From Paracoccus sp. MKU1 (lineage in GTDB: Bacteria; Pseudomonadota; Alphaproteobacteria; Rhodobacterales; Rhodobacteraceae), in contig NZ_LLWQ01000205.1 in the NCBI RefSeq assembly GCF_001447385.1, forward strand, positions 23 to 64,022: 64,000 nt of DNA. The letters are read 5' to 3'. The notes under the pieces are model-generated. The model was not told where the DNA came from. It made no database searches and was given only the letters and a program-made list of their open reading frames with translations. How positions within the stretch are numbered: the stretch's first letter is position 1; each line of letters begins with the position of its first letter. This document shows positions 1-64,000 of the stretch, one piece after another. The position numbers and the translations under genes were made by a program.

Positions 1-277
1 CAATTATCTCGAGTTGATCATCATCATTTACATATAGAAAAACTTGCGGAACAGGCAGGCCCATCAAAAATGACTCAATAAGACGTGAGGCTTGTTCGAT
101 CTTCCAAACGTATTTCCGTTGATAGAATGGGACTATTATGTCGCCTTCATTCATCTTGTTTGCCAGAAGCTCGAGCGTCGGATCCGCCGGTGAAACAGAT
201 ATGTCAAACTCAACGAATGGTGTTTCGTCGTTCTCTTCTTCGGTGGTGAGTTCTTCACCCTCGATCTGTTCGTTCAC
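1..277 (-). CDS. DUF262 (GmrSD-type) protein, N-terminal part, runs off left edge
   Basis: An open frame starts at a GTG (275-277) behind a strong AGGAGGC ribosome site (284-290) and continues past base 1. The translation carries an acidic leader followed by INDIVPFYQRKYVW-like residues (seen: IIVPFYQRKYVWKIEQAS and RLIESFLMGLPVPQVFLY). That is the typical N-terminal signature of DUF262/ParB-like nuclease domains, found in GmrS-type restriction proteins and other defence-associated genes. Only about 92 residues are visible, so the C-terminal domain (HNH/DUF1524 or other) and precise function are unknown. It neighbours an integrase and a truncated ATPase gene, which suits a mobile defence region. 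Confidence 0.75.
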   Translation of the reverse strand, partial: MNEQIEGEELTTEEENDETPFVEFDISVSPADPTLELLANKMNEGDIIVPFYQRKYVWKIEQASRLIESFLMGLPVPQVFLYVNDDDQLEII

Positions 278-649
278 TGTATCGCCTCCTTGATAGGAAT
301 TTCCTCACATTCACGAGTTTCCATGCCGCCGTCAATGAGCAGACGCCAAGCAGCAGCGACAGCCTCGCGAGGCTGCTTGAGGCCATGGTGAGCGCAAGGC
401 GGGCGTGAACAAGCTTGATGCAGCGGTCGAAAACTCGACGGGCGGGAAGCAGCGCCCCCCGCAGCCTGAGCGACAGTTTTCGGGAATGCTGCCTCACATC
501 GGAGGTTGCGCCTGGCCGGCCGAAGAAGGACCGGCTCCGATCTCTTGCCGTGCCCGCCGCCATCATTCTCTTTCGGATACGCGACCTCGTGGCCCCCGAC
601 CGTCTGCTACGGGCCGGTCGGCAGGAAACCCGTCGACCGGGCTTCCAGA
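278..649. other. Gene-free stretch between DUF262 gene and integrase
   Basis: No reading frame here has a convincing start, ribosome site or recognisable product. The short minus-strand frame (to about 566) runs through the promoter and start of the DUF262 gene and shows no domain. The segment around 465-491 contains the string TTTCGGGAATGCTG, which recurs near 48220 in another gene-poor stretch. It may be a remnant of a common repeat or a decayed transposon. Confidence 0.5.
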
Positions 650-1282
650 CTACAGGTCTATCCCCTCTGACAGGGTTAGCGCGTCGTCAAGGTCGACACC
701 GAGGTATCGAACAGTGCTGTCCATCTTGGTGTGACCCAGCAGAAGCTGAACTGCACGCAGGTTACCGGTCTTCTTGTAGATTTGCGCCACCTTTGTCCGA
801 CGCATCGAATGCGTGCCATAGGCGCTCGGCTCGAGCCCTATCGATGTGACCCATTCACGCAAGATGCGGGCATACTGTCGCGTCGACAGATGAGCACTGT
901 GGTGGAGACGGCTGGGCCAGAGATGCTCCAGCCCAAGCATCTCTGGATCGGCGATCCAGCGTTCAAGCGACTGGCGTGTCGTTTCGGTGATCTCGAAGCG
1001 GACCGGCTTGCCCGTCTTGCTCTGGGTGACCGAGGCGCGCTCCTTCACCCTCCCCGCTGCGAAAACGTCCCGGACCTTCAGGCAGACCAAGTCGCAACCC
1101 CGAAGTTTGCTGTCGACCGCCATGTTGAACAACGCTAAGTCGCGTCGGTTATCCGCCATCTCTAGGCGGACGCGGATCGACCATACGTGTTTCGGCAGCA
1201 GGGGGCGCTTCTGGCCGATGATGCGCCCCTTGTTCCAGGCAGGACGTTCGGGCCGGATCGCAGGAAGATAGTCGGTGGACAT
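650..1282 (-). CDS. Tyrosine recombinase/integrase, catalytic-domain-only
   Basis: A 210-residue protein with the C-terminal catalytic fold of tyrosine recombinases. Catalytic residues visible are an Arg in KLRGCDLVCLKVRDV, the His-x-x-Arg pair in THSMRRTKVAQ, a His in QLLLGHTKMDS and the nucleophile Tyr in VRYLGVD. The usual N-terminal SAM-like core-binding domain is absent or very short, as in small phage-integrase-family proteins. The ATG at 1282 is chosen because GGAGGT lies just upstream; a longer reading without a ribosome site is possible. A second gene of exactly the same length and architecture lies at 45862-46494 in the same orientation, so the two bracket about 45 kb. Confidence 0.85.
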   Translation of the reverse strand: MSTDYLPAIRPERPAWNKGRIIGQKRPLLPKHVWSIRVRLEMADNRRDLALFNMAVDSKLRGCDLVCLKVRDVFAAGRVKERASVTQSKTGKPVRFEITETTRQSLERWIADPEMLGLEHLWPSRLHHSAHLSTRQYARILREWVTSIGLEPSAYGTHSMRRTKVAQIYKKTGNLRAVQLLLGHTKMDSTVRYLGVDLDDALTLSEGIDL

Positions 1283-1485
1283 AGCGTTACCTCCTGTCCT
1301 CCAGCCCCACCCTGACTTCGGATGATCCGACAGAATCGATAGTATCACGAGATGCCTGAGTCGTTCCGTGCAGTCTCGCGGGCGGGAAGCGGCCCTTCGC
1401 TGCGGCAAGGGTGAAGGGCCGGTTGATCTTTCCTCACAGGACCAGGACCTCCGTCCTGCAGCAATCGGCATTTAGGCGGCGCGAC

Positions 1486-2877
1486 CTACTTGGACTTTGG
1501 CTTCAAATTCAAATTGATCTTGGTACACCCGCAGCGTGCAGATTCCTTCGTTTTGCCAGCCTTTACAACATATATATGTTCGCCGCAGGTAGGGCATTCA
1601 AATTCGAGCTCTAACTGTTTGAAAGCGGCAACTACCGGCTCGAAATCCTGCCGCTGGAGGTTGACCCACTCGTTGTAATGGACTGCCGGATTGATTTCCC
1701 ATTGCTCACTTTGAGATTGGGTAACGGCATTGGCGAAGGTCACATGGCAGGCATTGATCTCGTCAAAGCGGGTGTTGTCGCTCCAGCTTTGCGCGGTCAC
1801 TTTGGCTTTCTTGTAGACTTCGTTCATTGCACTGATCGCGGCGGGCATTAGGTCGCCCAAGTCGTATTTACCATCGCTGCGATATTCGACGCGCCCGCCC
1901 AGCCGAGCAGACCATTCCGCTGCAATATATTCGAGGTAATGCCGCAGCTGACTGGCAGCGGCGCGTATCTCATTCGCCGCGACCAGCGCATCAACCTCGG
2001 CCCATACATCGGTCTGTTTCCATTCCTTCGGGCCATGATCGACATGCCATTTGCGAAAGGTTATCGCGCTCTTGGCCGGGATGAGCTTGCTACTTTTCAT
2101 GTGGTTGAGCCACACCGGGTCGTGTGTGGTGAGCACGAACTGGGTGGTGGGGAACTTGGTTCTGAGCAGTGTGCAAACTTCGCGCCGGTGCCCAGCATCG
2201 ACCGACATTAATACATCGTCCAGAACGGCGAACGTGAACTGATTGCCGAGCAAATGCTTCATCAAAGCGAGGTAGAGACACAAGCCCATACCGTCCTGAT
2301 GGCCTTCGCTGTGATACGCACCCGGAGGGAAGAAGCCCTTGCCATAGAAATCGACCTCGAAGCCCAGTTTGCCAAGCGAGGGCGTAAGCTGAGCCTCAAA
2401 CTTGCTTTCATCGTCGCCGTTGATGTCACGATAATAGCTTCGAAATTCCGCCTCTACGTCTTTGTAAATGGCCTCGAGTGCCTTGTCGGTAGTTGTGCCA
2501 TACAGCGCATGGACCTTGGCGGCGGTGTCGGCCTTGGCTTTCCCCGCCGCATATTTCGTCATCGCCTGACGCCACGCTTCCAAGCGTTCCTGCCCGACGG
2601 TCAGGTAATCGCGCGCCGCATCGCGGTCGGTCGGCTCCGGCAGTGCCTCCACGCTCGCGGTCAGCGTCGCGATATGGTCTAGCGCAAATTGGATGTCCTC
2701 CCAATCTGTATCGAGCGCCGCGATAGTGGCGTCCAGCGGCAGAAAGTTGCGCAACACTTCGGCGCGGCGGTCGGCTTCTTTGGCCACTACCGCGAACGGC
2801 TCAAATGCGAGCGGGGTGGGAAGGTCACGGGCATAGACCGCCAATTGCCGCAACATCGGCCGCAACCCTTCCAACAC
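1486..2877 (-). pseudogene. C-terminal remnant of an SMC/RecF-like AAA ATPase gene, cut by IS3
   Basis: The 463-codon frame is open into the IS3 end at 2878, so the N-terminal part with the Walker A site is missing. The remaining part has coiled-coil-like helices, then a Walker B/D-loop (FAVLDDVLMSVDAGHRREV) and an H-loop (FVLTTHDPVWL). This is the C-terminal half of an ABC/SMC-type ATPase head. The tail carries a zinc ribbon (CPTCGEH ... CGC). Large ATPases of this type are often in phage-defence modules, which fits the DUF262 neighbour, but the specific family is not identified. The missing 5' portion does not occur on the far side of the IS, which implies an adjacent deletion. Confidence 0.75.
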
Positions 2878-2895
2878 TGACCTGCCCCTGAACTT

Positions 2896-3825
2896 TCATC
2901 CAGCCGCGACCGGAGCCCGGTTAGTGTTTACGCCAATTGGCGCAGGTTGAGCAATCGCCCGACGCGCGGAGCTTTCATCTCGCGCAGCGGGGCGGGCGAT
3001 TGCGGCGGTCAGGGTCCGCGCGTAGTCAGCCGGGGCCTGGTAGTCCAAGGCCGAGTGCGGGCGTTCGGTGTTGTAGTCGGCAGCCCAGGCGGCGATCACG
3101 ATACGGGCATGGGCCAGGTTGCGGAACATGGTCTCGTTGAGCAGCTCGTCCCGCATCCGCCCGTTGAAACTTTCCACAAATCCGTTCTGCATCGGCTTGC
3201 CCGGGGCGATGTAATGCCACTCAATGTCGCGATCGGCGGCAAAGGTTAAGATCGCGTTACTGGTCAGTTCGGTGCCGTTGTCAGAGACGATCATCCCGGG
3301 CTTTCCGCGGCGTTCGATCAGGGCGGCCAGTTCTCGCGCCACGCGCCGCCCCGAGATTGAGGTGTCCGGGATCGCCGCCAAACATTCCCGGGTCACGTCA
3401 TCGACGATGTTCAGCACCCGGAATCTTCGCCCGCAATCGAACTGGTCATGGACGAAATCCAGCGACCAGCGTGCATTGGGCCGCGCCTCGACCAGGATAG
3501 GGGCCCGTGTTCCGACCGCCTTGCGCCGCGCCTTCCGCTTGCGCACCGTCAGCCCTTCTTCGCGGTAGAGCCGATAGATCCGATTGATCCCCGAGGGCTC
3601 GCCCTCGCGGCGCAGCAATACGAACAAGCGCCGGTAACCGAACCGCCGGCGCTCGTTGGCCAAGTCCCGCAACCGACCGCGTAACGCCGTATCCGGCGCG
3701 CGTCGGGATCGATAGCGGATCATCATTCGATCCGCGCCGACGATGTGACAGGCCCGCCGTTCCGAGAGGCCATGCTCGGCCCGAAGATACGCAACGGCTT
3801 CACGCTTCACGGCGGGCCCTACCAC
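2896..3825 (-). CDS. IS3-family transposase OrfB (DDE integrase)
   Basis: A 309-residue protein with an HTH_21-like N-terminal region (about 45-100) and an rve integrase core. The catalytic triad is visible as Asp in SLDFVHDQ, Asp in [10 protein letters not shown] and Glu in [13 protein letters not shown]. It overlaps the orfA gene by 7 bases in a different frame. IS3 elements normally produce the active OrfAB fusion by -1 programmed frameshifting in such an overlap. Reading frame and motifs are intact, so the protein may be functional. Confidence 0.92.
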
Positions 3826-4085
3826 TTTTTTGCAACCAGGTCCTTCATCGCCGCCAGATCCAGCATCTGCTCGGCCAGCAGCTTCTTCAGCTTGGCGTTC
3901 TCATCCTCGAGCCCCTTCAGCCGCTTCGCCTCCGACACCGTCATGCCGCCGAACTTGGCCTTCCAGTTGTAGAAGGTGCCTTCCGACATGCCGTGCTTGC
4001 GGCACAGGTCAGCGCACTTCGCGCCTGCCTCATGCTCTGCCAGGATGCCGATGATCTGTTCGTCCGTGAATCTCGTTCGCTTCAT
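3819..4085 (-). CDS. IS3-family transposase OrfA (helix-turn-helix)
   Basis: An 88-residue HTH_8 transposase subunit beginning [20 protein letters not shown], with the helix-turn-helix at about 10-50 and a leucine-zipper-like stretch ([19 protein letters not shown]) at 60-80. It binds IS ends and pairs with OrfB, whose gene it overlaps. It is complete in length for the family and starts at an ATG about 63 bases inside the right terminal repeat. Confidence 0.9.
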
Positions 4086-4148
4086 TGTCCGTCCTCAAGT
4101 TGGGCCGGACTCTAATCGCATCTGGAGGAAAAATCCCGGGGCAGGTCA

Positions 4149-4391
4149 CGGCGCATAACGGGGATCGCGCAGCCACTTGAAGATCAGGTTCGCGTTCACC
4201 GCGTAGCGCCGCGCCACCTGAGCCACGGAAACGCCCGGCGCCGCCGTCTGGAAACAGATAGAACGCTTCTCCTCATCCGTCCAAAGTCGCTTCGTCCGAC
4301 GCGCCACGCCATCACCATAGTGTCCACTATCAATGGTGGACACTATCCGCCTCTTTCACCACGCGGCAGGGCGGTCAGGCCGGACGCTTAC
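4149..4391 (-). mobile_element. IS66-family end fragment with tnpA 5' part, cut by IS3
   Basis: This is almost identical to the left end of the intact IS66 at 6845-9212. It encodes the first about 65 residues of TnpA ([20 protein letters not shown]...) on the minus strand and ends with the terminal repeat GACGCTTAC at 4391. The IS3 terminal repeat abuts it at 4148/4149 exactly inside tnpA. The piece is therefore a dead relic that received the IS3 insertion. On its other side it sits inside an IS5-type transposase gene. Confidence 0.85.
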
Positions 4392-4705
4392 GCGACTACA
4401 CAGGCGCCGCGGCTCTTCTGGGCAGTCTGCCGAAGGCGGGTTGGCTGCTGGCTAACAGGGGCTACGACGCTGATTGGTTCAGAGAAGCGTTGAAAGACAG
4501 GGGGATAAAGGTCTGCATCCCCGGTCGAAAGTCCCGCAGGAAGGCCGTCAAATACGACAAGCGGCGCTACAAACGGCGCAACCGCATCGAGATCATGTTC
4601 GGCCGTCTGAAGGATTGGCGGCGCGTCGCCACCCGATACGACCGCTGCCCGGAAACCTTCTTCTCCGCGATCATGCTCGCCGCAACCGTCTTGTTCTGGC
4701 TGTGA
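4392..4705 (+). pseudogene. IS5-family transposase C-terminal fragment
   Basis: From 4397 an open frame without its own start reads YTGAAALLGSLPKAGWLLAN, then RGYDADWFREALK, then KDRGIKVCIPGRKSRRK and RRYKRRNRIEIMFGRLKDWR. This is the conserved C-terminal third of IS5/IS427-type DDE transposases, including the Glu in NRIEIMFGRL. It ends at a normal stop at 4705. The 5' part is missing because the IS66 end at 4391 is inserted into it. Confidence 0.85.
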
Positions 4706-4747
4706 AATTCAATGAGTCTGGACCCTAGCTGACAATCCTCATTACTC

Positions 4748-6166
4748 TCAAAGAAGCGGTGCCCAAAGCCGCGCAAGAGGCGAACTGATCCGGATGTGAA
4801 GCGGCTGATCGACAAGCGCGCTGATCAGTTCATCGCTCTGTACAAAATCGTCAGACAGCATGCGCTCCACGTCGGACGCAAAGGCCCCGTCTGCGACGAA
4901 GACCATGCTCTCGAAATTGAGCCGGAAGGAACGGTTGTCGAGGTTCGCGGTCCCGACCGCTGCCAGATCGTCATCCACGAGAATGACCTTCTGGTGCAAA
5001 AAGCCGTCGCAATAGCGGAAGAACCGCACGCCTGTTGCACGCAATTCGTCGAAATAGGCGTGCGAAGCGAGCCACGGCAGATAATGGTCGATCGTGGAGG
5101 GGAGCAGAATCCGCACATCCCGACCTGCAAGGGCCGCAGAGACGAGCGCGGACATGATGTCGGTGTCCGGTACGAAATAGGGCGAGGCGATCCAGATCCT
5201 GTCCCGGGCAGCCGTGATCGCGGTGAAGAACATCAGGCTACCGCTGTCGATCGGGTCTCCGGGCCCCGTTGGCACTAGGGCTGCAAGCGTCGCGTTTTCC
5301 GGGTCCGTCGCGTCACCCGCCTCCCATGGCAAATCGTCCGTCAGGGACTCGCCGCTGGCCCAATGCCAGTCCTCCGCGAAAACGGCTTGTATCTGCCCCG
5401 CGACCGGCCCCCGGATCTCGACATGTGTGTCTCTCCAGCGGCCGAACTGCGGGTCAAGGCCGAGATACTCGTCGCCCACGTTGTGCCCGCCGACAAAGGC
5501 CACGTCACCGTCGACGACAACCGTTTTGCGATGATTACGAAAGTTGATCTCCAACCGCGATGTTGGACCTCTGGAGTGATCCGGGTTCAGCACGGCGACA
5601 CCGGCGTCGCGCAATCTGGCGGCCCAGGCCTCCGGCAGTTTCTGGCTGCCCACCCCGTCATACATCACGCGGACCTTCACGCCGCGCGCGGCGGCAGCAA
5701 CGAGGTGATCCGCCAAGCGCCGTCCAAGCCCGTCGTCTCGTATGATGTAGAACTGCACACATACGCTTTCGCGCGCGCTGTCGACCACTGCGCAGATGGC
5801 ATCGAAGGTCGCGCCGCCGTCGATCAGCAGCCGGACCTCATTTCCGCCGGTAAAGGGCAGTCCCCCGATGCGTTCGAGCGCGCGCAGCGTTTTCTCCCGT
5901 TCAAACGGGAGGGTGCCTCTGCTCGCTTCGGTATCTTGTATGCTGAACAGGTCATGGCTTTCTCGCCATGCCGCGCGATAGTCGCGGACTTTGCGGCGAC
6001 CGAGCACAAGGAAGGCTGGAACGCCGAACCACGGCGATGAAACGAGAAAGACGACCCAAGCGGCTGCACCCTGTGGCGTGCGCGCCGATGCAATCGCGGC
6101 CCAGACGCAATAGGCGACTGCCAAGGCGCCAAAAACAGCCAGTATTGTCGCAAGAACTGTCGTCAC
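4748..6166 (-). CDS. cls: Cardiolipin synthase / phospholipase D family protein
   Basis: A 472-residue protein with two hydrophobic N-terminal segments (about 3-25 and 35-55) followed by two phospholipase-D domains. Both HKD motifs are present: HRKTVVVDGDVAFVGG near residue 212 and HQKVILVDDDLAAVGTANLD near residue 391. This matches the ClsA layout, in which two phosphatidylglycerols are condensed to cardiolipin and glycerol at the inner membrane. A GTG at 6164-6166 is the most upstream reasonable start. The gene is an isolated unit between IS remnants. Membrane remodelling would fit with the adjacent stress locus, but that link is inference; a second chromosomal cls is likely in the host. 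Confidence 0.88.
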   Translation of the reverse strand: MTTVLATILAVFGALAVAYCVWAAIASARTPQGAAAWVVFLVSSPWFGVPAFLVLGRRKVRDYRAAWRESHDLFSIQDTEASRGTLPFEREKTLRALERIGGLPFTGGNEVRLLIDGGATFDAICAVVDSARESVCVQFYIIRDDGLGRRLADHLVAAAARGVKVRVMYDGVGSQKLPEAWAARLRDAGVAVLNPDHSRGPTSRLEINFRNHRKTVVVDGDVAFVGGHNVGDEYLGLDPQFGRWRDTHVEIRGPVAGQIQAVFAEDWHWASGESLTDDLPWEAGDATDPENATLAALVPTGPGDPIDSGSLMFFTAITAARDRIWIASPYFVPDTDIMSALVSAALAGRDVRILLPSTIDHYLPWLASHAYFDELRATGVRFFRYCDGFLHQKVILVDDDLAAVGTANLDNRSFRLNFESMVFVADGAFASDVERMLSDDFVQSDELISALVDQPLHIRISSPLARLWAPLL

Positions 6167-6387
6167 CTGGCGAGCGGCTCCCGAGTCAAAGAGTAAAATA
6201 GCGCGCTTATCGTAGCAGCGATTTTAGAAACGGAAATGGTCGTGTCGCGAAGGTGGTGGAAATTGCCGAGCAGCGGGCTCCGGGCATGTAACGTTGGCTC
6301 CAGTCAGGGGCGTTGATGATGTGACCGCCCCCCGACGGCATCGCTGTGCCAAGGTGGGTCTGCGAGGATCCACAGAGAGGAGCGGTC

Positions 6388-6537
6388 ATGTCGGAGATTA
6401 TCACGGTTGGGCTCGACCTGGCGAAGAATGTGTTTCAGGCGCATGGGGCTGATGCATCCGGGCGCGCGTTGCTGCGCAAGAAGCTGAGACGGGACCAAGT
6501 GCTGGCGTTTTTCGGTCAGTTGCCGCCCTGCGTGGTG
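6388..6537 (+). pseudogene. IS110-family transposase N-terminal fragment
   Basis: It starts with ATG behind GAGAGGAGCGGTC and encodes MSEIITVGLDLAKNVFQAHG followed by ALLRKKLRRDQVLAFFGQLP. This is the DEDD-transposase N-terminus of IS110 elements, with the first catalytic Asp in GLDLAKN. The frame is interrupted near 6537, where the sequence switches to an IS66 tnpC fragment in opposite orientation. About 100 bases upstream (6290-6387) probably belong to the IS110 end. Confidence 0.8.
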
Positions 6538-6844
6538 GACGACGCCATCGGTGCAGGAGCGGCAGGCATACTTCGGGCGGCGGGTGACGATGACACGGAA
6601 CTGGGCGGGCACGATGTCGAGCCGTTCCGAGACATCTTCCCCGATGCAGTGCAAGCAGCCGCCGCAGGCGCAGGTCAGGCTGTCCGGTTCGATGACCTCC
6701 TCGATGCGCGGCAGGTGCTTTGGCAGCGATCCACGATTGGCGGCACGCGGTTTGGCAGGGCGCTTGGCGGCCCAATCCTCGGCATCCTCTTCGGCATGGA
6801 TCACCGCCATCGCAGTTTCCAGATCTTCCAGCGCCAGTTCGAAC
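6538..6844 (-). pseudogene. IS66-family tnpC internal fragment
   Basis: On the minus strand this piece encodes a stretch of IS66 TnpC including LPKHLPRIEEVIEPDSLTC, the zinc-finger-like Cys cluster (CACGGCLHCIGEDVSERLD) and VIVTRRPKYACRSCTDG. It lacks both the start and the catalytic domain. It is distinct from the neighbouring intact IS66, whose terminal repeat begins at 6845 exactly where this fragment stops, so the intact element inserted into this older copy. The other edge abuts the IS110 fragment. Confidence 0.8.
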
Positions 6845-6864
6845 GTAAGCGTCCGGCCTGAGCG

Positions 6865-8364
6865 CTACCCGGGCCATTTCCAAGGCAGCAGGTCATCGAC
6901 CTTTGTGATCTTGTAATCAGGGATACGGGCCAGGGTGTCGGCGAGCCAGGCATGGGGATCGCTGACGTTGAGCTTGGCTGTTTCGATCAGGGTGTAGGCG
7001 ATGGCGGCGGCCTTTCCACCTGCCTCGGAACCGACGAATAGGTAGTTTTTCCGCCCGAGGGCGATGGCGCGCATGCCGCGTTCGGCGGCGTTGTTGTCGA
7101 GTTCGAGGATGCCGTTGTCGAGGTAGGGGCGCAGGCGTTCCATCCTGGTGAGGGCGTATCGGATGGCGGCCGCTAGCGGGGATTTCCCCGAGATCGTGGT
7201 GAGTTGCATGGCCAGCCAGACTTCCAGGTCATCGAAGACCGGGGCGGCATGTGCCTTACGGAGTTCGGCGCGGCGGTCCGGTGGCGAACCTCGGGCTTCC
7301 TTCTCGACGGCATAGAGCCGGGCGATGCGGCCGATGGCCTCCTCAGCGATCGGCGAACCTTGCGATCGGTGGATGTCCACGAACTTGCGCCTGACATGGG
7401 CCATGCAGGCGACCTCGCGGATGGCGCCGGAACGGTAGAGATCCTCGAACCCGGCATAGCCGTCGGCATGCATCCAGCCGCGGAAACGGGCCAGATGATC
7501 CTTGGGGTGCTGACCCTTGCGGTCGCCCGAGAAGCGATACCATGCGGCAGGCGGAGCATCGCCATCCCATGGGCGCTCATCGCGGGCATAGGTCCAGAGC
7601 CGGGCCGTCTGGGTCTTGCCGGTGCCGGGCGCCAGCATCCGCACCGGCGTATCGTCGGCGAAGATCGCCTCGGCCGACAGGACATGGCGCCCGATGGCCT
7701 CGGCCAGTGGCTCCAGAAGGGTGGTGGTCTTGCCGACCCAGTCGGCCAGGGTCGATCGGTCGAGATCGAGCCCTTCGCGGCCGAAGATCTGGCTCTGGCG
7801 ATAGAGGGGGAGATGGTCGGCATACTTGCTGACCAGCACATGGGCCAGCAGACCCGGCCCGGGGCGACCGCGCTCGATCGGGCGCGACGGCAGCGGGGCC
7901 TGGACGAAGCGTTCGCAGCAAGCGCAGGTCAGCCGGGGGCGGACAATCCGGTTCACGATGAAGCGCCCAGGAACATACTCCAGCTCTTCCGTGACGTCCT
8001 CGCCGATCCGGCGCAGGCGACCGCCGCAATCGGCACAGGCATCGGCGCCGGGCATCAGTTCCACCTCCATCCGGGGGATATGATCCGGGATCGGACGGCG
8101 CTTGGGTTTGCCCTTCTCCTCGATGTCCGGCAGACGCATCCGCGCCGTCATCGCGGCGGCCGCGATCTCGCTGGCCTCAAGAGCCAACTGAAGCTGTTCT
8201 GCCGTCTCCGAGGACGCGCCGAACCGGTGTGCCCGGTGCCCGGCCAGTTGGTGCCGCAGCCTCTCGATCAGGATCGCCTGCGCCTTCACCTCGGCCAGAA
8301 GCCGCGCGGTGAAGCTGCGCAACTCCTCGGGATCTTCCGGCAGGGTCAGGGTCTGATCGAGCAT
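6865..8364 (-). CDS. tnpC: IS66-family transposase TnpC
   Basis: A 499-residue protein with the N-terminal coiled coil (TnpC leucine-zipper region), a zinc-finger-like Cys motif (CADCGGRLRRIGEDVTEELE) and a DDE core. Visible catalytic-region landmarks are ADDTPVRMLAPG, HADGYAGFEDLY and the terminal ELDNNAAERGMRAIALGRKN segment. Length is normal for IS66 TnpC. It is the last gene of the element, about 60 bases after tnpB. Confidence 0.93.
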   Translation of the reverse strand: MLDQTLTLPEDPEELRSFTARLLAEVKAQAILIERLRHQLAGHRAHRFGASSETAEQLQLALEASEIAAAAMTARMRLPDIEEKGKPKRRPIPDHIPRMEVELMPGADACADCGGRLRRIGEDVTEELEYVPGRFIVNRIVRPRLTCACCERFVQAPLPSRPIERGRPGPGLLAHVLVSKYADHLPLYRQSQIFGREGLDLDRSTLADWVGKTTTLLEPLAEAIGRHVLSAEAIFADDTPVRMLAPGTGKTQTARLWTYARDERPWDGDAPPAAWYRFSGDRKGQHPKDHLARFRGWMHADGYAGFEDLYRSGAIREVACMAHVRRKFVDIHRSQGSPIAEEAIGRIARLYAVEKEARGSPPDRRAELRKAHAAPVFDDLEVWLAMQLTTISGKSPLAAAIRYALTRMERLRPYLDNGILELDNNAAERGMRAIALGRKNYLFVGSEAGGKAAAIAYTLIETAKLNVSDPHAWLADTLARIPDYKITKVDDLLPWKWPG

Positions 8365-8424
8365 GCAAGGAGTTTATCCCACGGGATTCCTTATGGGAAT
8401 CATTCTCTTGTGGCCCCCCCCTGA

Positions 8425-8772
8425 TTATCCCGCTGCCAAGGGCCGCCACGTTCGCTCCGGGGCACGCCAGTCGATCCCTTCCAGGAGCATCGACAACTGC
8501 GCCGGTGTCAGCGCCACCTTCCCCTCCTTGGCCGAGGGCCAGACGAACCGGCCCCGCTCCAGCCGCTTCATGAACATGCAGGCCCCCTGGCCATCCCACC
8601 AGATGACCTTCACCAGATCACCGCGACGGCCGCGGAAGACGAAGAGATGCCCGCCGAAAGGATCCTGCTTCAGCACCGCCTCGGCCTGCGCCGCCAAGGA
8701 AGCAAAGCCCTTGCGCATGTCGGTGACCCCGGCAGCCAGCCAGACCCGCGTGTTGGCCGGAACCGGGATCAC
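8425..8772 (-). CDS. tnpB: IS66-family accessory protein TnpB
   Basis: A 115-residue Orf2/TnpB protein with the family hallmarks [36 protein letters not shown] and [19 protein letters not shown]. TnpB is needed for IS66 transposition, although its biochemical role is unclear. It overlaps the tnpA stop by four bases, which indicates translational coupling. Confidence 0.93.
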
Positions 8773-9164
8773 GCCGAAAGTCCCCGGATCAGCCGCGCCA
8801 GCGCCTCAGGATCATAGCTGCCGCTGATCCGCATCCGGTGACCGCCCGCCAGCTCGATCTCGATGTGGTTCTCGGCGGCAGGTGCCGCCGGAGTAGACCT
8901 GGTCTCCGCGACGATCTCTACGGGCAGAAACCGCGCCTCCTCTGCTGGGCGCGCAACCGAGGTGGGGTCCGGCGCATAACGGGGATCGCGCAGCCACTTG
9001 AAGATCAGGTTCGCGTTCACCGCGTAGCGCCGCGCCACCTGAGCCACGGAAACGCCCGGCGCCGCCGTCTGGAAACAGATCGAACGCTTCTCCTCATCCG
9101 TCCAAAGTCGCTTCGTCCGACGCGCCACGCCATCACCATAGTGTCCACTATCAATGGTGGACAC
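8769..9164 (-). CDS. tnpA: IS66-family accessory protein TnpA (HTH)
   Basis: A 131-residue protein with a helix-turn-helix (about 18-62: [20 protein letters not shown], then [20 protein letters not shown]) typical of the IS66 first gene. It is first in the element; the terminal inverted repeat lies 48 bases upstream of its ATG. The first 65 residues are also encoded by the relic at 4149-4391. Confidence 0.92.
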
Positions 9165-9326
9165 TATCCGCCTCTTTCACCACGCGGCAGGGCGGTCAGG
9201 CCGGACGCTTACCGTCCAAAGTCGCTTCGTCCGACGCGCCACGCCATCACCATAGTGTCCACTATCAATGGTGGACACTATCCGCCTCTTTCACCACGCG
9301 GCAGGGCGGTCAGGCCGGACGCTTAC
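9099..9326. repeat. 114-bp perfect tandem duplication of the IS66 left end
   Basis: Bases 9099-9212 and 9213-9326 appear identical: both run from CGTCCAAAGTCGCTTCGTCC to GGCCGGACGCTTAC. The unit covers the tnpA start, the palindrome GTCCACTATCAATGGTGGAC and the terminal inverted repeat. The element therefore has two adjacent copies of one end, either of which could be recognised by transposase. It probably arose by slippage or by a second one-ended event. Confidence 0.9.
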
Positions 9327-9416
9327 GGAGGGGATGGGTCTGAAAGACAACCTTCTCCACTGATTTACTTTACAAAGCAATGACTTACGTGCGTTTCCGT
9401 CAGCCGTCCGGCTGCC

Positions 9417-10361
9417 TTACCAATAAAATCCGAAGGACCTGAACCGCGGTTGAGCCTGTGGCGACGTCAGTGCGGGCATCGCGTGCCCGGCCATCGGCGG
9501 GACGGAAAGCGTTCGGCTGGGGGCCAGCGCGCGGAGCCTCGCGATCCGGCTTTCTACCGGCGGATGCGTCCGCAGCAGCGAGGGTTCGGGGATGCGTCTG
9601 CCGGGCAGGAAGATGTCCTCCCAGAACCGGCCGACGCGGCGCTCGAGCTTGCCGAGCGCGCCGATCAACCCCTCGGGGTCGCCGGTCAGGTCCGCCGCCA
9701 CCCGGTCTGCATCGTATTCGCGGGTGCGCGACAGCCCGAGCTGGATCAGCGCCATCAGCGTGGGCGCGAAGATCAGGAGCACCACGACCGACCAGGGCAC
9801 ATGGACCATGCCCGCCATCACGAGCGGCAGGTTCACCAGCACAAGCAACTGTCCCATCCAGCTTGCCAGCGACACCAGCCGCGACATCACATCTGCGAGC
9901 CCCATGATCCAGAGGTCGCGATGGGCGATGTGGCCGATCTCGTGCGCGAGGACGCTGGCAAGTTCGCGGCCGTCGAGGATCTCGAGCAGCCCGTCGGTGA
10001 CGCAGATCGTGCTGTCCTCGGGGCTGCCCATGGCAAAGGCGTTCGGCAGCCGGCTCGGGACGCGATAAAGCGCCGGGGTGCGCGGCAGGCCGGCGCGGCG
10101 CGCGAGCTCGGCAAGTGCTGCGATGAGACCGGGGGCCTCGCGCCCCGTCAGACGCTGGGCGCGATAGGCCGACAGCAGCATTCGTCGGGACAGGTCGGGG
10201 GCCAGAAACAGGCCGGCGACCATGCCGAGCGCGACGAGCAGCCCCGTTCCGGGCCCCAGGATCACGGTGACCGAAACCCAGGCGAGCGCCGCCATGAGTC
10301 CGAGCAGCAGCGCCGATTGCACGAAATTGAGCAGGCGGTGGCTGGCGGAGGCCGCGGTCAT
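9417..10361 (-). CDS. M48-family membrane zinc metalloprotease (HtpX-like)
   Basis: A 314-residue HtpX-like protease. Two hydrophobic N-terminal segments (about 12-60) are followed by the zinc-binding HEIGH motif in VLAHEIGHIAHRDLW, and downstream by the third-ligand region TREYDADR. A second hydrophobic pair (SLASWMGQLLVLVNLPLVMA) lies between them. HtpX-type enzymes degrade misfolded inner-membrane proteins together with FtsH. The start overlaps the psiE stop (ATGA), so the two genes are translationally coupled. A homologue lies at 57460-58395 in locus 2. Gene starts upstream of this ATG would overlap psiE extensively and are rejected. Confidence 0.9.
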   Translation of the reverse strand: MTAASASHRLLNFVQSALLLGLMAALAWVSVTVILGPGTGLLVALGMVAGLFLAPDLSRRMLLSAYRAQRLTGREAPGLIAALAELARRAGLPRTPALYRVPSRLPNAFAMGSPEDSTICVTDGLLEILDGRELASVLAHEIGHIAHRDLWIMGLADVMSRLVSLASWMGQLLVLVNLPLVMAGMVHVPWSVVVLLIFAPTLMALIQLGLSRTREYDADRVAADLTGDPEGLIGALGKLERRVGRFWEDIFLPGRRIPEPSLLRTHPPVESRIARLRALAPSRTLSVPPMAGHAMPALTSPQAQPRFRSFGFYW

Positions 10362-10837
10362 CGCGTCTCGTGGCCTCCGAGTTCGCGTCGGTCCTGATCG
10401 CGCACGAGCCAATGGACAACCCCGAGCGCAAGCGCCGCGCCCGCGAGTGCGGCAATCTTGGATGATTCCGTCTCGCCGACGTCCAGGATGATGAATTTGC
10501 GCGCGATGGCGAGGAGCGCGATCAGCACGATCGTGCGGACCTGGAGGATCCCAAAGCTGCGTTCTGTCGCCACAAGAAGGGAACGCTTGAACTCGAGCGC
10601 AATTACAACGGTGAAGATCATTCCGAACACCACCTGGAAGGTGGCGTAATCGAGCGTGTTGAACGCTCCCAAGACCAACCGGTTCACGACCTCGCGCATC
10701 AGCGCCCAAACCGACGCCACGACGATAACCGCAATGATGGCGCTGAGGACGAAAATGACGACCTGTTCGAACTTCTCGTAGAGCGTCATCGCCGACCATT
10801 GTTCACGGGTCAGCCCGGATGGTTTCAGGTCTTTCAT
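10358..10837 (-). CDS. psiE: PsiE-family phosphate-starvation-inducible membrane protein
   Basis: A 159-residue protein with four predicted membrane segments (about 22-45, 60-85, 95-115, 125-145), including FVLSAIIAVIVVASVWALM and VVFGMIFTVVIALEF, and the PsiE signature FKRSLL...ILQVRTIVLIALLAIARKFI. PsiE proteins are a recurrent part of the enterobacterial heat-resistance locus; their biochemical activity is not known. The start at 10837 is preceded by GAGGGGTA. It is followed immediately by the M48 protease gene. Confidence 0.88.
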   Translation of the reverse strand: MKDLKPSGLTREQWSAMTLYEKFEQVVIFVLSAIIAVIVVASVWALMREVVNRLVLGAFNTLDYATFQVVFGMIFTVVIALEFKRSLLVATERSFGILQVRTIVLIALLAIARKFIILDVGETESSKIAALAGAALALGVVHWLVRDQDRRELGGHETR

Positions 10838-11007
10838 CAGTACCCCTCGAAGTTCCCCCCGAATAGACAAGCTCTCCCTGGCTTCGCCGCAGACCGGGAT
10901 CATTCGGGAATTCTTTACCTGCGATGGAGCCAGGAACCAATTGTTATGTGTCGAGAACCGGGACTTTGGGCCCAGACTATCGATCGTTCCTCAGTCTTCC
11001 TGCGAAA

Positions 11008-11042
11008 GAGCCCCGCCGCTGGTCTCGTTTGCGGCGGGGCTC
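11008..11042 (-). terminator. Hairpin terminator after yfdX
   Basis: A perfect 12-bp stem GAGCCCCGCCGC / GCGGCGGGGCTC with an 11-base loop lies 17 bases beyond the yfdX stop. On the minus strand it is followed by TTTCG, a short U-run. It most likely ends the hsp20-yfdX transcript and separates it from psiE. Confidence 0.75.
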
Positions 11043-11058
11043 CATTAGAGGTTCTCTT

Positions 11059-12030
11059 TTAGTTGAAGATGCGCGTTCGAAGTTCCTCGAACCGGGTCGC
11101 AATCGTTTCGAAGATCCCTCCGGTATCCTCCTGCGCCTCAATCTGACGGTCCAACTCATCCAGCGCCTCATGCAGATCCTCGAAATCGCTTTCGCGGCCG
11201 TAGCCGAGCGCTTCGGCGATTTTGAGTTCCTGGCGTGCCGCCTCAACATAGTCGGCGGCCGTCAGATCGGCATCTTCAGTAGCGGCTTTATCTTCAGTAG
11301 CGGCTTTATCTTCAGTAGCGGCCTTGTCGTTTGCCGCCTCACCGTCGTCATTGAGCAGAGCTTTGGCCTTCTCGATCATCGCTACGGCTCTGAGCGGAGG
11401 CAGGGCGACCACTGTGTCGGTCACCACCTGGGTGCTCAGTGCGGCGTTGAGTACCGTCATCGCTTCGTCGGTCTTTCCGTCATCAAGCAGTGCCGTCGCT
11501 GCAAGGATCGCGTCGGGATAGGTCGCAAGCGGAAGGCTGGTTGTCCGGATGACAACCTCGGACGCGAACCCGCTCAGCAGCGGTCTCGCTTCCTGGAACT
11601 TCCCATCGTCGACCAAGTCCTCGATCTGTTTGCCGAGTTCTCGGACGGCTTCGACGCTGCCCAGAACGTCATAGGTGATATGATCGACCCGTACGGGCGC
11701 CAAAGCGAGATCCGGTTCACGCGCGACGACGGTCTCGAGCTTCCCCGTGGCCAACGCGAGCGCAGCAATCGCCGCATCTGTATCGCCCTTCTCGATCGCG
11801 GCGATCGCAGCGTTCGTTTCATGGAGCGCGTCGACCGCCTCCTGGATCACGGCGGTGCGTTTATCGGCGAGCTGTGAATCGGTTTCGGCGGTCACGCTCT
11901 CTTCGACCTGCTCCCGGTTGACCGCCTGCGCTTCAGCTTCCGCCTGAGCCGTATCCTGAGACCAGGAAGGGCCGGCGCTGACAATCAGCAGGGCCAAAGC
12001 TGTTCCCGCGTAAAGATTCCTGAGTTTCAT
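11059..12030 (-). CDS. yfdX: YfdX-family exported protein with a hexapeptide repeat
   Basis: A 323-residue protein with a signal peptide (MKLRNLYAGTALALLIVSAG, probable cleavage near SWSQ-D) and a YfdX domain over residues about 50-225. An acidic alanine-rich insert holds three copies of KAATED (DNA repeat of 18 bases near 11275-11328), followed by a helical tail (FETIATRFEELRTRIFN). YfdX proteins occur in the enterobacterial stress-tolerance locus and are periplasmic; a chaperone-like role at low pH has been proposed. It sits 72 bases after the third hsp20 gene in the same direction and is likely the last gene of that operon. Locus 2 has no counterpart in this window. Confidence 0.85.
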   Translation of the reverse strand: MKLRNLYAGTALALLIVSAGPSWSQDTAQAEAEAQAVNREQVEESVTAETDSQLADKRTAVIQEAVDALHETNAAIAAIEKGDTDAAIAALALATGKLETVVAREPDLALAPVRVDHITYDVLGSVEAVRELGKQIEDLVDDGKFQEARPLLSGFASEVVIRTTSLPLATYPDAILAATALLDDGKTDEAMTVLNAALSTQVVTDTVVALPPLRAVAMIEKAKALLNDDGEAANDKAATEDKAATEDKAATEDADLTAADYVEAARQELKIAEALGYGRESDFEDLHEALDELDRQIEAQEDTGGIFETIATRFEELRTRIFN

Positions 12031-12102
12031 CAGTCTGTTCCTTTCGGCTGCGATTGGTTCTACGGCGGTTTCGCCGCAGAGTTGGTACGATCAATGCCCG
12101 GC

Positions 12103-12594
12103 TCAGGCCTCCTTGACCGCGATTTTCCTGACCTTGGCCTGCGCCTCGGGAGTCTGGGGCAGCTTGATCGTCAGAACCCCGTTCTTGAAGGATGCCTGCG
12201 CCTTTTCGCCATCCACACCGGGAGGGAGCGGAATTGTCCGGTAGATCGCGCCGTAGCTGCGCTCGGACAGGTAATACCCCTTTTTCTCCTCCTGGCGCTC
12301 GATCTTCTTCTCCCCCTTCACAGTCAACATGTCATCGTTGACCGTCACCTCGATGTCCTTCATCTCCATGCCCGGCAGCTCGATCGATACTTCGATCGCC
12401 TTGTCGGTCTCGACCACGTCGGATTTCGCTTCGCCGCTGCCAAAGGGCCATTCGAAATGACCGACGCGGTTCCAGAAGTTCTCGAACACATGGTTCATTT
12501 CGCGCTGGAGTGTCGCGATCGGGTTGTCTTCGCTGCTCTTGGCATCTGGCGCGCCGTCCTTGCGCGCCCAGGGAATGAGGTCTTTGATCTGCAT
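12103..12594 (-). CDS. Small heat-shock protein Hsp20 (163 aa)
   Basis: The alpha-crystallin domain covers about residues 55-155, with the family motif NGVLTIKLP and a beta-strand pattern including IEVSIELPGMEMKDIEVTVN. The N-terminus MQIKDLIPWARKDGAPD is distinctive and shared with the locus 2 protein at 55820-56311, which has exactly the same length. Hsp20 chaperones hold unfolding proteins for later refolding by disaggregases. It is third in a run of three hsp20 genes (14- and 20-base gaps) and has no I-x-I motif at the extreme C-terminus. Confidence 0.93.
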   Translation of the reverse strand: MQIKDLIPWARKDGAPDAKSSEDNPIATLQREMNHVFENFWNRVGHFEWPFGSGEAKSDVVETDKAIEVSIELPGMEMKDIEVTVNDDMLTVKGEKKIERQEEKKGYYLSERSYGAIYRTIPLPPGVDGEKAQASFKNGVLTIKLPQTPEAQAKVRKIAVKEA

Positions 12595-12614
12595 GATATG
12601 GTCTCCTTCGGTTT

Positions 12615-13013
12615 TCAGGCGCCCTTGACGGCGATCTTTTTCGGCTGCGCTTCAGGGGCTCGGGGGAGCGTCAGGGTGAGGACACCTCCACGCATCTCGG
12701 CTTCGATCCTGTTGGGGTCGAAGTCCTCGGAAAGCGTGAAGGCACGCTCGAAATCGCCCTCGCCATATTCGGCATAGGCAAGTTCGAGGTTTTCCGGCCG
12801 CACCGGGTCAACTTTGCCGCGGATCGTCAACACACGATTTTCGAGCGTGATCTCGACCGCATCGGCGGCGACCCCAGGCATTTCAAGCATCATGGAGACA
12901 CCCTGATCGGTCTCGACGATATCGGTCAACGGGCGGTAGATGCGTCCGCCGCCGGTGGTCTCGGGCGAGTCGGTCGGCGTCTTTTCGGCGGCTTGCGTGA
13001 TGTCGGTGCTCAT
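12615..13013 (-). CDS. Small heat-shock protein Hsp20 (132 aa)
   Basis: An alpha-crystallin domain protein with a short Thr/Glu-rich N-terminus, IYRPLTDIVETDQGVSMMLE and GGVLTLTLPRAPEAQPKKIAVK. The long N-terminal arm of typical class A sHsps is absent. It lies between the other two hsp20 genes on the minus strand. The locus 2 orthologue at 56352-56750 has the same length. Three different sHsps in one operon could form mixed oligomers (inference). Confidence 0.92.
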   Translation of the reverse strand: MSTDITQAAEKTPTDSPETTGGGRIYRPLTDIVETDQGVSMMLEMPGVAADAVEITLENRVLTIRGKVDPVRPENLELAYAEYGEGDFERAFTLSEDFDPNRIEAEMRGGVLTLTLPRAPEAQPKKIAVKGA

Positions 13014-13027
13014 CGTTCCAGCTCCTC

Positions 13028-13453
13028 TCAGGCTGCCTTGATCTCGATTTTCTTCGGCTTTTCTTCCTCGGGCCGGGAGATGACGATCCGCAATACGCCG
13101 TTCGTCATCCTCGCCTCGACCTTGTCATCCGAGGCCGCGAACGGCAGGCGGATAGTGCGGGAAAACCTGCCGAAACTGCGTTCGTTGCGGTGCCAGCGCG
13201 CACCGTCGGGAACCTCGGGCGCCTTGCGTTCGCCCGAAAGCGTCAGGACGTTGTCCTTAACCGAAATCTCAATGTCGCCCGGTTCGATGCCGGGAAGTTC
13301 AGCGGTGACGGCAACGGCCTCGGAGCCTTGCCACACATTCACCGCCGGGAACGCCGCGCGGGACGGGGGCAAGAAGCCGCGGTCGAGATCGCGCATCATG
13401 GAGCGCATCAGCGCGAAGGGATCGCTGCGGCGCAGATATGTCGGATAGAGCAT
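13028..13453 (-). CDS. Small heat-shock protein Hsp20 (141 aa)
   Basis: An alpha-crystallin protein starting MLYPTYLRRSDPFALMRSMM, with VAVTAELPGIEPGDIEISVK, LTLSGERKAPEV and NGVLRIVISRPEEEKPKKIE. First gene of the minus-strand operon, 14 bases ahead of the next; the ATG at 13453 is preceded by GGAGGCC. A close homologue (142 aa) is first in the locus 2 operon at 56766-57194. The promoter and MarR-like operator lie within the 200 bases upstream. Confidence 0.93.
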   Translation of the reverse strand: MLYPTYLRRSDPFALMRSMMRDLDRGFLPPSRAAFPAVNVWQGSEAVAVTAELPGIEPGDIEISVKDNVLTLSGERKAPEVPDGARWHRNERSFGRFSRTIRLPFAASDDKVEARMTNGVLRIVISRPEEEKPKKIEIKAA

Positions 13454-13549
13454 TGCTGGCCTCCTGTAGCTGATCGATGCCCCCGAACCGGCGGCATGGT
13501 CCGACCGGGCAACGGTGCCGGCTGGATGTCGGTTCGGAGACCGCCCATC

Positions 13550-13625
13550 AAGATAGGCAGATCCATTTATTATGCAAGCATGTATGATGCTTGCATTGCA
13601 CTTTGGATGGAGTGCGGTCTATCCT
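13550..13625. promoter_or_regulatory. Divergent promoters and MarR-type palindromic operator
   Basis: A perfect 8-bp inverted repeat, TGCAAGCA (13573-13580) and TGCTTGCA (13588-13595) with a 7-base spacer, lies between the hsp20 operon and marR. On the minus strand a -35-like TTGCAT (13572-13577), 16-base spacer and -10-like TATCTT (13550-13555) face hsp20. On the plus strand TTGCAC (13596-13601), 18 bases and TATCCT (13620-13625) face marR. The palindrome overlaps one -35 and abuts the other, so one bound dimer could control both directions. Promoter assignments are by eye. Confidence 0.6.
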
Positions 13626-13655
13626 GTGTCTCATGCCACCGGAGGAAGGATACCT

Positions 13656-14087
13656 ATGATCTCTTCGGACATCGCGCTGATCGGGACGACGATCCACCGG
13701 GTCGCGCAGCTCATCCAGCAGCGGATCGACCAAGACATCCGCGACAGCGGCCTGACCCGCCTGTCCTGGATGGCGGCGGCGCATGTCGAGGATGCGCCCG
13801 GGCTGACCATCGGCGATCTGGCCGACCGACTTGAGGTCGGCCCGGCCACTGCGGGCCAGCTCGTCGATCGCATGGTCCGGGGCGGCTGGGTCGAGCGGTC
13901 GCCCTCGCTCGACGACAGGCGGTCGCAGATCGTCACCGCAACGTCGAAGGCCCGGGCGATGCTGGAGGAACTCGCGCCGCGGCAATCGGCGCTCGAACAT
14001 GAAATCCTGCAGGATCTGTCGGCAGACGAAAGGCGCATCCTGCTGGCGCTGCTCGAGCGGATCAAGGCGCGGCTCGGGCGCCAGTGA
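13656..14087 (+). CDS. MarR-family transcriptional regulator
   Basis: A 143-residue protein with a winged helix at about 45-105 (LTIGDLADRLEVGPATAGQL, VDRMVRGGWVERSPSLDDRR) and flanking dimerisation helices. The DxR-type wing motif (DDRRSQIV) is typical of MarR proteins. The start at 13656 has GGAGGAAGG upstream; an earlier ATG near 13572 would run through the operator. It is the first gene of the ftsH-clpK direction and probably autorepresses and represses the hsp20 operon through the palindrome at 13573-13595. No equivalent gene occurs in locus 2. The signal it senses is unknown. Confidence 0.88.
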   Translation: MISSDIALIGTTIHRVAQLIQQRIDQDIRDSGLTRLSWMAAAHVEDAPGLTIGDLADRLEVGPATAGQLVDRMVRGGWVERSPSLDDRRSQIVTATSKARAMLEELAPRQSALEHEILQDLSADERRILLALLERIKARLGRQ

Positions 14088-14101
14088 AAGGGACAAGCGG
14101 C

Positions 14102-15934
14102 ATGGAAAGGAAGACCGAATATAACATCTGGTACTGGGTGGTGGCTTTCATAGCCGTGCTTTTCATCCAGAACCTGATCGCCGGCTGGCAATCCGTCGCA
14201 CCGATCAGCTACAGCCAGTTCGAGAGCTATCTCGAGGATGGCAGGGTCGCGTCCGTCGCGGTCGGCGCGGACACCATCACCGGCACCTTCACCGACCCCG
14301 TCGACGGCAAGAGCCAGTTCGTCACCACGGTCGTGGATCCCGCGATCCTGCAGCGGATCGACCGCTCCGGCGTCGAGATCACGGGCGTTCCTCAGAACAC
14401 CTTTCTCGGCACGCTGATTTCCTGGGTGGCGCCAGCGCTTGTCTTCTTCGGAATCTGGATGCTGCTGTTCCGTAAGTTCGCCGACAAACAGGGTTTTGGC
14501 GGCTTCATGCAGGTCGGCCGCAGCAAGGCCAAGGTTTACATGGAAAAAGAAACCGGCGTCAGCTTCGCCGACGTGGCCGGTGTGGACGAGGCCAAGGCCG
14601 AGCTCGAGGAGGTCGTAGAGTTCCTCAGGAACCCCGCCGAATACGGAAAGCTGGGCGCACATGTCCCCAAAGGCATATTGCTTGTCGGGCCGCCGGGCAC
14701 CGGCAAGACGCTTCTAGCGCGCGCAGTGGCAGGCGAGGCCGGCGTGACCTTCTTTTCGATCTCGGGCTCCGAGTTCGTCGAGATGTTCGTGGGCGTCGGT
14801 GCCGCGCGGGTGCGCGACCTCTTCGAGCAGGCTCGGAAATCCGCGCCGGCGATCATCTTCATCGACGAACTCGACGCTCTCGGGCGGGCGCGCTCCTCCG
14901 GCCAGATCGCTGGCGGCCACGATGAGCGTGAGCAGACGCTGAACCAGCTTCTGACCGAGCTCGACGGCTTCGACCCTTCGGTGGGCATCGTGCTCCTGGC
15001 CGCCACCAACCGACCCGAGATCCTCGACCCCGCGCTGCTGCGTGCGGGACGCTTCGACCGGCAGGTGCTGGTGGATCGGCCGGATAAGAAGGGACGTGTG
15101 CAGATTCTCGGCGTTCACATGAAAAAGGTGAAGCTCGCCCCGGACGTCGATGCCGAGAAGGTCGCAGCGCTTACTCCCGGCTTTTCCGGGGCGGACCTCG
15201 CCAATCTCGTCAACGAGGCTGCGCTGCTTGCCACGCGCCGCAAGGCCGATGCGGTGACGATGGACGACTTCAACAATGCCGTCGAGCGCATCATCGCAGG
15301 GTTGGAAAAGAAGAACCGCGTTCTGAACCCGCGCGAACGCGAGATCGTGGCGCACCACGAGATGGGGCACGCGCTGGTGGCGATGGCTCTGCCGGGGGTG
15401 GACCCGGTGCACAAGGTCTCGATCATACCGCGCGGAATTGGCGCGCTCGGCTACACGATCCAGCGCCCGACCGAGGACCGCTTCCTGATGACGCGGGAGG
15501 AACTCGAGAACAAGATCGCCGTGCTGCTGGGCGGGCGCGCGGCCGAGAAGATTGTCTACGACCACCTCTCGACCGGGGCGGCGGACGATCTGGTCAAGGC
15601 CACCGATATCGCCCGCGCCATGGTCGCGCGGTACGGGATGGACGAAGACCTCGGGCATGTCAGCTACGACACCGATCGGCCCGGCTTTCTCGGCACCGGC
15701 GACCAGTCGTCGTGGCTGAACCGCCGCTACAGCGAGGCCACTGCCGAGCGGATGGACGCGAAGGTGCGCGACATCGTGGATGGCGTGTTCAAGCGCACCG
15801 TCTCGCTTCTCGAAGCCAACCGGGCGCTGCTCGAGCAATCGGCGCAGGATCTCCTGCAACGGGAGACACTGGACGAGCCCGAACTGGTGGCAATTGGGTC
15901 CAAGGTGAAAAGAACGGAAGCAGTCGCTGCGTGA
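14102..15934 (+). CDS. ftsH: ATP-dependent zinc metalloprotease FtsH (locus 1)
   Basis: A 610-residue FtsH. TM1 is at about 8-28 and TM2 at about 102-124, with a short periplasmic domain between. The AAA module has Walker A GPPGTGKT near residue 197, Walker [12 protein letters not shown], and an SRH with [20 protein letters not shown]. The protease has the zinc motif HHEMGH near residue 418 and a later Asp ligand region. It is a membrane-anchored hexamer that extracts and degrades misfolded membrane and soluble proteins. It begins 14 bases after marR and 63 bases before clpK. The locus 2 protein has exactly the same length and is very similar, but the two are not identical, for example RFADKQGF versus KFAERQGF near TM2. 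Confidence 0.95.
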
Positions 15935-15997
15935 CACCGTCACTGACGCAGATGATCGGCGGACAACCCTGACTGGATAAAGAAACGGAGAAGACGA

Positions 15998-18892
<2,895 letters not shown>

Positions 18893-18969
18893 CAGCGCAA
18901 AAGACTGGCCCGGCGCGATATCGGTCGCGCCGGACCATCTCTTCGGAGAGTTATAGGAAGGTCCACGGC

Positions 18970-20112
18970 ATGAACGTCATTAGATCATTCCGCAATCTCG
19001 ACCGGCACGGCCAACAGCGCGCGCCTGAGGTCATCGAGGAGGAGGTGCGGCAACTTGAACCGCACCTTGCGCGCTTTCGCGAGGATCTGGTCCGGCTCGA
19101 AGTCGTTGCCTCGCAGACGAGGGGCAAGAAGCGCATCAAAGTCAGCCTGCGCCTGCAACTGCCGTCGGGCGTGATCGCGGCGCGGGAAGAGGGATTCGAG
19201 ATCGAGCCTGTCCTGCGCAAGGCCTTTGCCGACCTGCGCCACCAGGTCGATCGGCATGTGGCGCGCCTCAAGCACGAGCCGGAGTACAAGCGTCCCGCCC
19301 GCCGGCGCCGGATCGGCGCCCCGCTGCCGCCCGCGCGGGATGCGGCGGAGGCGGAGCGGCGCCAACTCTTCTTCGACCTGATCGAGGATCATCTCGATAC
19401 GGTCTACGACACCGTCAGGCGCGAGTTGACCTATCTCGAATGCAGCGGATCTGTGCCGGAGGGTTACCTCAGCGTTCGCGATCTTGTCGATGCGACGATC
19501 CTCAAGGGGCTGGCCCGCTTCGAGGATCGGCCCTCGGAGTTTTCCGTCGGCGACTGGCTGAAACGGCTGGCTTTTGAGACCATCGAGGAAGAATCCCGCG
19601 CCGCCCGCCGCGCCGTGCCTGAGGATGCCGCCTCCATCGAGGCGGAACCCGAGGCCCCGGCGGAGGATCCGACCGAGGCGGATCAGGCGATGTTCGAGTT
19701 CTACCAGCCCGACGAAGTGCTGATGCTGGAGGACCTCCTCGCCGACGACGGCGGCACAGACCCCGAGAGCCAAGCGGATCGGCATAAGATCGCCATGGTG
19801 CTGCACCGGGCAATCGCCGATCTTCCGTCGGTCGAACGCCGCGTTCTCTATCGGCTCCACCTCGACAACGCTACGATCGCGGAGACGGCAGACCTTTTCG
19901 GCCTGACCGAGACAGTGGTCGCCGAGATCGCAGAAAATGCGGGCGCGACACTACGCGCGAGGCTTGCCGAAGCCGGGTTGGTCAGAGATCCATCAGGCCG
20001 CGCGCCCATCGAACGGGAAATCGCTCACACGCAGCGTCTGCCTCAGCCGATCGAGGATCGCCGCCGCGTGGCCGCCGCCCTAACCGGCGAGGAGGCCGGC
20101 TCCGACACCTGA
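18970..20112 (+). CDS. HPF/RaiA-like domain fused to sigma-factor-like regions 2 and 4
   Basis: A 380-residue protein. Residues about 1-95 resemble ribosome hibernation factor HPF/RaiA: an alpha/beta pattern with VEVVASQTRGKKRIKVSLRL-like strands and a basic tail (RRRRIGAP). Residues about 130-215 (LSVRDLVDATILKGLARF, GDWLKRLAFETIEEE) resemble sigma region 2. Residues about 275-340 (AIADLPSVERRVLYRLHLDN, TIAETADLFGLTETVVAEIA) resemble a sigma region 4 helix-turn-helix. It is probably a cytoplasmic stress protein acting on ribosomes, transcription or both; which halves are active is unknown. Start ATG at 18970; it lies 77 bases after clpK with no terminator seen. Confidence 0.72.
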   Translation: MNVIRSFRNLDRHGQQRAPEVIEEEVRQLEPHLARFREDLVRLEVVASQTRGKKRIKVSLRLQLPSGVIAAREEGFEIEPVLRKAFADLRHQVDRHVARLKHEPEYKRPARRRRIGAPLPPARDAAEAERRQLFFDLIEDHLDTVYDTVRRELTYLECSGSVPEGYLSVRDLVDATILKGLARFEDRPSEFSVGDWLKRLAFETIEEESRAARRAVPEDAASIEAEPEAPAEDPTEADQAMFEFYQPDEVLMLEDLLADDGGTDPESQADRHKIAMVLHRAIADLPSVERRVLYRLHLDNATIAETADLFGLTETVVAEIAENAGATLRARLAEAGLVRDPSGRAPIEREIAHTQRLPQPIEDRRRVAAALTGEEAGSDT

Positions 20113-20138
20113 CATGGAACTGAATAGGAGATCGACCA

Positions 20139-20786
20139 ATGACCACAGCCTCTGAAAACCCGACCGACAAGATGCAGGACATGCTGTGCAGCCTGTCCCG
20201 GAATTGGTGGGCATTCGTGTTACGCGGCGTGCTCGCATTGATCATCGCAGTGCTAGCCTTCGTCATGCCTGCGGAATCGCTTCTGGCGCTCACGCTGGTC
20301 TTCGGCGCGTTCGCCTTTGCCGACGGCGTGTTCGGCCTCGTCGCCGCGATACGTAACATCCGCAAGGGCGAACGCTGGGGCTGGCTGATGTTCAGCGGCA
20401 TTCTGGGCATCGCCACGGGCGTCGTCGTGGTTGTCTCGCCTTTTGTCGCGACTCTTGTGCTTGCGACATTCCTCTGGGCCAGCATCGCCTTCTGGTCCGT
20501 GTTCTCGGGTGCCCTCGAGATCGCGGCAGCGATCCGCCTGCGCAAGGAAATCGAGGGCGAGATCTGGCTGATCCTGAGCGGCCTCGTCTCGGTCGTTCTC
20601 GGTGTCGTCGTGACCTGGATGCTGCTGACGCGCCCGCTCGAAAGCTTCCTCGCGCTCGGCTGGCTGATCGGCTTCTACGCCGCGATCTTCGGGGTGATGA
20701 TGATCCTCCTCGGGCTGCGGCTGCGCAAGGCGGATCGCCCGAATGACGGCACCATCGCCGGCCAGCCCCGGTCGGCGCAGATGTGA
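20139..20786 (+). CDS. hdeD: HdeD-family membrane protein
   Basis: A 215-residue protein with six hydrophobic segments in three pairs (about 23-45, 50-70, 80-100, 105-125, 138-158, 165-190), matching HdeD (DUF308). HdeD is an acid-stress membrane protein of E. coli and a common member of the heat-resistance locus. AGGAG precedes the ATG at 20139, 26 bases after the HPF-sigma gene. The charged C-terminal tail (LRLRKADRPNDGTIAGQ) is cytoplasmic by prediction. Confidence 0.9.
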   Translation: MTTASENPTDKMQDMLCSLSRNWWAFVLRGVLALIIAVLAFVMPAESLLALTLVFGAFAFADGVFGLVAAIRNIRKGERWGWLMFSGILGIATGVVVVVSPFVATLVLATFLWASIAFWSVFSGALEIAAAIRLRKEIEGEIWLILSGLVSVVLGVVVTWMLLTRPLESFLALGWLIGFYAAIFGVMMILLGLRLRKADRPNDGTIAGQPRSAQM

Positions 20787-20994
20787 TGTGCGCTGTGGCA
20801 GATGACCGGCGCCTTGCCGGCGGCGAGAACGATTTCACCCGATGGGATGAAACGATTTTCGACCGTTGCCTTAGCGCCGGCTTCAATCCGTTCGGCAGCG
20901 GTCCGACGCCGATCTTCCTGCGGCACCCGGGCGCAGAGGCGCGCGCCGATGCAACGCCGTGCATGACCCCTGACACCGAAAATGCGAGGTGCTG
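20787..20994. other. 208-base intergenic stretch in stress locus 1
   Basis: No supported gene. A small open frame overlaps the hdeD end but has no ribosome site or recognisable sequence. The stretch contains GAGGT at 20986-20990, which serves the next gene. An internal promoter could lie here but none is clear. Confidence 0.4.
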
Positions 20995-21615
20995 ATGTCT
21001 AACCGCCTGCCCGACTTGGCACTTGCTGCTGCGGCCGCTTCCCTGGGCATCGGCATCGTTTTCCTTTTTCGCTCGATGTATCTTGCCGAAGACACGCTGC
21101 CTTTCGCGCAGGAGATGACGCTCATCTTCCTCGGCGCTGTCGTGACGATCATTCTGACCGCGGCGCTTCTCAATCGCCAGACCGATCTCGAGCTTCGCAA
21201 GGAAGGAAGGGTCATCATCCTCCAGCAGCAATGCGACATTTACATGGCCTGTATCGAGAAGGTCGCAGAGATCGTGGAAACCGCAAGGCACGATGCGAAG
21301 CTGATCGATGAACTGCGTGTTCTCAGCCACAAGCTGGCTGTGGTCGCGAGTGCAGGGGTCGTGTCCAGCTTCGAGCAGGTACTGGAGAGCTTGCAGTCCG
21401 GTTTTGCTGACGGCACGCTCTCGGACGGGGACGGAGAGGGCGTGATGAATGCCGTCGCCGATCTCACGATAGCGATGCGGTCGGACGTCCTGCACGCTGC
21501 TGCCTTTCCTTCGCAGAACACCGAACGCGCCGTTCGCCTGAATTCGAGGCGAATGGAAAAACTCGACGATCTCGAACGTCACCTTCTCGCATCAACCGAC
21601 ACCCGGGAGATCTAA
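20995..21615 (+). CDS. Membrane protein with two TM helices and a helical cytoplasmic domain
   Basis: A 206-residue protein of unrecognised family. TM segments are at about 7-25 (LPDLALAAAAASLGIGIVFL) and 38-58 (MTLIFLGAVVTIILTAALL). They are followed by a long helical cytoplasmic part starting LNRQTDLELRKEGRVIILQQ that looks like a coiled coil. The ATG at 20995 with GAGGT upstream is preferred over a GTG six bases earlier. It lies one base before the NDUFS4-like gene, so the pair is probably co-translated. No function is assigned; it could be a membrane-tethered stress sensor or scaffold. Confidence 0.7.
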   Translation: MSNRLPDLALAAAAASLGIGIVFLFRSMYLAEDTLPFAQEMTLIFLGAVVTIILTAALLNRQTDLELRKEGRVIILQQQCDIYMACIEKVAEIVETARHDAKLIDELRVLSHKLAVVASAGVVSSFEQVLESLQSGFADGTLSDGDGEGVMNAVADLTIAMRSDVLHAAAFPSQNTERAVRLNSRRMEKLDDLERHLLASTDTREI

Positions 21616-21616
21616 C

Positions 21617-22177
21617 ATGCGCGGCCATAACCGCCCACCGTTTCCGCCGAGAATCCCCGGAACCGACCTGCGGTCGTGGGACGTGCCGACCGCGATCATC
21701 TATCGCCCGGCGCGTTCCGCAATGACATCGGCGCCCCGGCCCAGCTACTGGGTTCTCGAGTTCGAGCCGTCCCGGCCGCCGCAGGTCGAGCCGCTGATGG
21801 GATGGACGGCAAGCGGCGACGCCTATCGCCCGATCCGGCTGAAGTTCCCCGACCGGGACAGCGCCGTGGACTTCGCCGAGCGGCAGGACTGGCATTATGT
21901 CGTGCGCGAGGACGCTGGGGGAGCCCGGATGGCGAACCCTTGGGCGGGTGAGACGCGCCACCGGCTGCACAGGGGCGTCGATGCCCCGGGAGCCTTCCGG
22001 GTCGCGTTCCGCCCCGATCGCCGCCTCTCAAGAGGCGTTCAGCATGAGAGCACGGCCGACCCGTCTACCAGCGACAGGGAGAGTTTCGATCCGGTCCTCG
22101 AAGCCTCGCTCGAATCCTTCCCGGCCTCCGATCCGCCGGCCTGGACGGGCGTGACGATAGCCGGGAAAGAACAATGA
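21617..22177 (+). CDS. NDUFS4-like (ETC complex I subunit region) protein with SFPASDPPAW tail
   Basis: A 186-residue protein. Residues about 20-95 match the complex I accessory subunit conserved region: TAIIYRPARSAMTSAPRPSY, WVLEFEPSRPPQVEPLMGW and YRPIRLKFPDRDSAVDFAER. The C-terminus carries a separate short motif, LEASLESFPASDPPAW, found widely as a small stand-alone domain. In mitochondria and alphaproteobacteria NDUFS4 stabilises complex I. Here it lies in a stress operon, and a homologue occupies the same place relative to clpK and kefB in locus 2 (63307-63891). Its function outside complex I is unknown. Confidence 0.8.
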   Translation: MRGHNRPPFPPRIPGTDLRSWDVPTAIIYRPARSAMTSAPRPSYWVLEFEPSRPPQVEPLMGWTASGDAYRPIRLKFPDRDSAVDFAERQDWHYVVREDAGGARMANPWAGETRHRLHRGVDAPGAFRVAFRPDRRLSRGVQHESTADPSTSDRESFDPVLEASLESFPASDPPAWTGVTIAGKEQ

Positions 22178-22210
22178 ACGGAATGGCCAGCGCGAGCGAG
22201 GATCTGCGGC

Positions 22211-22963
22211 TTGTTTCCCTATCTTGACAGCGTCGCGCGCCGCTACTCCCCCGTCATCGTATGGGCGGTCATCGGCATGAACGTCGTCGCGTTTCTCTAT
22301 CAGACCAGCCTGCCGCCGCGCGTGCTGGACTGGTTCCTGTTCGAGTTCGCGCTGGTGCCCTCGCGCTTCTTCGGACAGCTGAGCCTCGTCGCCCCGTCCG
22401 ACTGGACCCCATTCCTGACCAATATCTTCCTGCACGGGGGCTGGCTGCACCTCATCTTGAACATGTGGACGCTCTGGATCTTCGGCCCCGCCGTCGAAGA
22501 TCGGCTCGGACCGGGTAGATTCACACTGTTCTATCTGTTCTGTGGTGTAGCGGCCGGACTGGCTCACGCGCTGGCGAACCCCCACTCAGTCGTTCCCGCG
22601 CTTGGCGCATCGGGGGCCATCGCGGGCGTGATCGGTTGCTACGCACGCATGTTTCCGGCGGCTCGGCTGGTGGTGATCGTGCCGATTCTGTTCATTCCGC
22701 TGTTCTTCGAAGTGCGCGCGTTCATTTTCGCAATGATCTGGTTCTTCATGCAGGTCATTCCCGGCTTTCTGTCGCTCGGCGGCGATCAGGCCACGGGCGG
22801 GATCGCCTGGTGGGCGCATATCGGCGGGTTTGTCGCCGGTTGGATTGTCACGCCACTCCTGCGAAGGCGGGCAGCCACCTATCGCCATTATTATCGCGAC
22901 GAGGGCATCTATGGCTTTCTGCCGGATGGCCGACGGGAAGGGGGACAAGGTCCATGGATATAA
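22211..22963 (+). CDS. Rhomboid-family intramembrane serine protease
   Basis: A 250-residue polytopic protein with a TTG start at 22211. Rhomboid signatures are HGGWLHLILNMWTLWIFG (TM2), the catalytic Ser in LGASGAIAGVIG near residue 135 and the His in WWAHIGGFVAG near residue 203. The Asn in LNMWTLW is also conserved. Rhomboids cleave within TM helices and would contribute to membrane protein quality control. It overlaps the next gene by ten bases. The start is uncertain; the frame has no clear ATG nearer the first TM. Confidence 0.9.
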   Translation: MFPYLDSVARRYSPVIVWAVIGMNVVAFLYQTSLPPRVLDWFLFEFALVPSRFFGQLSLVAPSDWTPFLTNIFLHGGWLHLILNMWTLWIFGPAVEDRLGPGRFTLFYLFCGVAAGLAHALANPHSVVPALGASGAIAGVIGCYARMFPAARLVVIVPILFIPLFFEVRAFIFAMIWFFMQVIPGFLSLGGDQATGGIAWWAHIGGFVAGWIVTPLLRRRAATYRHYYRDEGIYGFLPDGRREGGQGPWI

Positions 22964-23796
22964 TGCAGCTTTTCTGGCTGTTCTTCATCATTTCGGCGCT
23001 GCAGCCGGTTCTGCAGCGCAGATATCTTGAGGCGATGCGCGTACGCAAGATCGCCAGTATCGAGAAGAAGCGTGCCAGTCGCGTCATCCTGCTGATCCAT
23101 CGGCAGGAGACGATGAACCTGCTGGGATTCCCCTTGATGCGCTACATCGACGTCAATGATTCGGAGGAAGTCCTGCGCGCGATCCAGATGACCGACGACG
23201 AAGTGCCGCTCGACATCGTGCTGCATACACCGGGCGGCCTTGTGCTGGCAGCAACCCAGATCGCTCGGGCCATTCAGGGCCACAAGGGCAAGGTCACCGT
23301 GTTCGTACCGCATTACGCGATGTCGGGCGGCACGTTGATCGCGCTTGCCGCCGACGAGATCGTGATGTGCGAGCATTCCGTGCTGGGACCCGTCGATCCG
23401 CAACTTGGCCAGTTGCCGGCCGCCTCGCTCCTCAAAGTCGTCGAGGAGAAACCCATCGCCGAGATCGACGACCAGACTCTCATCATGGCCGACGTCGGTC
23501 GCAAGGCCATTGCGCAGATCGAGGCGTTCGCGAAGCGTCTTTTGTCCGACAAGATGGACGAGGACCGTGCGGTGGCGCTGGCGGCAAAGCTGGCGACAGG
23601 CACCTGGACCCACGATTATCCCATCTCTGCCGAAGAGGCCCGGGACATGGGCCTGCCCGTCAGAACGGACATGCCCAAGGAAATACTGGAGCTGATGACG
23701 CTCTATCCGCAGCCGGTTCGGCGCCAGGGCGGTGGCGTGGAATACCTGCCCGAGCCGCGGCAACGAGAGGCGCGCCGCGCCATGTCCACGCGCTGA
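22954..23796 (+). CDS. SppA/ClpP-fold (SDH-type) membrane serine protease
   Basis: A 280-residue protein with an N-terminal hydrophobic anchor (LFWLFFIISALQPVLQRRYL). The crotonase/ClpP-like fold shows DIVLHTPGGLVLAATQIARA and the nucleophile Ser in HYAMSGGTLIALAADEIVM near residue 124. This matches the SDH/serine dehydrogenase proteinase and NfeD/SppA-like families that process membrane proteins or signal peptides. The ATG at 22954 has a purine-rich site (AAGGGGGACAAGG) upstream and overlaps the rhomboid stop, so the two proteases are coupled. Confidence 0.85.
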   Translation: MDIMQLFWLFFIISALQPVLQRRYLEAMRVRKIASIEKKRASRVILLIHRQETMNLLGFPLMRYIDVNDSEEVLRAIQMTDDEVPLDIVLHTPGGLVLAATQIARAIQGHKGKVTVFVPHYAMSGGTLIALAADEIVMCEHSVLGPVDPQLGQLPAASLLKVVEEKPIAEIDDQTLIMADVGRKAIAQIEAFAKRLLSDKMDEDRAVALAAKLATGTWTHDYPISAEEARDMGLPVRTDMPKEILELMTLYPQPVRRQGGGVEYLPEPRQREARRAMSTR

Positions 23797-23848
23797 ATGC
23801 TTGCATCAGCCGGCCGCCAGGACCGGCTCGTCAACGAAAGGATACAGG

Positions 23849-24271
23849 ATGCCCACGGTCGCTTGCCCGCACTGCAATTCCACCAACAGAGTGCCGCAAG
23901 AGCGCCTGACCGATAATCCCAATTGCGGACGCTGCGGCGCGCCCCTCTTTCAAGGCAGGCCCGTCACGCTTACAGCGAGTAATTTTGACCGTCATGCGAA
24001 TGCCGAACTGCCATTGCTGGTCGATTTCTGGGCTGAGTGGTGCGGGCCATGCAAGATGATGGCGCCCCAATTCGAGGCGGCGGCGCAGTCGCTCGAGCCA
24101 AATTTCCGCCTTGGTAAGCTCGATACGGAAGCCGAACAGAAAATCGCCAGCCGCCACGGGATCCGCAGCATCCCCACTATGATCCTGTTCAGGAGCGGGA
24201 AGGAAATTGCGAGGACGAGCGGTGCGATGCCTACCGCGCAGATAGCGCTGTGGGCGCGCTCGCACGTCTAG
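23849..24271 (+). CDS. trxC: Thioredoxin 2 (TrxC-type, zinc-ribbon N-terminus)
   Basis: A 140-residue thioredoxin. The N-terminal zinc-binding pairs C6/C9 (CPHC) and C26/C29 (CGRC) are followed by the thioredoxin fold with the active site WCGPCK at residues 64-69. The cis-Pro region SIPTMILFRSGKE is also present. Thioredoxin 2 is heat- and oxidation-stress-associated and reduces disulphides in the cytoplasm. AAGGAT precedes the ATG at 23849. In enterobacterial heat-resistance loci a thioredoxin gene stands beside kefB, as here. Confidence 0.93.
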   Translation: MPTVACPHCNSTNRVPQERLTDNPNCGRCGAPLFQGRPVTLTASNFDRHANAELPLLVDFWAEWCGPCKMMAPQFEAAAQSLEPNFRLGKLDTEAEQKIASRHGIRSIPTMILFRSGKEIARTSGAMPTAQIALWARSHV

Positions 24272-24319
24272 AGTTTACAGGTATTGGCCTTCCCTGCGCC
24301 ATGCCATCAGGAGAAGAAC

Positions 24320-24757
24320 ATGCATGGCGTGACCGGATTTGTCGAGAGTGCGGCCTTGTTGGTCTTTGCCGCGTTCGTGCTCGTGACGATATGTTCACGG
24401 ATCGGCGTGCCCAGCATTGTCGGTTACATTCTTTCCGGCATAGTCATCGGACCTGCCGGCCTCGGCCTGCTTGCCGAGAACGCTGCCCTGAGCAGCATTG
24501 GCGAGATCGGAGTTGTACTCCTGCTGTTCGCGCTTGGCCTGGAATTCTCGTTCGAGAAGCTCGTAAGGCTCAGGAAGCATGTTCGGTCTTGGAGCCGTGC
24601 AGGTTGCAGTCACGACGATAACGGTGTCTTTGATAACAATTCTGATCTTCGATCTCGCGCCCGTCCCCGCAATCCTCATCGGCGGGGCCGTTGCCATGTC
24701 ATCCACGGCCATGTGCCTCAAGGTGCTCGCAAGCGCGAACGCTCTGGGATCCAGAAG
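24320..24757 (+). pseudogene. kefB: kefB-type CPA2 antiporter, broken by frameshift and IS21
   Basis: The N-terminus MHGVTGFVESAALLVFAAFV, with RIGVPSIVGYILSGIVIGPA and IGVVLLLFALGLEFSFEKL, is KefB/CPA2-type. Near 24570 the reading frame must shift by one to continue as FGLGAVQVAVTTITVSLITI, then ILIGGAVAMSSTAMCLKVLA. The gene then ends at about 24750-24758, where an IS21 istB fragment begins. Only about 145 codons of a roughly 550-600-residue protein remain, so it is dead. The intact function in this replicon may be supplied by the copy starting at 63891. Confidence 0.88.
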
Positions 24758-25169
24758 CAGATGGCTGCCTACAAGCTGCTGATCATCGACGAGCTGGGCT
24801 TCGTGCCGCTCTCAAAGACCGGTGCGGAGTTGCTGTTCGAGCTGATCTCGCAACGCTATGAGCGCGGTGCCACCCTGATCACCAGAAATCTACCCTTCGA
24901 CGAATGGACGGAAACGCTGGGATCCGAGCGACTGACCGGTGCTCTGCTCAACCGCATCACCCACCACGTCAACATTCTCGAGATGAACGGCGACAGCTAC
25001 CGTCTCGCTCAAAGCCGCGCCCGAAAGGCCGGCAGAAACCCTCCTCGAAAATCGCCGCCCGCGCCTGCGACCCCCGCTCGGGCCACGTCCTCCCGGCGGT
25101 CGCAGGCGCGGGCAAGCTGTGGCCGACTCTTGCTCCGCCCAGTGGCCGGCCTTTACTCCGCCGTTGACA
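24758..25169 (+). mobile_element. IS21-family remnant: istB C-terminal end and terminal repeats
   Basis: From about 24758 a frame reads QMAAYKLLIIDELGFVPLSK, then TGAELLFELISQRYERGATL, GALLNRITHHVNILEMNGD and SYRLAQS. This is the C-terminal half of the IstB AAA+ helper ATPase; the Walker A part is missing. The right end shows two IS21-style repeats, TGGCCGACTCTTGCTCCGCC (25120) and TGGCCGGCCTTTACTCCGCC (25143), ending in GTTGACA at 25169. The fragment fuses directly to kefB. Its terminal repeats differ from those at 32501-32554, so this is a different IS21 element. Confidence 0.85.
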
Positions 25170-25334
25170 AATACCTATCAATCGGAAAATTCTCCGTCCC
25201 ATCTCGGGATGCTCCATCAATTTTCTCATCTTGCCGGGACCCCCGGTCTTGAGCGGGAACATAGAGATCGAATTGGCCGCGTGGGCGCTGCGGGTTCGGG
25301 CTCCCGTCCATGCGAGTAGATACATGGGTGTGCG

Positions 25335-25826
25335 ATGAAGCTGATGGTGGCAAAGCGGCTCGTTCTTTTCGCTCTGATCTGGCTCGTGCTGACCCGCGCC
25401 GACGTTTCGGGCTTCGCCTTCGGTATCGTGGTTGCGGCAGGCTCGACATGGGTTAGCCTCATCCTGCTACCGCCCGGCTCGCATCGCGTGAGTATCGCGG
25501 GGATGATCCGGCTCGCTCCCGGATTTTTGCGCAGCTCGCTTCTTGGCGGGATCGACGTCGCCCGCCGCGCGCTTCACCCGCGTATGCCACTCGACGCAGG
25601 CTGGATCGCCTATCGCACGAAGCTGCCTAGGGGCCTGCCTAGGGTCTCGTTCGGCAGCGAGACGAGTCTTCTACCAGGCTCGCTGGTGGCTGGCGGACGC
25701 GGCGACGTGCTCTACGTCCACTGCCTCGACAGGGGCCAGGACGTGGAAGGGAGCCTGCGCGACGAAGAGGAAAGGATCGCCTCCACGCTTACCGAGGGGG
25801 ACAGACGAGAGGAGCGGGGGCCATGA
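25335..25826 (+). CDS. mrpE: Mrp-type antiporter subunit E (MnhE/MrpE)
   Basis: A 163-residue protein of the MnhE family: N-terminal membrane segments (VLFALIWLVLTRADVSGFAF and IVVAAGSTWVSLILLPPG), then the conserved GGIDVARRALHPRM and LPGSLVAGGRGDVLYVHCLD stretches. It is the first gene of an eight-gene operon whose reading frames overlap by one to four bases. MrpE is needed for assembly or full activity in Na+/H+ antiporters. The ATG at 25335 follows a region without a gene (25170-25334). Confidence 0.9.
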   Translation: MKLMVAKRLVLFALIWLVLTRADVSGFAFGIVVAAGSTWVSLILLPPGSHRVSIAGMIRLAPGFLRSSLLGGIDVARRALHPRMPLDAGWIAYRTKLPRGLPRVSFGSETSLLPGSLVAGGRGDVLYVHCLDRGQDVEGSLRDEEERIASTLTEGDRREERGP

Positions 25827-26107
25827 CCAGTTTTCTCTACCTTGCCGGCCTCATTCTTCTGCTGACCGTGGCGGCGAGCCTTATACGCATCCATATCGGC
25901 CCGACGCGCGCCGAGCGCATGATGAGCGCGCAATTGATCGGCACGAGCGGCGTCGGCACGGTGCTGCTTTTAGCCGGCGCCGAAGGAAACGGCGCGATGA
26001 TCGACGTGGCGCTGGTGCTGGCACTGCTGGCTGCCTTCGCGGCAGTCGCCTTCGTCAAGGCATCGAGCCCGGACGGGGCCGGTGATCCGGAGGAGGACGA
26101 CAGATGA
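25823..26107 (+). CDS. mrpF: Mrp-type antiporter subunit F (MnhF/MrpF)
   Basis: A 94-residue membrane protein with three TM helices. Family residues are visible in IHIGPTRAERMMSAQLIGTS and LALLAAFAAVAFVKAS. The ATG overlaps the mrpE stop (ATGA at 25823-25826), which indicates translational coupling. Length is typical of MrpF. Confidence 0.9.
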   Translation: MTSFLYLAGLILLLTVAASLIRIHIGPTRAERMMSAQLIGTSGVGTVLLLAGAEGNGAMIDVALVLALLAAFAAVAFVKASSPDGAGDPEEDDR

Positions 26108-26415
26108 ACCTCGCAGAGGCCTTCACGATTCTGTTCGTCGTCGCCGGCATCTTCTTCTTCGTGGCCGGCACTGTCGGCCTGCTGCGTTTTCCCGACACGC
26201 ACACGCGGCTTCACGCGCTGACCAAGGCCGACAATCTCGGCCTCGGGCTGATCGCCTTCGGTCTCGCCTTCCGGATGCCCGATGTCTGGGGCGTCGCCAA
26301 GCTCGGCCTCGTCTGGCTGCTCGCCGTCTTAGCGGCCGCGACAGTCGCGCAACTGGTTGCCCGCGCCGCGCTCGACCGCCTGCCAGACCTTGACGAGAAG
26401 GGAGGCGCCCGGTGA
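26104..26415 (+). CDS. mrpG: Mrp-type antiporter subunit G (MnhG/MrpG)
   Basis: A 103-residue membrane protein with three TM helices and the MnhG signature VGLLRFPDTHTRLHALTKAD. It overlaps mrpF by four bases and precedes the MbhD-MnhB fusion gene. Length fits MrpG (about 100-120). Confidence 0.92.
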   Translation: MNLAEAFTILFVVAGIFFFVAGTVGLLRFPDTHTRLHALTKADNLGLGLIAFGLAFRMPDVWGVAKLGLVWLLAVLAAATVAQLVARAALDRLPDLDEKGGAR

Positions 26416-27353
26416 CTGCTGCCTTTGTCTTCGACGCCATGCTGTGCCTCCTGTTAGTAGGAACTGCCGTCTCGGCGGTGGCCGGGCGCGATCTCTTCGC
26501 CTCGATTGCCTTCTTCGTCACTTACGGCATTCTGATCGGGCTCGCCTGGCTGCGGCTCGGGGCCGTCGACGTGGCGCTGGCGGAGGCCGCGATCGGAGCC
26601 GGCCTTACCGGCGTGCTGCTGATCGGAGCGTGGTCGATGCTCCAGCGGCGCTGCGGCGACGGCGGCAATGATCCCGCCATGCCGGTGTTGCCGAAGCTCG
26701 CCGCCGCCGCTGTGTCCGTAACGGTGACGGGAATGCTCGCGCTCGCCGTGCTCGCGCTCCCGGTAGGGGCGCCGGGCCTCGTTCCTCTCGTCACTGAGAA
26801 CCTCTCTGAATCCGGCGTCGGAAATCCCGTTACGGCGGTGCTCCTCAACTTCCGCGCGTATGACACACTGATGGAAAGCATCGTGCTGCTGATCGCGCTG
26901 GTCGCGGTCTGGGCGCTCACGCCGAAGGAGCTTTGGGGCGGCGTGCCAGGCCTGCGCCAGCATGCGCGCCCGGACGGCGTGCTCGCGACCTTCGGCCGCT
27001 TGCTGCCGCCACTCGGCCTCGTGGTCGCCGTCTATGTAGTCTGGGCGGGCAGCGAAATGCCCGGCGGCGCGTTCCAGGCCGGCACCATCCTCGCCGCCGT
27101 CTGGCTGCTGGTCGTCATGGCCGGCATTGCCGAAGAGCCGCGCATGTCGAGTCGGCTCCTGCGCCTCGCCCTCGTCGTCGGGCCGGCCGTGTTCCTCGGC
27201 GTCGGCCTCGTCGGCGCGGCTTTCGGCAGCTTCCTGGGCCTGCCCGTCGATTTCGCCAAGGCGCTGATCCTGGCAATCGAGTTCGCGCTGACCTTTTCCA
27301 TTGCCGTCACGCTCGCCCTTCTCGTCGCCGGCACGCCGAGGGAGGGAACGTGA
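26412..27353 (+). CDS. mrpB: Fusion of MbhD/DUF4040-like domain with MnhB-type subunit
   Basis: A 313-residue membrane protein. Residues about 1-80 resemble the DUF4040/MbhD domain (AGRDLFASIAFFVTYGILIG and VDVALAEAAIGAGLTGVLLI). Residues about 100-130 may be an MbhE-like link. Residues about 150-305 resemble MnhB (YDTLMESIVLLIALVAVWAL, WAGSEMPGGAFQAGTILAAV). In Bacillus MrpA the DUF4040 part belongs to the large subunit, so its fusion to MrpB here is a different subunit division. It overlaps mrpG by four bases. The next gene starts one base after its stop. Confidence 0.85.
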   Translation: MTAAFVFDAMLCLLLVGTAVSAVAGRDLFASIAFFVTYGILIGLAWLRLGAVDVALAEAAIGAGLTGVLLIGAWSMLQRRCGDGGNDPAMPVLPKLAAAAVSVTVTGMLALAVLALPVGAPGLVPLVTENLSESGVGNPVTAVLLNFRAYDTLMESIVLLIALVAVWALTPKELWGGVPGLRQHARPDGVLATFGRLLPPLGLVVAVYVVWAGSEMPGGAFQAGTILAAVWLLVVMAGIAEEPRMSSRLLRLALVVGPAVFLGVGLVGAAFGSFLGLPVDFAKALILAIEFALTFSIAVTLALLVAGTPREGT

Positions 27354-27354
27354 G

Positions 27355-27675
27355 ATGATGCTGTCGACCGCTACCCTCTACGCCCTTTGCGGCGCCGCGA
27401 TGATTGGCATCGGCGTCTACGGCTTCATCGTGCGTGCCCATCTCCTGCGGCGGGTGCTGGCCTTCAACGTCATCGGCAGCGGCGTCTTCCTCTTTCTCGG
27501 CGCGCTCGGCTACCGCGCTCCGCAAGCCGGGGCTGATCCCGTGCCCCACGCTCTCATCATCACGGGGATCGTTGTGGCTCTGTCGCTGACCGCGCTCGCG
27601 GTAGCGCTGGTGCTGAAGCACGCGGAGGAGGCCGGCCGCGCTGTGCTGCCGGAAGAGGACCGGGAGGAGACGTGA
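27355..27675 (+). CDS. mrpC: Mrp-type antiporter subunit C (MnhC, NuoK-like)
   Basis: A 106-residue NuoK/MnhC homologue with three TM helices and residues ALCGAAMIGIGVYGFIVRAH and DPVPHALIITGIVVALSLTA, the latter holding the conserved PHALIITGIVV. Two ATGs at 27355 and 27358 are both possible; GGAGGGAACG upstream fits either. It overlaps the first MrpD-type gene by four bases. Confidence 0.92.
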   Translation: MMLSTATLYALCGAAMIGIGVYGFIVRAHLLRRVLAFNVIGSGVFLFLGALGYRAPQAGADPVPHALIITGIVVALSLTALAVALVLKHAEEAGRAVLPEEDREET

Positions 27676-29153
27676 TGGGTGCTCTCCTTACGCTGCCGCT
27701 TCTGGAACTCACCGTCGGCCTGCCGCTGGCCGCGACCCTGCTTGCCATTGTGTCGGGCAGGTTCTCGTCCGGTCTCGTCCTCGGGATTGGTCCAGCAATG
27801 CTTGCGCTCGCGGTGCTGCTTTGCCTTGCGGTTGGCAGTCACGGACCGCTGGAGGTGGCTGTCGGCGGCTGGGCCGTGCCGCTCGGCATCGCGCTCGGCG
27901 CGGACGGGCTTTCGGCCGTCTTCGTGATGACTGGCGCGATCATCATGCCCGCCGTAGCGCTCTTTGCGCGCCGCGCCTTCGGCTCCGATCCAGCCGAGAC
28001 GACGCAGAGCTTCACCTTCTGGCCGCTGTTTTTCGCCATGTGGGCAGCGCTCAACGCGATCTTCGTCGGGCGCGACCTGTTCAACTTCTATGTCGCTTTG
28101 GAGCTTTTGACCCTCACCGCAGTGGCTATGGTCGCCTATGGCGGCACCGCGGCCGCACTGCGCTACATGATCTTCGCCCTGATGGGCTCGCTCGCCTATA
28201 TGACTGGTGTCGCTCTGCTCTACGCCTCGGCCGCCACGCTTGACATCGGCCTGCTTAGCGAAGCTATCGAGCCCGACCGCGCCGTCGTCCTCGCCGGCGG
28301 GCTGATGACGGCCGGGCTTCTGGCGAAGACTGCGCTGTTCCCGCTTCATGCCTGGCTGCCGCCCGCGCACGGCAATGCGCCAGCGCCGGCGAGCGCGCTG
28401 CTCTCGGCGCTGGTGGTGAAGGCGTCGTTCTTCATCATCGTGCGCATCTGGTTCCACGTGATGCCGGACGCGCAAAGCCCGTGGCTCGTGCAGACGCTGG
28501 GCCTCCTAGGCGCGTGTGCGGTCATCTATGGCTCGCTGCTCGCCATCCGCCAGGGCCGGCTCAAGCTCGTGATCGCCTATTCGACCGTGGCTCAGATCGG
28601 CTATCTGTTCTTCATCTTTCCGCTCGCGGACGGCTCGGCCTTCGCGCTGCCCTGGGCGGCCGGCGCGTGGACCGGCGGCATCTTCCATGCGCTCTCGCAC
28701 GCTTTCGCCAAGGCCGCCCTGTTCCTCGCGGCCGGCCTGATCATCGAGGCGCTCGGGCATGACCGGATCGCCGACATGAAGGGCATCGCCCGCGCCCTGC
28801 CGATGACGATGGCCGCCTTCGGTCTCGCGGCGCTCTCGATCATGGGCCTGCCGCCGTCCGGCGGCTTCATGGCCAAGTATCTGATGCTGACCTCCGCGCT
28901 CGCCGGCGGCCAGATCTTCTACGCGCTGGTGATGATCGCCGGCGGACTCCTGGCGGTGATCTACCTGTTCCGGCCGCTCAATGCGGCCTTTGCAGGCAGT
29001 CATGTGCCCGAAATCGCGCCGGTCCCCAAGGCGCGGCAAACGATCCCGCTGGCGCTGGCGCTGATCGCGACAATTATCGGCCTGGCATCGAGTATTCCCT
29101 ATCAGTTCCTTCAGATCGGCCTGCCCGAAGTGTTGGAGGGAGGGACGGAATGA
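27672..29153 (+). CDS. mrpD: Mrp/NuoM-type proton-translocating subunit D, copy 1
   Basis: A 493-residue polytopic protein (about 13-14 TM) of the Proton_antipo_M family. It contains the conserved Glu in FNFYVALELLTLTAVAM and the Lys in GLLAKTALFPLHAWLPPAHG, with the broken-helix Pro/Lys ASALLSALVVKASFFI. These residues carry protons in complex I-like subunits. First of three consecutive paralogues, each overlapping the next by four bases. Confidence 0.92.
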   Translation: MMGALLTLPLLELTVGLPLAATLLAIVSGRFSSGLVLGIGPAMLALAVLLCLAVGSHGPLEVAVGGWAVPLGIALGADGLSAVFVMTGAIIMPAVALFARRAFGSDPAETTQSFTFWPLFFAMWAALNAIFVGRDLFNFYVALELLTLTAVAMVAYGGTAAALRYMIFALMGSLAYMTGVALLYASAATLDIGLLSEAIEPDRAVVLAGGLMTAGLLAKTALFPLHAWLPPAHGNAPAPASALLSALVVKASFFIIVRIWFHVMPDAQSPWLVQTLGLLGACAVIYGSLLAIRQGRLKLVIAYSTVAQIGYLFFIFPLADGSAFALPWAAGAWTGGIFHALSHAFAKAALFLAAGLIIEALGHDRIADMKGIARALPMTMAAFGLAALSIMGLPPSGGFMAKYLMLTSALAGGQIFYALVMIAGGLLAVIYLFRPLNAAFAGSHVPEIAPVPKARQTIPLALALIATIIGLASSIPYQFLQIGLPEVLEGGTE

Positions 29154-30622
29154 CACAGGCACTTCCCATCGCCCTGATGGCCTGCGCCTTCGCGCCGTCC
29201 TTCATCTGCTTCTTCCTCGCGGAGGAGCGCACGCGGCTGCGCAACTCAATCAACATCGCCGGCGCGCTCCTGAAGCTGGTGCTGATCGCCTTCCTGCTCG
29301 AGGGCGTGGCGCGCGGCATGGTCTACGAGACGCGGCTGCAATTCGTTCCCGGTCTCTATCTGCTGTTGCGGGTCGACGCTCTCGCGCTGCTGTTTGTGAC
29401 GCTGTCCGCCTTCCTGTGGCTCGTCACCACTGTCTATGCGATCGCCTATTTCGGTGGGAAGCCGAACCTGTCGCGCTTCTTCGCCTTCTTCAACCTTTGC
29501 GTGACGGCCACCACCGGCATCGCCCTGTCCGGCTCGCTCATCACCTTCTTCCTGTTCTACGAACTGCTGACGCTCTCGACATGGCCTCTCGTCGTCCATA
29601 AGGGCGACGAGAAATCCATGGCCGCCGGCCGCTCCTATCTCGCCTACACCATGGCCGGAAGTGCTGCGCTGCTGTTCGGCATCGTGTGGCTGGAAGGCAT
29701 GACCGGCCCGGTCGAGTTCGCGCGTCCCGGTGCGCTCGCGAACATCGACGACTGGACCTTGCGCGCGATCTTCTTCCTTTGCGTCGGCGGGCTGGGGGTG
29801 AAGGCGGCGCTGGTGCCGTTCCACGGATGGCTACCGCAGGCCATGGCCGCGCCGGCGCCGGTGAGCGCGCTGCTCCATGCCGTGGCTGTCGTGAAGGCCG
29901 GCGCGTTCGGCATCGTGCGCTTCATCTACGACATCTACGGCATCGAGCGCGTGGCCGAGCTTTCGCTGGGGCTGACGCTGGCGGTGCTCGCCTCGCTGAC
30001 CATTGTTTACGGCTCGGTCCGCGCACTCCAGCAGACGGACATCAAGCGCCGGCTCGCCTTCTCTACCGTCAGCCAGGTCTCCTACATCGTGCTCGGCGCG
30101 AGCCTGGCCGGTCCTTTCGCCACTATCGGCGGGCTCGTCCACCTCGTCCACCAGGGCCTGATGAAGATCACGCTGTTCTTTACAGCAGGTGCGCTCGCTG
30201 AGCGGCTCGGCATCACCTCCATTGACCAGCTCGACGGTGCAGGACGGCGCATGCCGGTGACGATGCTCGCCTTTACCGTCGGCGCGCTCGGCATGATCGG
30301 CGTGCCGCCGGTCGCCGGCTTTGTGTCCAAATGGTATCTCGGCATCGGCGGCCTCCAGGCGGGCCAGCCCTGGGTGATCCTCGTGCTGGCCACCTCCAGC
30401 CTGCTCAACGCCGCCTATTTCCTGCCGCTGGTCTATCGCGCGTGGTTCCGTCCGCCGGCGGGCGACCCGCCGCGCGAAGGCATTATCGAAGCACCGGCAG
30501 CGCTCATCCTGCCCGGTGCGGTGACGGCGCTCGCGTCGCTCGGCGCGGGTCTGCTCGCCGCCTTCGCGCTCAGCCCGCTCGGCTGGTCGACGCTGATTGT
30601 GGAAAGGGTCTATCTGCCATGA
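29150..30622 (+). CDS. Mrp/NuoM-type proton-translocating subunit D, copy 2
   Basis: A 490-residue Proton_antipo_M protein with LITFFLFYELLTLSTWPLVV (Glu present) and GVKAALVPFHGWLPQAMAAP with the Lys. It also has the functional Lys/Pro region PVSALLHAVAVVKAGAFGI. A conserved channel residue set is therefore intact. It overlaps both neighbours by four bases. A second MrpD-like subunit suggests a complex with more than the two pumping subunits (A, D) of classic Mrp. Confidence 0.9.
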   Translation: MTQALPIALMACAFAPSFICFFLAEERTRLRNSINIAGALLKLVLIAFLLEGVARGMVYETRLQFVPGLYLLLRVDALALLFVTLSAFLWLVTTVYAIAYFGGKPNLSRFFAFFNLCVTATTGIALSGSLITFFLFYELLTLSTWPLVVHKGDEKSMAAGRSYLAYTMAGSAALLFGIVWLEGMTGPVEFARPGALANIDDWTLRAIFFLCVGGLGVKAALVPFHGWLPQAMAAPAPVSALLHAVAVVKAGAFGIVRFIYDIYGIERVAELSLGLTLAVLASLTIVYGSVRALQQTDIKRRLAFSTVSQVSYIVLGASLAGPFATIGGLVHLVHQGLMKITLFFTAGALAERLGITSIDQLDGAGRRMPVTMLAFTVGALGMIGVPPVAGFVSKWYLGIGGLQAGQPWVILVLATSSLLNAAYFLPLVYRAWFRPPAGDPPREGIIEAPAALILPGAVTALASLGAGLLAAFALSPLGWSTLIVERVYLP

Positions 30623-32310
30623 TTCTTTCGTATGGTGCGCTCTGGCTAATTCCTGTCCTCGCCTTGCCACTGACGCTGGCGGTGGCCGCCCACCTGCCGG
30701 CGATGCGGCCACATAGCCTGTCGCTGCTGCCGCTGGCGCCGCTGCCGGCCCTCGCTACGGCGCTGTTCGCGCCCGAGGGGAGCGCATTCGAAGCCCCCGA
30801 CCTGCTGCTCGGCGCGCAGCTTGCGCTCGAAGGCAATGCCCGGCTGTTCCTCGGCTTCGCGGCATTCCTGTGGACCGCCGCCGGCATCTTCGCGCGCACT
30901 TACATGCGCGGCGACGAGCGGGCCGGCGGCTTCGCAGCACTGTGGTGCCTTACGCTTGCTGGCAATTTCGGCGTGTTCCTCGCAGCCGACGTCGCAACCT
31001 TCTATGTGAGCTTCGCCTGCGTTTCGCTCGCCGCCTATCCGCTAGTCGTCCATACGCGCTCAGCAAAGGCGATGCGTGCGGGCCTCGTCTACATTGTGCT
31101 GGCGCTGGCCGGCGAGACCGCTCTGCTACTCGGCTTCATGCTGGCCGCGTCCAGCGCGGAGACGCTGCTGATCGCGGACATGCGCGAATCGATGGTCGAC
31201 TCGCCGTGGCAGGGGGCGGTCCTTACGCTTCTTGTCGCCGGCTTCGGCATCAAGGCGGGCCTTGTGCCGCTACATGTTTGGCTGCCTCTCGCTCATCCTG
31301 CGGCCCCGACACCTGCGTCGGCCGTTCTGTCGGGCGCGATCGTCAAGGCCGGGATATTCGGGCTTATCCAGTTCCTGCCGTTCGGGGTCGACCTACGCTT
31401 CTGGCACGAGGCGCTGTTGTGGGCCGGACTCGCCACCGCCTTCTACGGCGTAGCGATCGGGCTGACGCAACAGAACCCAAAGACCGTGCTCGCCTATTCG
31501 ACCGTCAGCCAGATGGGTCTCGTGGTTGCCGTGCTGGCGACGGCACTCCAACAGGGCTCGCCAGAAATCGCGCTCGCCTCGGCGAGCTTCTACGCCCTTC
31601 ATCACGGTCTCGCCAAGGGCGCGCTGTTCATGGGCGTCGGCGTCGTGGGCGCGAGCGGGAAGCGGTCGCTCGTGCCGGTGCTGGCGACGCTCACCCTACC
31701 CGCGCTGTCGCTCGCCGGTCTGCCGCTCACCGGCGGGGCGCTGGCCAAGCTCGGCGCAAAGCCACCTCTCGGCGGCGGCGCGGCGGAACTCCTGTTCACG
31801 CTCTCTGCCGTCGGCACCGCAATGCTGATGCTTCGCTTCATGCTCAAGGTCGCCGCGACCGGCAGCCACGAGCCTGACGCGCGACCGGCAGCCGGCCTGC
31901 TCGTTCCATGGCTGGCGACCGTGGCGGCGGGCCTGATCGTGCCATGGTTGCTGTTCACAGGCGTCACCGGCCTGCCGGCCGCCTATCCGCTCGCGCCGGA
32001 CAGCCTTCTGTCCGCCTTCTGGCCGGCGGCGGCGGCCGGTGTCGTTGGCGCCTTGGTGGCGGTCGCACGGCTGGGTGCTCCAGGTATTCCCGAAGGCGAC
32101 CTGCTCATTCCGACCACTGACACCGGTGCACGCCTTCTGTCGATGATTCCGGCACGGCCGCATTGGATCGCCGCGCTCAGGCTTCCCGAAAAGCGTCTCA
32201 TGCTCGACCGCGTGGCGGGTGAATGGGCGTCGCGGGCGGAGCGCCTGTTGTCGCGATGGTCGATAAGCGGAGCACTTCTCCTGATGCTGGTGATCCTGGC
32301 CACGCTATGA
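30619..32310 (+). CDS. Mrp/NuoL-type subunit, copy 3, lacking the conserved TM5 Glu
   Basis: A 563-residue Proton_antipo_M protein and the last gene of the operon. The Lys region is present (AGFGIKAGLVPLHVWLPLAH, PASAVLSGAIVKAGIFGLI). In the helix where copies 1 and 2 read FYVALELL and LFYELLTL, this one reads TFYVSFACVSLAAYPLVV, so the Glu is replaced by a small residue. A longer C-terminus (about 470-563) has an amphipathic helix and a final TM. It may be a structural or altered-coupling subunit in the MrpA position. Confidence 0.85.
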   Translation: MILSYGALWLIPVLALPLTLAVAAHLPAMRPHSLSLLPLAPLPALATALFAPEGSAFEAPDLLLGAQLALEGNARLFLGFAAFLWTAAGIFARTYMRGDERAGGFAALWCLTLAGNFGVFLAADVATFYVSFACVSLAAYPLVVHTRSAKAMRAGLVYIVLALAGETALLLGFMLAASSAETLLIADMRESMVDSPWQGAVLTLLVAGFGIKAGLVPLHVWLPLAHPAAPTPASAVLSGAIVKAGIFGLIQFLPFGVDLRFWHEALLWAGLATAFYGVAIGLTQQNPKTVLAYSTVSQMGLVVAVLATALQQGSPEIALASASFYALHHGLAKGALFMGVGVVGASGKRSLVPVLATLTLPALSLAGLPLTGGALAKLGAKPPLGGGAAELLFTLSAVGTAMLMLRFMLKVAATGSHEPDARPAAGLLVPWLATVAAGLIVPWLLFTGVTGLPAAYPLAPDSLLSAFWPAAAAGVVGALVAVARLGAPGIPEGDLLIPTTDTGARLLSMIPARPHWIAALRLPEKRLMLDRVAGEWASRAERLLSRWSISGALLLMLVILATL

Positions 32311-32500
32311 AGCAGTGGAGAGGCGAAACGCGAGACGCGGACATCGGCAGACATACAGTCGCGAACGCCGCGCAGGTCTTGAATCGGCGAGAAGCCATAC
32401 TAAATCGAAATCGCCGGCCGCCCCGCATGGGGGCAGGCACAAGTCCGGGAGGCGTGCCGCCAAGACATCCCCGGTACTGCTTGTATCCATGTTTGTTGGA
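32311..32500. other. Gene-free tail after the Mrp operon
   Basis: No supported gene and no strong hairpin followed by a T-run. Open frames here are short, lack ribosome sites and are shadows of one another. It ends where an IS21 terminal repeat begins at 32501. Confidence 0.4.
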
Positions 32501-32582
32501 TGTCACTGAGAACTGACCCAGCCACGATAGAAAATGTCACTGAGAATTGACCCATGTGGAACCCTCCCCCTGACGGGATTTG
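32501..32582 (-). mobile_element. IS21-family terminal remnant
   Basis: Two direct copies of an IS21-type terminal repeat, TGTCACTGAGAACTGACCCA (32501-32520) and TGTCACTGAGAATTGACCCA (32535-32554), are followed by the GGAACCCTCCCCCTGAC block that usually adjoins an istB 3' end. No istB frame follows; instead the sequence runs straight into a truncated IS66 tnpC. The element was therefore reduced to about 80 bases. These repeats are unlike those of the 25120-25169 IS21 end. Confidence 0.75.
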
Positions 32583-32585
32583 TCG

Positions 32586-33585
32586 CCAGCCGCCAGGGGC
32601 CACCCTCGCGCGCGATCTCGGTCATCGCGTTGTAGGCCTGGTAGGCATCGCATTGCAGGAACCGGCCCCGATACCCGGCGAGGAAGTTCAGCGGATGCTC
32701 CTTGCCCCGACCGGGGGCGTAATGAAACAGCACGATGGGCGGGCCGACACCGCCATGGCCGCGATCGTCGGACACCACGGCCCAGAAATAGCCGCTCTTC
32801 GTGGTTTTGCGCCCCGGATCCAGCACCGGCGCGCGGGTCTCGTCGACGAAGATGCGATCGGCCCGGCGCAGATGGGCCTGCATGTGCCGGATGATCGGCA
32901 GCAGGTGGAAGCAGGCGCGGCCGACCCAGTTGCCGAGCGTCCCGCGGTCGAGATCGATGCCCTGCCGCTTGAAGATCCCGGCCTGGCGATAGAACGGCAG
33001 ATGGTCGCCGAACTTCGAGACCATGATCCAGGCGATGAGCTGCTCCGTGGGCAGCCCGCCGGGCACGACATGCTCGGGGGCATGGGCTTGCCCCATGCCC
33101 TGCGAGCAGCGCCGGCAGGCGTATTTCGGGCGCCGCGTCACCAGCACCCGGAACCGGGCCGGGATGACGTCCAGTCGCTCGGACACGTCCTCGCCGATCC
33201 GGGCCATCTCGCCACAGCCGCAGGGGCACAGGATGCTGGCAGGCTCGATCACCCGCTCGATCCGCGGCAGATGCGGCGGAAGGTTCCCCCGGTTGCGCCG
33301 GGGCTTGCGGGGCGCACCCGTGCCCTTGGCAGCCCTCAGGGCGGCCTCGGCCTTTTCCTGTGCCGCCTCGAGCACGCCCTGGGCCAGTTCGGCATCCTCG
33401 AGTGGCAGATTGAACTGGTCGGGCGACAGCTTCTCGGAGCTTTTGCCGAACTTCTCGCGTTGCGCCGTGCGCACGATGTCTTCCAGCCGGCGATTGGCCT
33501 CCTGCACCTCGGTCAGCACCGCCTCGACCTCGGCCAGGCGAGCCTTCAGCAGAGCGTTTTCGCGGGCGAGAGCGGCAGCATCCAT
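32586..33585 (-). pseudogene. tnpC: IS66 TnpC, C-terminally truncated
   Basis: The first about 330 codons are IS66 TnpC: an N-terminal coiled coil (ENALLKARLAEVEAVLTEVQ), the LPRIERVIEPASILCPCGCG zinc motif and RPKYACRRCSQG. Also present are the HLPFYRQAGIFKRQGIDLDR and DETRAPVLDPG regions, ending around TEIAREGGPWRLA. The C-terminal third with the last catalytic Glu is replaced by IS21 sequence, so the protein should be inactive. The start at 33585 is the last ATG before tnpB spacer sequence. Confidence 0.85.
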
Positions 33586-33652
33586 GGGGTGAAGTGAATC
33601 ATGGAGCGAGGTATATGACCAGTAAAAACAGGGCTTTCCCGCACCATCACGC

Positions 33653-34009
33653 TCACCCTGCTGCCAGCGGACGACGCGCCCGCTCCGGCCGGACCAGTCG
33701 CCAGTCCAGCCCCTCGAACAAGGCGGCGAGTTGCGCGGAGGACATCCGCATCACCCCGTCCCGCACCTGCGGCCAGACGAATTTCCCGCCCTCCAGCCGC
33801 TTGTGAACCAGCACCATCCCGGTCTGATCCCAGGCCAGCAACTTGATCCTGTCCGCGCGTTTCGATCGGAACACAAAGACCGCCCCGCAGAACGGGTCGA
33901 GCCCGAACATCTCCTGCACCGCCAGCGCCAGGCCATCGATGCCCTTGCGAAAGTCCACCGGCCGTGTCGCCACGAAGACCTTTACCGGCCCGCTCTGGCC
34001 GAACATCAC
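33653..34009 (-). CDS. tnpB: IS66-family accessory protein TnpB
   Basis: A 118-residue TnpB with VFVATRPVDFRKGIDGLALA, DPFCGAVFVFRSKRADRIK and LLAWDQTGMVLVHKRLEGG. Full length, overlapping tnpA by four bases. It belongs to the truncated element and has no functional TnpC here. Confidence 0.9.
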   Translation of the reverse strand: MMFGQSGPVKVFVATRPVDFRKGIDGLALAVQEMFGLDPFCGAVFVFRSKRADRIKLLAWDQTGMVLVHKRLEGGKFVWPQVRDGVMRMSSAQLAALFEGLDWRLVRPERARRPLAAG

Positions 34010-34446
34010 GATGCCGCAGCCCGGGCCGCGCGGATCGCCCGAGCCAACTGGCCCTCATTGGCGTCAGCACCGGCGCGGATCACGACATCGCCCACAACGA
34101 TCTCCAGATCGAACCCGGCATGGGCCTGAACCGCAGGCGGCGAGGGATCCTCGACGACCAGTTCGGCAAAAGCAGGCAGCGCCGCCATGCTCTCGGGAAC
34201 CAGCAATTCCCCCGCCCGCAGCTTCTTGCGCCAGTCATAGATCTGCCAGCGGGTCGCGCCATGCCGGCGCGCGACATCGGCCACCGTCACCCCGGGCATC
34301 AGGCTTTCCACTGCGATTCGCGCCCGCTCGCCCTTCGTGCGTCGGCGCCGACCGCTGGGTCCCTCAATCACCTCAAGCCGGGAAACCCCACCGTCGATCG
34401 AGCCGTCCAAATGGACGCCCATTTTGCCGTCTATCTCCAAAACCAC
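34006..34446 (-). CDS. tnpA: IS66-family accessory protein TnpA (HTH)
   Basis: A 146-residue TnpA with a helix-turn-helix (about 38-85: ERARIAVESLMPGVTVADVA, RRHGATRWQIYDWRKKLRAG). It is full length, the first gene of the truncated IS66, and precedes tnpB with a four-base overlap. Confidence 0.88.
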   Translation of the reverse strand: MVLEIDGKMGVHLDGSIDGGVSRLEVIEGPSGRRRRTKGERARIAVESLMPGVTVADVARRHGATRWQIYDWRKKLRAGELLVPESMAALPAFAELVVEDPSPPAVQAHAGFDLEIVVGDVVIRAGADANEGQLARAIRAARAAAS

Positions 34447-34837
34447 CCCTCCGCGCCATGCCCACCCGCGGAGAATGGACCGATCAGATCAGCAGCGGCA
34501 GGAGGAGAGCGCCGTGGCGCTTACAAGCGACACAAATCGGACGCGTGGAACTGGCGGTTCGCAGTAGGTGCGGCTTGCATCTGTCTCAGCAATTCGCGCT
34601 CTTCGGGGTCCGCTATTGGTCTCGCGGGCGGCTTGACCCAGTCGCATGACCTTCGGCACCGGGAGCCACTGAAGTACCGCTCGCAGCGTTAGCGAAGGCG
34701 AGAAGCGCGGAGACCCCAGCTATCGCAGCGGTTCTCGCCTTCGCGGTTACGGAAAGCATCGAGGAAGAATGGGCGGAAAGCGGACGGTCGGGTGAGCGGT
34801 GAGAACATCTTTCAGATGTGCCTACCGCCCCCGAGTG
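34447..34837. other. Gene-free stretch with a 13-bp inverted repeat
   Basis: No supported coding frame in about 390 bases between the IS66 tnpA and the sugar operon. An inverted repeat GCGAAGGCGAGAA (34692-34704) / TTCTCGCCTTCGC (34732-34744) with 27 bases between is the only strong structure. The distal arm continues as GCGGTTAC to 34750 and could be the IS66 left terminal repeat, since IS66 ends begin GTAA. Alternatively it is a terminator for the operon reading from the right. Confidence 0.5.
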
Positions 34838-35950
34838 TTAGGCCGCCGTCCACATTCCACCCGCCCCATTCGAGCGGACACACGCGCGGATGAAACGCAT
34901 TCCTGCAAGTCCGTCCTCGGCGGTAGCCAGCGCTCGCGTCGACGCCAAGCCCTTACCTTCGATCAGATCCGCCGCATCGGCGTATAGAGTTGCGAACGCC
35001 TCCAGATAACCCTCGGGATGGCCGGACGGTATGCGGCTTGGCGTTTGGGTCAAGCCGTCACCGCGGCGCAGCAGGCGGGTCGTGTCGCCAAGCGGGGTGA
35101 ATTCGAGCAGATCAGGGTCTTCCTGATCCCATGCCAGCCCCCCCCTTTCGCCGGCGATGCGGAACCGCAGCGCGTTTTTGGTGCCGGGGGCGATCTGGCT
35201 TGCCCAGATCATCCCCTTCGCGCCGCCGTCGAAACGCAAGAGGACTGCCGCGTTGTCATCCAGCCGCCGTCCCGGCTCGAAGGCGGTGAGGTCGGCAAGA
35301 ACGGCCTGAACTCCAAGCCCCGAAACAAATGTGGCGAGATTTACGGCATGCGTTCCGATATCCGCGATGCAGCCGCCCTCGCCCGACAAGCCGGGATCGG
35401 TGCGCCAGACGGCCTGTTTCTGCCCGCTCTGTTCCACGGGTCCGGCCAGCCAGTCCTGCAAGTATTCCACCTGCACGTGACGCACCGCCCCGATTGCCCC
35501 TTCGGCGATCATCCGGCGCGCCTCGCGCACCATCGGATAGCCTGTATAGGTCTGGGTCAGCACGAAGGGCACGGATGTTTCGGCTGCCAGCGCAGCCAGT
35601 TCCTCGGCCTCGGGAAGCGTCGCGGTCATCGGCTTGTCGCAGATCACTGCAATGCCTGCCCGCAGGAAGGCCGTCGCCACCTTGGCATGAAGGTGGTTCG
35701 GCGTGACGATCGCCACCGCAGCGATCCCGTCAGGACGGGCTGCCTCGGCCAAAGCCATCTGCGCGAAATCGGAATAGCTGCGGTCGGGCGCAATGCCGAG
35801 ATCCGCCGCCGAAGCCGCGGCCCGTGCCGGGTCGGAGGACAGCGCCCCCGCAACCAACTCCCACCGCCCATCCAGCCTTGCGGCCATGCGGTGGACCCCG
35901 CCGATGAAGGCCCCTTGTCCTCCGCCGACCATGCCCAGTTTCAGTGTCAT
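34838..35950 (-). CDS. Gfo/Idh/MocA-family NAD(P) oxidoreductase (last gene of sugar operon)
   Basis: A 370-residue oxidoreductase. The Rossmann motif is GMVGGGQGAFIGGVH at the N-terminus; AVAIVTPNHLHAKVATAFL and VICDKPMTATLPEAEEL carry the conserved EKP-type motif (here DKP). The catalytic His region is IADIGTHAVNLA. Such enzymes oxidise sugars or cyclitols, often to 3-keto sugars. The start at 35950 overlaps the upstream isomerase gene (ATGA). A second member of the family is in the same operon at 39827-40993; substrate unknown. Confidence 0.9.
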   Translation of the reverse strand: MTLKLGMVGGGQGAFIGGVHRMAARLDGRWELVAGALSSDPARAAASAADLGIAPDRSYSDFAQMALAEAARPDGIAAVAIVTPNHLHAKVATAFLRAGIAVICDKPMTATLPEAEELAALAAETSVPFVLTQTYTGYPMVREARRMIAEGAIGAVRHVQVEYLQDWLAGPVEQSGQKQAVWRTDPGLSGEGGCIADIGTHAVNLATFVSGLGVQAVLADLTAFEPGRRLDDNAAVLLRFDGGAKGMIWASQIAPGTKNALRFRIAGERGGLAWDQEDPDLLEFTPLGDTTRLLRRGDGLTQTPSRIPSGHPEGYLEAFATLYADAADLIEGKGLASTRALATAEDGLAGMRFIRACVRSNGAGGMWTAA

Positions 35951-37011
35951 GACCGGATCCCCAGCATTGCGTCCAGCACCGCCTGATCGGCCCTCCCGCC
36001 TGCGAAATCGTCGAAGGCCTGCCCCGTCACCTCGATCAGATGACGGGCGATAAAGGGCGCACCCTCGGCGGCACCCTGCGCCGGGGATTTCAGGAAGCAC
36101 TCCCATTCCATCACCGCCCAGCCGCGATAGCCGTGCTGGGTCAGCCGCGTGAAGACGGCCGGAAAATCCACCTGCCCGTCGCCAAGGCTGCGGAAACGCC
36201 CCGCCCGTTCCACCCAGGGCGAATAGCCGGAATAGACGCCCTGCCGACCATCGGGGCGGAACTCGGCGTCCTTGACGTGGAACGCCGAGATACGGTCGTG
36301 ATAGATGTCGATGAAGGCCAGATAATCCATCGCCTGTAACAGGAAGTGCGACGGGTCGTAGTTGATCCTCGCGCGGGGGTGTTCGGCCACGGCAGAGAGG
36401 AACCTCTCCCAGCTTGCGCCGTCAAACACATCCTCTCCGGGGTGCAGTTCGAAGCCGATATCGACACCCGCATCGTCATAGGCATCAAGGATGGGGGTCC
36501 AGCGGCGGGCAAGTTCGGCGAATGCCGTCTCGACCAGTCCGGCGGGGCGCTGCGGCCAAGGATAGAGATAGGGGAAGGCCAGCGATCCGGTGAAGCTGAC
36601 CGTTCCCGAAAGCCCCAGACGCCGCGCCGCCGTTGCGGCCTTGGTCACCTGATCGACCGCCCATGCCTGCCGTGCGCCGGGATTGCCCCGCACCGTTTCC
36701 GGCGCGAAGGCATCGAAAGCCGCGTCATAGGCGGGATTCACCGCGACCAACTGTCCTTGCAAGTGCGTGGACAGTTCCGTGATGGCGATGCCCGCTTCGG
36801 CGCAAATGCCCACCACCTCGTCAGCATAGGTCTGACTTTCGGCGCAGAGGTTCAGATCGAACAACCGCCGATCCCAGGACGGGATCTGCACGCCTTTGTA
36901 GCCCAGCCCTGCCGCCCAGGCCGTGATCGCGGGCAGGCTGTCGAAGGGTGCATCATTCCCCGCGAATTGCGCCAGAAAGATGCCCGGACCCTTGATCGCA
37001 CTGCCCGTCAT
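35947..37011 (-). CDS. Sugar phosphate isomerase/epimerase (TIM-barrel, AP_endonuc_2 type)
   Basis: A 354-residue TIM-barrel protein with KGVQIPSWDRRLFDLNLCAE, the metal-ligand regions IGFELHPGEDVFDG (Glu) and RINYDPSHFLLQAMD (Asp, His), then ISAFHVKDAEFRPDGRQG and GWAVMEWECFLKS (Glu). This pattern is typical of xylose-isomerase-like epimerases acting on keto sugars or inosose. It overlaps both neighbouring genes by four bases. Confidence 0.88.
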   Translation of the reverse strand: MTGSAIKGPGIFLAQFAGNDAPFDSLPAITAWAAGLGYKGVQIPSWDRRLFDLNLCAESQTYADEVVGICAEAGIAITELSTHLQGQLVAVNPAYDAAFDAFAPETVRGNPGARQAWAVDQVTKAATAARRLGLSGTVSFTGSLAFPYLYPWPQRPAGLVETAFAELARRWTPILDAYDDAGVDIGFELHPGEDVFDGASWERFLSAVAEHPRARINYDPSHFLLQAMDYLAFIDIYHDRISAFHVKDAEFRPDGRQGVYSGYSPWVERAGRFRSLGDGQVDFPAVFTRLTQHGYRGWAVMEWECFLKSPAQGAAEGAPFIARHLIEVTGQAFDDFAGGRADQAVLDAMLGIRS

Positions 37012-37307
37012 GCCGCCCTCTCCGACAGCATGGTCAGGGGCCGGATCTCCACCGGACAGGCCAGCAGACGGTCAAGCTGCGAAACCAGCGGTTGCAGATG
37101 CGGCATCGCCAGATGCGCGTCCAGCGCCGCGCGGTCGGTCCAGTTCTCGTAGAAGACAAAGACGCAAGGATCGGCAGCATCGACGTGGAAGTCGTAGTTG
37201 ATGCAACCCGCCTCGGCCCGCGTCGGCGCCACTAGCGCCATCAGCAGCGATGCCAGTTCCTCGCGCGTTTCCTGGCGGGCGGTGAGGGTTCCGATGATCG
37301 TATACAT
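37008..37307 (-). CDS. Antibiotic-biosynthesis-monooxygenase (YgiN-like) domain protein
   Basis: A 99-residue ABM-fold protein: MYTIIGTLTARQETREELAS, then CINYDFHVDAADPCVFVFYE and NWTDRAALDAHLAMPHLQPL. Stand-alone ABM proteins of this size (YgiN family) are quinol oxidases or heme- or quinone-handling enzymes. In sugar operons they may detoxify reactive products of oxidoreductases (inference). It is coupled to the permease and isomerase genes. Confidence 0.85.
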   Translation of the reverse strand: MYTIIGTLTARQETREELASLLMALVAPTRAEAGCINYDFHVDAADPCVFVFYENWTDRAALDAHLAMPHLQPLVSQLDRLLACPVEIRPLTMLSERAA

Positions 37308-37309
37308 GG

Positions 37310-38266
37310 TCAGCCCCGCTTCTGGCTCAAGGCAACGGCAAGGATGATGATCGCGCCCTTGGCGATCAGCTGCTGGCTGAACTCCAGCCCCATCAGGATC
37401 AGCCCGTTGTTGATCATCCCGATCATCAACGCGCCGACGATGGTGCCGATGACCGTCCCCTTGCCGCCGAACAGGCTCGTCCCGCCAAGGACGGCCGCGG
37501 CGATGACCGACAACTCATCCCCTTCGCCAAGCTGGAAGCGGCCCGATTGCAGACGGCCAGCGTAAAGCATCCCGGCCAGCGCGGCAGCGCAAGAGGACAG
37601 GACCAGCACCTTGAACTTGATGCTGCGCGTGTCGATGCCGGAGTAGCGCGCGGCCATTTCGCCCCCGCCCGTCGCCAGAACCTTGCGGCCAAAGCCGGAC
37701 CGGCGCAGCGCGACATGACCGACGCCCGCGATTACCGCCATCCAGAACATCAGGACCGGGATAGGGCCGACCGAGCCGCCCCCGAAGATCCAGGAATAAC
37801 CGGGGGACAGGATCGGCACCGCCGCCGTGTCGGAAATCCACATGGCCACGCCCTTGGCGATGCCCATCATGGCAAGGGTCGTCAGGAAGGACGGAATGCC
37901 GATCCGCGTCGTGAGCCAGCCGTTGAACACGCCCACGGCCAGCCCTGTCGCCAACCCGGCAAGGACACCGCCAACAGGCCCGGCGACGGCAATCGCCATG
38001 GCAACCGTCACCGTGGTCAGCCCCGCCACCGCGCCCACCGACAGATCGATCTCGCCCGCCGACAGCACGAAGGTCATGGCCACCGCCATCACCGCGATCA
38101 TCGCGGTCTGCCGCACGATGTTCAGCAGGTTGTTCGGGTTCAAAAACCCCTTGTCGTTCAGCGTCAGCGCGAAGACCACGAAGATCACCACGAAGCCGAT
38201 ATAGATGATGTTCTGCCGCCAATTGGCGAAGAATGCCCCGGCCGGGGCGGTTGCTGCCTTAGCCAT
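37310..38266 (-). CDS. Sugar ABC transporter permease (RbsC-like)
   Basis: A 318-residue permease with about ten TM helices and the BPD_transp_2 pattern. Visible are FVLSAGEIDLSVGAVAGLTT, GIPSFLTTLAMMGIAKGVAM and LGGTSLFGGKGTVIGTIVGA, together with GMINNGLILMGL. It moves a sugar across the inner membrane with the ATPase 38259-39830 and the binding protein 41122-42243. It overlaps the ATPase gene by eight bases. Confidence 0.93.
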   Translation of the reverse strand: MAKAATAPAGAFFANWRQNIIYIGFVVIFVVFALTLNDKGFLNPNNLLNIVRQTAMIAVMAVAMTFVLSAGEIDLSVGAVAGLTTVTVAMAIAVAGPVGGVLAGLATGLAVGVFNGWLTTRIGIPSFLTTLAMMGIAKGVAMWISDTAAVPILSPGYSWIFGGGSVGPIPVLMFWMAVIAGVGHVALRRSGFGRKVLATGGGEMAARYSGIDTRSIKFKVLVLSSCAAALAGMLYAGRLQSGRFQLGEGDELSVIAAAVLGGTSLFGGKGTVIGTIVGALMIGMINNGLILMGLEFSQQLIAKGAIIILAVALSQKRG

Positions 38267-39830
38267 GGCTGGCCTCCTTGATGGTCAGGGCTTTCTGGAT
38301 TTCGATCTGAAGGCGGCGTTCGGCCGCTTGCAGGGCGTGTTCGGGGTTCGTCTCGGTCGGGTCGTCCAGATCGGCACGATCCAGAATCTGATGCGCACGG
38401 CCATCCGCCATAACGAGGATGCGGTCGCAGGCCGTCAGCAGTTCCGACAGTTCCGAAGAGATCACGATGACGCCCTTCCCTGCCTGCGCGAGGTCGCGGA
38501 CCAGACGGATGATCTCGGCCTTCGATCCGATGTCGATGCCTGCGGTGGGTTCGTCGAGGATCAGGATATCCGGCTCTGTCGCCAGCCATTTGCCGATCAC
38601 CACCTTTTGCTGGTTGCCGCCCGACAGGGTGGACACGGCATGGTCGCGGCTGGCGGTCTTGATCGACAGGCGGGCGATCATGCGGTCCGCGATGTCTCGG
38701 ACGCGATCACGGTCCACGATCCCGCGCGGCGCGATGCGGCCCAGAACCGCCATGACCATGTTTTCGGCCACACTATGTGCCGGTATGATGCCTTGTGTCG
38801 CCCGCGCCTCCGGCACCAGAGCGATGCCTTGGGCGATGGCGTCTGCGGGGCGGCGGATCGCCACCGTCGTGCCCTTGATCCGGATTTCGCCGGAAACGGC
38901 AGGTTCGATGCCTGCGATAACGCGGGCCAAGGCCGACCGGCCAGAGCCGAGCAACCCGGCCAGACCCAGAACCTCGCCCCGGTGGAGGGTGAGGCTGACG
39001 TTTTCGGGCTTGTGCGGGCCGGTCACGTTTGCAAGGTCCAGAAGAACCTCGCCCCGTGTGGCATCGCCCCGGGTGACATCGGAAAGACCCTTGGATTTCT
39101 TGCCGACAATATGTTCGATCATCACGTCGATGGGCAGATCGGCCAGCGGCGCGGTGATCACATGTTTTCCATCCCGCAGGATCGTGGCGCGGTCCGCGAT
39201 GCGGGCGATTTCGTCCATGCGGTGGCTGACATAGATGATCGCCACGCCCTTGGCCTTGAGTTGCCGCAGGAAGACGAAGAGTCGTTCAACATCCGACACC
39301 GAAAGTGCGGTTGAGGGTTCGTCGAGGATCAGGACGCGGGCATTCTGACTGATCGCCTTCGCAATCTCGGTCAGCTGCTTTTGACCCGCCCCCAGATCGC
39401 CCACCAGCGCAGCGGGATCGACCTCGACCTGCAACATGTCGAAAATCGCCTGCGCCCGCCGGACGGAATCGGCATCGTCGATCATCCCGCGCGCATCGCG
39501 GGCTTCGCGGGTCAGGAAGATGTTCTGCGCCACAGTCAGCGTGGGGATCAGCGACATTTCCTGAAAGTTCATGGCGATCCCCGCCGCCCGCGCCGCTTCG
39601 GGCGAGTGGGCGGCCAGTTTCTGGCCACCAACCTCGATCTCGCCCTCCTCCGGCACGTGAACGCCGTTCAGGACCTTCAGGATAGTGGACTTCCCCGCCC
39701 CGTTACCGCCAAGCAGGGCGTGGACCTCACCGGCAAACACCTCGAAATCCACACCATCCAGCGCGCGAATGCCGCCGAAGGATTTGGAAATCCCCGTCAT
39801 CCGCACGGCAACCGGGGCGGGGGCGGTCAT
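38259..39830 (-). CDS. Sugar ABC transporter ATP-binding protein (RbsA-like, two ABC domains)
   Basis: A 523-residue duplicated ABC ATPase. Domain 1 has Walker A GGNGAGKST, signature LGAGQKQLTEIAKA and Walker B LILDEPSTALS. Domain 2 has the degenerate GLLGSGRSALARV, signature STLSGGNQQKVVIGKW and LILDEPTAGIDIG. This is the RbsA/XylG/MglA design. Start ATG at 39830 overlaps the Gfo/Idh gene (ATGA). Confidence 0.93.
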   Translation of the reverse strand: MTAPAPVAVRMTGISKSFGGIRALDGVDFEVFAGEVHALLGGNGAGKSTILKVLNGVHVPEEGEIEVGGQKLAAHSPEAARAAGIAMNFQEMSLIPTLTVAQNIFLTREARDARGMIDDADSVRRAQAIFDMLQVEVDPAALVGDLGAGQKQLTEIAKAISQNARVLILDEPSTALSVSDVERLFVFLRQLKAKGVAIIYVSHRMDEIARIADRATILRDGKHVITAPLADLPIDVMIEHIVGKKSKGLSDVTRGDATRGEVLLDLANVTGPHKPENVSLTLHRGEVLGLAGLLGSGRSALARVIAGIEPAVSGEIRIKGTTVAIRRPADAIAQGIALVPEARATQGIIPAHSVAENMVMAVLGRIAPRGIVDRDRVRDIADRMIARLSIKTASRDHAVSTLSGGNQQKVVIGKWLATEPDILILDEPTAGIDIGSKAEIIRLVRDLAQAGKGVIVISSELSELLTACDRILVMADGRAHQILDRADLDDPTETNPEHALQAAERRLQIEIQKALTIKEASHG

Positions 39831-40993
39831 TCCACCCGCTCCCACTTGCCGGTTTCACCCGACCGAAGCAGGGCATCGGCCACCAGTTCCGTCAGCAGAC
39901 CATCCTCGAAATTCGGGCTGGGCTGCTTGCCGCTGGCAATCGCGCTGAACAGGTCGAAGCATTCGACGATCTTCGTTTCCGAATAGCCGATGCCCAGACC
40001 GGGGATCGGCCACAGACCGCCGCCATAGGGATGGGCTGGACCAGTGTAGACCGTGCGGAAGCCGCGTGCATCGGCGGGGTCGTCGGCGAACATCACCTGC
40101 AACTCGTCACGGCGTTCGTAGTTGAAGTGGATCGACCCCTTCGTCCCGTGGATTTCCAGCGTGATGAAGTTGTTCCGACCCCATGCGTTGCGCGTGGCCT
40201 CCAGGCTGCCGATGGCCCCGTTGCCGAAGCGCAGCATCGACACCACCTCGTCATCCACATCCACCGGAGCACGTTCGGCATCAGCGGATTTCTCCGACGC
40301 ACCCAGCTTGTCCACCCCGCCCTGCTGGATGGGGCGCGTCGTGACATAGGTCTTGGTCATGGCGATCACCTCGGCAATGGGACCGACGAGGTAATGCGCA
40401 AGGTCCACCACATGGGTCCCGATATCCCCCACCGTGCCCGACCCCGCGATCTTCTTCTGAAAGCGCCAGGACAGCGGCCCGTTCTCATCCGCCGACCAGT
40501 CCTGAAGGTAGGTGCCGCGGAAGTTCAGGATGCGGCCGATGCGGCCTTCCTCGATATATTTCTTGGCCAGCGCCACGGCGGGCGTGCGGCGGTAGTTGAA
40601 GGCCACCATGTGGATGATGCCTGCGGCCTTCGCGGCTTCGGTCATCGCGCGGGCCTCTTCCACGGTGCGGGCGAGGGGCTTTTCGCAGATGATGTGCTTG
40701 CCCGCCTTGGCGGCGGCGATGGCAATCTCGGCATGGACATTGTTCGGCGTGCAGATGTCGACCACGTCGATATCGGGCCGCTCCACCACGCTGCGCCAGT
40801 CGCTGGAGGCTTCGTCAAAGCCGAAGCGGCGGCGGGCTTCCTCGGCGGCGCCATCGGTCATGTCCACGACCACCTTGCGGTGCGGGATTGCCGGGGCGGG
40901 CCAGAAGAACATCGGCATCGAGGCATAGGCCATGGCATGCGCCTTGCCCATGAACCCGCCACCGATCATGGCGACGTTCATCACTTTGGTCAT
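39827..40993 (-). CDS. Gfo/Idh/MocA-family oxidoreductase
   Basis: A 388-residue oxidoreductase. Rossmann motif MIGGGFMGKAHAMAY, DICTPNNVHAEIAIAAAKAG, HIICEKPLARTVEEARAMTE (EKP present) and VGDIGTHVVDLAHYLVG. It acts on a sugar or cyclitol. Located between the SBP gene, preceded by two hairpins, and the ATPase gene. It is more canonical than the family member at 34838 (EKP rather than DKP). Confidence 0.92.
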   Translation of the reverse strand: MTKVMNVAMIGGGFMGKAHAMAYASMPMFFWPAPAIPHRKVVVDMTDGAAEEARRRFGFDEASSDWRSVVERPDIDVVDICTPNNVHAEIAIAAAKAGKHIICEKPLARTVEEARAMTEAAKAAGIIHMVAFNYRRTPAVALAKKYIEEGRIGRILNFRGTYLQDWSADENGPLSWRFQKKIAGSGTVGDIGTHVVDLAHYLVGPIAEVIAMTKTYVTTRPIQQGGVDKLGASEKSADAERAPVDVDDEVVSMLRFGNGAIGSLEATRNAWGRNNFITLEIHGTKGSIHFNYERRDELQVMFADDPADARGFRTVYTGPAHPYGGGLWPIPGLGIGYSETKIVECFDLFSAIASGKQPSPNFEDGLLTELVADALLRSGETGKWERVE

Positions 40994-41035
40994 TGTCGGT
41001 CTCCGATCTTGTGCGGGTCGCGGAAGTTGGGAAGG

Positions 41036-41114
41036 GCCGGGCCTTCACGGGCGGGGAGCAACGCCCCCAGTAAAGGCCCGGCAGGCGCGCGGGGTGATAG
41101 GGACACCCCGCGCG
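41036..41114 (-). terminator. Two hairpins between the binding-protein gene and the downstream operon
   Basis: Reading from the binding-protein stop, the first hairpin is CGCGCGGGGTG / CACCCCGCGCG (41086-41114, 11-bp perfect stem, 7-base loop). The second is GCCGGGCCTT / AAGGCCCGGC (41036-41082, 10-bp outer stem with an inner GGGCG/CGCCC). Neither has a clear U-tract. Such stem-loops after a periplasmic-binding-protein gene usually stabilise its mRNA and reduce expression of the downstream transporter genes. Confidence 0.65.
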
Positions 41115-41121
41115 TGTTCGG

Positions 41122-42243
41122 TCACTGCATCGAGGCCTTGATGTTGTCGGTCGCTTCGGTCGAGTAGACCTGCTTCCACGCGTCGAGCAGGTTGTCCTTG
41201 CTGACGGGCAGCGCAGGCAGGGCCACGAAGTCGGGCGCATCCTTGTCGAGCAGGGCGTAGCCTGCCAGCTTCGCCTCGACCACGCCGGCGTCATAGGGAC
41301 GCTGTGCGCCAAGGCCCTTCATGAAGCCGCCCTGCGCCATGCTGATGGCGACGTTTTCGCCAAGGTCGACGGTGGTGATGATCAGATGATCGCGGCCATT
41401 GGCGCGGGCGGCGGCCATCACGCCTTCGGCCGGAACGTCCCAGACCGCCCAGATGCCCTTGATGTTCGGGTTCGCGGTCAGCATCGCGCCCGCCGCCTTC
41501 TCCGCATCGCCCGAGAAGTCCGGCCCGCCGATCCCCTGTTCTTCCACGATCTTGATGTTCGGGTAGTCGCTGGCGATCGTCGCCTTGAACGCGTCATAGC
41601 GCTGCTTCGTTACGAAGAAGTCCGCGGCGTGGAACACGAGCCCGATTTCGCCCCCGTCAGGGCCAAGCGCCTTGGCCATCAGATGGGCTGCGGCGACGCC
41701 ATTGCCGTAGTTGTCGGCCGAGACGACCGAGACATAGTCGGTGCCCGGAACGAAGCCCGTCGGGACGTTGTCCATGAACACGAGCTTGGCCCCGGCCTCA
41801 TGCGCGGCGCGGTAGGCGGCGGCGGTGGCGGTGGGGTCGGTCGGGATCGACACGATGATGTCGGGCGACTGCGCCATGATGGTTTCAAGGTCGCTGACCT
41901 GCTTTTCGGGCTTGAAGCCCGCATCGGTCACGGAGATCACTTTGATCCCCATCGCGGCGAACTGGGTCTGCAGGCCGTTGATCTGCGCCTGGCTCCAGTC
42001 GTTGCCGGCGTAATGCATCACGATGGCAGCGGTGGCGCCCATCTCCTTGATCTTGGCCAGCTCTTCATCGCTGAGCACGACATCCGAGGCGGGCGAGGGG
42101 TCTTCACCGCTCGGTCCCTTGGACAGGACGGTTTCCTGCAACTTGGCAAGCGCCGCGTCCGGATCCGCAAAGGCCGGGGCGGCGATCCCCATCAAAAGCG
42201 CAAGCGCGGTCGCCGAGCCCATGAGGCTGCGTCTGGTCATCAT
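41122..42243 (-). CDS. Periplasmic sugar-binding protein of ABC transporter
   Basis: A 373-residue type I binding protein with a twin-Arg-like signal peptide (MMTRRSLMGSATALALLMGI, cleavage near AFA-DP) and a Peripla_BP_4 domain: AAIVMHYAGNDWSQAQINGL, SPDIIVSIPTDPTATAAAYR and LVFMDNVPTGFVPGTDYVSV. It delivers substrate to the permease/ATPase. GGGAGGAAGAAG precedes the ATG at 42243. The presence of RR suggests possible Tat export, but RRSLMG is only a loose match. A homologue without a signal peptide lies at 44711-45721. Confidence 0.92.
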   Translation of the reverse strand: MMTRRSLMGSATALALLMGIAAPAFADPDAALAKLQETVLSKGPSGEDPSPASDVVLSDEELAKIKEMGATAAIVMHYAGNDWSQAQINGLQTQFAAMGIKVISVTDAGFKPEKQVSDLETIMAQSPDIIVSIPTDPTATAAAYRAAHEAGAKLVFMDNVPTGFVPGTDYVSVVSADNYGNGVAAAHLMAKALGPDGGEIGLVFHAADFFVTKQRYDAFKATIASDYPNIKIVEEQGIGGPDFSGDAEKAAGAMLTANPNIKGIWAVWDVPAEGVMAAARANGRDHLIITTVDLGENVAISMAQGGFMKGLGAQRPYDAGVVEAKLAGYALLDKDAPDFVALPALPVSKDNLLDAWKQVYSTEATDNIKASMQ

Positions 42244-42298
42244 AACTTCTTCCTCCCAGAGAAGTGTCGGGGTTGCCCCCGTGTGGTGGGCAGGGCGT

Positions 42299-43120
42299 TC
42301 AGCCGGCGATTGCCCGGTTCAGGTAGTCCATGCTCAGCCGCGCCCCTTCGGCGGGGTCACGCCAAGAGTCGAGTTCGGTGCAGACCCAGCCAGCAAAGCC
42401 CACATCCCGCATCGCCTTCAGGATCGGCCCCGTCGGCACATCGCCGCGGTCAAGCGGGGTGAAGGCAAAGGGTTCACGCCGGAAGCCCTTGAGGTGGATG
42501 TAGGAAATCCGCTTCGCGTGGTCGCGGATCAGTTGCGCCGGATCACCACCGGCTGCGGCCAGATGCGCCGTGTCGGGGCAGAAATCGATGGCGGTCAGGT
42601 CGAAGATCTTGGCCACTTCGCCCGGCCCTTCGACGATGGTCGACAAGTGCGGGTGGTAATGCGCCCGCAACCCCCGCGCCTCGGCCAGCGCCTTCACGCG
42701 GTCGAGGGCTGCGCCCAGCTTGTGATAATCCGGCTCGCGCGTGCCGTCGAAACGCTTGGCCCCGCCGCCCACCACCAGATGCGGCGCGCCCAGTTCGGCG
42801 GCACGGTCGGCGGCGCGCGTCACGCGGGCCAGTTCCTCCGGCAGAATGTCGTCGAAGATGAAGTTCCCGCCCGCATAGGTGGCGACCAGTTCCAGCCCGT
42901 TGTCGGCCAGAAGCTTGCGCATCTCGGCGGCGCTGAAGTCCAGCAGGTTGCCGTCGAACAGCTCCACCCCGGCATAACCAGCGGCAGCGATGTCGGCGCA
43001 GGCGCGGTCCATATCGCCGAAGGTGCGGTAGGCCAGTTGCGTGATCGAGGTGACGCCCACGGCATCGCCCCCGAGCCCCCCCCAGCAATTGGCGTGATAG
43101 GCCAGCTTCCACGCTGTCAT
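42299..43120 (-). CDS. Sugar phosphate isomerase/epimerase (first gene of sugar operon)
   Basis: A 273-residue TIM-barrel epimerase/isomerase. Metal-site residues are in GYAGVELFDGNLLDF (Glu), RAHYHPHLSTIVEG (His), AIDFCPDTAHLAAAG (Asp/His) and GWVCTELDSWRDP (Glu). This resembles inosose- and keto-sugar-handling enzymes. First gene of the minus operon, ahead of the binding-protein gene by about 55 bases. Its promoter is in the 43121-43343 divergent region. Confidence 0.88.
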   Translation of the reverse strand: MTAWKLAYHANCWGGLGGDAVGVTSITQLAYRTFGDMDRACADIAAAGYAGVELFDGNLLDFSAAEMRKLLADNGLELVATYAGGNFIFDDILPEELARVTRAADRAAELGAPHLVVGGGAKRFDGTREPDYHKLGAALDRVKALAEARGLRAHYHPHLSTIVEGPGEVAKIFDLTAIDFCPDTAHLAAAGGDPAQLIRDHAKRISYIHLKGFRREPFAFTPLDRGDVPTGPILKAMRDVGFAGWVCTELDSWRDPAEGARLSMDYLNRAIAG

Positions 43121-43343
43121 CGGTATCCCCTCCCCGTGCCGCAGGCGCTGCGGGATGGCCCGCCTTGCCTGCTTTCCTGCCGGCCTCCTCTGACCGTGCT
43201 ACATTCGTTAGGCCTCGATTCCGCTTTGGTCAATAATAAATCTGCTTATGTCAGACTACTTCTGCATTTTTACAGCATAAGTTTTTTCTTGAACGGCAGA
43301 AGGACGCCCTTTATCCCTTCTGAAACCCTGCAAGGACGCGATT
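43121..43343. promoter_or_regulatory. Divergent intergenic region between sugar operon and ROK regulator
   Basis: An AT-rich pocket (43230-43295) stands out in an otherwise GC-rich region. It contains a 6-bp inverted repeat CTTATG (43245-43250) / CATAAG (43276-43281), plausibly an operator for the ROK repressor. Promoters for both directions must lie here, but -10/-35 boxes are not clear enough to assign. Confidence 0.5.
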
Positions 43344-44714
43344 TTGCCCCTGACCGCCCAGGACCTGACCGAATCGCCCCGCCCCCGCGGCAAGGGGCGG
43401 CCGCGCACGGTGGAAACCGCTGCGCCATCGCTGGTCGAACTCCTGAACCTCGTCCGCACGGGGGCGGCGAACACGCGGCAGGAACTGGAACGCCAAAGCG
43501 AATTCGGCCGCGCCGTGGTGGCGGATCGCCTGACGATGCTGGGCGATCTGGGACTGGTGGACGAAAGCGAACTCGGCACCGCCACGGGCGGCCGAGCGCC
43601 GCGACTGGTGCGCTTTGCCGCGCGACGCGCCGCGATCCTTGTCGCCACGCTGGACCAAACCGCGATCGGGGTGGGTGTGGCCGACCTTTCCGGCACAGTC
43701 CTGACCGAACATCACGAAGCCGCTGACCTGACCGCCCCGCCCGCCGAACTGGCCGAGCGTCTGACAGCACTCTTCCGCTGGTCGATGGAGCGTCATGCAC
43801 CGCAGGGCGGCATATGGGGCATCTCCCTCTCCGTCCCCGGGGCCGTTCAGGGCGCGACGGAGGGTGACTTCCTGACGACCACCCCTCCGGTCCTGCCCGC
43901 ATGGGAAGGGTTTCCGCTCGTCGAAACGCTGACCCGCGATTTCGGCGTGCCGGTCTGGATGCGGTCCAGCGTCGAGACGATGACGATGGGCGAGCTGCAC
44001 GCAGGCGCGGCGATCGGCACGCGCAGTATGCTTTTCCTGAAGGTCGGCCGCCGCATCGGCGCGGGCATCGTCTGCGACGGCCAGCTGTATCGTGGCGCGC
44101 ATGGCGCGGCAGGCCTGATCGGATCGCTTCCAGTCACCTCAGGCGGGCAAAGCGGCCCTCTCGATGCCCTCGCAGGATCGGGCATGATCCAGCGCGAAGG
44201 TCTATCGGCGGCACAGGACGGGCGAAGCCCCATGCTGGCCGACATCCAGCGCCGCGGTGGCGAGATCACGGCCATCGAAGTCTCGCAAGCCGCACAGATC
44301 GGCGATCCCGCCTCGGTCGCGATCCTGACCGAGGCGGGCCACCTGATCGGTCAGGTCGTGGCGACGCTGGCCAATGCGTTGAACCCGGAACTGATCGTGC
44401 TGTCGGGGTCCATCGTGCAGACGAACGACATCCTCCTCGCCGCGCTGCGCGAGGCGGTCTATGGCGCATCGCATCCCTTCGTCACGCGCGACCTGCGGAT
44501 CATCCGGTCGCAGATGGGCAGTTCGGCCGGACTTGTCGGCGCGGCCCGCGTGGCCTCGGAACAGCTGTTCGCGCCGAGTTTCCTGAAGGAATGGGTGATG
44601 CAGGGTAGCCCGCTTGCCCATCCGGCCTTCGCCGCCCTGCAGGATCGGCTTTCGCAAACCGCACCGCCCCCTCCGCCGCCAAGGGCGCGGACCGGACAGG
44701 AGCTTCCGAGATGA
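43344..44714 (+). CDS. ROK-family transcriptional regulator
   Basis: A 456-residue protein. The N-terminal winged helix is at about 25-75 (VELLNLVRTGAANTRQELER, VADRLTMLGDLGLVDESE), followed by a ROK sugar-kinase-like domain with LFLKVGRRIGAGIVCDGQLY and GAHGAAGLIGSL. The Cys-rich zinc motif of typical ROK repressors (CxCGxxGC) is not present; the position reads TSGGQSGPLDAL. A TTG start at 43344 is used. It is divergent from the sugar operon and coupled to the next gene by a four-base overlap, and presumably represses the sugar genes. Confidence 0.85.
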   Translation: MPLTAQDLTESPRPRGKGRPRTVETAAPSLVELLNLVRTGAANTRQELERQSEFGRAVVADRLTMLGDLGLVDESELGTATGGRAPRLVRFAARRAAILVATLDQTAIGVGVADLSGTVLTEHHEAADLTAPPAELAERLTALFRWSMERHAPQGGIWGISLSVPGAVQGATEGDFLTTTPPVLPAWEGFPLVETLTRDFGVPVWMRSSVETMTMGELHAGAAIGTRSMLFLKVGRRIGAGIVCDGQLYRGAHGAAGLIGSLPVTSGGQSGPLDALAGSGMIQREGLSAAQDGRSPMLADIQRRGGEITAIEVSQAAQIGDPASVAILTEAGHLIGQVVATLANALNPELIVLSGSIVQTNDILLAALREAVYGASHPFVTRDLRIIRSQMGSSAGLVGAARVASEQLFAPSFLKEWVMQGSPLAHPAFAALQDRLSQTAPPPPPPRARTGQELPR

Positions 44715-45721
44715 CGATATCCGGCCTCGGCCCGCATGGCGAACGCGCCGCCCCGCCCGAACGGGTCAGCCTGCTGCCCGACGACCGCACCGCCGCCAAG
44801 GCGGCCGGATGGCGCGTTGCCGTGGTCCTGCACACCTTGGAAAGCGACTGGGCCAAGCAGCAACTTGCCGGCATGATGGGTATCTTCGGCGATTGCGGCG
44901 CGGCGGTGATCGATGTCGTGGATTGCGCCTTTTCCCCCGACATGCAGGTGGCCGAACTTGACCGGCTGATCTCGCAACGCCCCGATGCGATCATCTCCCT
45001 TCCCGTGGCGAATGAACAGGTCGCCGCCGCGCACCGCCGGGTGTCCGAGGCGGGAGTAAAGCTGGTCCTGCTGGACAACGCGCCCACCGGCCTGTTGCCG
45101 GGCAAGGACTACACGGCGCTGGTGTCTTCGGACAACTTCGGTCTGGGCAAGATCGCGGCCGCCGGACTTTCTCCCCGCATCCCCGACCGGGCGAAAGTCG
45201 GCGTCCTCGGCTTCGCCGCCGATTTCTTCGCCACGAACGAACGCGAGATCGCCTTCACCAAATGGCTTCAGGTGAACCGCCCCGACATCACACCGCGCAT
45301 CCACCGCTTCGCGCGGATCGAGGACTCAGCCGCAGCCGCGGATGACCTTCTGTCGGCAAACCCCGATCTGGCCGGGCTATTCGTCGTTTGGGACACGCCT
45401 GCCCTTGCCGCAGCCACCCGCCTTGCAGAACGCGGCGCAACGATGTCCATGGCAACCGTGGACCTCGGAGAGGCCGCAGCCATCGCCCTCGCAACGGGCA
45501 ATTCCTTCTGCTGCATCGCAGCCCAGCAGCCTTTCCTCCAAGGGATCACAGCCGCACAGACCGTGATCCTGTGCCTTCTCGGTCGCCCCGTTCCCGCCTG
45601 GATCGCCCTACCCGGCATTGGCGTCACACGGGACAACGTGGTCGAAAGTTTCCAGACGATCTGGCGGCAACCGGCCCCGCGCGAAGTGCTCCGCGTGCTG
45701 GGCCTGTCACGCGGCAAATGA
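44711..45721 (+). CDS. Periplasmic-binding-protein-like protein without signal peptide
   Basis: A 336-residue protein resembling the binding protein at 41122-42243 (ISQRPDAIISLPVANEQVAA, KLVLLDNAPTGLLPGKDYTA, SMATVDLGEAAAIALATGNS) but lacking a hydrophobic leader. It has a charged N-terminus (GERAAPPERVSLLPDDRTAA) with no DNA-binding domain recognised. It overlaps the ROK gene by four bases, so the two are probably made together. It may be a cytoplasmic sugar-sensing co-regulator of the ROK protein (inference), or a degenerate transport protein. Confidence 0.75.
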   Translation: MTISGLGPHGERAAPPERVSLLPDDRTAAKAAGWRVAVVLHTLESDWAKQQLAGMMGIFGDCGAAVIDVVDCAFSPDMQVAELDRLISQRPDAIISLPVANEQVAAAHRRVSEAGVKLVLLDNAPTGLLPGKDYTALVSSDNFGLGKIAAAGLSPRIPDRAKVGVLGFAADFFATNEREIAFTKWLQVNRPDITPRIHRFARIEDSAAAADDLLSANPDLAGLFVVWDTPALAAATRLAERGATMSMATVDLGEAAAIALATGNSFCCIAAQQPFLQGITAAQTVILCLLGRPVPAWIALPGIGVTRDNVVESFQTIWRQPAPREVLRVLGLSRGK

Positions 45722-45861
45722 AGGCCGGCATGGAAGCGATGCGACAGGCTCACCGGCGGATTTGAATCCGCCAAAGTTCCATTACGACTGTCCATCGACA
45801 TATCGCCGCGACCGTCCGCTTTGGGCCGACCAGCGCGGAATGCGCCGGTCGGATTAGTTTT

Positions 45862-46494
45862 CTAAAGGTCGATCCCCTCAGAGAGCGTCAAAGCATCCTC
45901 GATGTCGACACCGAGATAGCGCACCGTGCTGTCCATCTTCGTATGGCCAAGCAGCAGCTGGACCGCCCGTAGGTTTCCGGTCTTCTTGTAGATCTGCGCC
46001 ACCTTGGTTCGCCGCATCGAATGTGTACCGTAGGCGCTAGGCTCCAGTCCGACCGATACAACCCATCCCCGGACGATCCGGGCATACTGTCGCGTCGACA
46101 GATGCGGACTGCCATGGATTCGGCTGGGCCAAAGGAACTCCAGGCCGATCATTTCGGGGTCGTGGATCCAGCGCTCGAGAGACAGCCGCGTCGTCTCGGT
46201 GATTTCGAACCGGACCGGCTTCGCGGTCTTGCTCTGGATCATCGACGCTCGTTCCTTGACACGCCCAGCAGCGAATACATCCCGGACCCTGAGACTGACG
46301 AGATCGCAACCACGCAACTTGCTGTCCACGGCCATGTTGAACAGCGCTAGGTCACGTAAATTGCCTGCCATCTCGAGGCGAACGCGTATGGACCAGACAT
46401 GCCGGGGTAGAAGCGGGCGTTTCTGGCCAACAATACGTCCCTTGTTCCAAGGCGCACGGACGGGACGAAGGATAGGAAGAAAATCAACGGGCAT
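45862..46494 (-). CDS. Tyrosine recombinase/integrase, second copy
   Basis: A 210-residue catalytic-domain recombinase, equal in length to that at 650-1282 and very similar, e.g. PWNKGRIVGQKRPLLPRHVW and YGTHSMRRTKVAQIYKKTGN. The Arg, HxxR, His (LLLGHTKMDS) and Tyr (VRYLGVD) are intact. The ATG at 46494 has GGAGGT upstream. Orientation is the same as the first copy, so they bracket about 45 kb including stress locus 1, the Mrp operon and the sugar operon. Flanking sequences outside the genes are not obviously repeated. Confidence 0.85.
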   Translation of the reverse strand: MPVDFLPILRPVRAPWNKGRIVGQKRPLLPRHVWSIRVRLEMAGNLRDLALFNMAVDSKLRGCDLVSLRVRDVFAAGRVKERASMIQSKTAKPVRFEITETTRLSLERWIHDPEMIGLEFLWPSRIHGSPHLSTRQYARIVRGWVVSVGLEPSAYGTHSMRRTKVAQIYKKTGNLRAVQLLLGHTKMDSTVRYLGVDIEDALTLSEGIDL

Positions 46495-46667
46495 GGGACT
46501 ACCTCCAGTCCACCGGCCCCACCCTTCTTCGGTCATGCCGACCACGAGACTGTATCACGTTTCGTGCCAAGACGGGCATCGTCGGCCTGAGTGCGCATGG
46601 ATGCAGGTGCGAACGCCTGCTCGCGACAAATGGCCGACGAGGTCCGTCATGCCAATGCGGATCGCAC

Positions 46668-47357
46668 CTACTGTAGCGTGCGTTGGCGCAAAGAGTCCTT
46701 TGCGGTCATTTGTATCCGATGCTGGAAGCTGATCAGCCAGGCACAACACATATCGGTCAGGCTGGCCTTCAGCGCCGTAATTTGTTCCATGCCCAGCTGG
46801 CGCTCAAAGGCGTTGCGCACGGCTCCGTAGACCACGGTGGTCAGGGTCAGGTTGATCTCTGCGGCATGCTCCGGCGGCAGATCCGAAGCCTGACGAAACA
46901 TCTTCGTCGTTGCTGCATCGACCCGCGTTGCGAAAGCCTGCATCAACTCACTGTTGTCGAGCGCCGCAACTGAACGATAAAGGGCTTGCGTCAGATCGGC
47001 CCGCTCGGTCTTGGTGGTCCAATAGGTCTCAATCAGCGCAGAGACCATTTTTGATGCGGGTTGGCCCGCCATGAGGGAGCAGGTTCCTTCAACACGTTCT
47101 GCCAAGGTGTTGAGGTAACGCTCGTTCAACGCGATGATCAGCGCCTGCTTGTTCGGGAAATACTGATACATCGTCCCGACCGATACGCCCGCGCGCTCGG
47201 ACACGCGCGTTGTCGTGAGGCGCGCCAGACCCTCGGCCAGCAAAACCTGAATGGTCGCCTCGAAAATCGCGTCCACGGTCACGCGCGAGCGGCGTTGCAC
47301 GGGTGTTTTACGGGGCTTGGACCATTGCGATACTTGGGGTGGCATATGCGAATCCAA
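46668..47357 (-). CDS. TetR-family transcriptional regulator
   Basis: A 229-residue regulator. The N-terminal helix-turn-helix is at about 25-72 (RSRVTVDAIFEATIQVLLAE, TTTRVSERAGVSVGTMYQYF, PNKQALIIALNERYL), followed by a ligand-binding helical domain. It is divergent from an SDR gene 54 bases away. A 7-bp inverted repeat CTTCATA / TATGAAG (47371-47377 / 47393-47399) in the gap is a candidate operator. Start could be 47357 or the ATG at 47345. Confidence 0.9.
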   Translation of the reverse strand: MDSHMPPQVSQWSKPRKTPVQRRSRVTVDAIFEATIQVLLAEGLARLTTTRVSERAGVSVGTMYQYFPNKQALIIALNERYLNTLAERVEGTCSLMAGQPASKMVSALIETYWTTKTERADLTQALYRSVAALDNSELMQAFATRVDAATTKMFRQASDLPPEHAAEINLTLTTVVYGAVRNAFERQLGMEQITALKASLTDMCCAWLISFQHRIQMTAKDSLRQRTLQ

Positions 47358-47370
47358 AACCTGAAAACTC

Positions 47371-47399
47371 CTTCATATATTGTTCGCAGAGCTATGAAG
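47371..47399. promoter_or_regulatory. Candidate TetR operator between tetR and SDR genes
   Basis: Inverted repeat CTTCATA (47371-47377) and TATGAAG (47393-47399), 15 bases apart, lies in the 53-base gap between divergent starts and overlaps where promoters must sit. TetR operators are usually palindromic and of this size. Confidence 0.5.
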
Positions 47400-47410
47400 G
47401 GAACACAAAA

Positions 47411-48130
47411 ATGGCAGAGAACCGCATTGCGCTCGTGACCGGCGCCAACAAGGGCATCGGGTTGGAGATATCCCGCAAGCTGGCGCAAGCCGGTGTTCAT
47501 GTGCTGATTGGCAGCCGTGACAAAGCACGTGGAGACGAGGCCGCCGCCGTTCTGGCGCGGGATGGGCTGACCGCAAAGGCGGTTTTGCTGGACCTCGACA
47601 GGCCAGAGACCATTGCCGACACGGCCGAAGCCATCGCTGCCGATTACGGCCGTCTGGATATTCTGGTCAACAACGCGGGCATCTTCGATTTTGCTGACGC
47701 GACACCCAGCAAAGCCTCAATAGACGCCGTGCGGCGCGTGATGGAGGTCAACTTCATCGGCGCACTGGCTGTCACGCAAGCGATGCTCCCGTTGCTGCGC
47801 GCCGCGCCTGAAGCGCGGATCGTGAACCTATCGAGCGCGCTTGGGTCGCTGACGATGAACGCCGATCCCACCTCGCCCTACTATTCACAGCAGTTCATCG
47901 GTTACAACGCCTCGAAGGCGGCACTGAACATGTTGACGATCCAGCTGCATGAAGAGTTGCGGGGCACGAAGATCAAAGTGAACTCGATCAGCCCCGGTTT
48001 CGTGAAAACCGACCTGACCGGCTATGGCACGATGACCCCCGAAGAAGGCGCGAGGCTTCCGGCGGAATATGCGCTGAACGCTAAAAGCAGCGGTGGCTTT
48101 GTAGAGCCGGACGGAAGATCGCCGTGGTAA
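47411..48130 (+). CDS. Short-chain dehydrogenase/reductase (SDR)
   Basis: A 239-residue classical SDR. It has the TGANKGIG cofactor motif at about 10-17, NNAG in ILVNNAGIF, catalytic Ser in IVNLSSALGSL and YNASK. It is an NADP-type enzyme of unknown substrate, probably repressed by the divergent TetR protein, as in many xenobiotic-aldehyde or ketone reductases. AGGGAAC precedes the ATG at 47411. Confidence 0.92.
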   Translation: MAENRIALVTGANKGIGLEISRKLAQAGVHVLIGSRDKARGDEAAAVLARDGLTAKAVLLDLDRPETIADTAEAIAADYGRLDILVNNAGIFDFADATPSKASIDAVRRVMEVNFIGALAVTQAMLPLLRAAPEARIVNLSSALGSLTMNADPTSPYYSQQFIGYNASKAALNMLTIQLHEELRGTKIKVNSISPGFVKTDLTGYGTMTPEEGARLPAEYALNAKSSGGFVEPDGRSPW

Positions 48131-48431
48131 TGGGAGTGGGACGGGGCGGAGTTACTGCTTCGTCCCGCATAGCCGACGGTGGCGGCGTGCTCAGGCCGCA
48201 TCAAGCCTAAGCGTCAGCTTTCGGGAATGCTGCATTGCAGTAGCCGCAGGCGCCGACTGGCAGGTAAGGGCCGGAGGCGGAGATATTCAAGCGTGCAGCA
48301 TCTTCCTTGCCTTGAACAAATTCGCACCGGGTTTCATACGGATTTTGGCAGTCCGTTCGCACCCTGAACGGGTCAGGTCAGGTGACTCTAAGCGCAGACT
48401 GATCAGGCCACGATGTCCGCGTCACCCGGCC
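48131..48431. other. Gene-free stretch between SDR and pdxY
   Basis: No supported gene in about 300 bases. The string TTTCGGGAATGCTG at about 48218-48231 is shared with 478-491 near the left edge. No perfect hairpin was seen. It may be a remnant of a repeat element. Confidence 0.45.
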
Positions 48432-49280
48432 TCAGCCGGACCCAAGCGAAAGCAGCGCGCGACGAAATTCCGGCTCGCTTAGCACCACCTCGCCCGCACC
48501 AAGCGCCTCGGCGTGGCTGAGGGCGCGGGCGGTTAGGGTCTGGGCGGTCTCGATGGCGCGGGGCAGGGCAAGGCCCCGCCCGATGCCCGCGACCACAAGC
48601 CCAGCGAAGAGATCGCCGGTGCCGGGCAGGGAGATCGGCAGGCGCTTGGTCGGGTGGCGGCTGAGGTCTTCGGGACCCAAGAGCACCGTCTCTAGTTGCC
48701 CGGGGCCGGTGTCGTCGAGCACGCAGCCGGTGGCGATCAGATGCGCTTCGGGCGCGATGTGCAGCGCCTCGCGCGCGGCCTGAAGATCCGCCAGAGTGCG
48801 GATCTGCTGCCCGGTGAGCCAGGCGAGTTCGAAGGGGTTCGGCGTGGCGATGTCGGCCATCGGCAGCAACCGGTCGCGCATTACGCCAGCGATGGCTTCG
48901 GGGACATAGAGGCCGGGACCGGTGTCGCCCATCACCGGGTCGCAGATGTAGCGCAGGCTCGGGTTCGCGGCCTTCGCCTCGGCCACGAAATCCGCCACCA
49001 TCTCGGCCACGTCGAGCGAGCCGATATATCCGGTGAGGATATAATCCGCCCGCTCGGGCAAGCCGCGTTCGCGCGCGCCTTGCAGCAGGTCGGAGAAGAA
49101 TTCGGGCGGCAGGGCGCGGCCGCGCAGGGTCGGGTAATTGGGTGTATTCGAGAAGACCACGGTGGGGATCGCCGCCACCTCGAGGCCTGCCGCCTGCATC
49201 GGGAAGAGCGCCGCGGAATTGCCGACATGGCCGAAGACCACCTGGCTCTGGATCGAGATCACGAAGGGGGGAGGGGTCAT
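48432..49280 (-). CDS. pdxY: Pyridoxal/pyridoxamine kinase PdxY
   Basis: A 282-residue ribokinase-fold kinase with SIQSQVVFGHVGNSAALFPM at the N-terminus (PdxY/PdxK hallmark), CDPVMGDTGPGLYVPE, ATPNPFELAWLTG and the anion-hole LPGTGDLFAGLV. It phosphorylates pyridoxal using ATP in PLP salvage. It overlaps the MOSC gene by four bases and is the last gene of the cluster downstream of a divergent MocR/PdxR regulator. Confidence 0.93.
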   Translation of the reverse strand: MTPPPFVISIQSQVVFGHVGNSAALFPMQAAGLEVAAIPTVVFSNTPNYPTLRGRALPPEFFSDLLQGARERGLPERADYILTGYIGSLDVAEMVADFVAEAKAANPSLRYICDPVMGDTGPGLYVPEAIAGVMRDRLLPMADIATPNPFELAWLTGQQIRTLADLQAAREALHIAPEAHLIATGCVLDDTGPGQLETVLLGPEDLSRHPTKRLPISLPGTGDLFAGLVVAGIGRGLALPRAIETAQTLTARALSHAEALGAGEVVLSEPEFRRALLSLGSG

Positions 49281-49957
49281 GCCTTGCCGTCCAGTCTTGC
49301 ACTCCAGTCCTCGACCCGGCGGCTTTCCAGCCTGCGGACCGCGTATTTGCGCCAGCCCTCGGCCAGGACATCGAGCTCAGCGATGCCTTCTAGTTCGACC
49401 AGGTTCATCCGGTCCACATAGAGAGCGTGCCAGAGCCGTCGCAAAGTCCAGTCCGGTGCCAGGCGGTCGATCAGCTCCAGCCGGTCGCCGGGCGCGACTG
49501 TGCCGGTCTGGAGCACCCGGTAATACCATCCCGTGCGCCCGGTCTGCTGCACGCGCCGCGCCATGTCGGGCACGCCGAAGCGGTGGTTGAGCTTCCAGCA
49601 GGGCTGGCGCCCCTGCGAGACCTGGATCAGCGCGCCGCCCAGCCGGAATGTATCGCCGACGGCGACCTCCGCTTCGGTGAGCCCGGCGGTCGAGATATTC
49701 TCGCCGAACCCGCCGGGAGCGGTCAGCGCCTGAAGGTCGCCGAGTTCCGCGCGCCAGTCGCTGTAATGATCGAGCGGATAATGATGCACGGCCTTCTCGA
49801 CGCCGCCATGTACGCGCCGGTCGACCTGTTCGTCGCCTTCGAACCCCTCGGGGCCAAGCCTCAGCGGGTGGGTAACCGCCGTCTTGCCGATCCCGCTCAG
49901 CGTGTCGCATCCGGGCAGGGGAGCGGCGCGACCTGTCAGGAGCGTGGCGGGCCTCAT
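49277..49957 (-). CDS. yiiM: MOSC-domain protein (YiiM-like)
   Basis: A 226-residue MOSC protein. It has the conserved GFGENISTAGLTEAEVAVGD, the molybdenum-pterin ligand Cys in QGRQPCWKLNHRFGVPDM, and WYYRVLQTGTVAPGD in the 3-alpha domain. YiiM in E. coli reduces 6-N-hydroxylaminopurine and related N-hydroxylated compounds. Coupled with four-base overlaps to both neighbours. Confidence 0.88.
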   Translation of the reverse strand: MRPATLLTGRAAPLPGCDTLSGIGKTAVTHPLRLGPEGFEGDEQVDRRVHGGVEKAVHHYPLDHYSDWRAELGDLQALTAPGGFGENISTAGLTEAEVAVGDTFRLGGALIQVSQGRQPCWKLNHRFGVPDMARRVQQTGRTGWYYRVLQTGTVAPGDRLELIDRLAPDWTLRRLWHALYVDRMNLVELEGIAELDVLAEGWRKYAVRRLESRRVEDWSARLDGKA

Positions 49958-50649
49958 TCATCCAACCCCCGCAGCCATTGTTTCAGCATGGCCTGACCGG
50001 CGGTCCGCAGGGCCGGGCCATGTGCCCTGGCGTCCTGCCGGAGCGCCTCCGGGGCAATCCCCGCTTGCGCCAGTTCGGCGCTATGGCCGATCAGCCAGCG
50101 TTCGAAATCCGGCAGCATCCCGGCCTCGGGGTGGAATTGCAGGCCGAGAATATTGCGGCCCCGGGCGAAGCCCTGTGTTTCGCAGCCGGGGGTCGCGGCT
50201 AGGCGCTCGGTTCCGGCGGGCAGGTCGAAGCCCTCGCCATGCCAGTGCAGTACCGGGATGTCCGAGAGGTGGGCAAGCGGGCCGGCCCAGCCAGGCGCGG
50301 TTAGGGTCAGGGGCGCGAAGCCGATCTCCTTCTCGGCAATGGGCGCGACACGGGCTCCGAGGGCCGCGGCCATGAGCTGTGCGCCGAGGCAAATGCCGAG
50401 GGTCGGGCGATCCGCCGCCAGCCTCATGGCCAGCCAGTTCCGCTCCTCTGTCATGCAAGGATAGGCGGCGCCGTCATTCACGCCGATCGGGCCACCCAGC
50501 ACCACGACCAGGTCCGGTTCCAGCGGATCGGGCAGTGGGTCCACAGCCGCCTCAATGTCTTGGAGCTGATAGCCGGCGTCCCTCAGAACCGGGGCAAAGG
50601 ACCCGAGGTATTCAAAGGCCAGGTGGCGCAGGATCAGGGCGGATTTCAT
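49954..50649 (-). CDS. Class I glutamine amidotransferase-like protein
   Basis: A 231-residue GATase1 protein: catalytic Cys in LGICLGAQLMAAALG, and the His-Glu pair in LGLQFHPEAGMLPD. Upstream residues VVVLGGPIGVNDGA are typical. Such stand-alone amidotransferases are often annotated as GMP synthase-like. The start at 50649 is the ATG behind GAGGCTCC. It is the first gene of the cluster and lies 63 bases from the divergent MocR gene. Confidence 0.88.
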   Translation of the reverse strand: MKSALILRHLAFEYLGSFAPVLRDAGYQLQDIEAAVDPLPDPLEPDLVVVLGGPIGVNDGAAYPCMTEERNWLAMRLAADRPTLGICLGAQLMAAALGARVAPIAEKEIGFAPLTLTAPGWAGPLAHLSDIPVLHWHGEGFDLPAGTERLAATPGCETQGFARGRNILGLQFHPEAGMLPDFERWLIGHSAELAQAGIAPEALRQDARAHGPALRTAGQAMLKQWLRGLDE

Positions 50650-50688
50650 CGTCGGAGCCTCTTGCATTTTTCGCCTCTGTGGCAAAAC

Positions 50689-50712
50689 ACTGGCCTATGC
50701 AAAAGTGCCAGT
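50689..50712. promoter_or_regulatory. Candidate PdxR operator (inverted repeat)
   Basis: ACTGGC (50689-50694) and GCCAGT (50707-50712), 12 bases apart, abut the ATG of the MocR gene and lie between it and the divergent amidotransferase gene. This is the expected site for autoregulation by a MocR/PdxR protein. Confidence 0.5.
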
Positions 50713-52155
50713 ATGAATGATTTAGATAGGCCGGTTTCCCACATGCGCGAGCCTCTTACCCTCGAGATCGAGCCGGGCCATGGCGGCCCGCTCTTCCTCG
50801 CGATTGCCGAGGCGATCACCCGCGATATCACCCGCGGGCGCCTGCGGCCCGGAGCGCGGCTGCCCGGCACGCGGGCGCTGGCGCGCGAGCTGGGGGTGCA
50901 TCGCAACACGGTGGATGCCGCCTATCAGGAGCTGCTGACCCAGGGCTGGCTGCAGGCCGAACCGGCGCGGGGCACCTTCGTGGCGCAGGATCTGCCTCAG
51001 GGGATGCTGGCCCGCAGACCCGCGCCCGCACCGATGGACCCGGTGGCGCCACGCGCGGGGCTCGCGTTCACCGACGGTGCGCCGGACCCCAAGCTGGTGC
51101 CCGACAAGGCGCTGGCCCGGGCCTTTCGCCGGGCGCTGCTGTCGCCCGCCTTTCGCGCCGGGGCGGATTACGGCGATGCGCGCGGCACGTCCTCGCTGCG
51201 CGAGGCACTGGCGGCCTATCTCGCCACGGACCGGGGCGTGGTGGCGGACCCGTCGCGGCTGCTGATCGCGCGGGGCAGCCAGATGGCGCTGTTCCTGGCC
51301 GTGCGGGCGGCGCTGTCTCCGGGCGAGGTCATCGCGGTGGAGGAGCCGGGCTATCCGCTGGCCTGGGAGGCGTTCCGCGCGGCGGGGGCAAAGGTGCGGG
51401 GCGTGCCGGTGGATGGCGGCGGCCTCAGGATCGACGCGCTGGAGGCGGCATTGGCTCACAATCCGCGCATCCGGGCGGTCTATGTCACGCCGCATCACCA
51501 GTACCCGACCACGGTGACCATGGGCGCGGCGCGGCGGTTGCAACTGCTGGAGCTGGCGCAACGCCATGGGGTCACGCTGATCGAGGACGATTACGACCAC
51601 GAGTATCGGTTCGAGGGCCGCCCGGTGCTTCCACTGGCCGCCCGCGCGCCCGAAGACCTGCCGCTGATCTACGTGGGCTCGCTGTCCAAGCTGCTCTCAC
51701 CGGGTATCCGTCTGGGCTATGCGCTGGCGCCCGAGCCGTTGTTGACCCGCATGGCCGAGGCGCGCGCCGCCATCGACCGGCAGGGCGACGCGCCGCTGGA
51801 GGCGGCGCTGGCGGAGCTGATCCGCGACGGCGATCTGGGCCGCCACGCCCGCAAGGCTCGGCGGGTCTACCGGGCGCGGCGCGATCTCTTGGCGGGGCTG
51901 CTGAGGAAGCATCTGGCCGGGCGGGCGACATTCGATCTGCCCGCCGGGGGGCTCGCGCTGTGGCTGCGTTGCGAGGGGAGGTCCGCGGAGGCCTGGGCCG
52001 AAGCCGCTGGGCAAGCGGGGCTGGCGCTGCTGCCGGGCACGCGCTTTGCGTTGGAGGGCCCGGCGCCGCAGGCCTTCCGTCTGGGCTATGCGGCGCTGGA
52101 CGAGGGGCAGATCGCCCGGGCGGTGGAGATCCTCGCCCGAAGCGTTCCCGGCTGA
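50713..52155 (+). CDS. pdxR: MocR/PdxR-type GntR-aminotransferase fusion regulator
   Basis: A 480-residue MocR protein. A GntR winged helix (about 25-90: GARLPGTRALARELGVHRNT) is fused to a fold-type I aminotransferase domain (about 120-475). PLP-site features include EEPGYPLAWEAFRAAGAKVR, VTPHHQYPTTVTM and the Lys in YVGSLSKLLSPGIRLGY. PdxR proteins sense PLP and control PLP genes; the divergent pdxY-MOSC-GATase genes are the likely targets. An alternative start is the ATG at 50743. Confidence 0.9.
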   Translation: MNDLDRPVSHMREPLTLEIEPGHGGPLFLAIAEAITRDITRGRLRPGARLPGTRALARELGVHRNTVDAAYQELLTQGWLQAEPARGTFVAQDLPQGMLARRPAPAPMDPVAPRAGLAFTDGAPDPKLVPDKALARAFRRALLSPAFRAGADYGDARGTSSLREALAAYLATDRGVVADPSRLLIARGSQMALFLAVRAALSPGEVIAVEEPGYPLAWEAFRAAGAKVRGVPVDGGGLRIDALEAALAHNPRIRAVYVTPHHQYPTTVTMGAARRLQLLELAQRHGVTLIEDDYDHEYRFEGRPVLPLAARAPEDLPLIYVGSLSKLLSPGIRLGYALAPEPLLTRMAEARAAIDRQGDAPLEAALAELIRDGDLGRHARKARRVYRARRDLLAGLLRKHLAGRATFDLPAGGLALWLRCEGRSAEAWAEAAGQAGLALLPGTRFALEGPAPQAFRLGYAALDEGQIARAVEILARSVPG

Positions 52156-52157
52156 GC

Positions 52158-53132
52158 CTATTCCGCCGCGACCGCGCGCCGGGCCTGCGCAGGGGCGATA
52201 TGCATGCCCAGACGGGTCAGCAGATCCTGATCCTTCCAGGCCGCCGGGTTGCCGGTGGTCAGCAGCTGGTCGCCGACGAAGATCGAATTCGCCCCGGCAA
52301 GGAAGCAAAGCGCCTGCAGCTCGTCGCTCATCCCCGTGCGCCCCGCCGACAGGCGCACCACCGAGGCCGGCATCAGGATGCGGGCCAGCGCCACGATCCG
52401 CACCAGCGCGAAGGGATCGACGGCCTGCGCGCGCGCCTGCTCTGGCACGCCCTCGATCTCGTTCCACAGGTTTACTGGCACGCTGTCGGGATGCGCGGGC
52501 AGGGTCGCCAGCGTCACCAGCATGGCGATGCGATCCTCCTCGGCCTCACCCATCCCAAGGATGCCGCCGCAGCAGACCTTGATACCACCCTTGCGCACTT
52601 GTTCGACCGTGTCGAGGCGATCCGCCATCGTGCGGGTGGTGGCGATCTGCGCGTAATACTCGGGCGAGGTGTCGATGTTGTGGTTGTAGAAATCCAGGCC
52701 CGCCGCCTTCAGCCGCGCGACCTGTTCGGGCGACAGCATCCCCAGCGTCATGCAGGTTTCCAGCCCCAGCTCGGACACGCCCCGCACCATGTCGCAGAGC
52801 TTGTCCATGTCGCGGTCCTTGGGGCTGCGCCAGGCGGCCCCCATGCAGAACCTCTGCGCGCCGGAGGCCTTGGCGCGCTGTGCGGCGGCCAGAACCTCCT
52901 CGGCTCCCATGAGCTTGGTGGCCTTCACCCCGGTCTCGTGATGGGCCGATTGCGAGCAATAGCCGCAATCCTCGGGGCAGCCGCCGGTTTTGATGCTGAG
53001 CAGGCTCGCGGTTTCGATCGCGTTGGAGTCGAAATGCGTGCGGTGCAGGGTCTGGGCGCGAAGCATCAGGTCGGCGAAGGGCAGGGCATGGATCGCCCTG
53101 GCCTCCGCCATGGTCCAGTCGCTGCGGATCAT
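52158..53132 (-). CDS. bioB: Biotin synthase BioB
   Basis: A 324-residue radical-SAM biotin synthase. The [4Fe-4S] motif is CPEDCGYC in [35 protein letters not shown] and [20 protein letters not shown] are also characteristic. It inserts sulphur into dethiobiotin. It overlaps bioY by four bases and lies back-to-back with the MocR gene (two-base gap between stops). It is presumably transcribed from the BioR-controlled promoter upstream of bioY. Confidence 0.96.
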
Positions 53133-53686
53133 GCCGCGCGGGTCCGGAGGCGGGCGATGGCCGCGATGAGGCCCGAGGCCAAAGCCAGCTTGACCAGATC
53201 GCCGAGAAGGAAGGGCGTGAGACCCGCGGCCAGCAGCCCCTGCGCCGGGACATAGAGCGCCAGCCAGGCGAGGCCGAGGGCATAGACCACGGCGAGGCTC
53301 GCCAGCATCGCCAGGAAGCGCCCGATCAACCCGCGCCCCTGCGCCAGCCAGCCGGTCAGGCCCGCGCCCAGCAGGTAGCCCGCAAGATAACCGCCGGTCG
53401 GCCCGACCATATAAGCCAGCCCGATTCCGCGTTCCGGCGTGCCCGAGAAGACCGGAATTCCCAGGGCGCCCGCCGCCAGATAGGTCGCCATTGCCGCAAA
53501 GCCGATCCTCGGCCCGAGCGTGGCGGCGAGGAAGAACACAGCCAGGGTGTGCAGCGTCATCGGCACCGGCCAGAACGGGATCTGGATCTTGGCGCCGAGC
53601 GTGATCAGCGCCGCGCCGCCGAGCGCCAGCGCGAGGCTGCGTCCGAGCGCTGCGGGACGGGTCAGAGTGGGGGTGAGAAATGCCAT
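53129..53686 (-). CDS. bioY: BioY biotin transporter (S component)
   Basis: A 185-residue BioY with six TM segments and the conserved [20 protein letters not shown] and [20 protein letters not shown]. It binds and imports biotin through the ECF mechanism. bioM/bioN are not in the window; BioY alone can transport. The ATG at 53686 has GGAGGAC upstream; two BioR boxes lie 30-85 bases further upstream. Confidence 0.95.
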
Positions 53687-53716
53687 GGGTCTGTCCTCCG
53701 AAGATAGGCATCGATT

Positions 53717-53770
53717 CTATCTATAATTACGAGGGCTTTGCGTGGTATTGGCAATTAAGTTTATAGATAA
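53717..53770 (-). promoter_or_regulatory. BioR boxes upstream of bioY-bioB
   Basis: CTATCTATAA (53717-53726; nine of ten matches to TTATCTATAA) and TTATAGATAA (53761-53770, perfect match to the known BioR consensus) lie in the AT-rich gap ahead of bioY. A GntR-family BioR gene is adjacent. They should repress the operon when biotin is sufficient. Confidence 0.85.
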
Positions 53771-54439
53771 TTATCCAGGAATCTCGTAAGTCTCTCGCAA
53801 ATCAGCATTTTTCACGGCGGTCTTACGCTTGCCGATCCAGCCGACATGGCGCGCGAGCGTGGCGCAGGCAAGGTCGGTCTGCCCCTTGCGCAGCGCGTCG
53901 AGAATGGCGCGGTGATCGTGATCGGTCCGTGCCTCCCAGTCGCGCCGCCATGCGGCGAAGAGGAAGCGGGCGCTGGCGGCCTGCAGGTCGTCGATGGTTC
54001 GCAGCAGACGCGGCATCCGGCAGGGGGACAAGATGAGCCGGTGAAAATGGCGGTTCGCTGCCTCCCAGTCACGGACGGTACTGGCACTGTCGCCGTGGCG
54101 TGTAACCTCTTCTGCTTCCTGTAGAATAGCGCGTGTCATATTGGGCGCGGCGTGGCGCAGGGCGAGCCTTTCGAGGCTGGAGCGCATCTCGGCCACCTCG
54201 CGCAGTTCGGCCACGTCGAATTCGGTGACGCGAAAGCCGCGCCTCGGTTCGCTCTCTGCCAGACCCTGGGTCTGCAACTCGCGGAAGGCCTCGCGCACTG
54301 GGACATGGCTCGCGCCGAACTCGGCAGCGACATGGTCCTGCCGGAGGCGCGCGCCGGGCGGAATCTCGCCCGAGATGATACGGTCGGCAAGGACGCGGGC
54401 GATGCGGGCGGACTGGGTCTCTTCAGGGGCGTGTTTCAT
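53771..54439 (-). CDS. bioR: GntR-family biotin regulator BioR
   Basis: A 222-residue GntR/FadR-type regulator: winged helix at about 12-75 (LADRIISGEIPPGARLRQDH, HVPVREAFRELQTQGLAESE) and a helical FCD domain with His/Asp ligand residues. It is assigned to BioR because it neighbours bioY/bioB and is flanked on both sides by TTATAGATAA boxes, the BioR consensus. The second box at 54443-54452 immediately upstream of its ATG implies autoregulation. Confidence 0.9.
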   Translation of the reverse strand: MKHAPEETQSARIARVLADRIISGEIPPGARLRQDHVAAEFGASHVPVREAFRELQTQGLAESEPRRGFRVTEFDVAELREVAEMRSSLERLALRHAAPNMTRAILQEAEEVTRHGDSASTVRDWEAANRHFHRLILSPCRMPRLLRTIDDLQAASARFLFAAWRRDWEARTDHDHRAILDALRKGQTDLACATLARHVGWIGKRKTAVKNADLRETYEIPG

Positions 54440-54442
54440 GAA

Positions 54443-54452
54443 TTATAGATAA
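54443..54452 (-). promoter_or_regulatory. BioR box ahead of bioR (autoregulation)
   Basis: TTATAGATAA, an exact match to the BioR consensus and to the bioY-upstream box, lies 4 bases upstream of the bioR start codon. Bound protein would block the bioR promoter or translation start region. Confidence 0.8.
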
Positions 54453-54477
54453 TTCATGCTGCGCCGCCCGTCGACAG

Positions 54478-54990
54478 TTAAGGTGGGCTTTGCGGCTCTT
54501 CTGTCATCGTCGCTGTCTTGTAGGACCTGGCAAGCCTCTGCAGGCTCAGGCAGCCTTTGGTTGAAATGTTGGGAAGTCGCAATTCGTAAAGATCAGCGGG
54601 TCCGACACGTCTTCCCTCTTTCGGAGGTCGGCCGACACATCGGAAGGTCAGGATCGTCCGCCAGCCCCCGAGAACGTGCCAACTTGCTCTGACGTCGATA
54701 TCTCTCCATGGGATGATCGCCTCGGGATCTATGGCGTTCATGAGGATGCCCTGCGCCGTGAATGTCAGTATCGGGCCTCTCCGTCGTCCGTACTTCCAAT
54801 GCAGGAGGACCGGCACAACCCCAAGTGGCGCGGCCAATGCCAGCAATACCACCTGAGATGGCCTGCCATCGACGTCGGGCTCCTGACTAAGAGACATCGC
54901 CGCTGCGAGAACTGGAATGAGGAGGAGCCCTGCCATAAGCCAGAACCCCGCAAGCCGAAAATACGACAGCCAGATCTCCAGATCAGGCAT
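54478..54990 (-). CDS. Membrane protein of unknown function (two TM, PH-like tail)
   Basis: A 170-residue protein starting MPDLEIWLSYFRLAGFWLMA. Two TM helices (about 11-33, 45-65) are followed by a soluble domain with ILTFTAQGILMNAIDPEAII, PWRDIDVRASWHVLGGWRTI and LTFRCVGRPP. The pattern of a TM pair followed by a strand-rich domain resembles STM3941-family proteins, but the match is weak. The upstream longer frame lacks a ribosome site. No function assigned. Confidence 0.6.
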   Translation of the reverse strand: MPDLEIWLSYFRLAGFWLMAGLLLIPVLAAAMSLSQEPDVDGRPSQVVLLALAAPLGVVPVLLHWKYGRRRGPILTFTAQGILMNAIDPEAIIPWRDIDVRASWHVLGGWRTILTFRCVGRPPKEGRRVGPADLYELRLPNISTKGCLSLQRLARSYKTATMTEEPQSPP

Positions 54991-55019
54991 CGAATGCGCT
55001 TGGCGTGCCTTGTCCACCT

Positions 55020-55612
55020 TCAGAGCCAGAACATGAGGCTTGTTGCCGATGCGAGCGCCGCTAGGGTTCGGTTTGCGCGTCTGAGGCTGGTCGGACTCGA
55101 GAGGTGACGCCGCAAGGCGGATCCCATGGCAGACCAGACGGCCATGCACGGGGTGCCGATTAATGCGAAGGCCAAGCAAGTAATCAGCAATTGGGGAAGG
55201 ACCGCCTTCTCGGGCTGCAGAAATGCCGAGACCGCAGTGAGCGCGATCAGCCACGATTTCGGATTGATAACTGGAACAGCAGCGCCTGAGAAAACGAGAT
55301 CGGGGTGGCATTGGGCGATTGCGCCAGCGCATCTGCTTTCCAGAGCTTCAGGGCGAGCCAGAGCAGATAGAACGTCCCAACCACCTTGAGTGCCAACTGG
55401 ATACTGGGAAACTGTGCGAAAATGCTGCTGAGACCGGCGGCCACGAGTAGGATCTGGGCGATCACACCGGCCGGAATGCCAACGATCTGCGGTATGGTGC
55501 TCCGGAAGCCAAACACCAGCCCTGCGTTCGCGAGCAGCATGTTGTTCGGTCCCGGCGTAATCGACATAACAAAGGCGTAGAGCGCCAAAGCTCCTATTGT
55601 GGTAAGTTCCAT
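55020..55612 (-). pseudogene. LysE/RhtB-family exporter gene, frameshifted
   Basis: The first part (from ATG at 55612) reads ALALYAFVMSITPGPNNMLL, LKVVGTFYLLWLALKLWKAD and FSQALLFQ: LysE N-terminus with TPGPNNMLL. Past about 55270 the same frame degrades, while the next frame continues VINPKSWLIALTAVSAFLQP, then LLITCLAFALIGTPCMAVWS. A single lost base near 55270 explains this. The family normally exports amino acids as a roughly 200-residue, six-TM protein; here it is likely inactive unless frameshifting occurs. Confidence 0.85.
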
Positions 55613-55778
55613 ACTGTGCGTTCCTCATCCTGCACCGTATGGAAATGGTTCAGGCTTCCATGGGCATGCGCGATTGAGAAGTTCTCAGCCTCGCGTGAGC
55701 CCTCTGCTGGCAGAGCGTTGACCGCTCGGCCAATTTTGAGGCTCCGACGCATCGCCTTGGAGGAATAGAAGGTAGGGC

Positions 55779-55811
55779 GTCGTGCCGGCGGCGCCGTGCC
55801 GCCGGCACGAC
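55779..55811 (-). terminator. Hairpin after the locus 2 hsp20 operon
   Basis: Perfect 14-bp stem GTCGTGCCGGCGGC (55779-55792) and its complement GCCGCCGGCACGAC (55798-55811), loop five bases, eight bases beyond the Hsp20 stop at 55820. No clear U-tract follows on the minus strand, so it may stabilise the message as much as terminate. Confidence 0.65.
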
Positions 55812-55819
55812 ATTTGGCA

Positions 55820-56311
55820 TCAGGCGTTCTTCACCTCGATGCGCTTGACCTTGGCCTGCGCCTCCGGGGTCTGCGGCAGCTTGATCGTCAGCACGCCGTT
55901 CTTGAAGCTGGCATCGGCCTTCTCACCGTCGACTCCCGGCGGTAGCGGAATCGTGCGATAGATCGCGCCATAGCTGCGTTCGGAGAGATAATAGCCCTTC
56001 TTCTCCTCCTGCCGCTCGATCTTCTTCTCGCCCTTGATGGTCAGCATGTCGTCGGTCACGGTGACCTCGATGTCCTTCATTTCCATCCCGGGCAGTTCGA
56101 TCGATACCTCCACGTGATCTTCGGTCTCGACCACGTCGGATTTCGCCTCGCCGCCTCCCCAGGGCCAGTCGAAATCGCCGACGCGGTTCCAGAAGCCTTC
56201 GAACACACGGTTCATGTCGCGTTGAAGGGTGGCGATGGGGTTCTGGTCATCACTTTTCGGGTCGGGCGCATGATCCTTCCGCGCCCAGGGGATCAGGTCC
56301 TTGATCTGCAT
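55820..56311 (-). CDS. Small heat-shock protein Hsp20 (163 aa, locus 2)
   Basis: Orthologue of 12103-12594 with equal length and the same N-terminus (MQIKDLIPWARKDHAPDPKS). Alpha-crystallin core shows VEVSIELPGMEMKDIEVTVT and the motif NGVLTIKLPQTPEAQAK. It differs at scattered residues only (for example KVKRIEVKNA tail instead of KVRKIAVKEA). Third of three hsp20 genes on the minus strand; yfdX does not follow it, a hairpin does. Confidence 0.93.
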   Translation of the reverse strand: MQIKDLIPWARKDHAPDPKSDDQNPIATLQRDMNRVFEGFWNRVGDFDWPWGGGEAKSDVVETEDHVEVSIELPGMEMKDIEVTVTDDMLTIKGEKKIERQEEKKGYYLSERSYGAIYRTIPLPPGVDGEKADASFKNGVLTIKLPQTPEAQAKVKRIEVKNA

Positions 56312-56351
56312 GTGAGTTCTCCTTTCTTCTTCTGGGTGCGACATGTCGGGT

Positions 56352-56750
56352 TTACGAAGCCGTTACCGTGATCTTTTTGGGTTGGGCTTCCGCTGCGCGC
56401 GGCAACGTTAGGGTCAGCACACCGTTCGAGACCTGCGCGCCGATCTTGTCGGGGTCGAAGTCGTCGGACATGGTGAAGGCTCGCTCGAAATCGCCCTCGC
56501 CATATTCGGCATAGGCCAATTGCAGCTTCTCGGGCTGCGTGGCATGGACCTTACCTCGGATCGTCAACACGCGCTTTTCGAGCGTGATATCCACGTCTTC
56601 GGCGGCGACGCCCGGCATCTCGAGCATCAGCGTCACCCCGTCAGTCGTTTCGACGATGTCGGTCAGCGGCCTGTAGATACGACTGCCGGTGGTGGTTTCC
56701 GGTGTCTCGGCCGGGGTCTTATCGGCAGTATGTGTCACATCGTTGGTCAT
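56352..56750 (-). CDS. Small heat-shock protein Hsp20 (132 aa, locus 2)
   Basis: Orthologue of 12615-13013, same length. Sequence features: SRIYRPLTDIVETTDGVTLM, GVAAEDVDITLEKRVLTIRG, YAEYGEGDFERAF and NGVLTLTLPRAAEAQPKKIT. Middle gene of the operon, 40 bases from the next. Confidence 0.92.
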   Translation of the reverse strand: MTNDVTHTADKTPAETPETTTGSRIYRPLTDIVETTDGVTLMLEMPGVAAEDVDITLEKRVLTIRGKVHATQPEKLQLAYAEYGEGDFERAFTMSDDFDPDKIGAQVSNGVLTLTLPRAAEAQPKKITVTAS

Positions 56751-56765
56751 GGATCGGTCCTCCTC

Positions 56766-57194
56766 TTACGCAGCCTTGATCTCGATTTTCCGCGGCTTGT
56801 CCTCTTCGGGGCGGCCGATCACGATGCGCAGTACACCGTTGGTCATCCGCGCTTCGACCTTGTCCTCCGCGGCCACGAAGGGCAGCCGAACCGACCGTGC
56901 GAACTTGCCAAAGCCGCGTTCGTTGCGGTGCCAGCGGGCGCCTTCCGGCACGCCGGGCGCCTTGCGCTCGCCAGAGAGCGTCAGGACATTCTCCTTCACG
57001 GAAATGTCGATGTCGGCCGGGTCAACGCCAGGGAGTTCTGCAGTGATCGCGACTGCCTCGTCGCCCTGCCAGACGTTCACGGCGGGAAAAACGGGCTGGG
57101 TCGCGCGGCCAGGAGAGGTCCTCTCAAAATCGCGCAGCATCGAGCGCATCACCGCAAACGGATCGCTGCGACGTGTGTAGGTGGGATAGAGCAT
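56766..57194 (-). CDS. Small heat-shock protein Hsp20 (142 aa, locus 2)
   Basis: Orthologue of 13028-13453 with one extra residue: MLYPTYTRRSDPFAVMRSML, VAITAELPGVDPADIDISVK, NGVLRIVIGRPEEDKPRKIE. First gene of the operon; GGAGGCG is upstream of the ATG at 57194. Its promoter probably lies within 57195-57459. Confidence 0.93.
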   Translation of the reverse strand: MLYPTYTRRSDPFAVMRSMLRDFERTSPGRATQPVFPAVNVWQGDEAVAITAELPGVDPADIDISVKENVLTLSGERKAPGVPEGARWHRNERGFGKFARSVRLPFVAAEDKVEARMTNGVLRIVIGRPEEDKPRKIEIKAA

Positions 57195-57409
57195 GTTTCG
57201 CCTCCGTCGTTTCAGTTGACGGCGTGGATTTGTCTCCACGCCACTGAACGCCCGCGGAGAACGGACATGCTTCAAGGTTCGCCATTTCGGCGGCGGTCTG
57301 GTGCGTTCGCGTCTGCCATGCGTTCCTCTCAGGCGAACGTCAGGCGGTCCGCTGAATCAGCCGAACCTGTCGCGTATCCGTGAAACCCCAACTGGGCGTT
57401 CCGCTGCGG

Positions 57410-57438
57410 ATAAAGTGTTGCCTAATTGCAACTTCAAG
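57410..57438 (-). promoter_or_regulatory. Candidate heat-shock (sigma-32-like) promoter for hsp20 operon
   Basis: On the minus strand CTTGAA (57433-57438) is followed after 17 bases by CTTTAT (57410-57415). The -35 matches the RpoH consensus core CTTGAA; the -10 is a partial match only. It is about 215 bases from the first hsp20 start, which is long but with no gene in between. A similar CTTGAA element occurs upstream of ftsH in this locus. Confidence 0.45.
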
Positions 57439-57459
57439 ACCCGGGCGCAAAAAATGTTC

Positions 57460-58395
57460 TCATCGATAGACGCCCCAAGGCCCGTAACGCGGCGTGGAAA
57501 TGCGCACAGCCCGCGGTGCGTTCAGGGGAACGGACGGTGGGACCGGTCGGCAGGGTCCGGAAAGTGCGCGCAGCCGCCGGATTCGATCGGCGGTGGGCGG
57601 GTGCGTGCGCAGGAGCGAGGGTTCGGGGATGCGGCGACCGGGCAGGAACATCTCTTCCCAGACCCGCCCGACGCGGCGTTCCAGCTTGAGGAGGGCCGAA
57701 GCGAGGCCATCGGGATCGCCGGTCAGCTCGGCGCCGCCTCTGTCGGCATCGTATTCCCGGGCCCGCGACAGCGCGAGCTGAAGAAGGGCCATGATCGTGG
57801 GTGAAAAGATCAGGACAAGTGGTACCTGCCAGGGCACATAAGCCGCGCCGGCCAGGATGAGCGGCAGGTTCAGCAGCAGGATGAGTTGCCCAACCCAGGA
57901 CGCGAGCGACACTGCGCGCGACATCGCGTCGGCCAGACCCATGATCCAGAGATCGCGGTTGGCGATGTGAGCGACCTCGTGCGCCAGAACCCCGGCCAGT
58001 TCGCGCTGGTTCATCAATCGAAGAAGACCATCGCTGACGCAGACGGCGCTTTCATCCGGAGAGCCCATAGCGAAGGCGTTCGGCATCTGGCTCGGTACAT
58101 AGTAGAGTTCCGGTACACGCGGCAGCCCGGCGCGGCGTGCGAGTTCGGCCAGTATCGCCATGCCCTCTGGAAATTCCCGCCCGCTGAGCCTGCGTGCGCC
58201 GTAGGCGTTCAGCAAAAGGCGTTTCGGGATGCCGGGTGACAGCAGCAATCCCAGCAAGGATCCGATGACGATCGAAATCGCCAAGCCCTGTCCCGCAACC
58301 GCCGAAACGATTAACCAGGCGATAACCGCCATACCCGCCAAAAGCAGGATGGATTGGAGCAGGTTCAGGAATTGGTGGCGCGGCGTCGCAGTCAT
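57460..58395 (-). CDS. M48-family membrane zinc metalloprotease (HtpX-like, locus 2)
   Basis: A 311-residue homologue of 9417-10361 with VLAHEVAHIANRDLWIMGLA (zinc motif HEVAH, versus HEIGH in locus 1), ALSRAREYDADRGGAEL and the same TM layout. Unlike locus 1 it lies between hsp20 and ftsH and has no psiE neighbour. The start at 58395 is preferred by homology; an ATG six codons earlier is possible. Confidence 0.9.
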   Translation of the reverse strand: MTATPRHQFLNLLQSILLLAGMAVIAWLIVSAVAGQGLAISIVIGSLLGLLLSPGIPKRLLLNAYGARRLSGREFPEGMAILAELARRAGLPRVPELYYVPSQMPNAFAMGSPDESAVCVSDGLLRLMNQRELAGVLAHEVAHIANRDLWIMGLADAMSRAVSLASWVGQLILLLNLPLILAGAAYVPWQVPLVLIFSPTIMALLQLALSRAREYDADRGGAELTGDPDGLASALLKLERRVGRVWEEMFLPGRRIPEPSLLRTHPPTADRIRRLRALSGPCRPVPPSVPLNAPRAVRISTPRYGPWGVYR

Positions 58396-58496
58396 GATCG
58401 CAATAGATTTCACTCGCGGCTAACGGGAAGTGGCACGCCACGGGATGTAAGAATTTTGGGCATCATTGCCAGCTTCGATCTTCATGTCGGATCCCT

Positions 58497-58525
58497 CTTG
58501 AACTCGGCTCAAGCAATACCAATCT
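58497..58525 (+). promoter_or_regulatory. Candidate heat-shock promoter for locus 2 ftsH-clpK
   Basis: CTTGAA (58497-58502), a 16-base spacer and CCAATCT (58519-58525) resemble a sigma-32 promoter (CTTGAA / CCCCAT-type -10). It is about 60 bases upstream of the ftsH ATG. The CTTGAACTCGGCTCAAG segment also forms a small imperfect inverted repeat. Assignment is by eye. Confidence 0.5.
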
Positions 58526-58582
58526 GGCCGGGTGTGATAAATCAGCAACATCTCTACGGGTTGGCGCCGAGGAGAGAAAGGG

Positions 58583-60415
58583 ATGGAAAAGAGAACCGAA
58601 TTTAACATCTGGTACTGGATCGTCGCATTTTTTGCGGTGATCTTTATTCAGGATCTGATCGCCAGCTACCGCAGCATCGCGCCGATCAGCTATAGCCAAT
58701 TCGAACAGTATCTGGCCGACGGCGACATCGCTTCGGTTGCGGTCGGGTCCGATACGATCACCGGCACCTTCGAAACTCCCATCGACGGCCGCTCTGGCTT
58801 CGTCACCACGATCGTCGATCCCGCAATTCTTGAACGGCTGGACGACGCGGATGTCGAGATCACCGGCGTTCCACAAAACACCTGGATCGGGGCGCTTCTC
58901 TCCTGGGTGGTGCCTGCGGTGGTCTTCTTCGGTCTCTGGATGTTCGTCTTTCGCAAGTTCGCCGAGCGTCAGGGTTTTGGGGGTTTCCTGCAGGTCGGCA
59001 AGAGCAAGGCCAAGGTCTACATGGAGAAGGAAACCGGCGTCAGCTTTGCCGATGTGGCCGGGGTCGACGAGGCCAAGGCCGAGCTGGAGGAAGTGGTCGA
59101 TTTCCTGAAGACGCCCGAGGAATACGGCAAGCTCGGCGCCCGGATCCCGAAAGGCATCCTGCTGGTCGGCCCGCCGGGTACCGGCAAGACGCTTCTGGCG
59201 CGGGCCGTGGCGGGCGAGGCGGGCGTGACCTTCTTCTCGATCTCGGGCTCGGAATTCGTCGAGATGTTCGTGGGCGTCGGTGCCGCAAGGGTGCGCGACC
59301 TGTTCGAGCAGGCCCGCAAGAACGCACCGGCGATCATCTTCATCGACGAGCTCGACGCGCTCGGCCGCGCCCGCTCCTCCGGTCAGATGGCCGGCGGGCA
59401 TGACGAGCGCGAACAGACGCTGAACCAGCTTCTCACTGAGCTGGACGGGTTCGACCCGTCGTCGGGGATCGTGCTGCTGGCGGCCACCAACCGGCCGGAA
59501 ATCCTCGACCCGGCGCTGCTCAGGGCCGGGCGCTTCGACCGGCAGGTGCTGGTGGACAAGCCCGACAAGAAGGGCCGCATCCAGATCCTCGAGGTACACA
59601 TGAAGAAGGTGACGCTCGCACCGGACGTGGATGCCGATAAGGTCGCCGCGCTGACCCCGGGCTTTTCCGGAGCGGACCTGGCAAATCTGGTCAATGAGGC
59701 GGCGCTATTGGCAACCCGCCGAAAGGCCGATGCGGTGACCATGGAAGACTTCAACAACGCGGTAGAGCGTATCGTCGCCGGGTTGGAAAAGCGCAATCGT
59801 GTTCTGAACGCGCGCGAGCGGGAAATCGTGGCGCATCACGAAATGGGGCATGCGCTGGTCGCGATGGCGCTGCCGGGGGTCGATCCGGTGCACAAGGTCT
59901 CGATCATCCCGCGCGGGATCGGTGCGCTCGGCTATACGATCCAGCGCCCGACCGAAGACCGCTTCCTGATGACCCGCGAGGAACTGGAGAACAAGATCGC
60001 CGTTCTTCTGGGCGGGCGTGCGGCCGAGAAGGTCATATACGATCACCTTTCGACCGGTGCCGCCGACGACCTGGTGAAGGCAACCGACATCGCCAGGGCC
60101 ATGGTCGCGCGCTACGGCATGGACCCCGATCTGGGCCATGTCAGCTATGACACCGAGCGGCCCGGCTTCCTTGGCACGGGGGATCAATCGCCCTGGCTCA
60201 ACCGCCGCCACAGCGAGGCTGTGGCCGAGCGGATGGATACCGCTGTCAAGGCGATCATCGACGACATCTTCGCGCGTACGGTCGCGCTTCTCGACGCGAA
60301 CCGGGCGCTGCTGGAGGAAACGTCCCGAGATCTGCTCGACCGCGAGACGCTGGACGAGCCGGACCTTCGGGCCATCGCAGAAAAGGTCCGCACTCAGGAG
60401 GTCGAGGCGGCCTGA
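58583..60415 (+). CDS. ftsH: ATP-dependent zinc metalloprotease FtsH (locus 2)
   Basis: A 610-residue FtsH, same length as the locus 1 protein. TM1 [22 protein letters not shown]2 near 105-124; Walker A GPPGTGKT near 197; SRH; HHEMGH near 418. Differences include [20 protein letters not shown] in the periplasmic part. It begins after GAGGAGAGAAAGGG at 58583 and is followed by clpK after 51 bases. Divergent from M48. Confidence 0.95.
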
Positions 60416-60466
60416 ACACGGAGATCCAGTCCGGACGTTCCGGCTGGGAGCATGACGGAGGTGAAA

Positions 60467-63247
<2,781 letters not shown>

Positions 63248-63306
63248 CGGCCCGTGCACCGGCGACGGTAACGCCGCCGGTGCCGCAATCCGAAGAGAGG
63301 TAAATC

Positions 63307-63891
63307 ATGATGAAAGGACACAACCGCCCACCGTTTCGACCGAAGATCCCCGGAACTGACCTGGCATCTCCAGACCTGCCGACAGCGTTGATCTACAGGC
63401 CAGCTCGCTCGTCCCACACCTCCGCTCCAATCAGGCGGCAGCATTGGATACTCGAGTTTGAGCCGGCCCGGGCGCCGGCCATCGAGCCTCTTATGGGCTG
63501 GACCGCAACCGAAGATCCCTATCGTCCGATCCGCCTGACATTCCCTGATCTCGACAGCGCCATCGCCTTCGCGGAACGAAACGACTGGCAGTATATCGTG
63601 CGCCACGAGCCGGACAAACGTCGATCCGTGCCACCGCGCCGCTTCTGGTGGGAAACAGTGCCAACCAGCAAGGGAGCCGATGCTCCTGGCGCCCACCGCA
63701 TCGAGACCGGCCACCGACCGAGTTCCCGGCAACGGCTTCACCGAGGCATCGACGCGGCCAGCGTTCGTGATCTCTCAGCGGAACTCGCGACGGCTGCAGA
63801 CCCGGTCTGTGAAGCGAGTGCTGAGTCCTTCCCCGCGTCCGACCCACCGGCGTGGATCGGGGCGACTGTCTATGGAAGCGGGCGACGTTGA
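63307..63891 (+). CDS. NDUFS4-like protein with SFPASDPPAW tail (locus 2)
   Basis: A 194-residue homologue of 21617-22177: YRPARSSHTSAPIRRQHWIL, FEPARAPAIEPLMGWTATED and the C-terminal EASAESFPASDPPAWIGATV. In locus 2 it directly follows clpK (59 bases) and overlaps the kefB start by one base, whereas in locus 1 several genes intervene. GAGAGGTAAATC precedes the ATG. Conservation in both loci argues for a functional tie to the ClpK/KefB set. Confidence 0.82.
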   Translation: MMKGHNRPPFRPKIPGTDLASPDLPTALIYRPARSSHTSAPIRRQHWILEFEPARAPAIEPLMGWTATEDPYRPIRLTFPDLDSAIAFAERNDWQYIVRHEPDKRRSVPPRRFWWETVPTSKGADAPGAHRIETGHRPSSRQRLHRGIDAASVRDLSAELATAADPVCEASAESFPASDPPAWIGATVYGSGRR

Positions 63892-64000
63892 TGCACGCCG
63901 ACCAGGGGCTGTTGGAGGCCGCCGCGTTGCTCGCCATGATGGCTTTTTGCCATGTCGCGATCTGCGCACGGCTTGGCATCCCCGCACTGGTCGGTTTCCT
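63891..64000 (+). CDS. kefB: KefB-type CPA2 cation/proton antiporter, N-terminal start (runs off right edge)
   Basis: ATG at 63891 overlaps the NDUFS4-like stop (TGATG). The visible 36 residues, including LLAMMAFCHVAICARLGIPA and ARLGIPALVGFL, fit the first TM of CPA2/KefB proteins and align with the broken locus 1 kefB (RIGVPSIVGYILSG). Family membership rests on this short match plus context (clpK, NDUFS4-like, then kefB order). The rest lies outside the window. Confidence 0.7.
   Translation, partial: MHADQGLLEAAALLAMMAFCHVAICARLGIPALVGF

Follow-up and report, generated by a model that had tools for sequence, protein, structure and literature searches.

An HPF-sigma fusion gene in a Paracoccus heat-tolerance island encodes a sigma-like fold that seems to have lost its DNA-reading surface

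Islands of the tLST type let E. coli, Klebsiella and other bacteria survive heat and chlorine. In E. coli MG1655 lacZ::LHR, seven of 13 gene deletions lowered heat or chlorine resistance; in the accessible part of that report orf11 is not among the seven, and its deletion left measured lipid oxidation unchanged (PMC8407380). The position of orf11 outside these genes counts against a vital regulatory role; it may act in recovery, or in other hosts only. The accessible part of a second study says that the island of Methylobacillus flagellatus carries a 'sigma 24 like' factor (PMC8290217). Elsewhere in E. coli, ribosomes and RNA polymerase are parked in step by separate proteins, RMF and Rsd, according to the available text of two papers (PMC6904343, PMC6134199). 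Other systems relevant to this locus are the HPF/RaiA (YfiA) hibernation factors, the ECF and FliA-WhiG sigma factors, and PhyR of the alphaproteobacterial PhyR/NepR system.

The gene described here lies in a 64,000-nucleotide stretch of Paracoccus sp. MKU1 (NZ_LLWQ01000205.1), hereafter the window. The initial annotation had read it as a two-domain frame, HPF-like in front and sigma-like behind, set in a disaggregase operon and present at one locus only. This outline held: the open reading frame is intact over its 380 codons, and directly 3' of a gene for a ClpK/ClpG-type disaggregase. The entire genome gave a single match to the protein, and only one place in the window fits the linker motif pattern. 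A purine-rich AGGAAGG lies upstream of the ATG at 18970. An alternative in-frame GTG start is found earlier, at 18889; the alignments of relatives begin at residue 1 of the ATG form, whose M1 is invariant in the 60 alignment rows. Features of the gene and its neighbourhood are collected in Table 1.

Table 1. Coordinates in the window of the fusion gene, the parts of its protein and the neighbouring island genes.
Feature	Coordinates	Strand	Remark or basis
HPF-sigma fusion gene	18970..20112	+	380 aa
HPF/RaiA domain, residues 1-106	18970..19287	+	predicted beta-alpha-beta-beta-beta-alpha
Basic linker, residues 107-124 (KRPARRRR...)	19288..19341	+	charge count, alpha alignment
Sigma region 2-like helices, residues 125-214	19342..19611	+	profile match, model, alignment
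Linker motif, residues 240-258, consensus ~FEFYQPDExLxLED	19687..19743	+	alignment
Sigma region 4-like helices, residues 265-334	19762..19971	+	Pfam, model, fold comparison
Recognition-helix stretch ETVVAEIAENAGATLR, residues 314-329, net charge -2	19909..19956	+	alignment
Variable C-terminal tail, residues 335-380	19972..20109	+	alignment
Three Hsp20 genes	12103..13453	-	named by place in annotated plasmid L069
MarR-type regulator	13572..14087	+	Pfam scan
FtsH	14084..15934	+	profile matches
ClpK/ClpG-type disaggregase	15998..18892	+	NF033606 1615 bits, below cut-off 1900
HdeD-type membrane protein	20139..20786	+	DUF308 above cut-off; NCBIfam HdeD model far below cut-off
208-aa protein	20989..21615	+	without Pfam match
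NDUS4-like domain protein	21617..22177	+	Pfam scan
Rhomboid protease	22211..22963	+	Pfam scan
SDH-type ClpP-like serine protease	22963..23796	+	profile matches
Thioredoxin	23849..24271	+	named by place in annotated plasmid L069

A scan of species genomes returned 66 loci, five of them partial, with 60-99% identity in the best segment; from the record titles we take them to be alphaproteobacterial. Within the genus, 12 of 61 genomes carry the gene, Paracoccus sp. MKU1 included. Across the class, at least 59 of 385 genomes gave some match, which is full length in at least three (again with Paracoccus sp. MKU1), and most of the remaining matches span region 4 alone, as ordinary sigma factors would; these incidences in large groups are lower bounds, with four or five first-look candidates scored per genome. 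Given 12 of 61 genomes in the genus and the few full-length matches in the class, the distribution is patchy. Among 72,556 plasmid records 87 match, 81 of them over at least 80% of the query, and Acinetobacter (31) and Klebsiella (24) are represented. Judged by this patchy spread and the plasmid copies, the island is probably mobile. A phage origin found no support, with no match in 50,697 phage records. Another genome of the genus holds a divergent form adjoining genes for thioredoxin, the SDH protease and FtsH; alpha-only profiles recognised its sigma half (E 8e-23) and not its HPF half (E 1.4). On Burkholderia-group plasmids the homolog precedes groES, groEL and dnaK and adjoins Hsp20 genes, and no ClpK is annotated in the stretches examined of the two islands (L070, L085). 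Sites resembling sigma32 promoters, CTTGAAA...CCTATC, were seen by eye at the beta Hsp20 genes.

The HPF reading of the N-terminal half is borne out by profile and by fold. PF02482 matches the window protein just above its cut-off (E 6.2e-5, 24.1 bits against 23.7), and the half adopts the HPF fold in the predicted model, where it superposes on V. cholerae HPF (4hei) with Z 14.2 and rmsd 1.5 over 92 residues. TIGR00741 reached 16 bits against a cut-off of 40.9. Among five further members PF02482 passed one (25.6 bits), scored three at 14.1-22.2 bits and gave nothing at E<=1 for the gamma member. When an eight-member family profile was compared with solved structures, its N-terminal half matched HPF/YfiA, the better ones at E 0.003-0.02; the same profile also matched an unrelated chain, 8vd6, at 7e-4. 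HPF/RaiA/YfiA proteins make up 19 of the 22 matches that a profile of 14 HPF halves gives at E<=1, T. thermophilus HPF among them at E 9.5e-5. The alpha-only HPF-half profile recognised E. coli RaiA weakly (E 0.023), while E. coli HPF and the genome's own copy scored no better than shuffled sequences, and the half is therefore a distant HPF member. The window protein thus shares a fold and a profile match with HPF/RaiA, but differs from it in carrying a sigma-like half and in having only 16-21% identity to E. coli RaiA, E. coli HPF and the stand-alone HPF that the genome encodes separately. No HPF dimerisation domain is among its Pfam matches. Together with the linker, the HPF half has a net charge of +10 over 116 residues; the first 95 residues contribute +4, equal to the genome's own HPF, and the basic linker is at +5 to +7 in all 60 alpha rows.

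The C-terminal half had been read as sigma regions 2 and 4, and a TIGR02937 (sigma70-ECF) match that spans both confirms it (E 1.3e-13, 50.9 bits against a cut-off of 42.9, residues 136-331). Of the five further members, one passes (54.4 bits), three score 33.1-41.3 bits and the gamma member shows no match at E<=0.1. Sigma70_r4_2 stayed under its cut-off (22.0 against 25.7 bits), and no Pfam region 2 model matched the window protein at E<=1. The C-terminal half of the eight-member profile matches solved sigma factors, namely WhiG, FliA and ECF structures, the best at E 9e-10. An AlphaFold2 model built from the 60-row alignment has a mean pLDDT of 68, below 50 in the linker, and its pTM of 0.33 makes the mutual placement of the domains unreliable. 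Modelled region 4 superposes on SigL (3hug) with Z 12.4 and rmsd 1.3 over 80 residues. Regions 2 and 4 taken together gave Z 11.5 over 167 residues of 6dv9 with an rmsd of 24.5, so that they fit singly and not jointly. Because Z values below about 13 are possibly unspecific for helical bundles, the case for the sigma half also draws on the sequence matches. Regions 2 and 4 follow each other in the same order as in ECF and FliA-WhiG sigma factors; unlike those, the window protein has a glutamine-to-aspartate change in region 2.2, an HPF domain in front and no net positive recognition helix.

The initial annotation had also proposed promoter recognition, and this part is unsupported. None of the 66 members tested has a recognition helix of net positive charge: over the 16-residue stretch the charge runs from -4 to 0 (54 negative, 12 zero), and of 28 distinct helices 21 are negative and seven zero. 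Among 11 canonical sigmas ten are positive and one is zero; the set consists of E. coli K-12 RpoE, FliA, FecI and RpoD (aligned to the family profile, though unmatched by it at E<=10) plus seven own-genome sigmas that the profile matched, excludes RpoS and RpoH, has two rows sharing one helix, and uses net charge as a proxy for DNA binding. In region 2, aspartate occupies position 174 in 59 of the 60 alpha rows and in all six beta and gamma rows, where the four canonical sigmas with alignment displayed have the region 2.2 glutamine, which we take to be a core-binding residue of sigma factors. Comparison of the region 2 windows (including 2.3/2.4) covers family rows, the canonical rows having been dropped for gaps.

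The charge of the HPF-sigma helix resembles that of PhyR, whose sigma-like domain has an acidic recognition helix, with the same proviso that charge is a proxy. In genomes of the same family, the helix charge is -2 to -5 in ten of ten PhyR rows and +2 to +5 in seven of seven ECF sigmas; for this control 30 loci were entered and 18 aligned, a 7-residue fragment (L152) was excluded from the means, and some PhyR_sigma-like loci were tallied as ECF, probably through a better-scoring neighbouring ECF gene. A receiver-like motif is present in seven of the ten PhyR rows. Direct inspection of the genome's own PhyR also showed an acidic helix. The best Pfam match of one beta homolog is PhyR_sigma-like (E 1.1e-5, 25.6 bits, below the 27-bit cut-off). 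PhyR, however, has a receiver domain where HPF-sigma has its HPF domain, and no receiver is among the three Pfam matches of the window protein at E<=1. In addition, PhyR/NepR is an alphaproteobacterial system, whereas the fusion is found in beta and gamma too. As far as net charge can tell, the sigma-like domain of the family seems to have lost its DNA-reading surface.

These results bear on the possibility that the protein is a working sigma factor, held on ribosomes through its HPF domain and freed under stress to transcribe its own regulon. Such a factor would be expected to match the sigma70-ECF profile over regions 2 and 4 above the curated cut-off, as this one does. Region 4 keeps its hydrophobic positions and helix-turn-helix frame, the linker motif can be aligned to the stretch that joins regions 2 and 4 in working sigmas, and automatic annotation labels several alpha members 'sigma-70 family'. 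The recognition helix, net positive in 0 of 66 members, and the lost region 2.2 glutamine speak against it, as does the standing of orf11 outside the genes needed for the E. coli tLST phenotypes in the accessible part of the deletion study (PMC8407380).

Region 4 alleles appear to have been exchanged, as a specificity-determining part of a working sigma might be. Against one other locus (L021), the window shows 94-99% identity over 19000-19799, 73-77% over 19800-20199, then 88% at 20200 and 96% at 20400 (200-base windows). In 11 other loci the HPF half retains 86-93% amino-acid identity to the window and region 4 29-34%. The sharp edges fit recombination, by which region 4 and the tail would have been swapped between otherwise near-identical islands. 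In three island intergenic regions away from the gene, no promoter was found to vary along with the region 4 allele (Mantel r 0.09, 0.07 and -0.04, with 28, 122 and 276 of 500 permutations scoring at least as high), and so promoter recognition lacks this support as well; the Hsp20/MarR region (r 0.09, 28 of 500) is near the nominal threshold. The FtsH coding sequence tracks the allele at least as closely as these three regions (r 0.13, reached by 14 of 500), a further point against a working sigma, which we regard as clearly unlikely. The spacer between ClpK and HPF-sigma does co-vary with the allele (r 0.64), to a degree similar to that of the neighbouring HPF coding sequence (r 0.60), as linkage predicts. 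Alignment A2 holds 59 of 66 loci; L057 and L062 are out, their match length not being a multiple of three, and the partial loci L060, L061, L064, L065 and L067 are omitted.

Purifying selection acts on the fusion protein. In nine pairs dN/dS is below 1 wherever dS exceeds zero (dS is zero in three domain cells), and positive selection on region 4 was accordingly not seen. Most comparisons show tighter constraint on HPF, region 2 and linker than on region 4 and tail. A simpler idea, that HPF is always the most constrained part, was rejected, as HPF, region 2 and linker are alike in dN/dS.

Four positions of the EFYQPDE linker motif (residues 243-249) do not vary: all 60 alpha rows carry E243, Q246, P247 and D248, and so do all 14 rows drawn from alpha, beta and gamma. 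Related motifs occur in proteins without HPF. L153 1535-2251 encodes a sigma-like protein with EWYQPDE in a frame too short for HPF, and L158 a second one, matched from position 127 on, with an altered motif, EWFQPED. Both are possible parents of the sigma half. The existence of sigma-like proteins without HPF elsewhere makes the HPF tether look like an added part; the sigma-like part may thus be the older module, to which HPF was joined later. The gene of the L153 protein adjoins one for a small membrane protein, and a gene nearby is presumably glutamine-synthetase-like.

The opposite emphasis would make the protein a hibernation factor first, whose retired sigma half serves for oligomerisation or docking and replaces the C-terminal dimerisation domain of long HPF, with no link to transcription. 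This could explain why the diverged alpha rows (L038-L066 without L053 and L059) are still 62-93% identical to the window in the HPF half and 29-53% in region 4, and why region 4 is without the charge expected for DNA binding. However, a specific role for the sigma half seems indicated, since it contains the four linker residues that stay unchanged from alpha through gamma and since a similar motif occurs in a protein that lacks HPF; region 4 also still shows dN/dS below 1 in the comparisons made. We consider this explanation unlikely, though not remote.

Our preferred reading, held tentatively and at somewhat less than an even chance, is that HPF-sigma is a ribosome-tethered, non-DNA-binding sigma-like adaptor of a mobile heat-tolerance island. 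It builds on the computed two-domain make-up, the spread, the helix without net positive charge and the purifying selection; beyond these, we infer the loss of DNA binding, the ribosome binding, a partner and a switch. From its fold and charge, the HPF domain with the basic linker would dock in the mRNA/tRNA channel of 30S/70S ribosomes that are idle or under stress. The sigma-like domain would retain the region 2, linker and region 4 fold with DNA reading lost, and could act as a protein-binding sigma mimic, as PhyR does, engaging an anti-sigma factor or core RNA polymerase. Stress would then set whether the partner is held on, or released from, the ribosome pool, and translation arrest would thereby be coupled to transcription while ClpK, FtsH and Hsp20 act. 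No anti-sigma family is among the Pfam matches for the nine island proteins scanned. A broader proposition is that mobile ribosome-anchored sigma mimics with exchangeable region 4 modules, tLST orf11 included, physically couple hibernation to transcription control. We hold this to be doubtful; should such coupling exist, a single protein would bring together two processes for which E. coli uses separate parking proteins.

A variant of the adaptor would be a dual hibernation factor: ribosomes would be blocked by the HPF half, the sigma half would sit on core RNA polymerase and not initiate, and the two machines would be parked at once. A sigma fold retained with its DNA-reading charge lost is consistent with this. 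Against it, the region 2.2 glutamine, presumed to bind core, is replaced. The parallel parking by Rsd and RMF in E. coli offers a precedent, in the available text of the two papers (PMC6904343, PMC6134199). On balance such a factor strikes us as quite improbable.

A homolog in gammaproteobacteria matches residues 1-340 of the window protein (25% identity, E 1e-13) and sits between hdeD-GI and trx-GI. In the accessible part of the tLST study this place is that of orf11 (PMC8290217). The tLST comparison included the Klebsiella plasmid pKPN-262. Alpha-only profiles recognised both halves of two gamma proteins (HPF E 5e-8 and 1e-7; sigma 4e-26 and 2e-24), where the best of 3,400 shuffles reached 0.14 and 0.02, respectively. 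The family therefore appears, by sequence comparison, to include orf11 of tLST/LHR in E. coli and Klebsiella, and the M. flagellatus factor may be a further member. There are differences: searched by itself, the gamma protein matches no Pfam HPF model at E<=1 and region 4 only weakly (E 0.027), and gene order in the tLST island differs from that in the Paracoccus island. Of 5426 complete E. coli genomes, 152 contain a match to a near-identical gamma gene, and in 144 the match extends over 80% or more of that gene; among the best 15 of these matches, 14 are annotated hypothetical and one 'RNA polymerase sigma factor'. No description of an HPF-sigma fusion was found in the titles and abstract openings of the best literature matches, mostly from non-subscription journals. 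A tLST gene printed as without close relative of known function thus has a testable identity, a hibernation domain joined to a sigma-like fold.

Around the gene, the tLST set of ClpK/ClpG, Hsp20, FtsH, Trx, HdeD and KefB is present, with ClpK under its cut-off and KefB seemingly broken. Read in translation, the KefB-like gene (24284-25252) breaks off into an IS21 IstB-like remnant, which suggests that this copy of the island has a disrupted antiporter. In the 66 alpha stretches, many of them cut by contig ends, ClpK was found near HPF-sigma in 61, FtsH in 55, HdeD in 50 and the NDUS4-like gene in 63. HdeD was considered as an obligate partner and set aside; present in those 50 alpha stretches and in gamma, it is unannotated beside the beta loci and absent in one alpha type. 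A second, shorter stress block at 55820-63891 holds Hsp20, FtsH, ClpK-type and NDUS4-like genes (labels from reading of the frames), with the NDUS4-like gene straight after the ClpK-type gene and no HPF-sigma gene. Genes at 25335-29153 are, we assume, a multi-subunit Na+/H+ antiporter of the Mrp type. By eye, the end of the island's NDUS4-like protein (ESFPASDPPAWTG, 22112-22177) resembles an ETFPASDPIA frame behind the beta HPF-sigma gene (L070 11144-11260), perhaps a short motif shared by stress operons.
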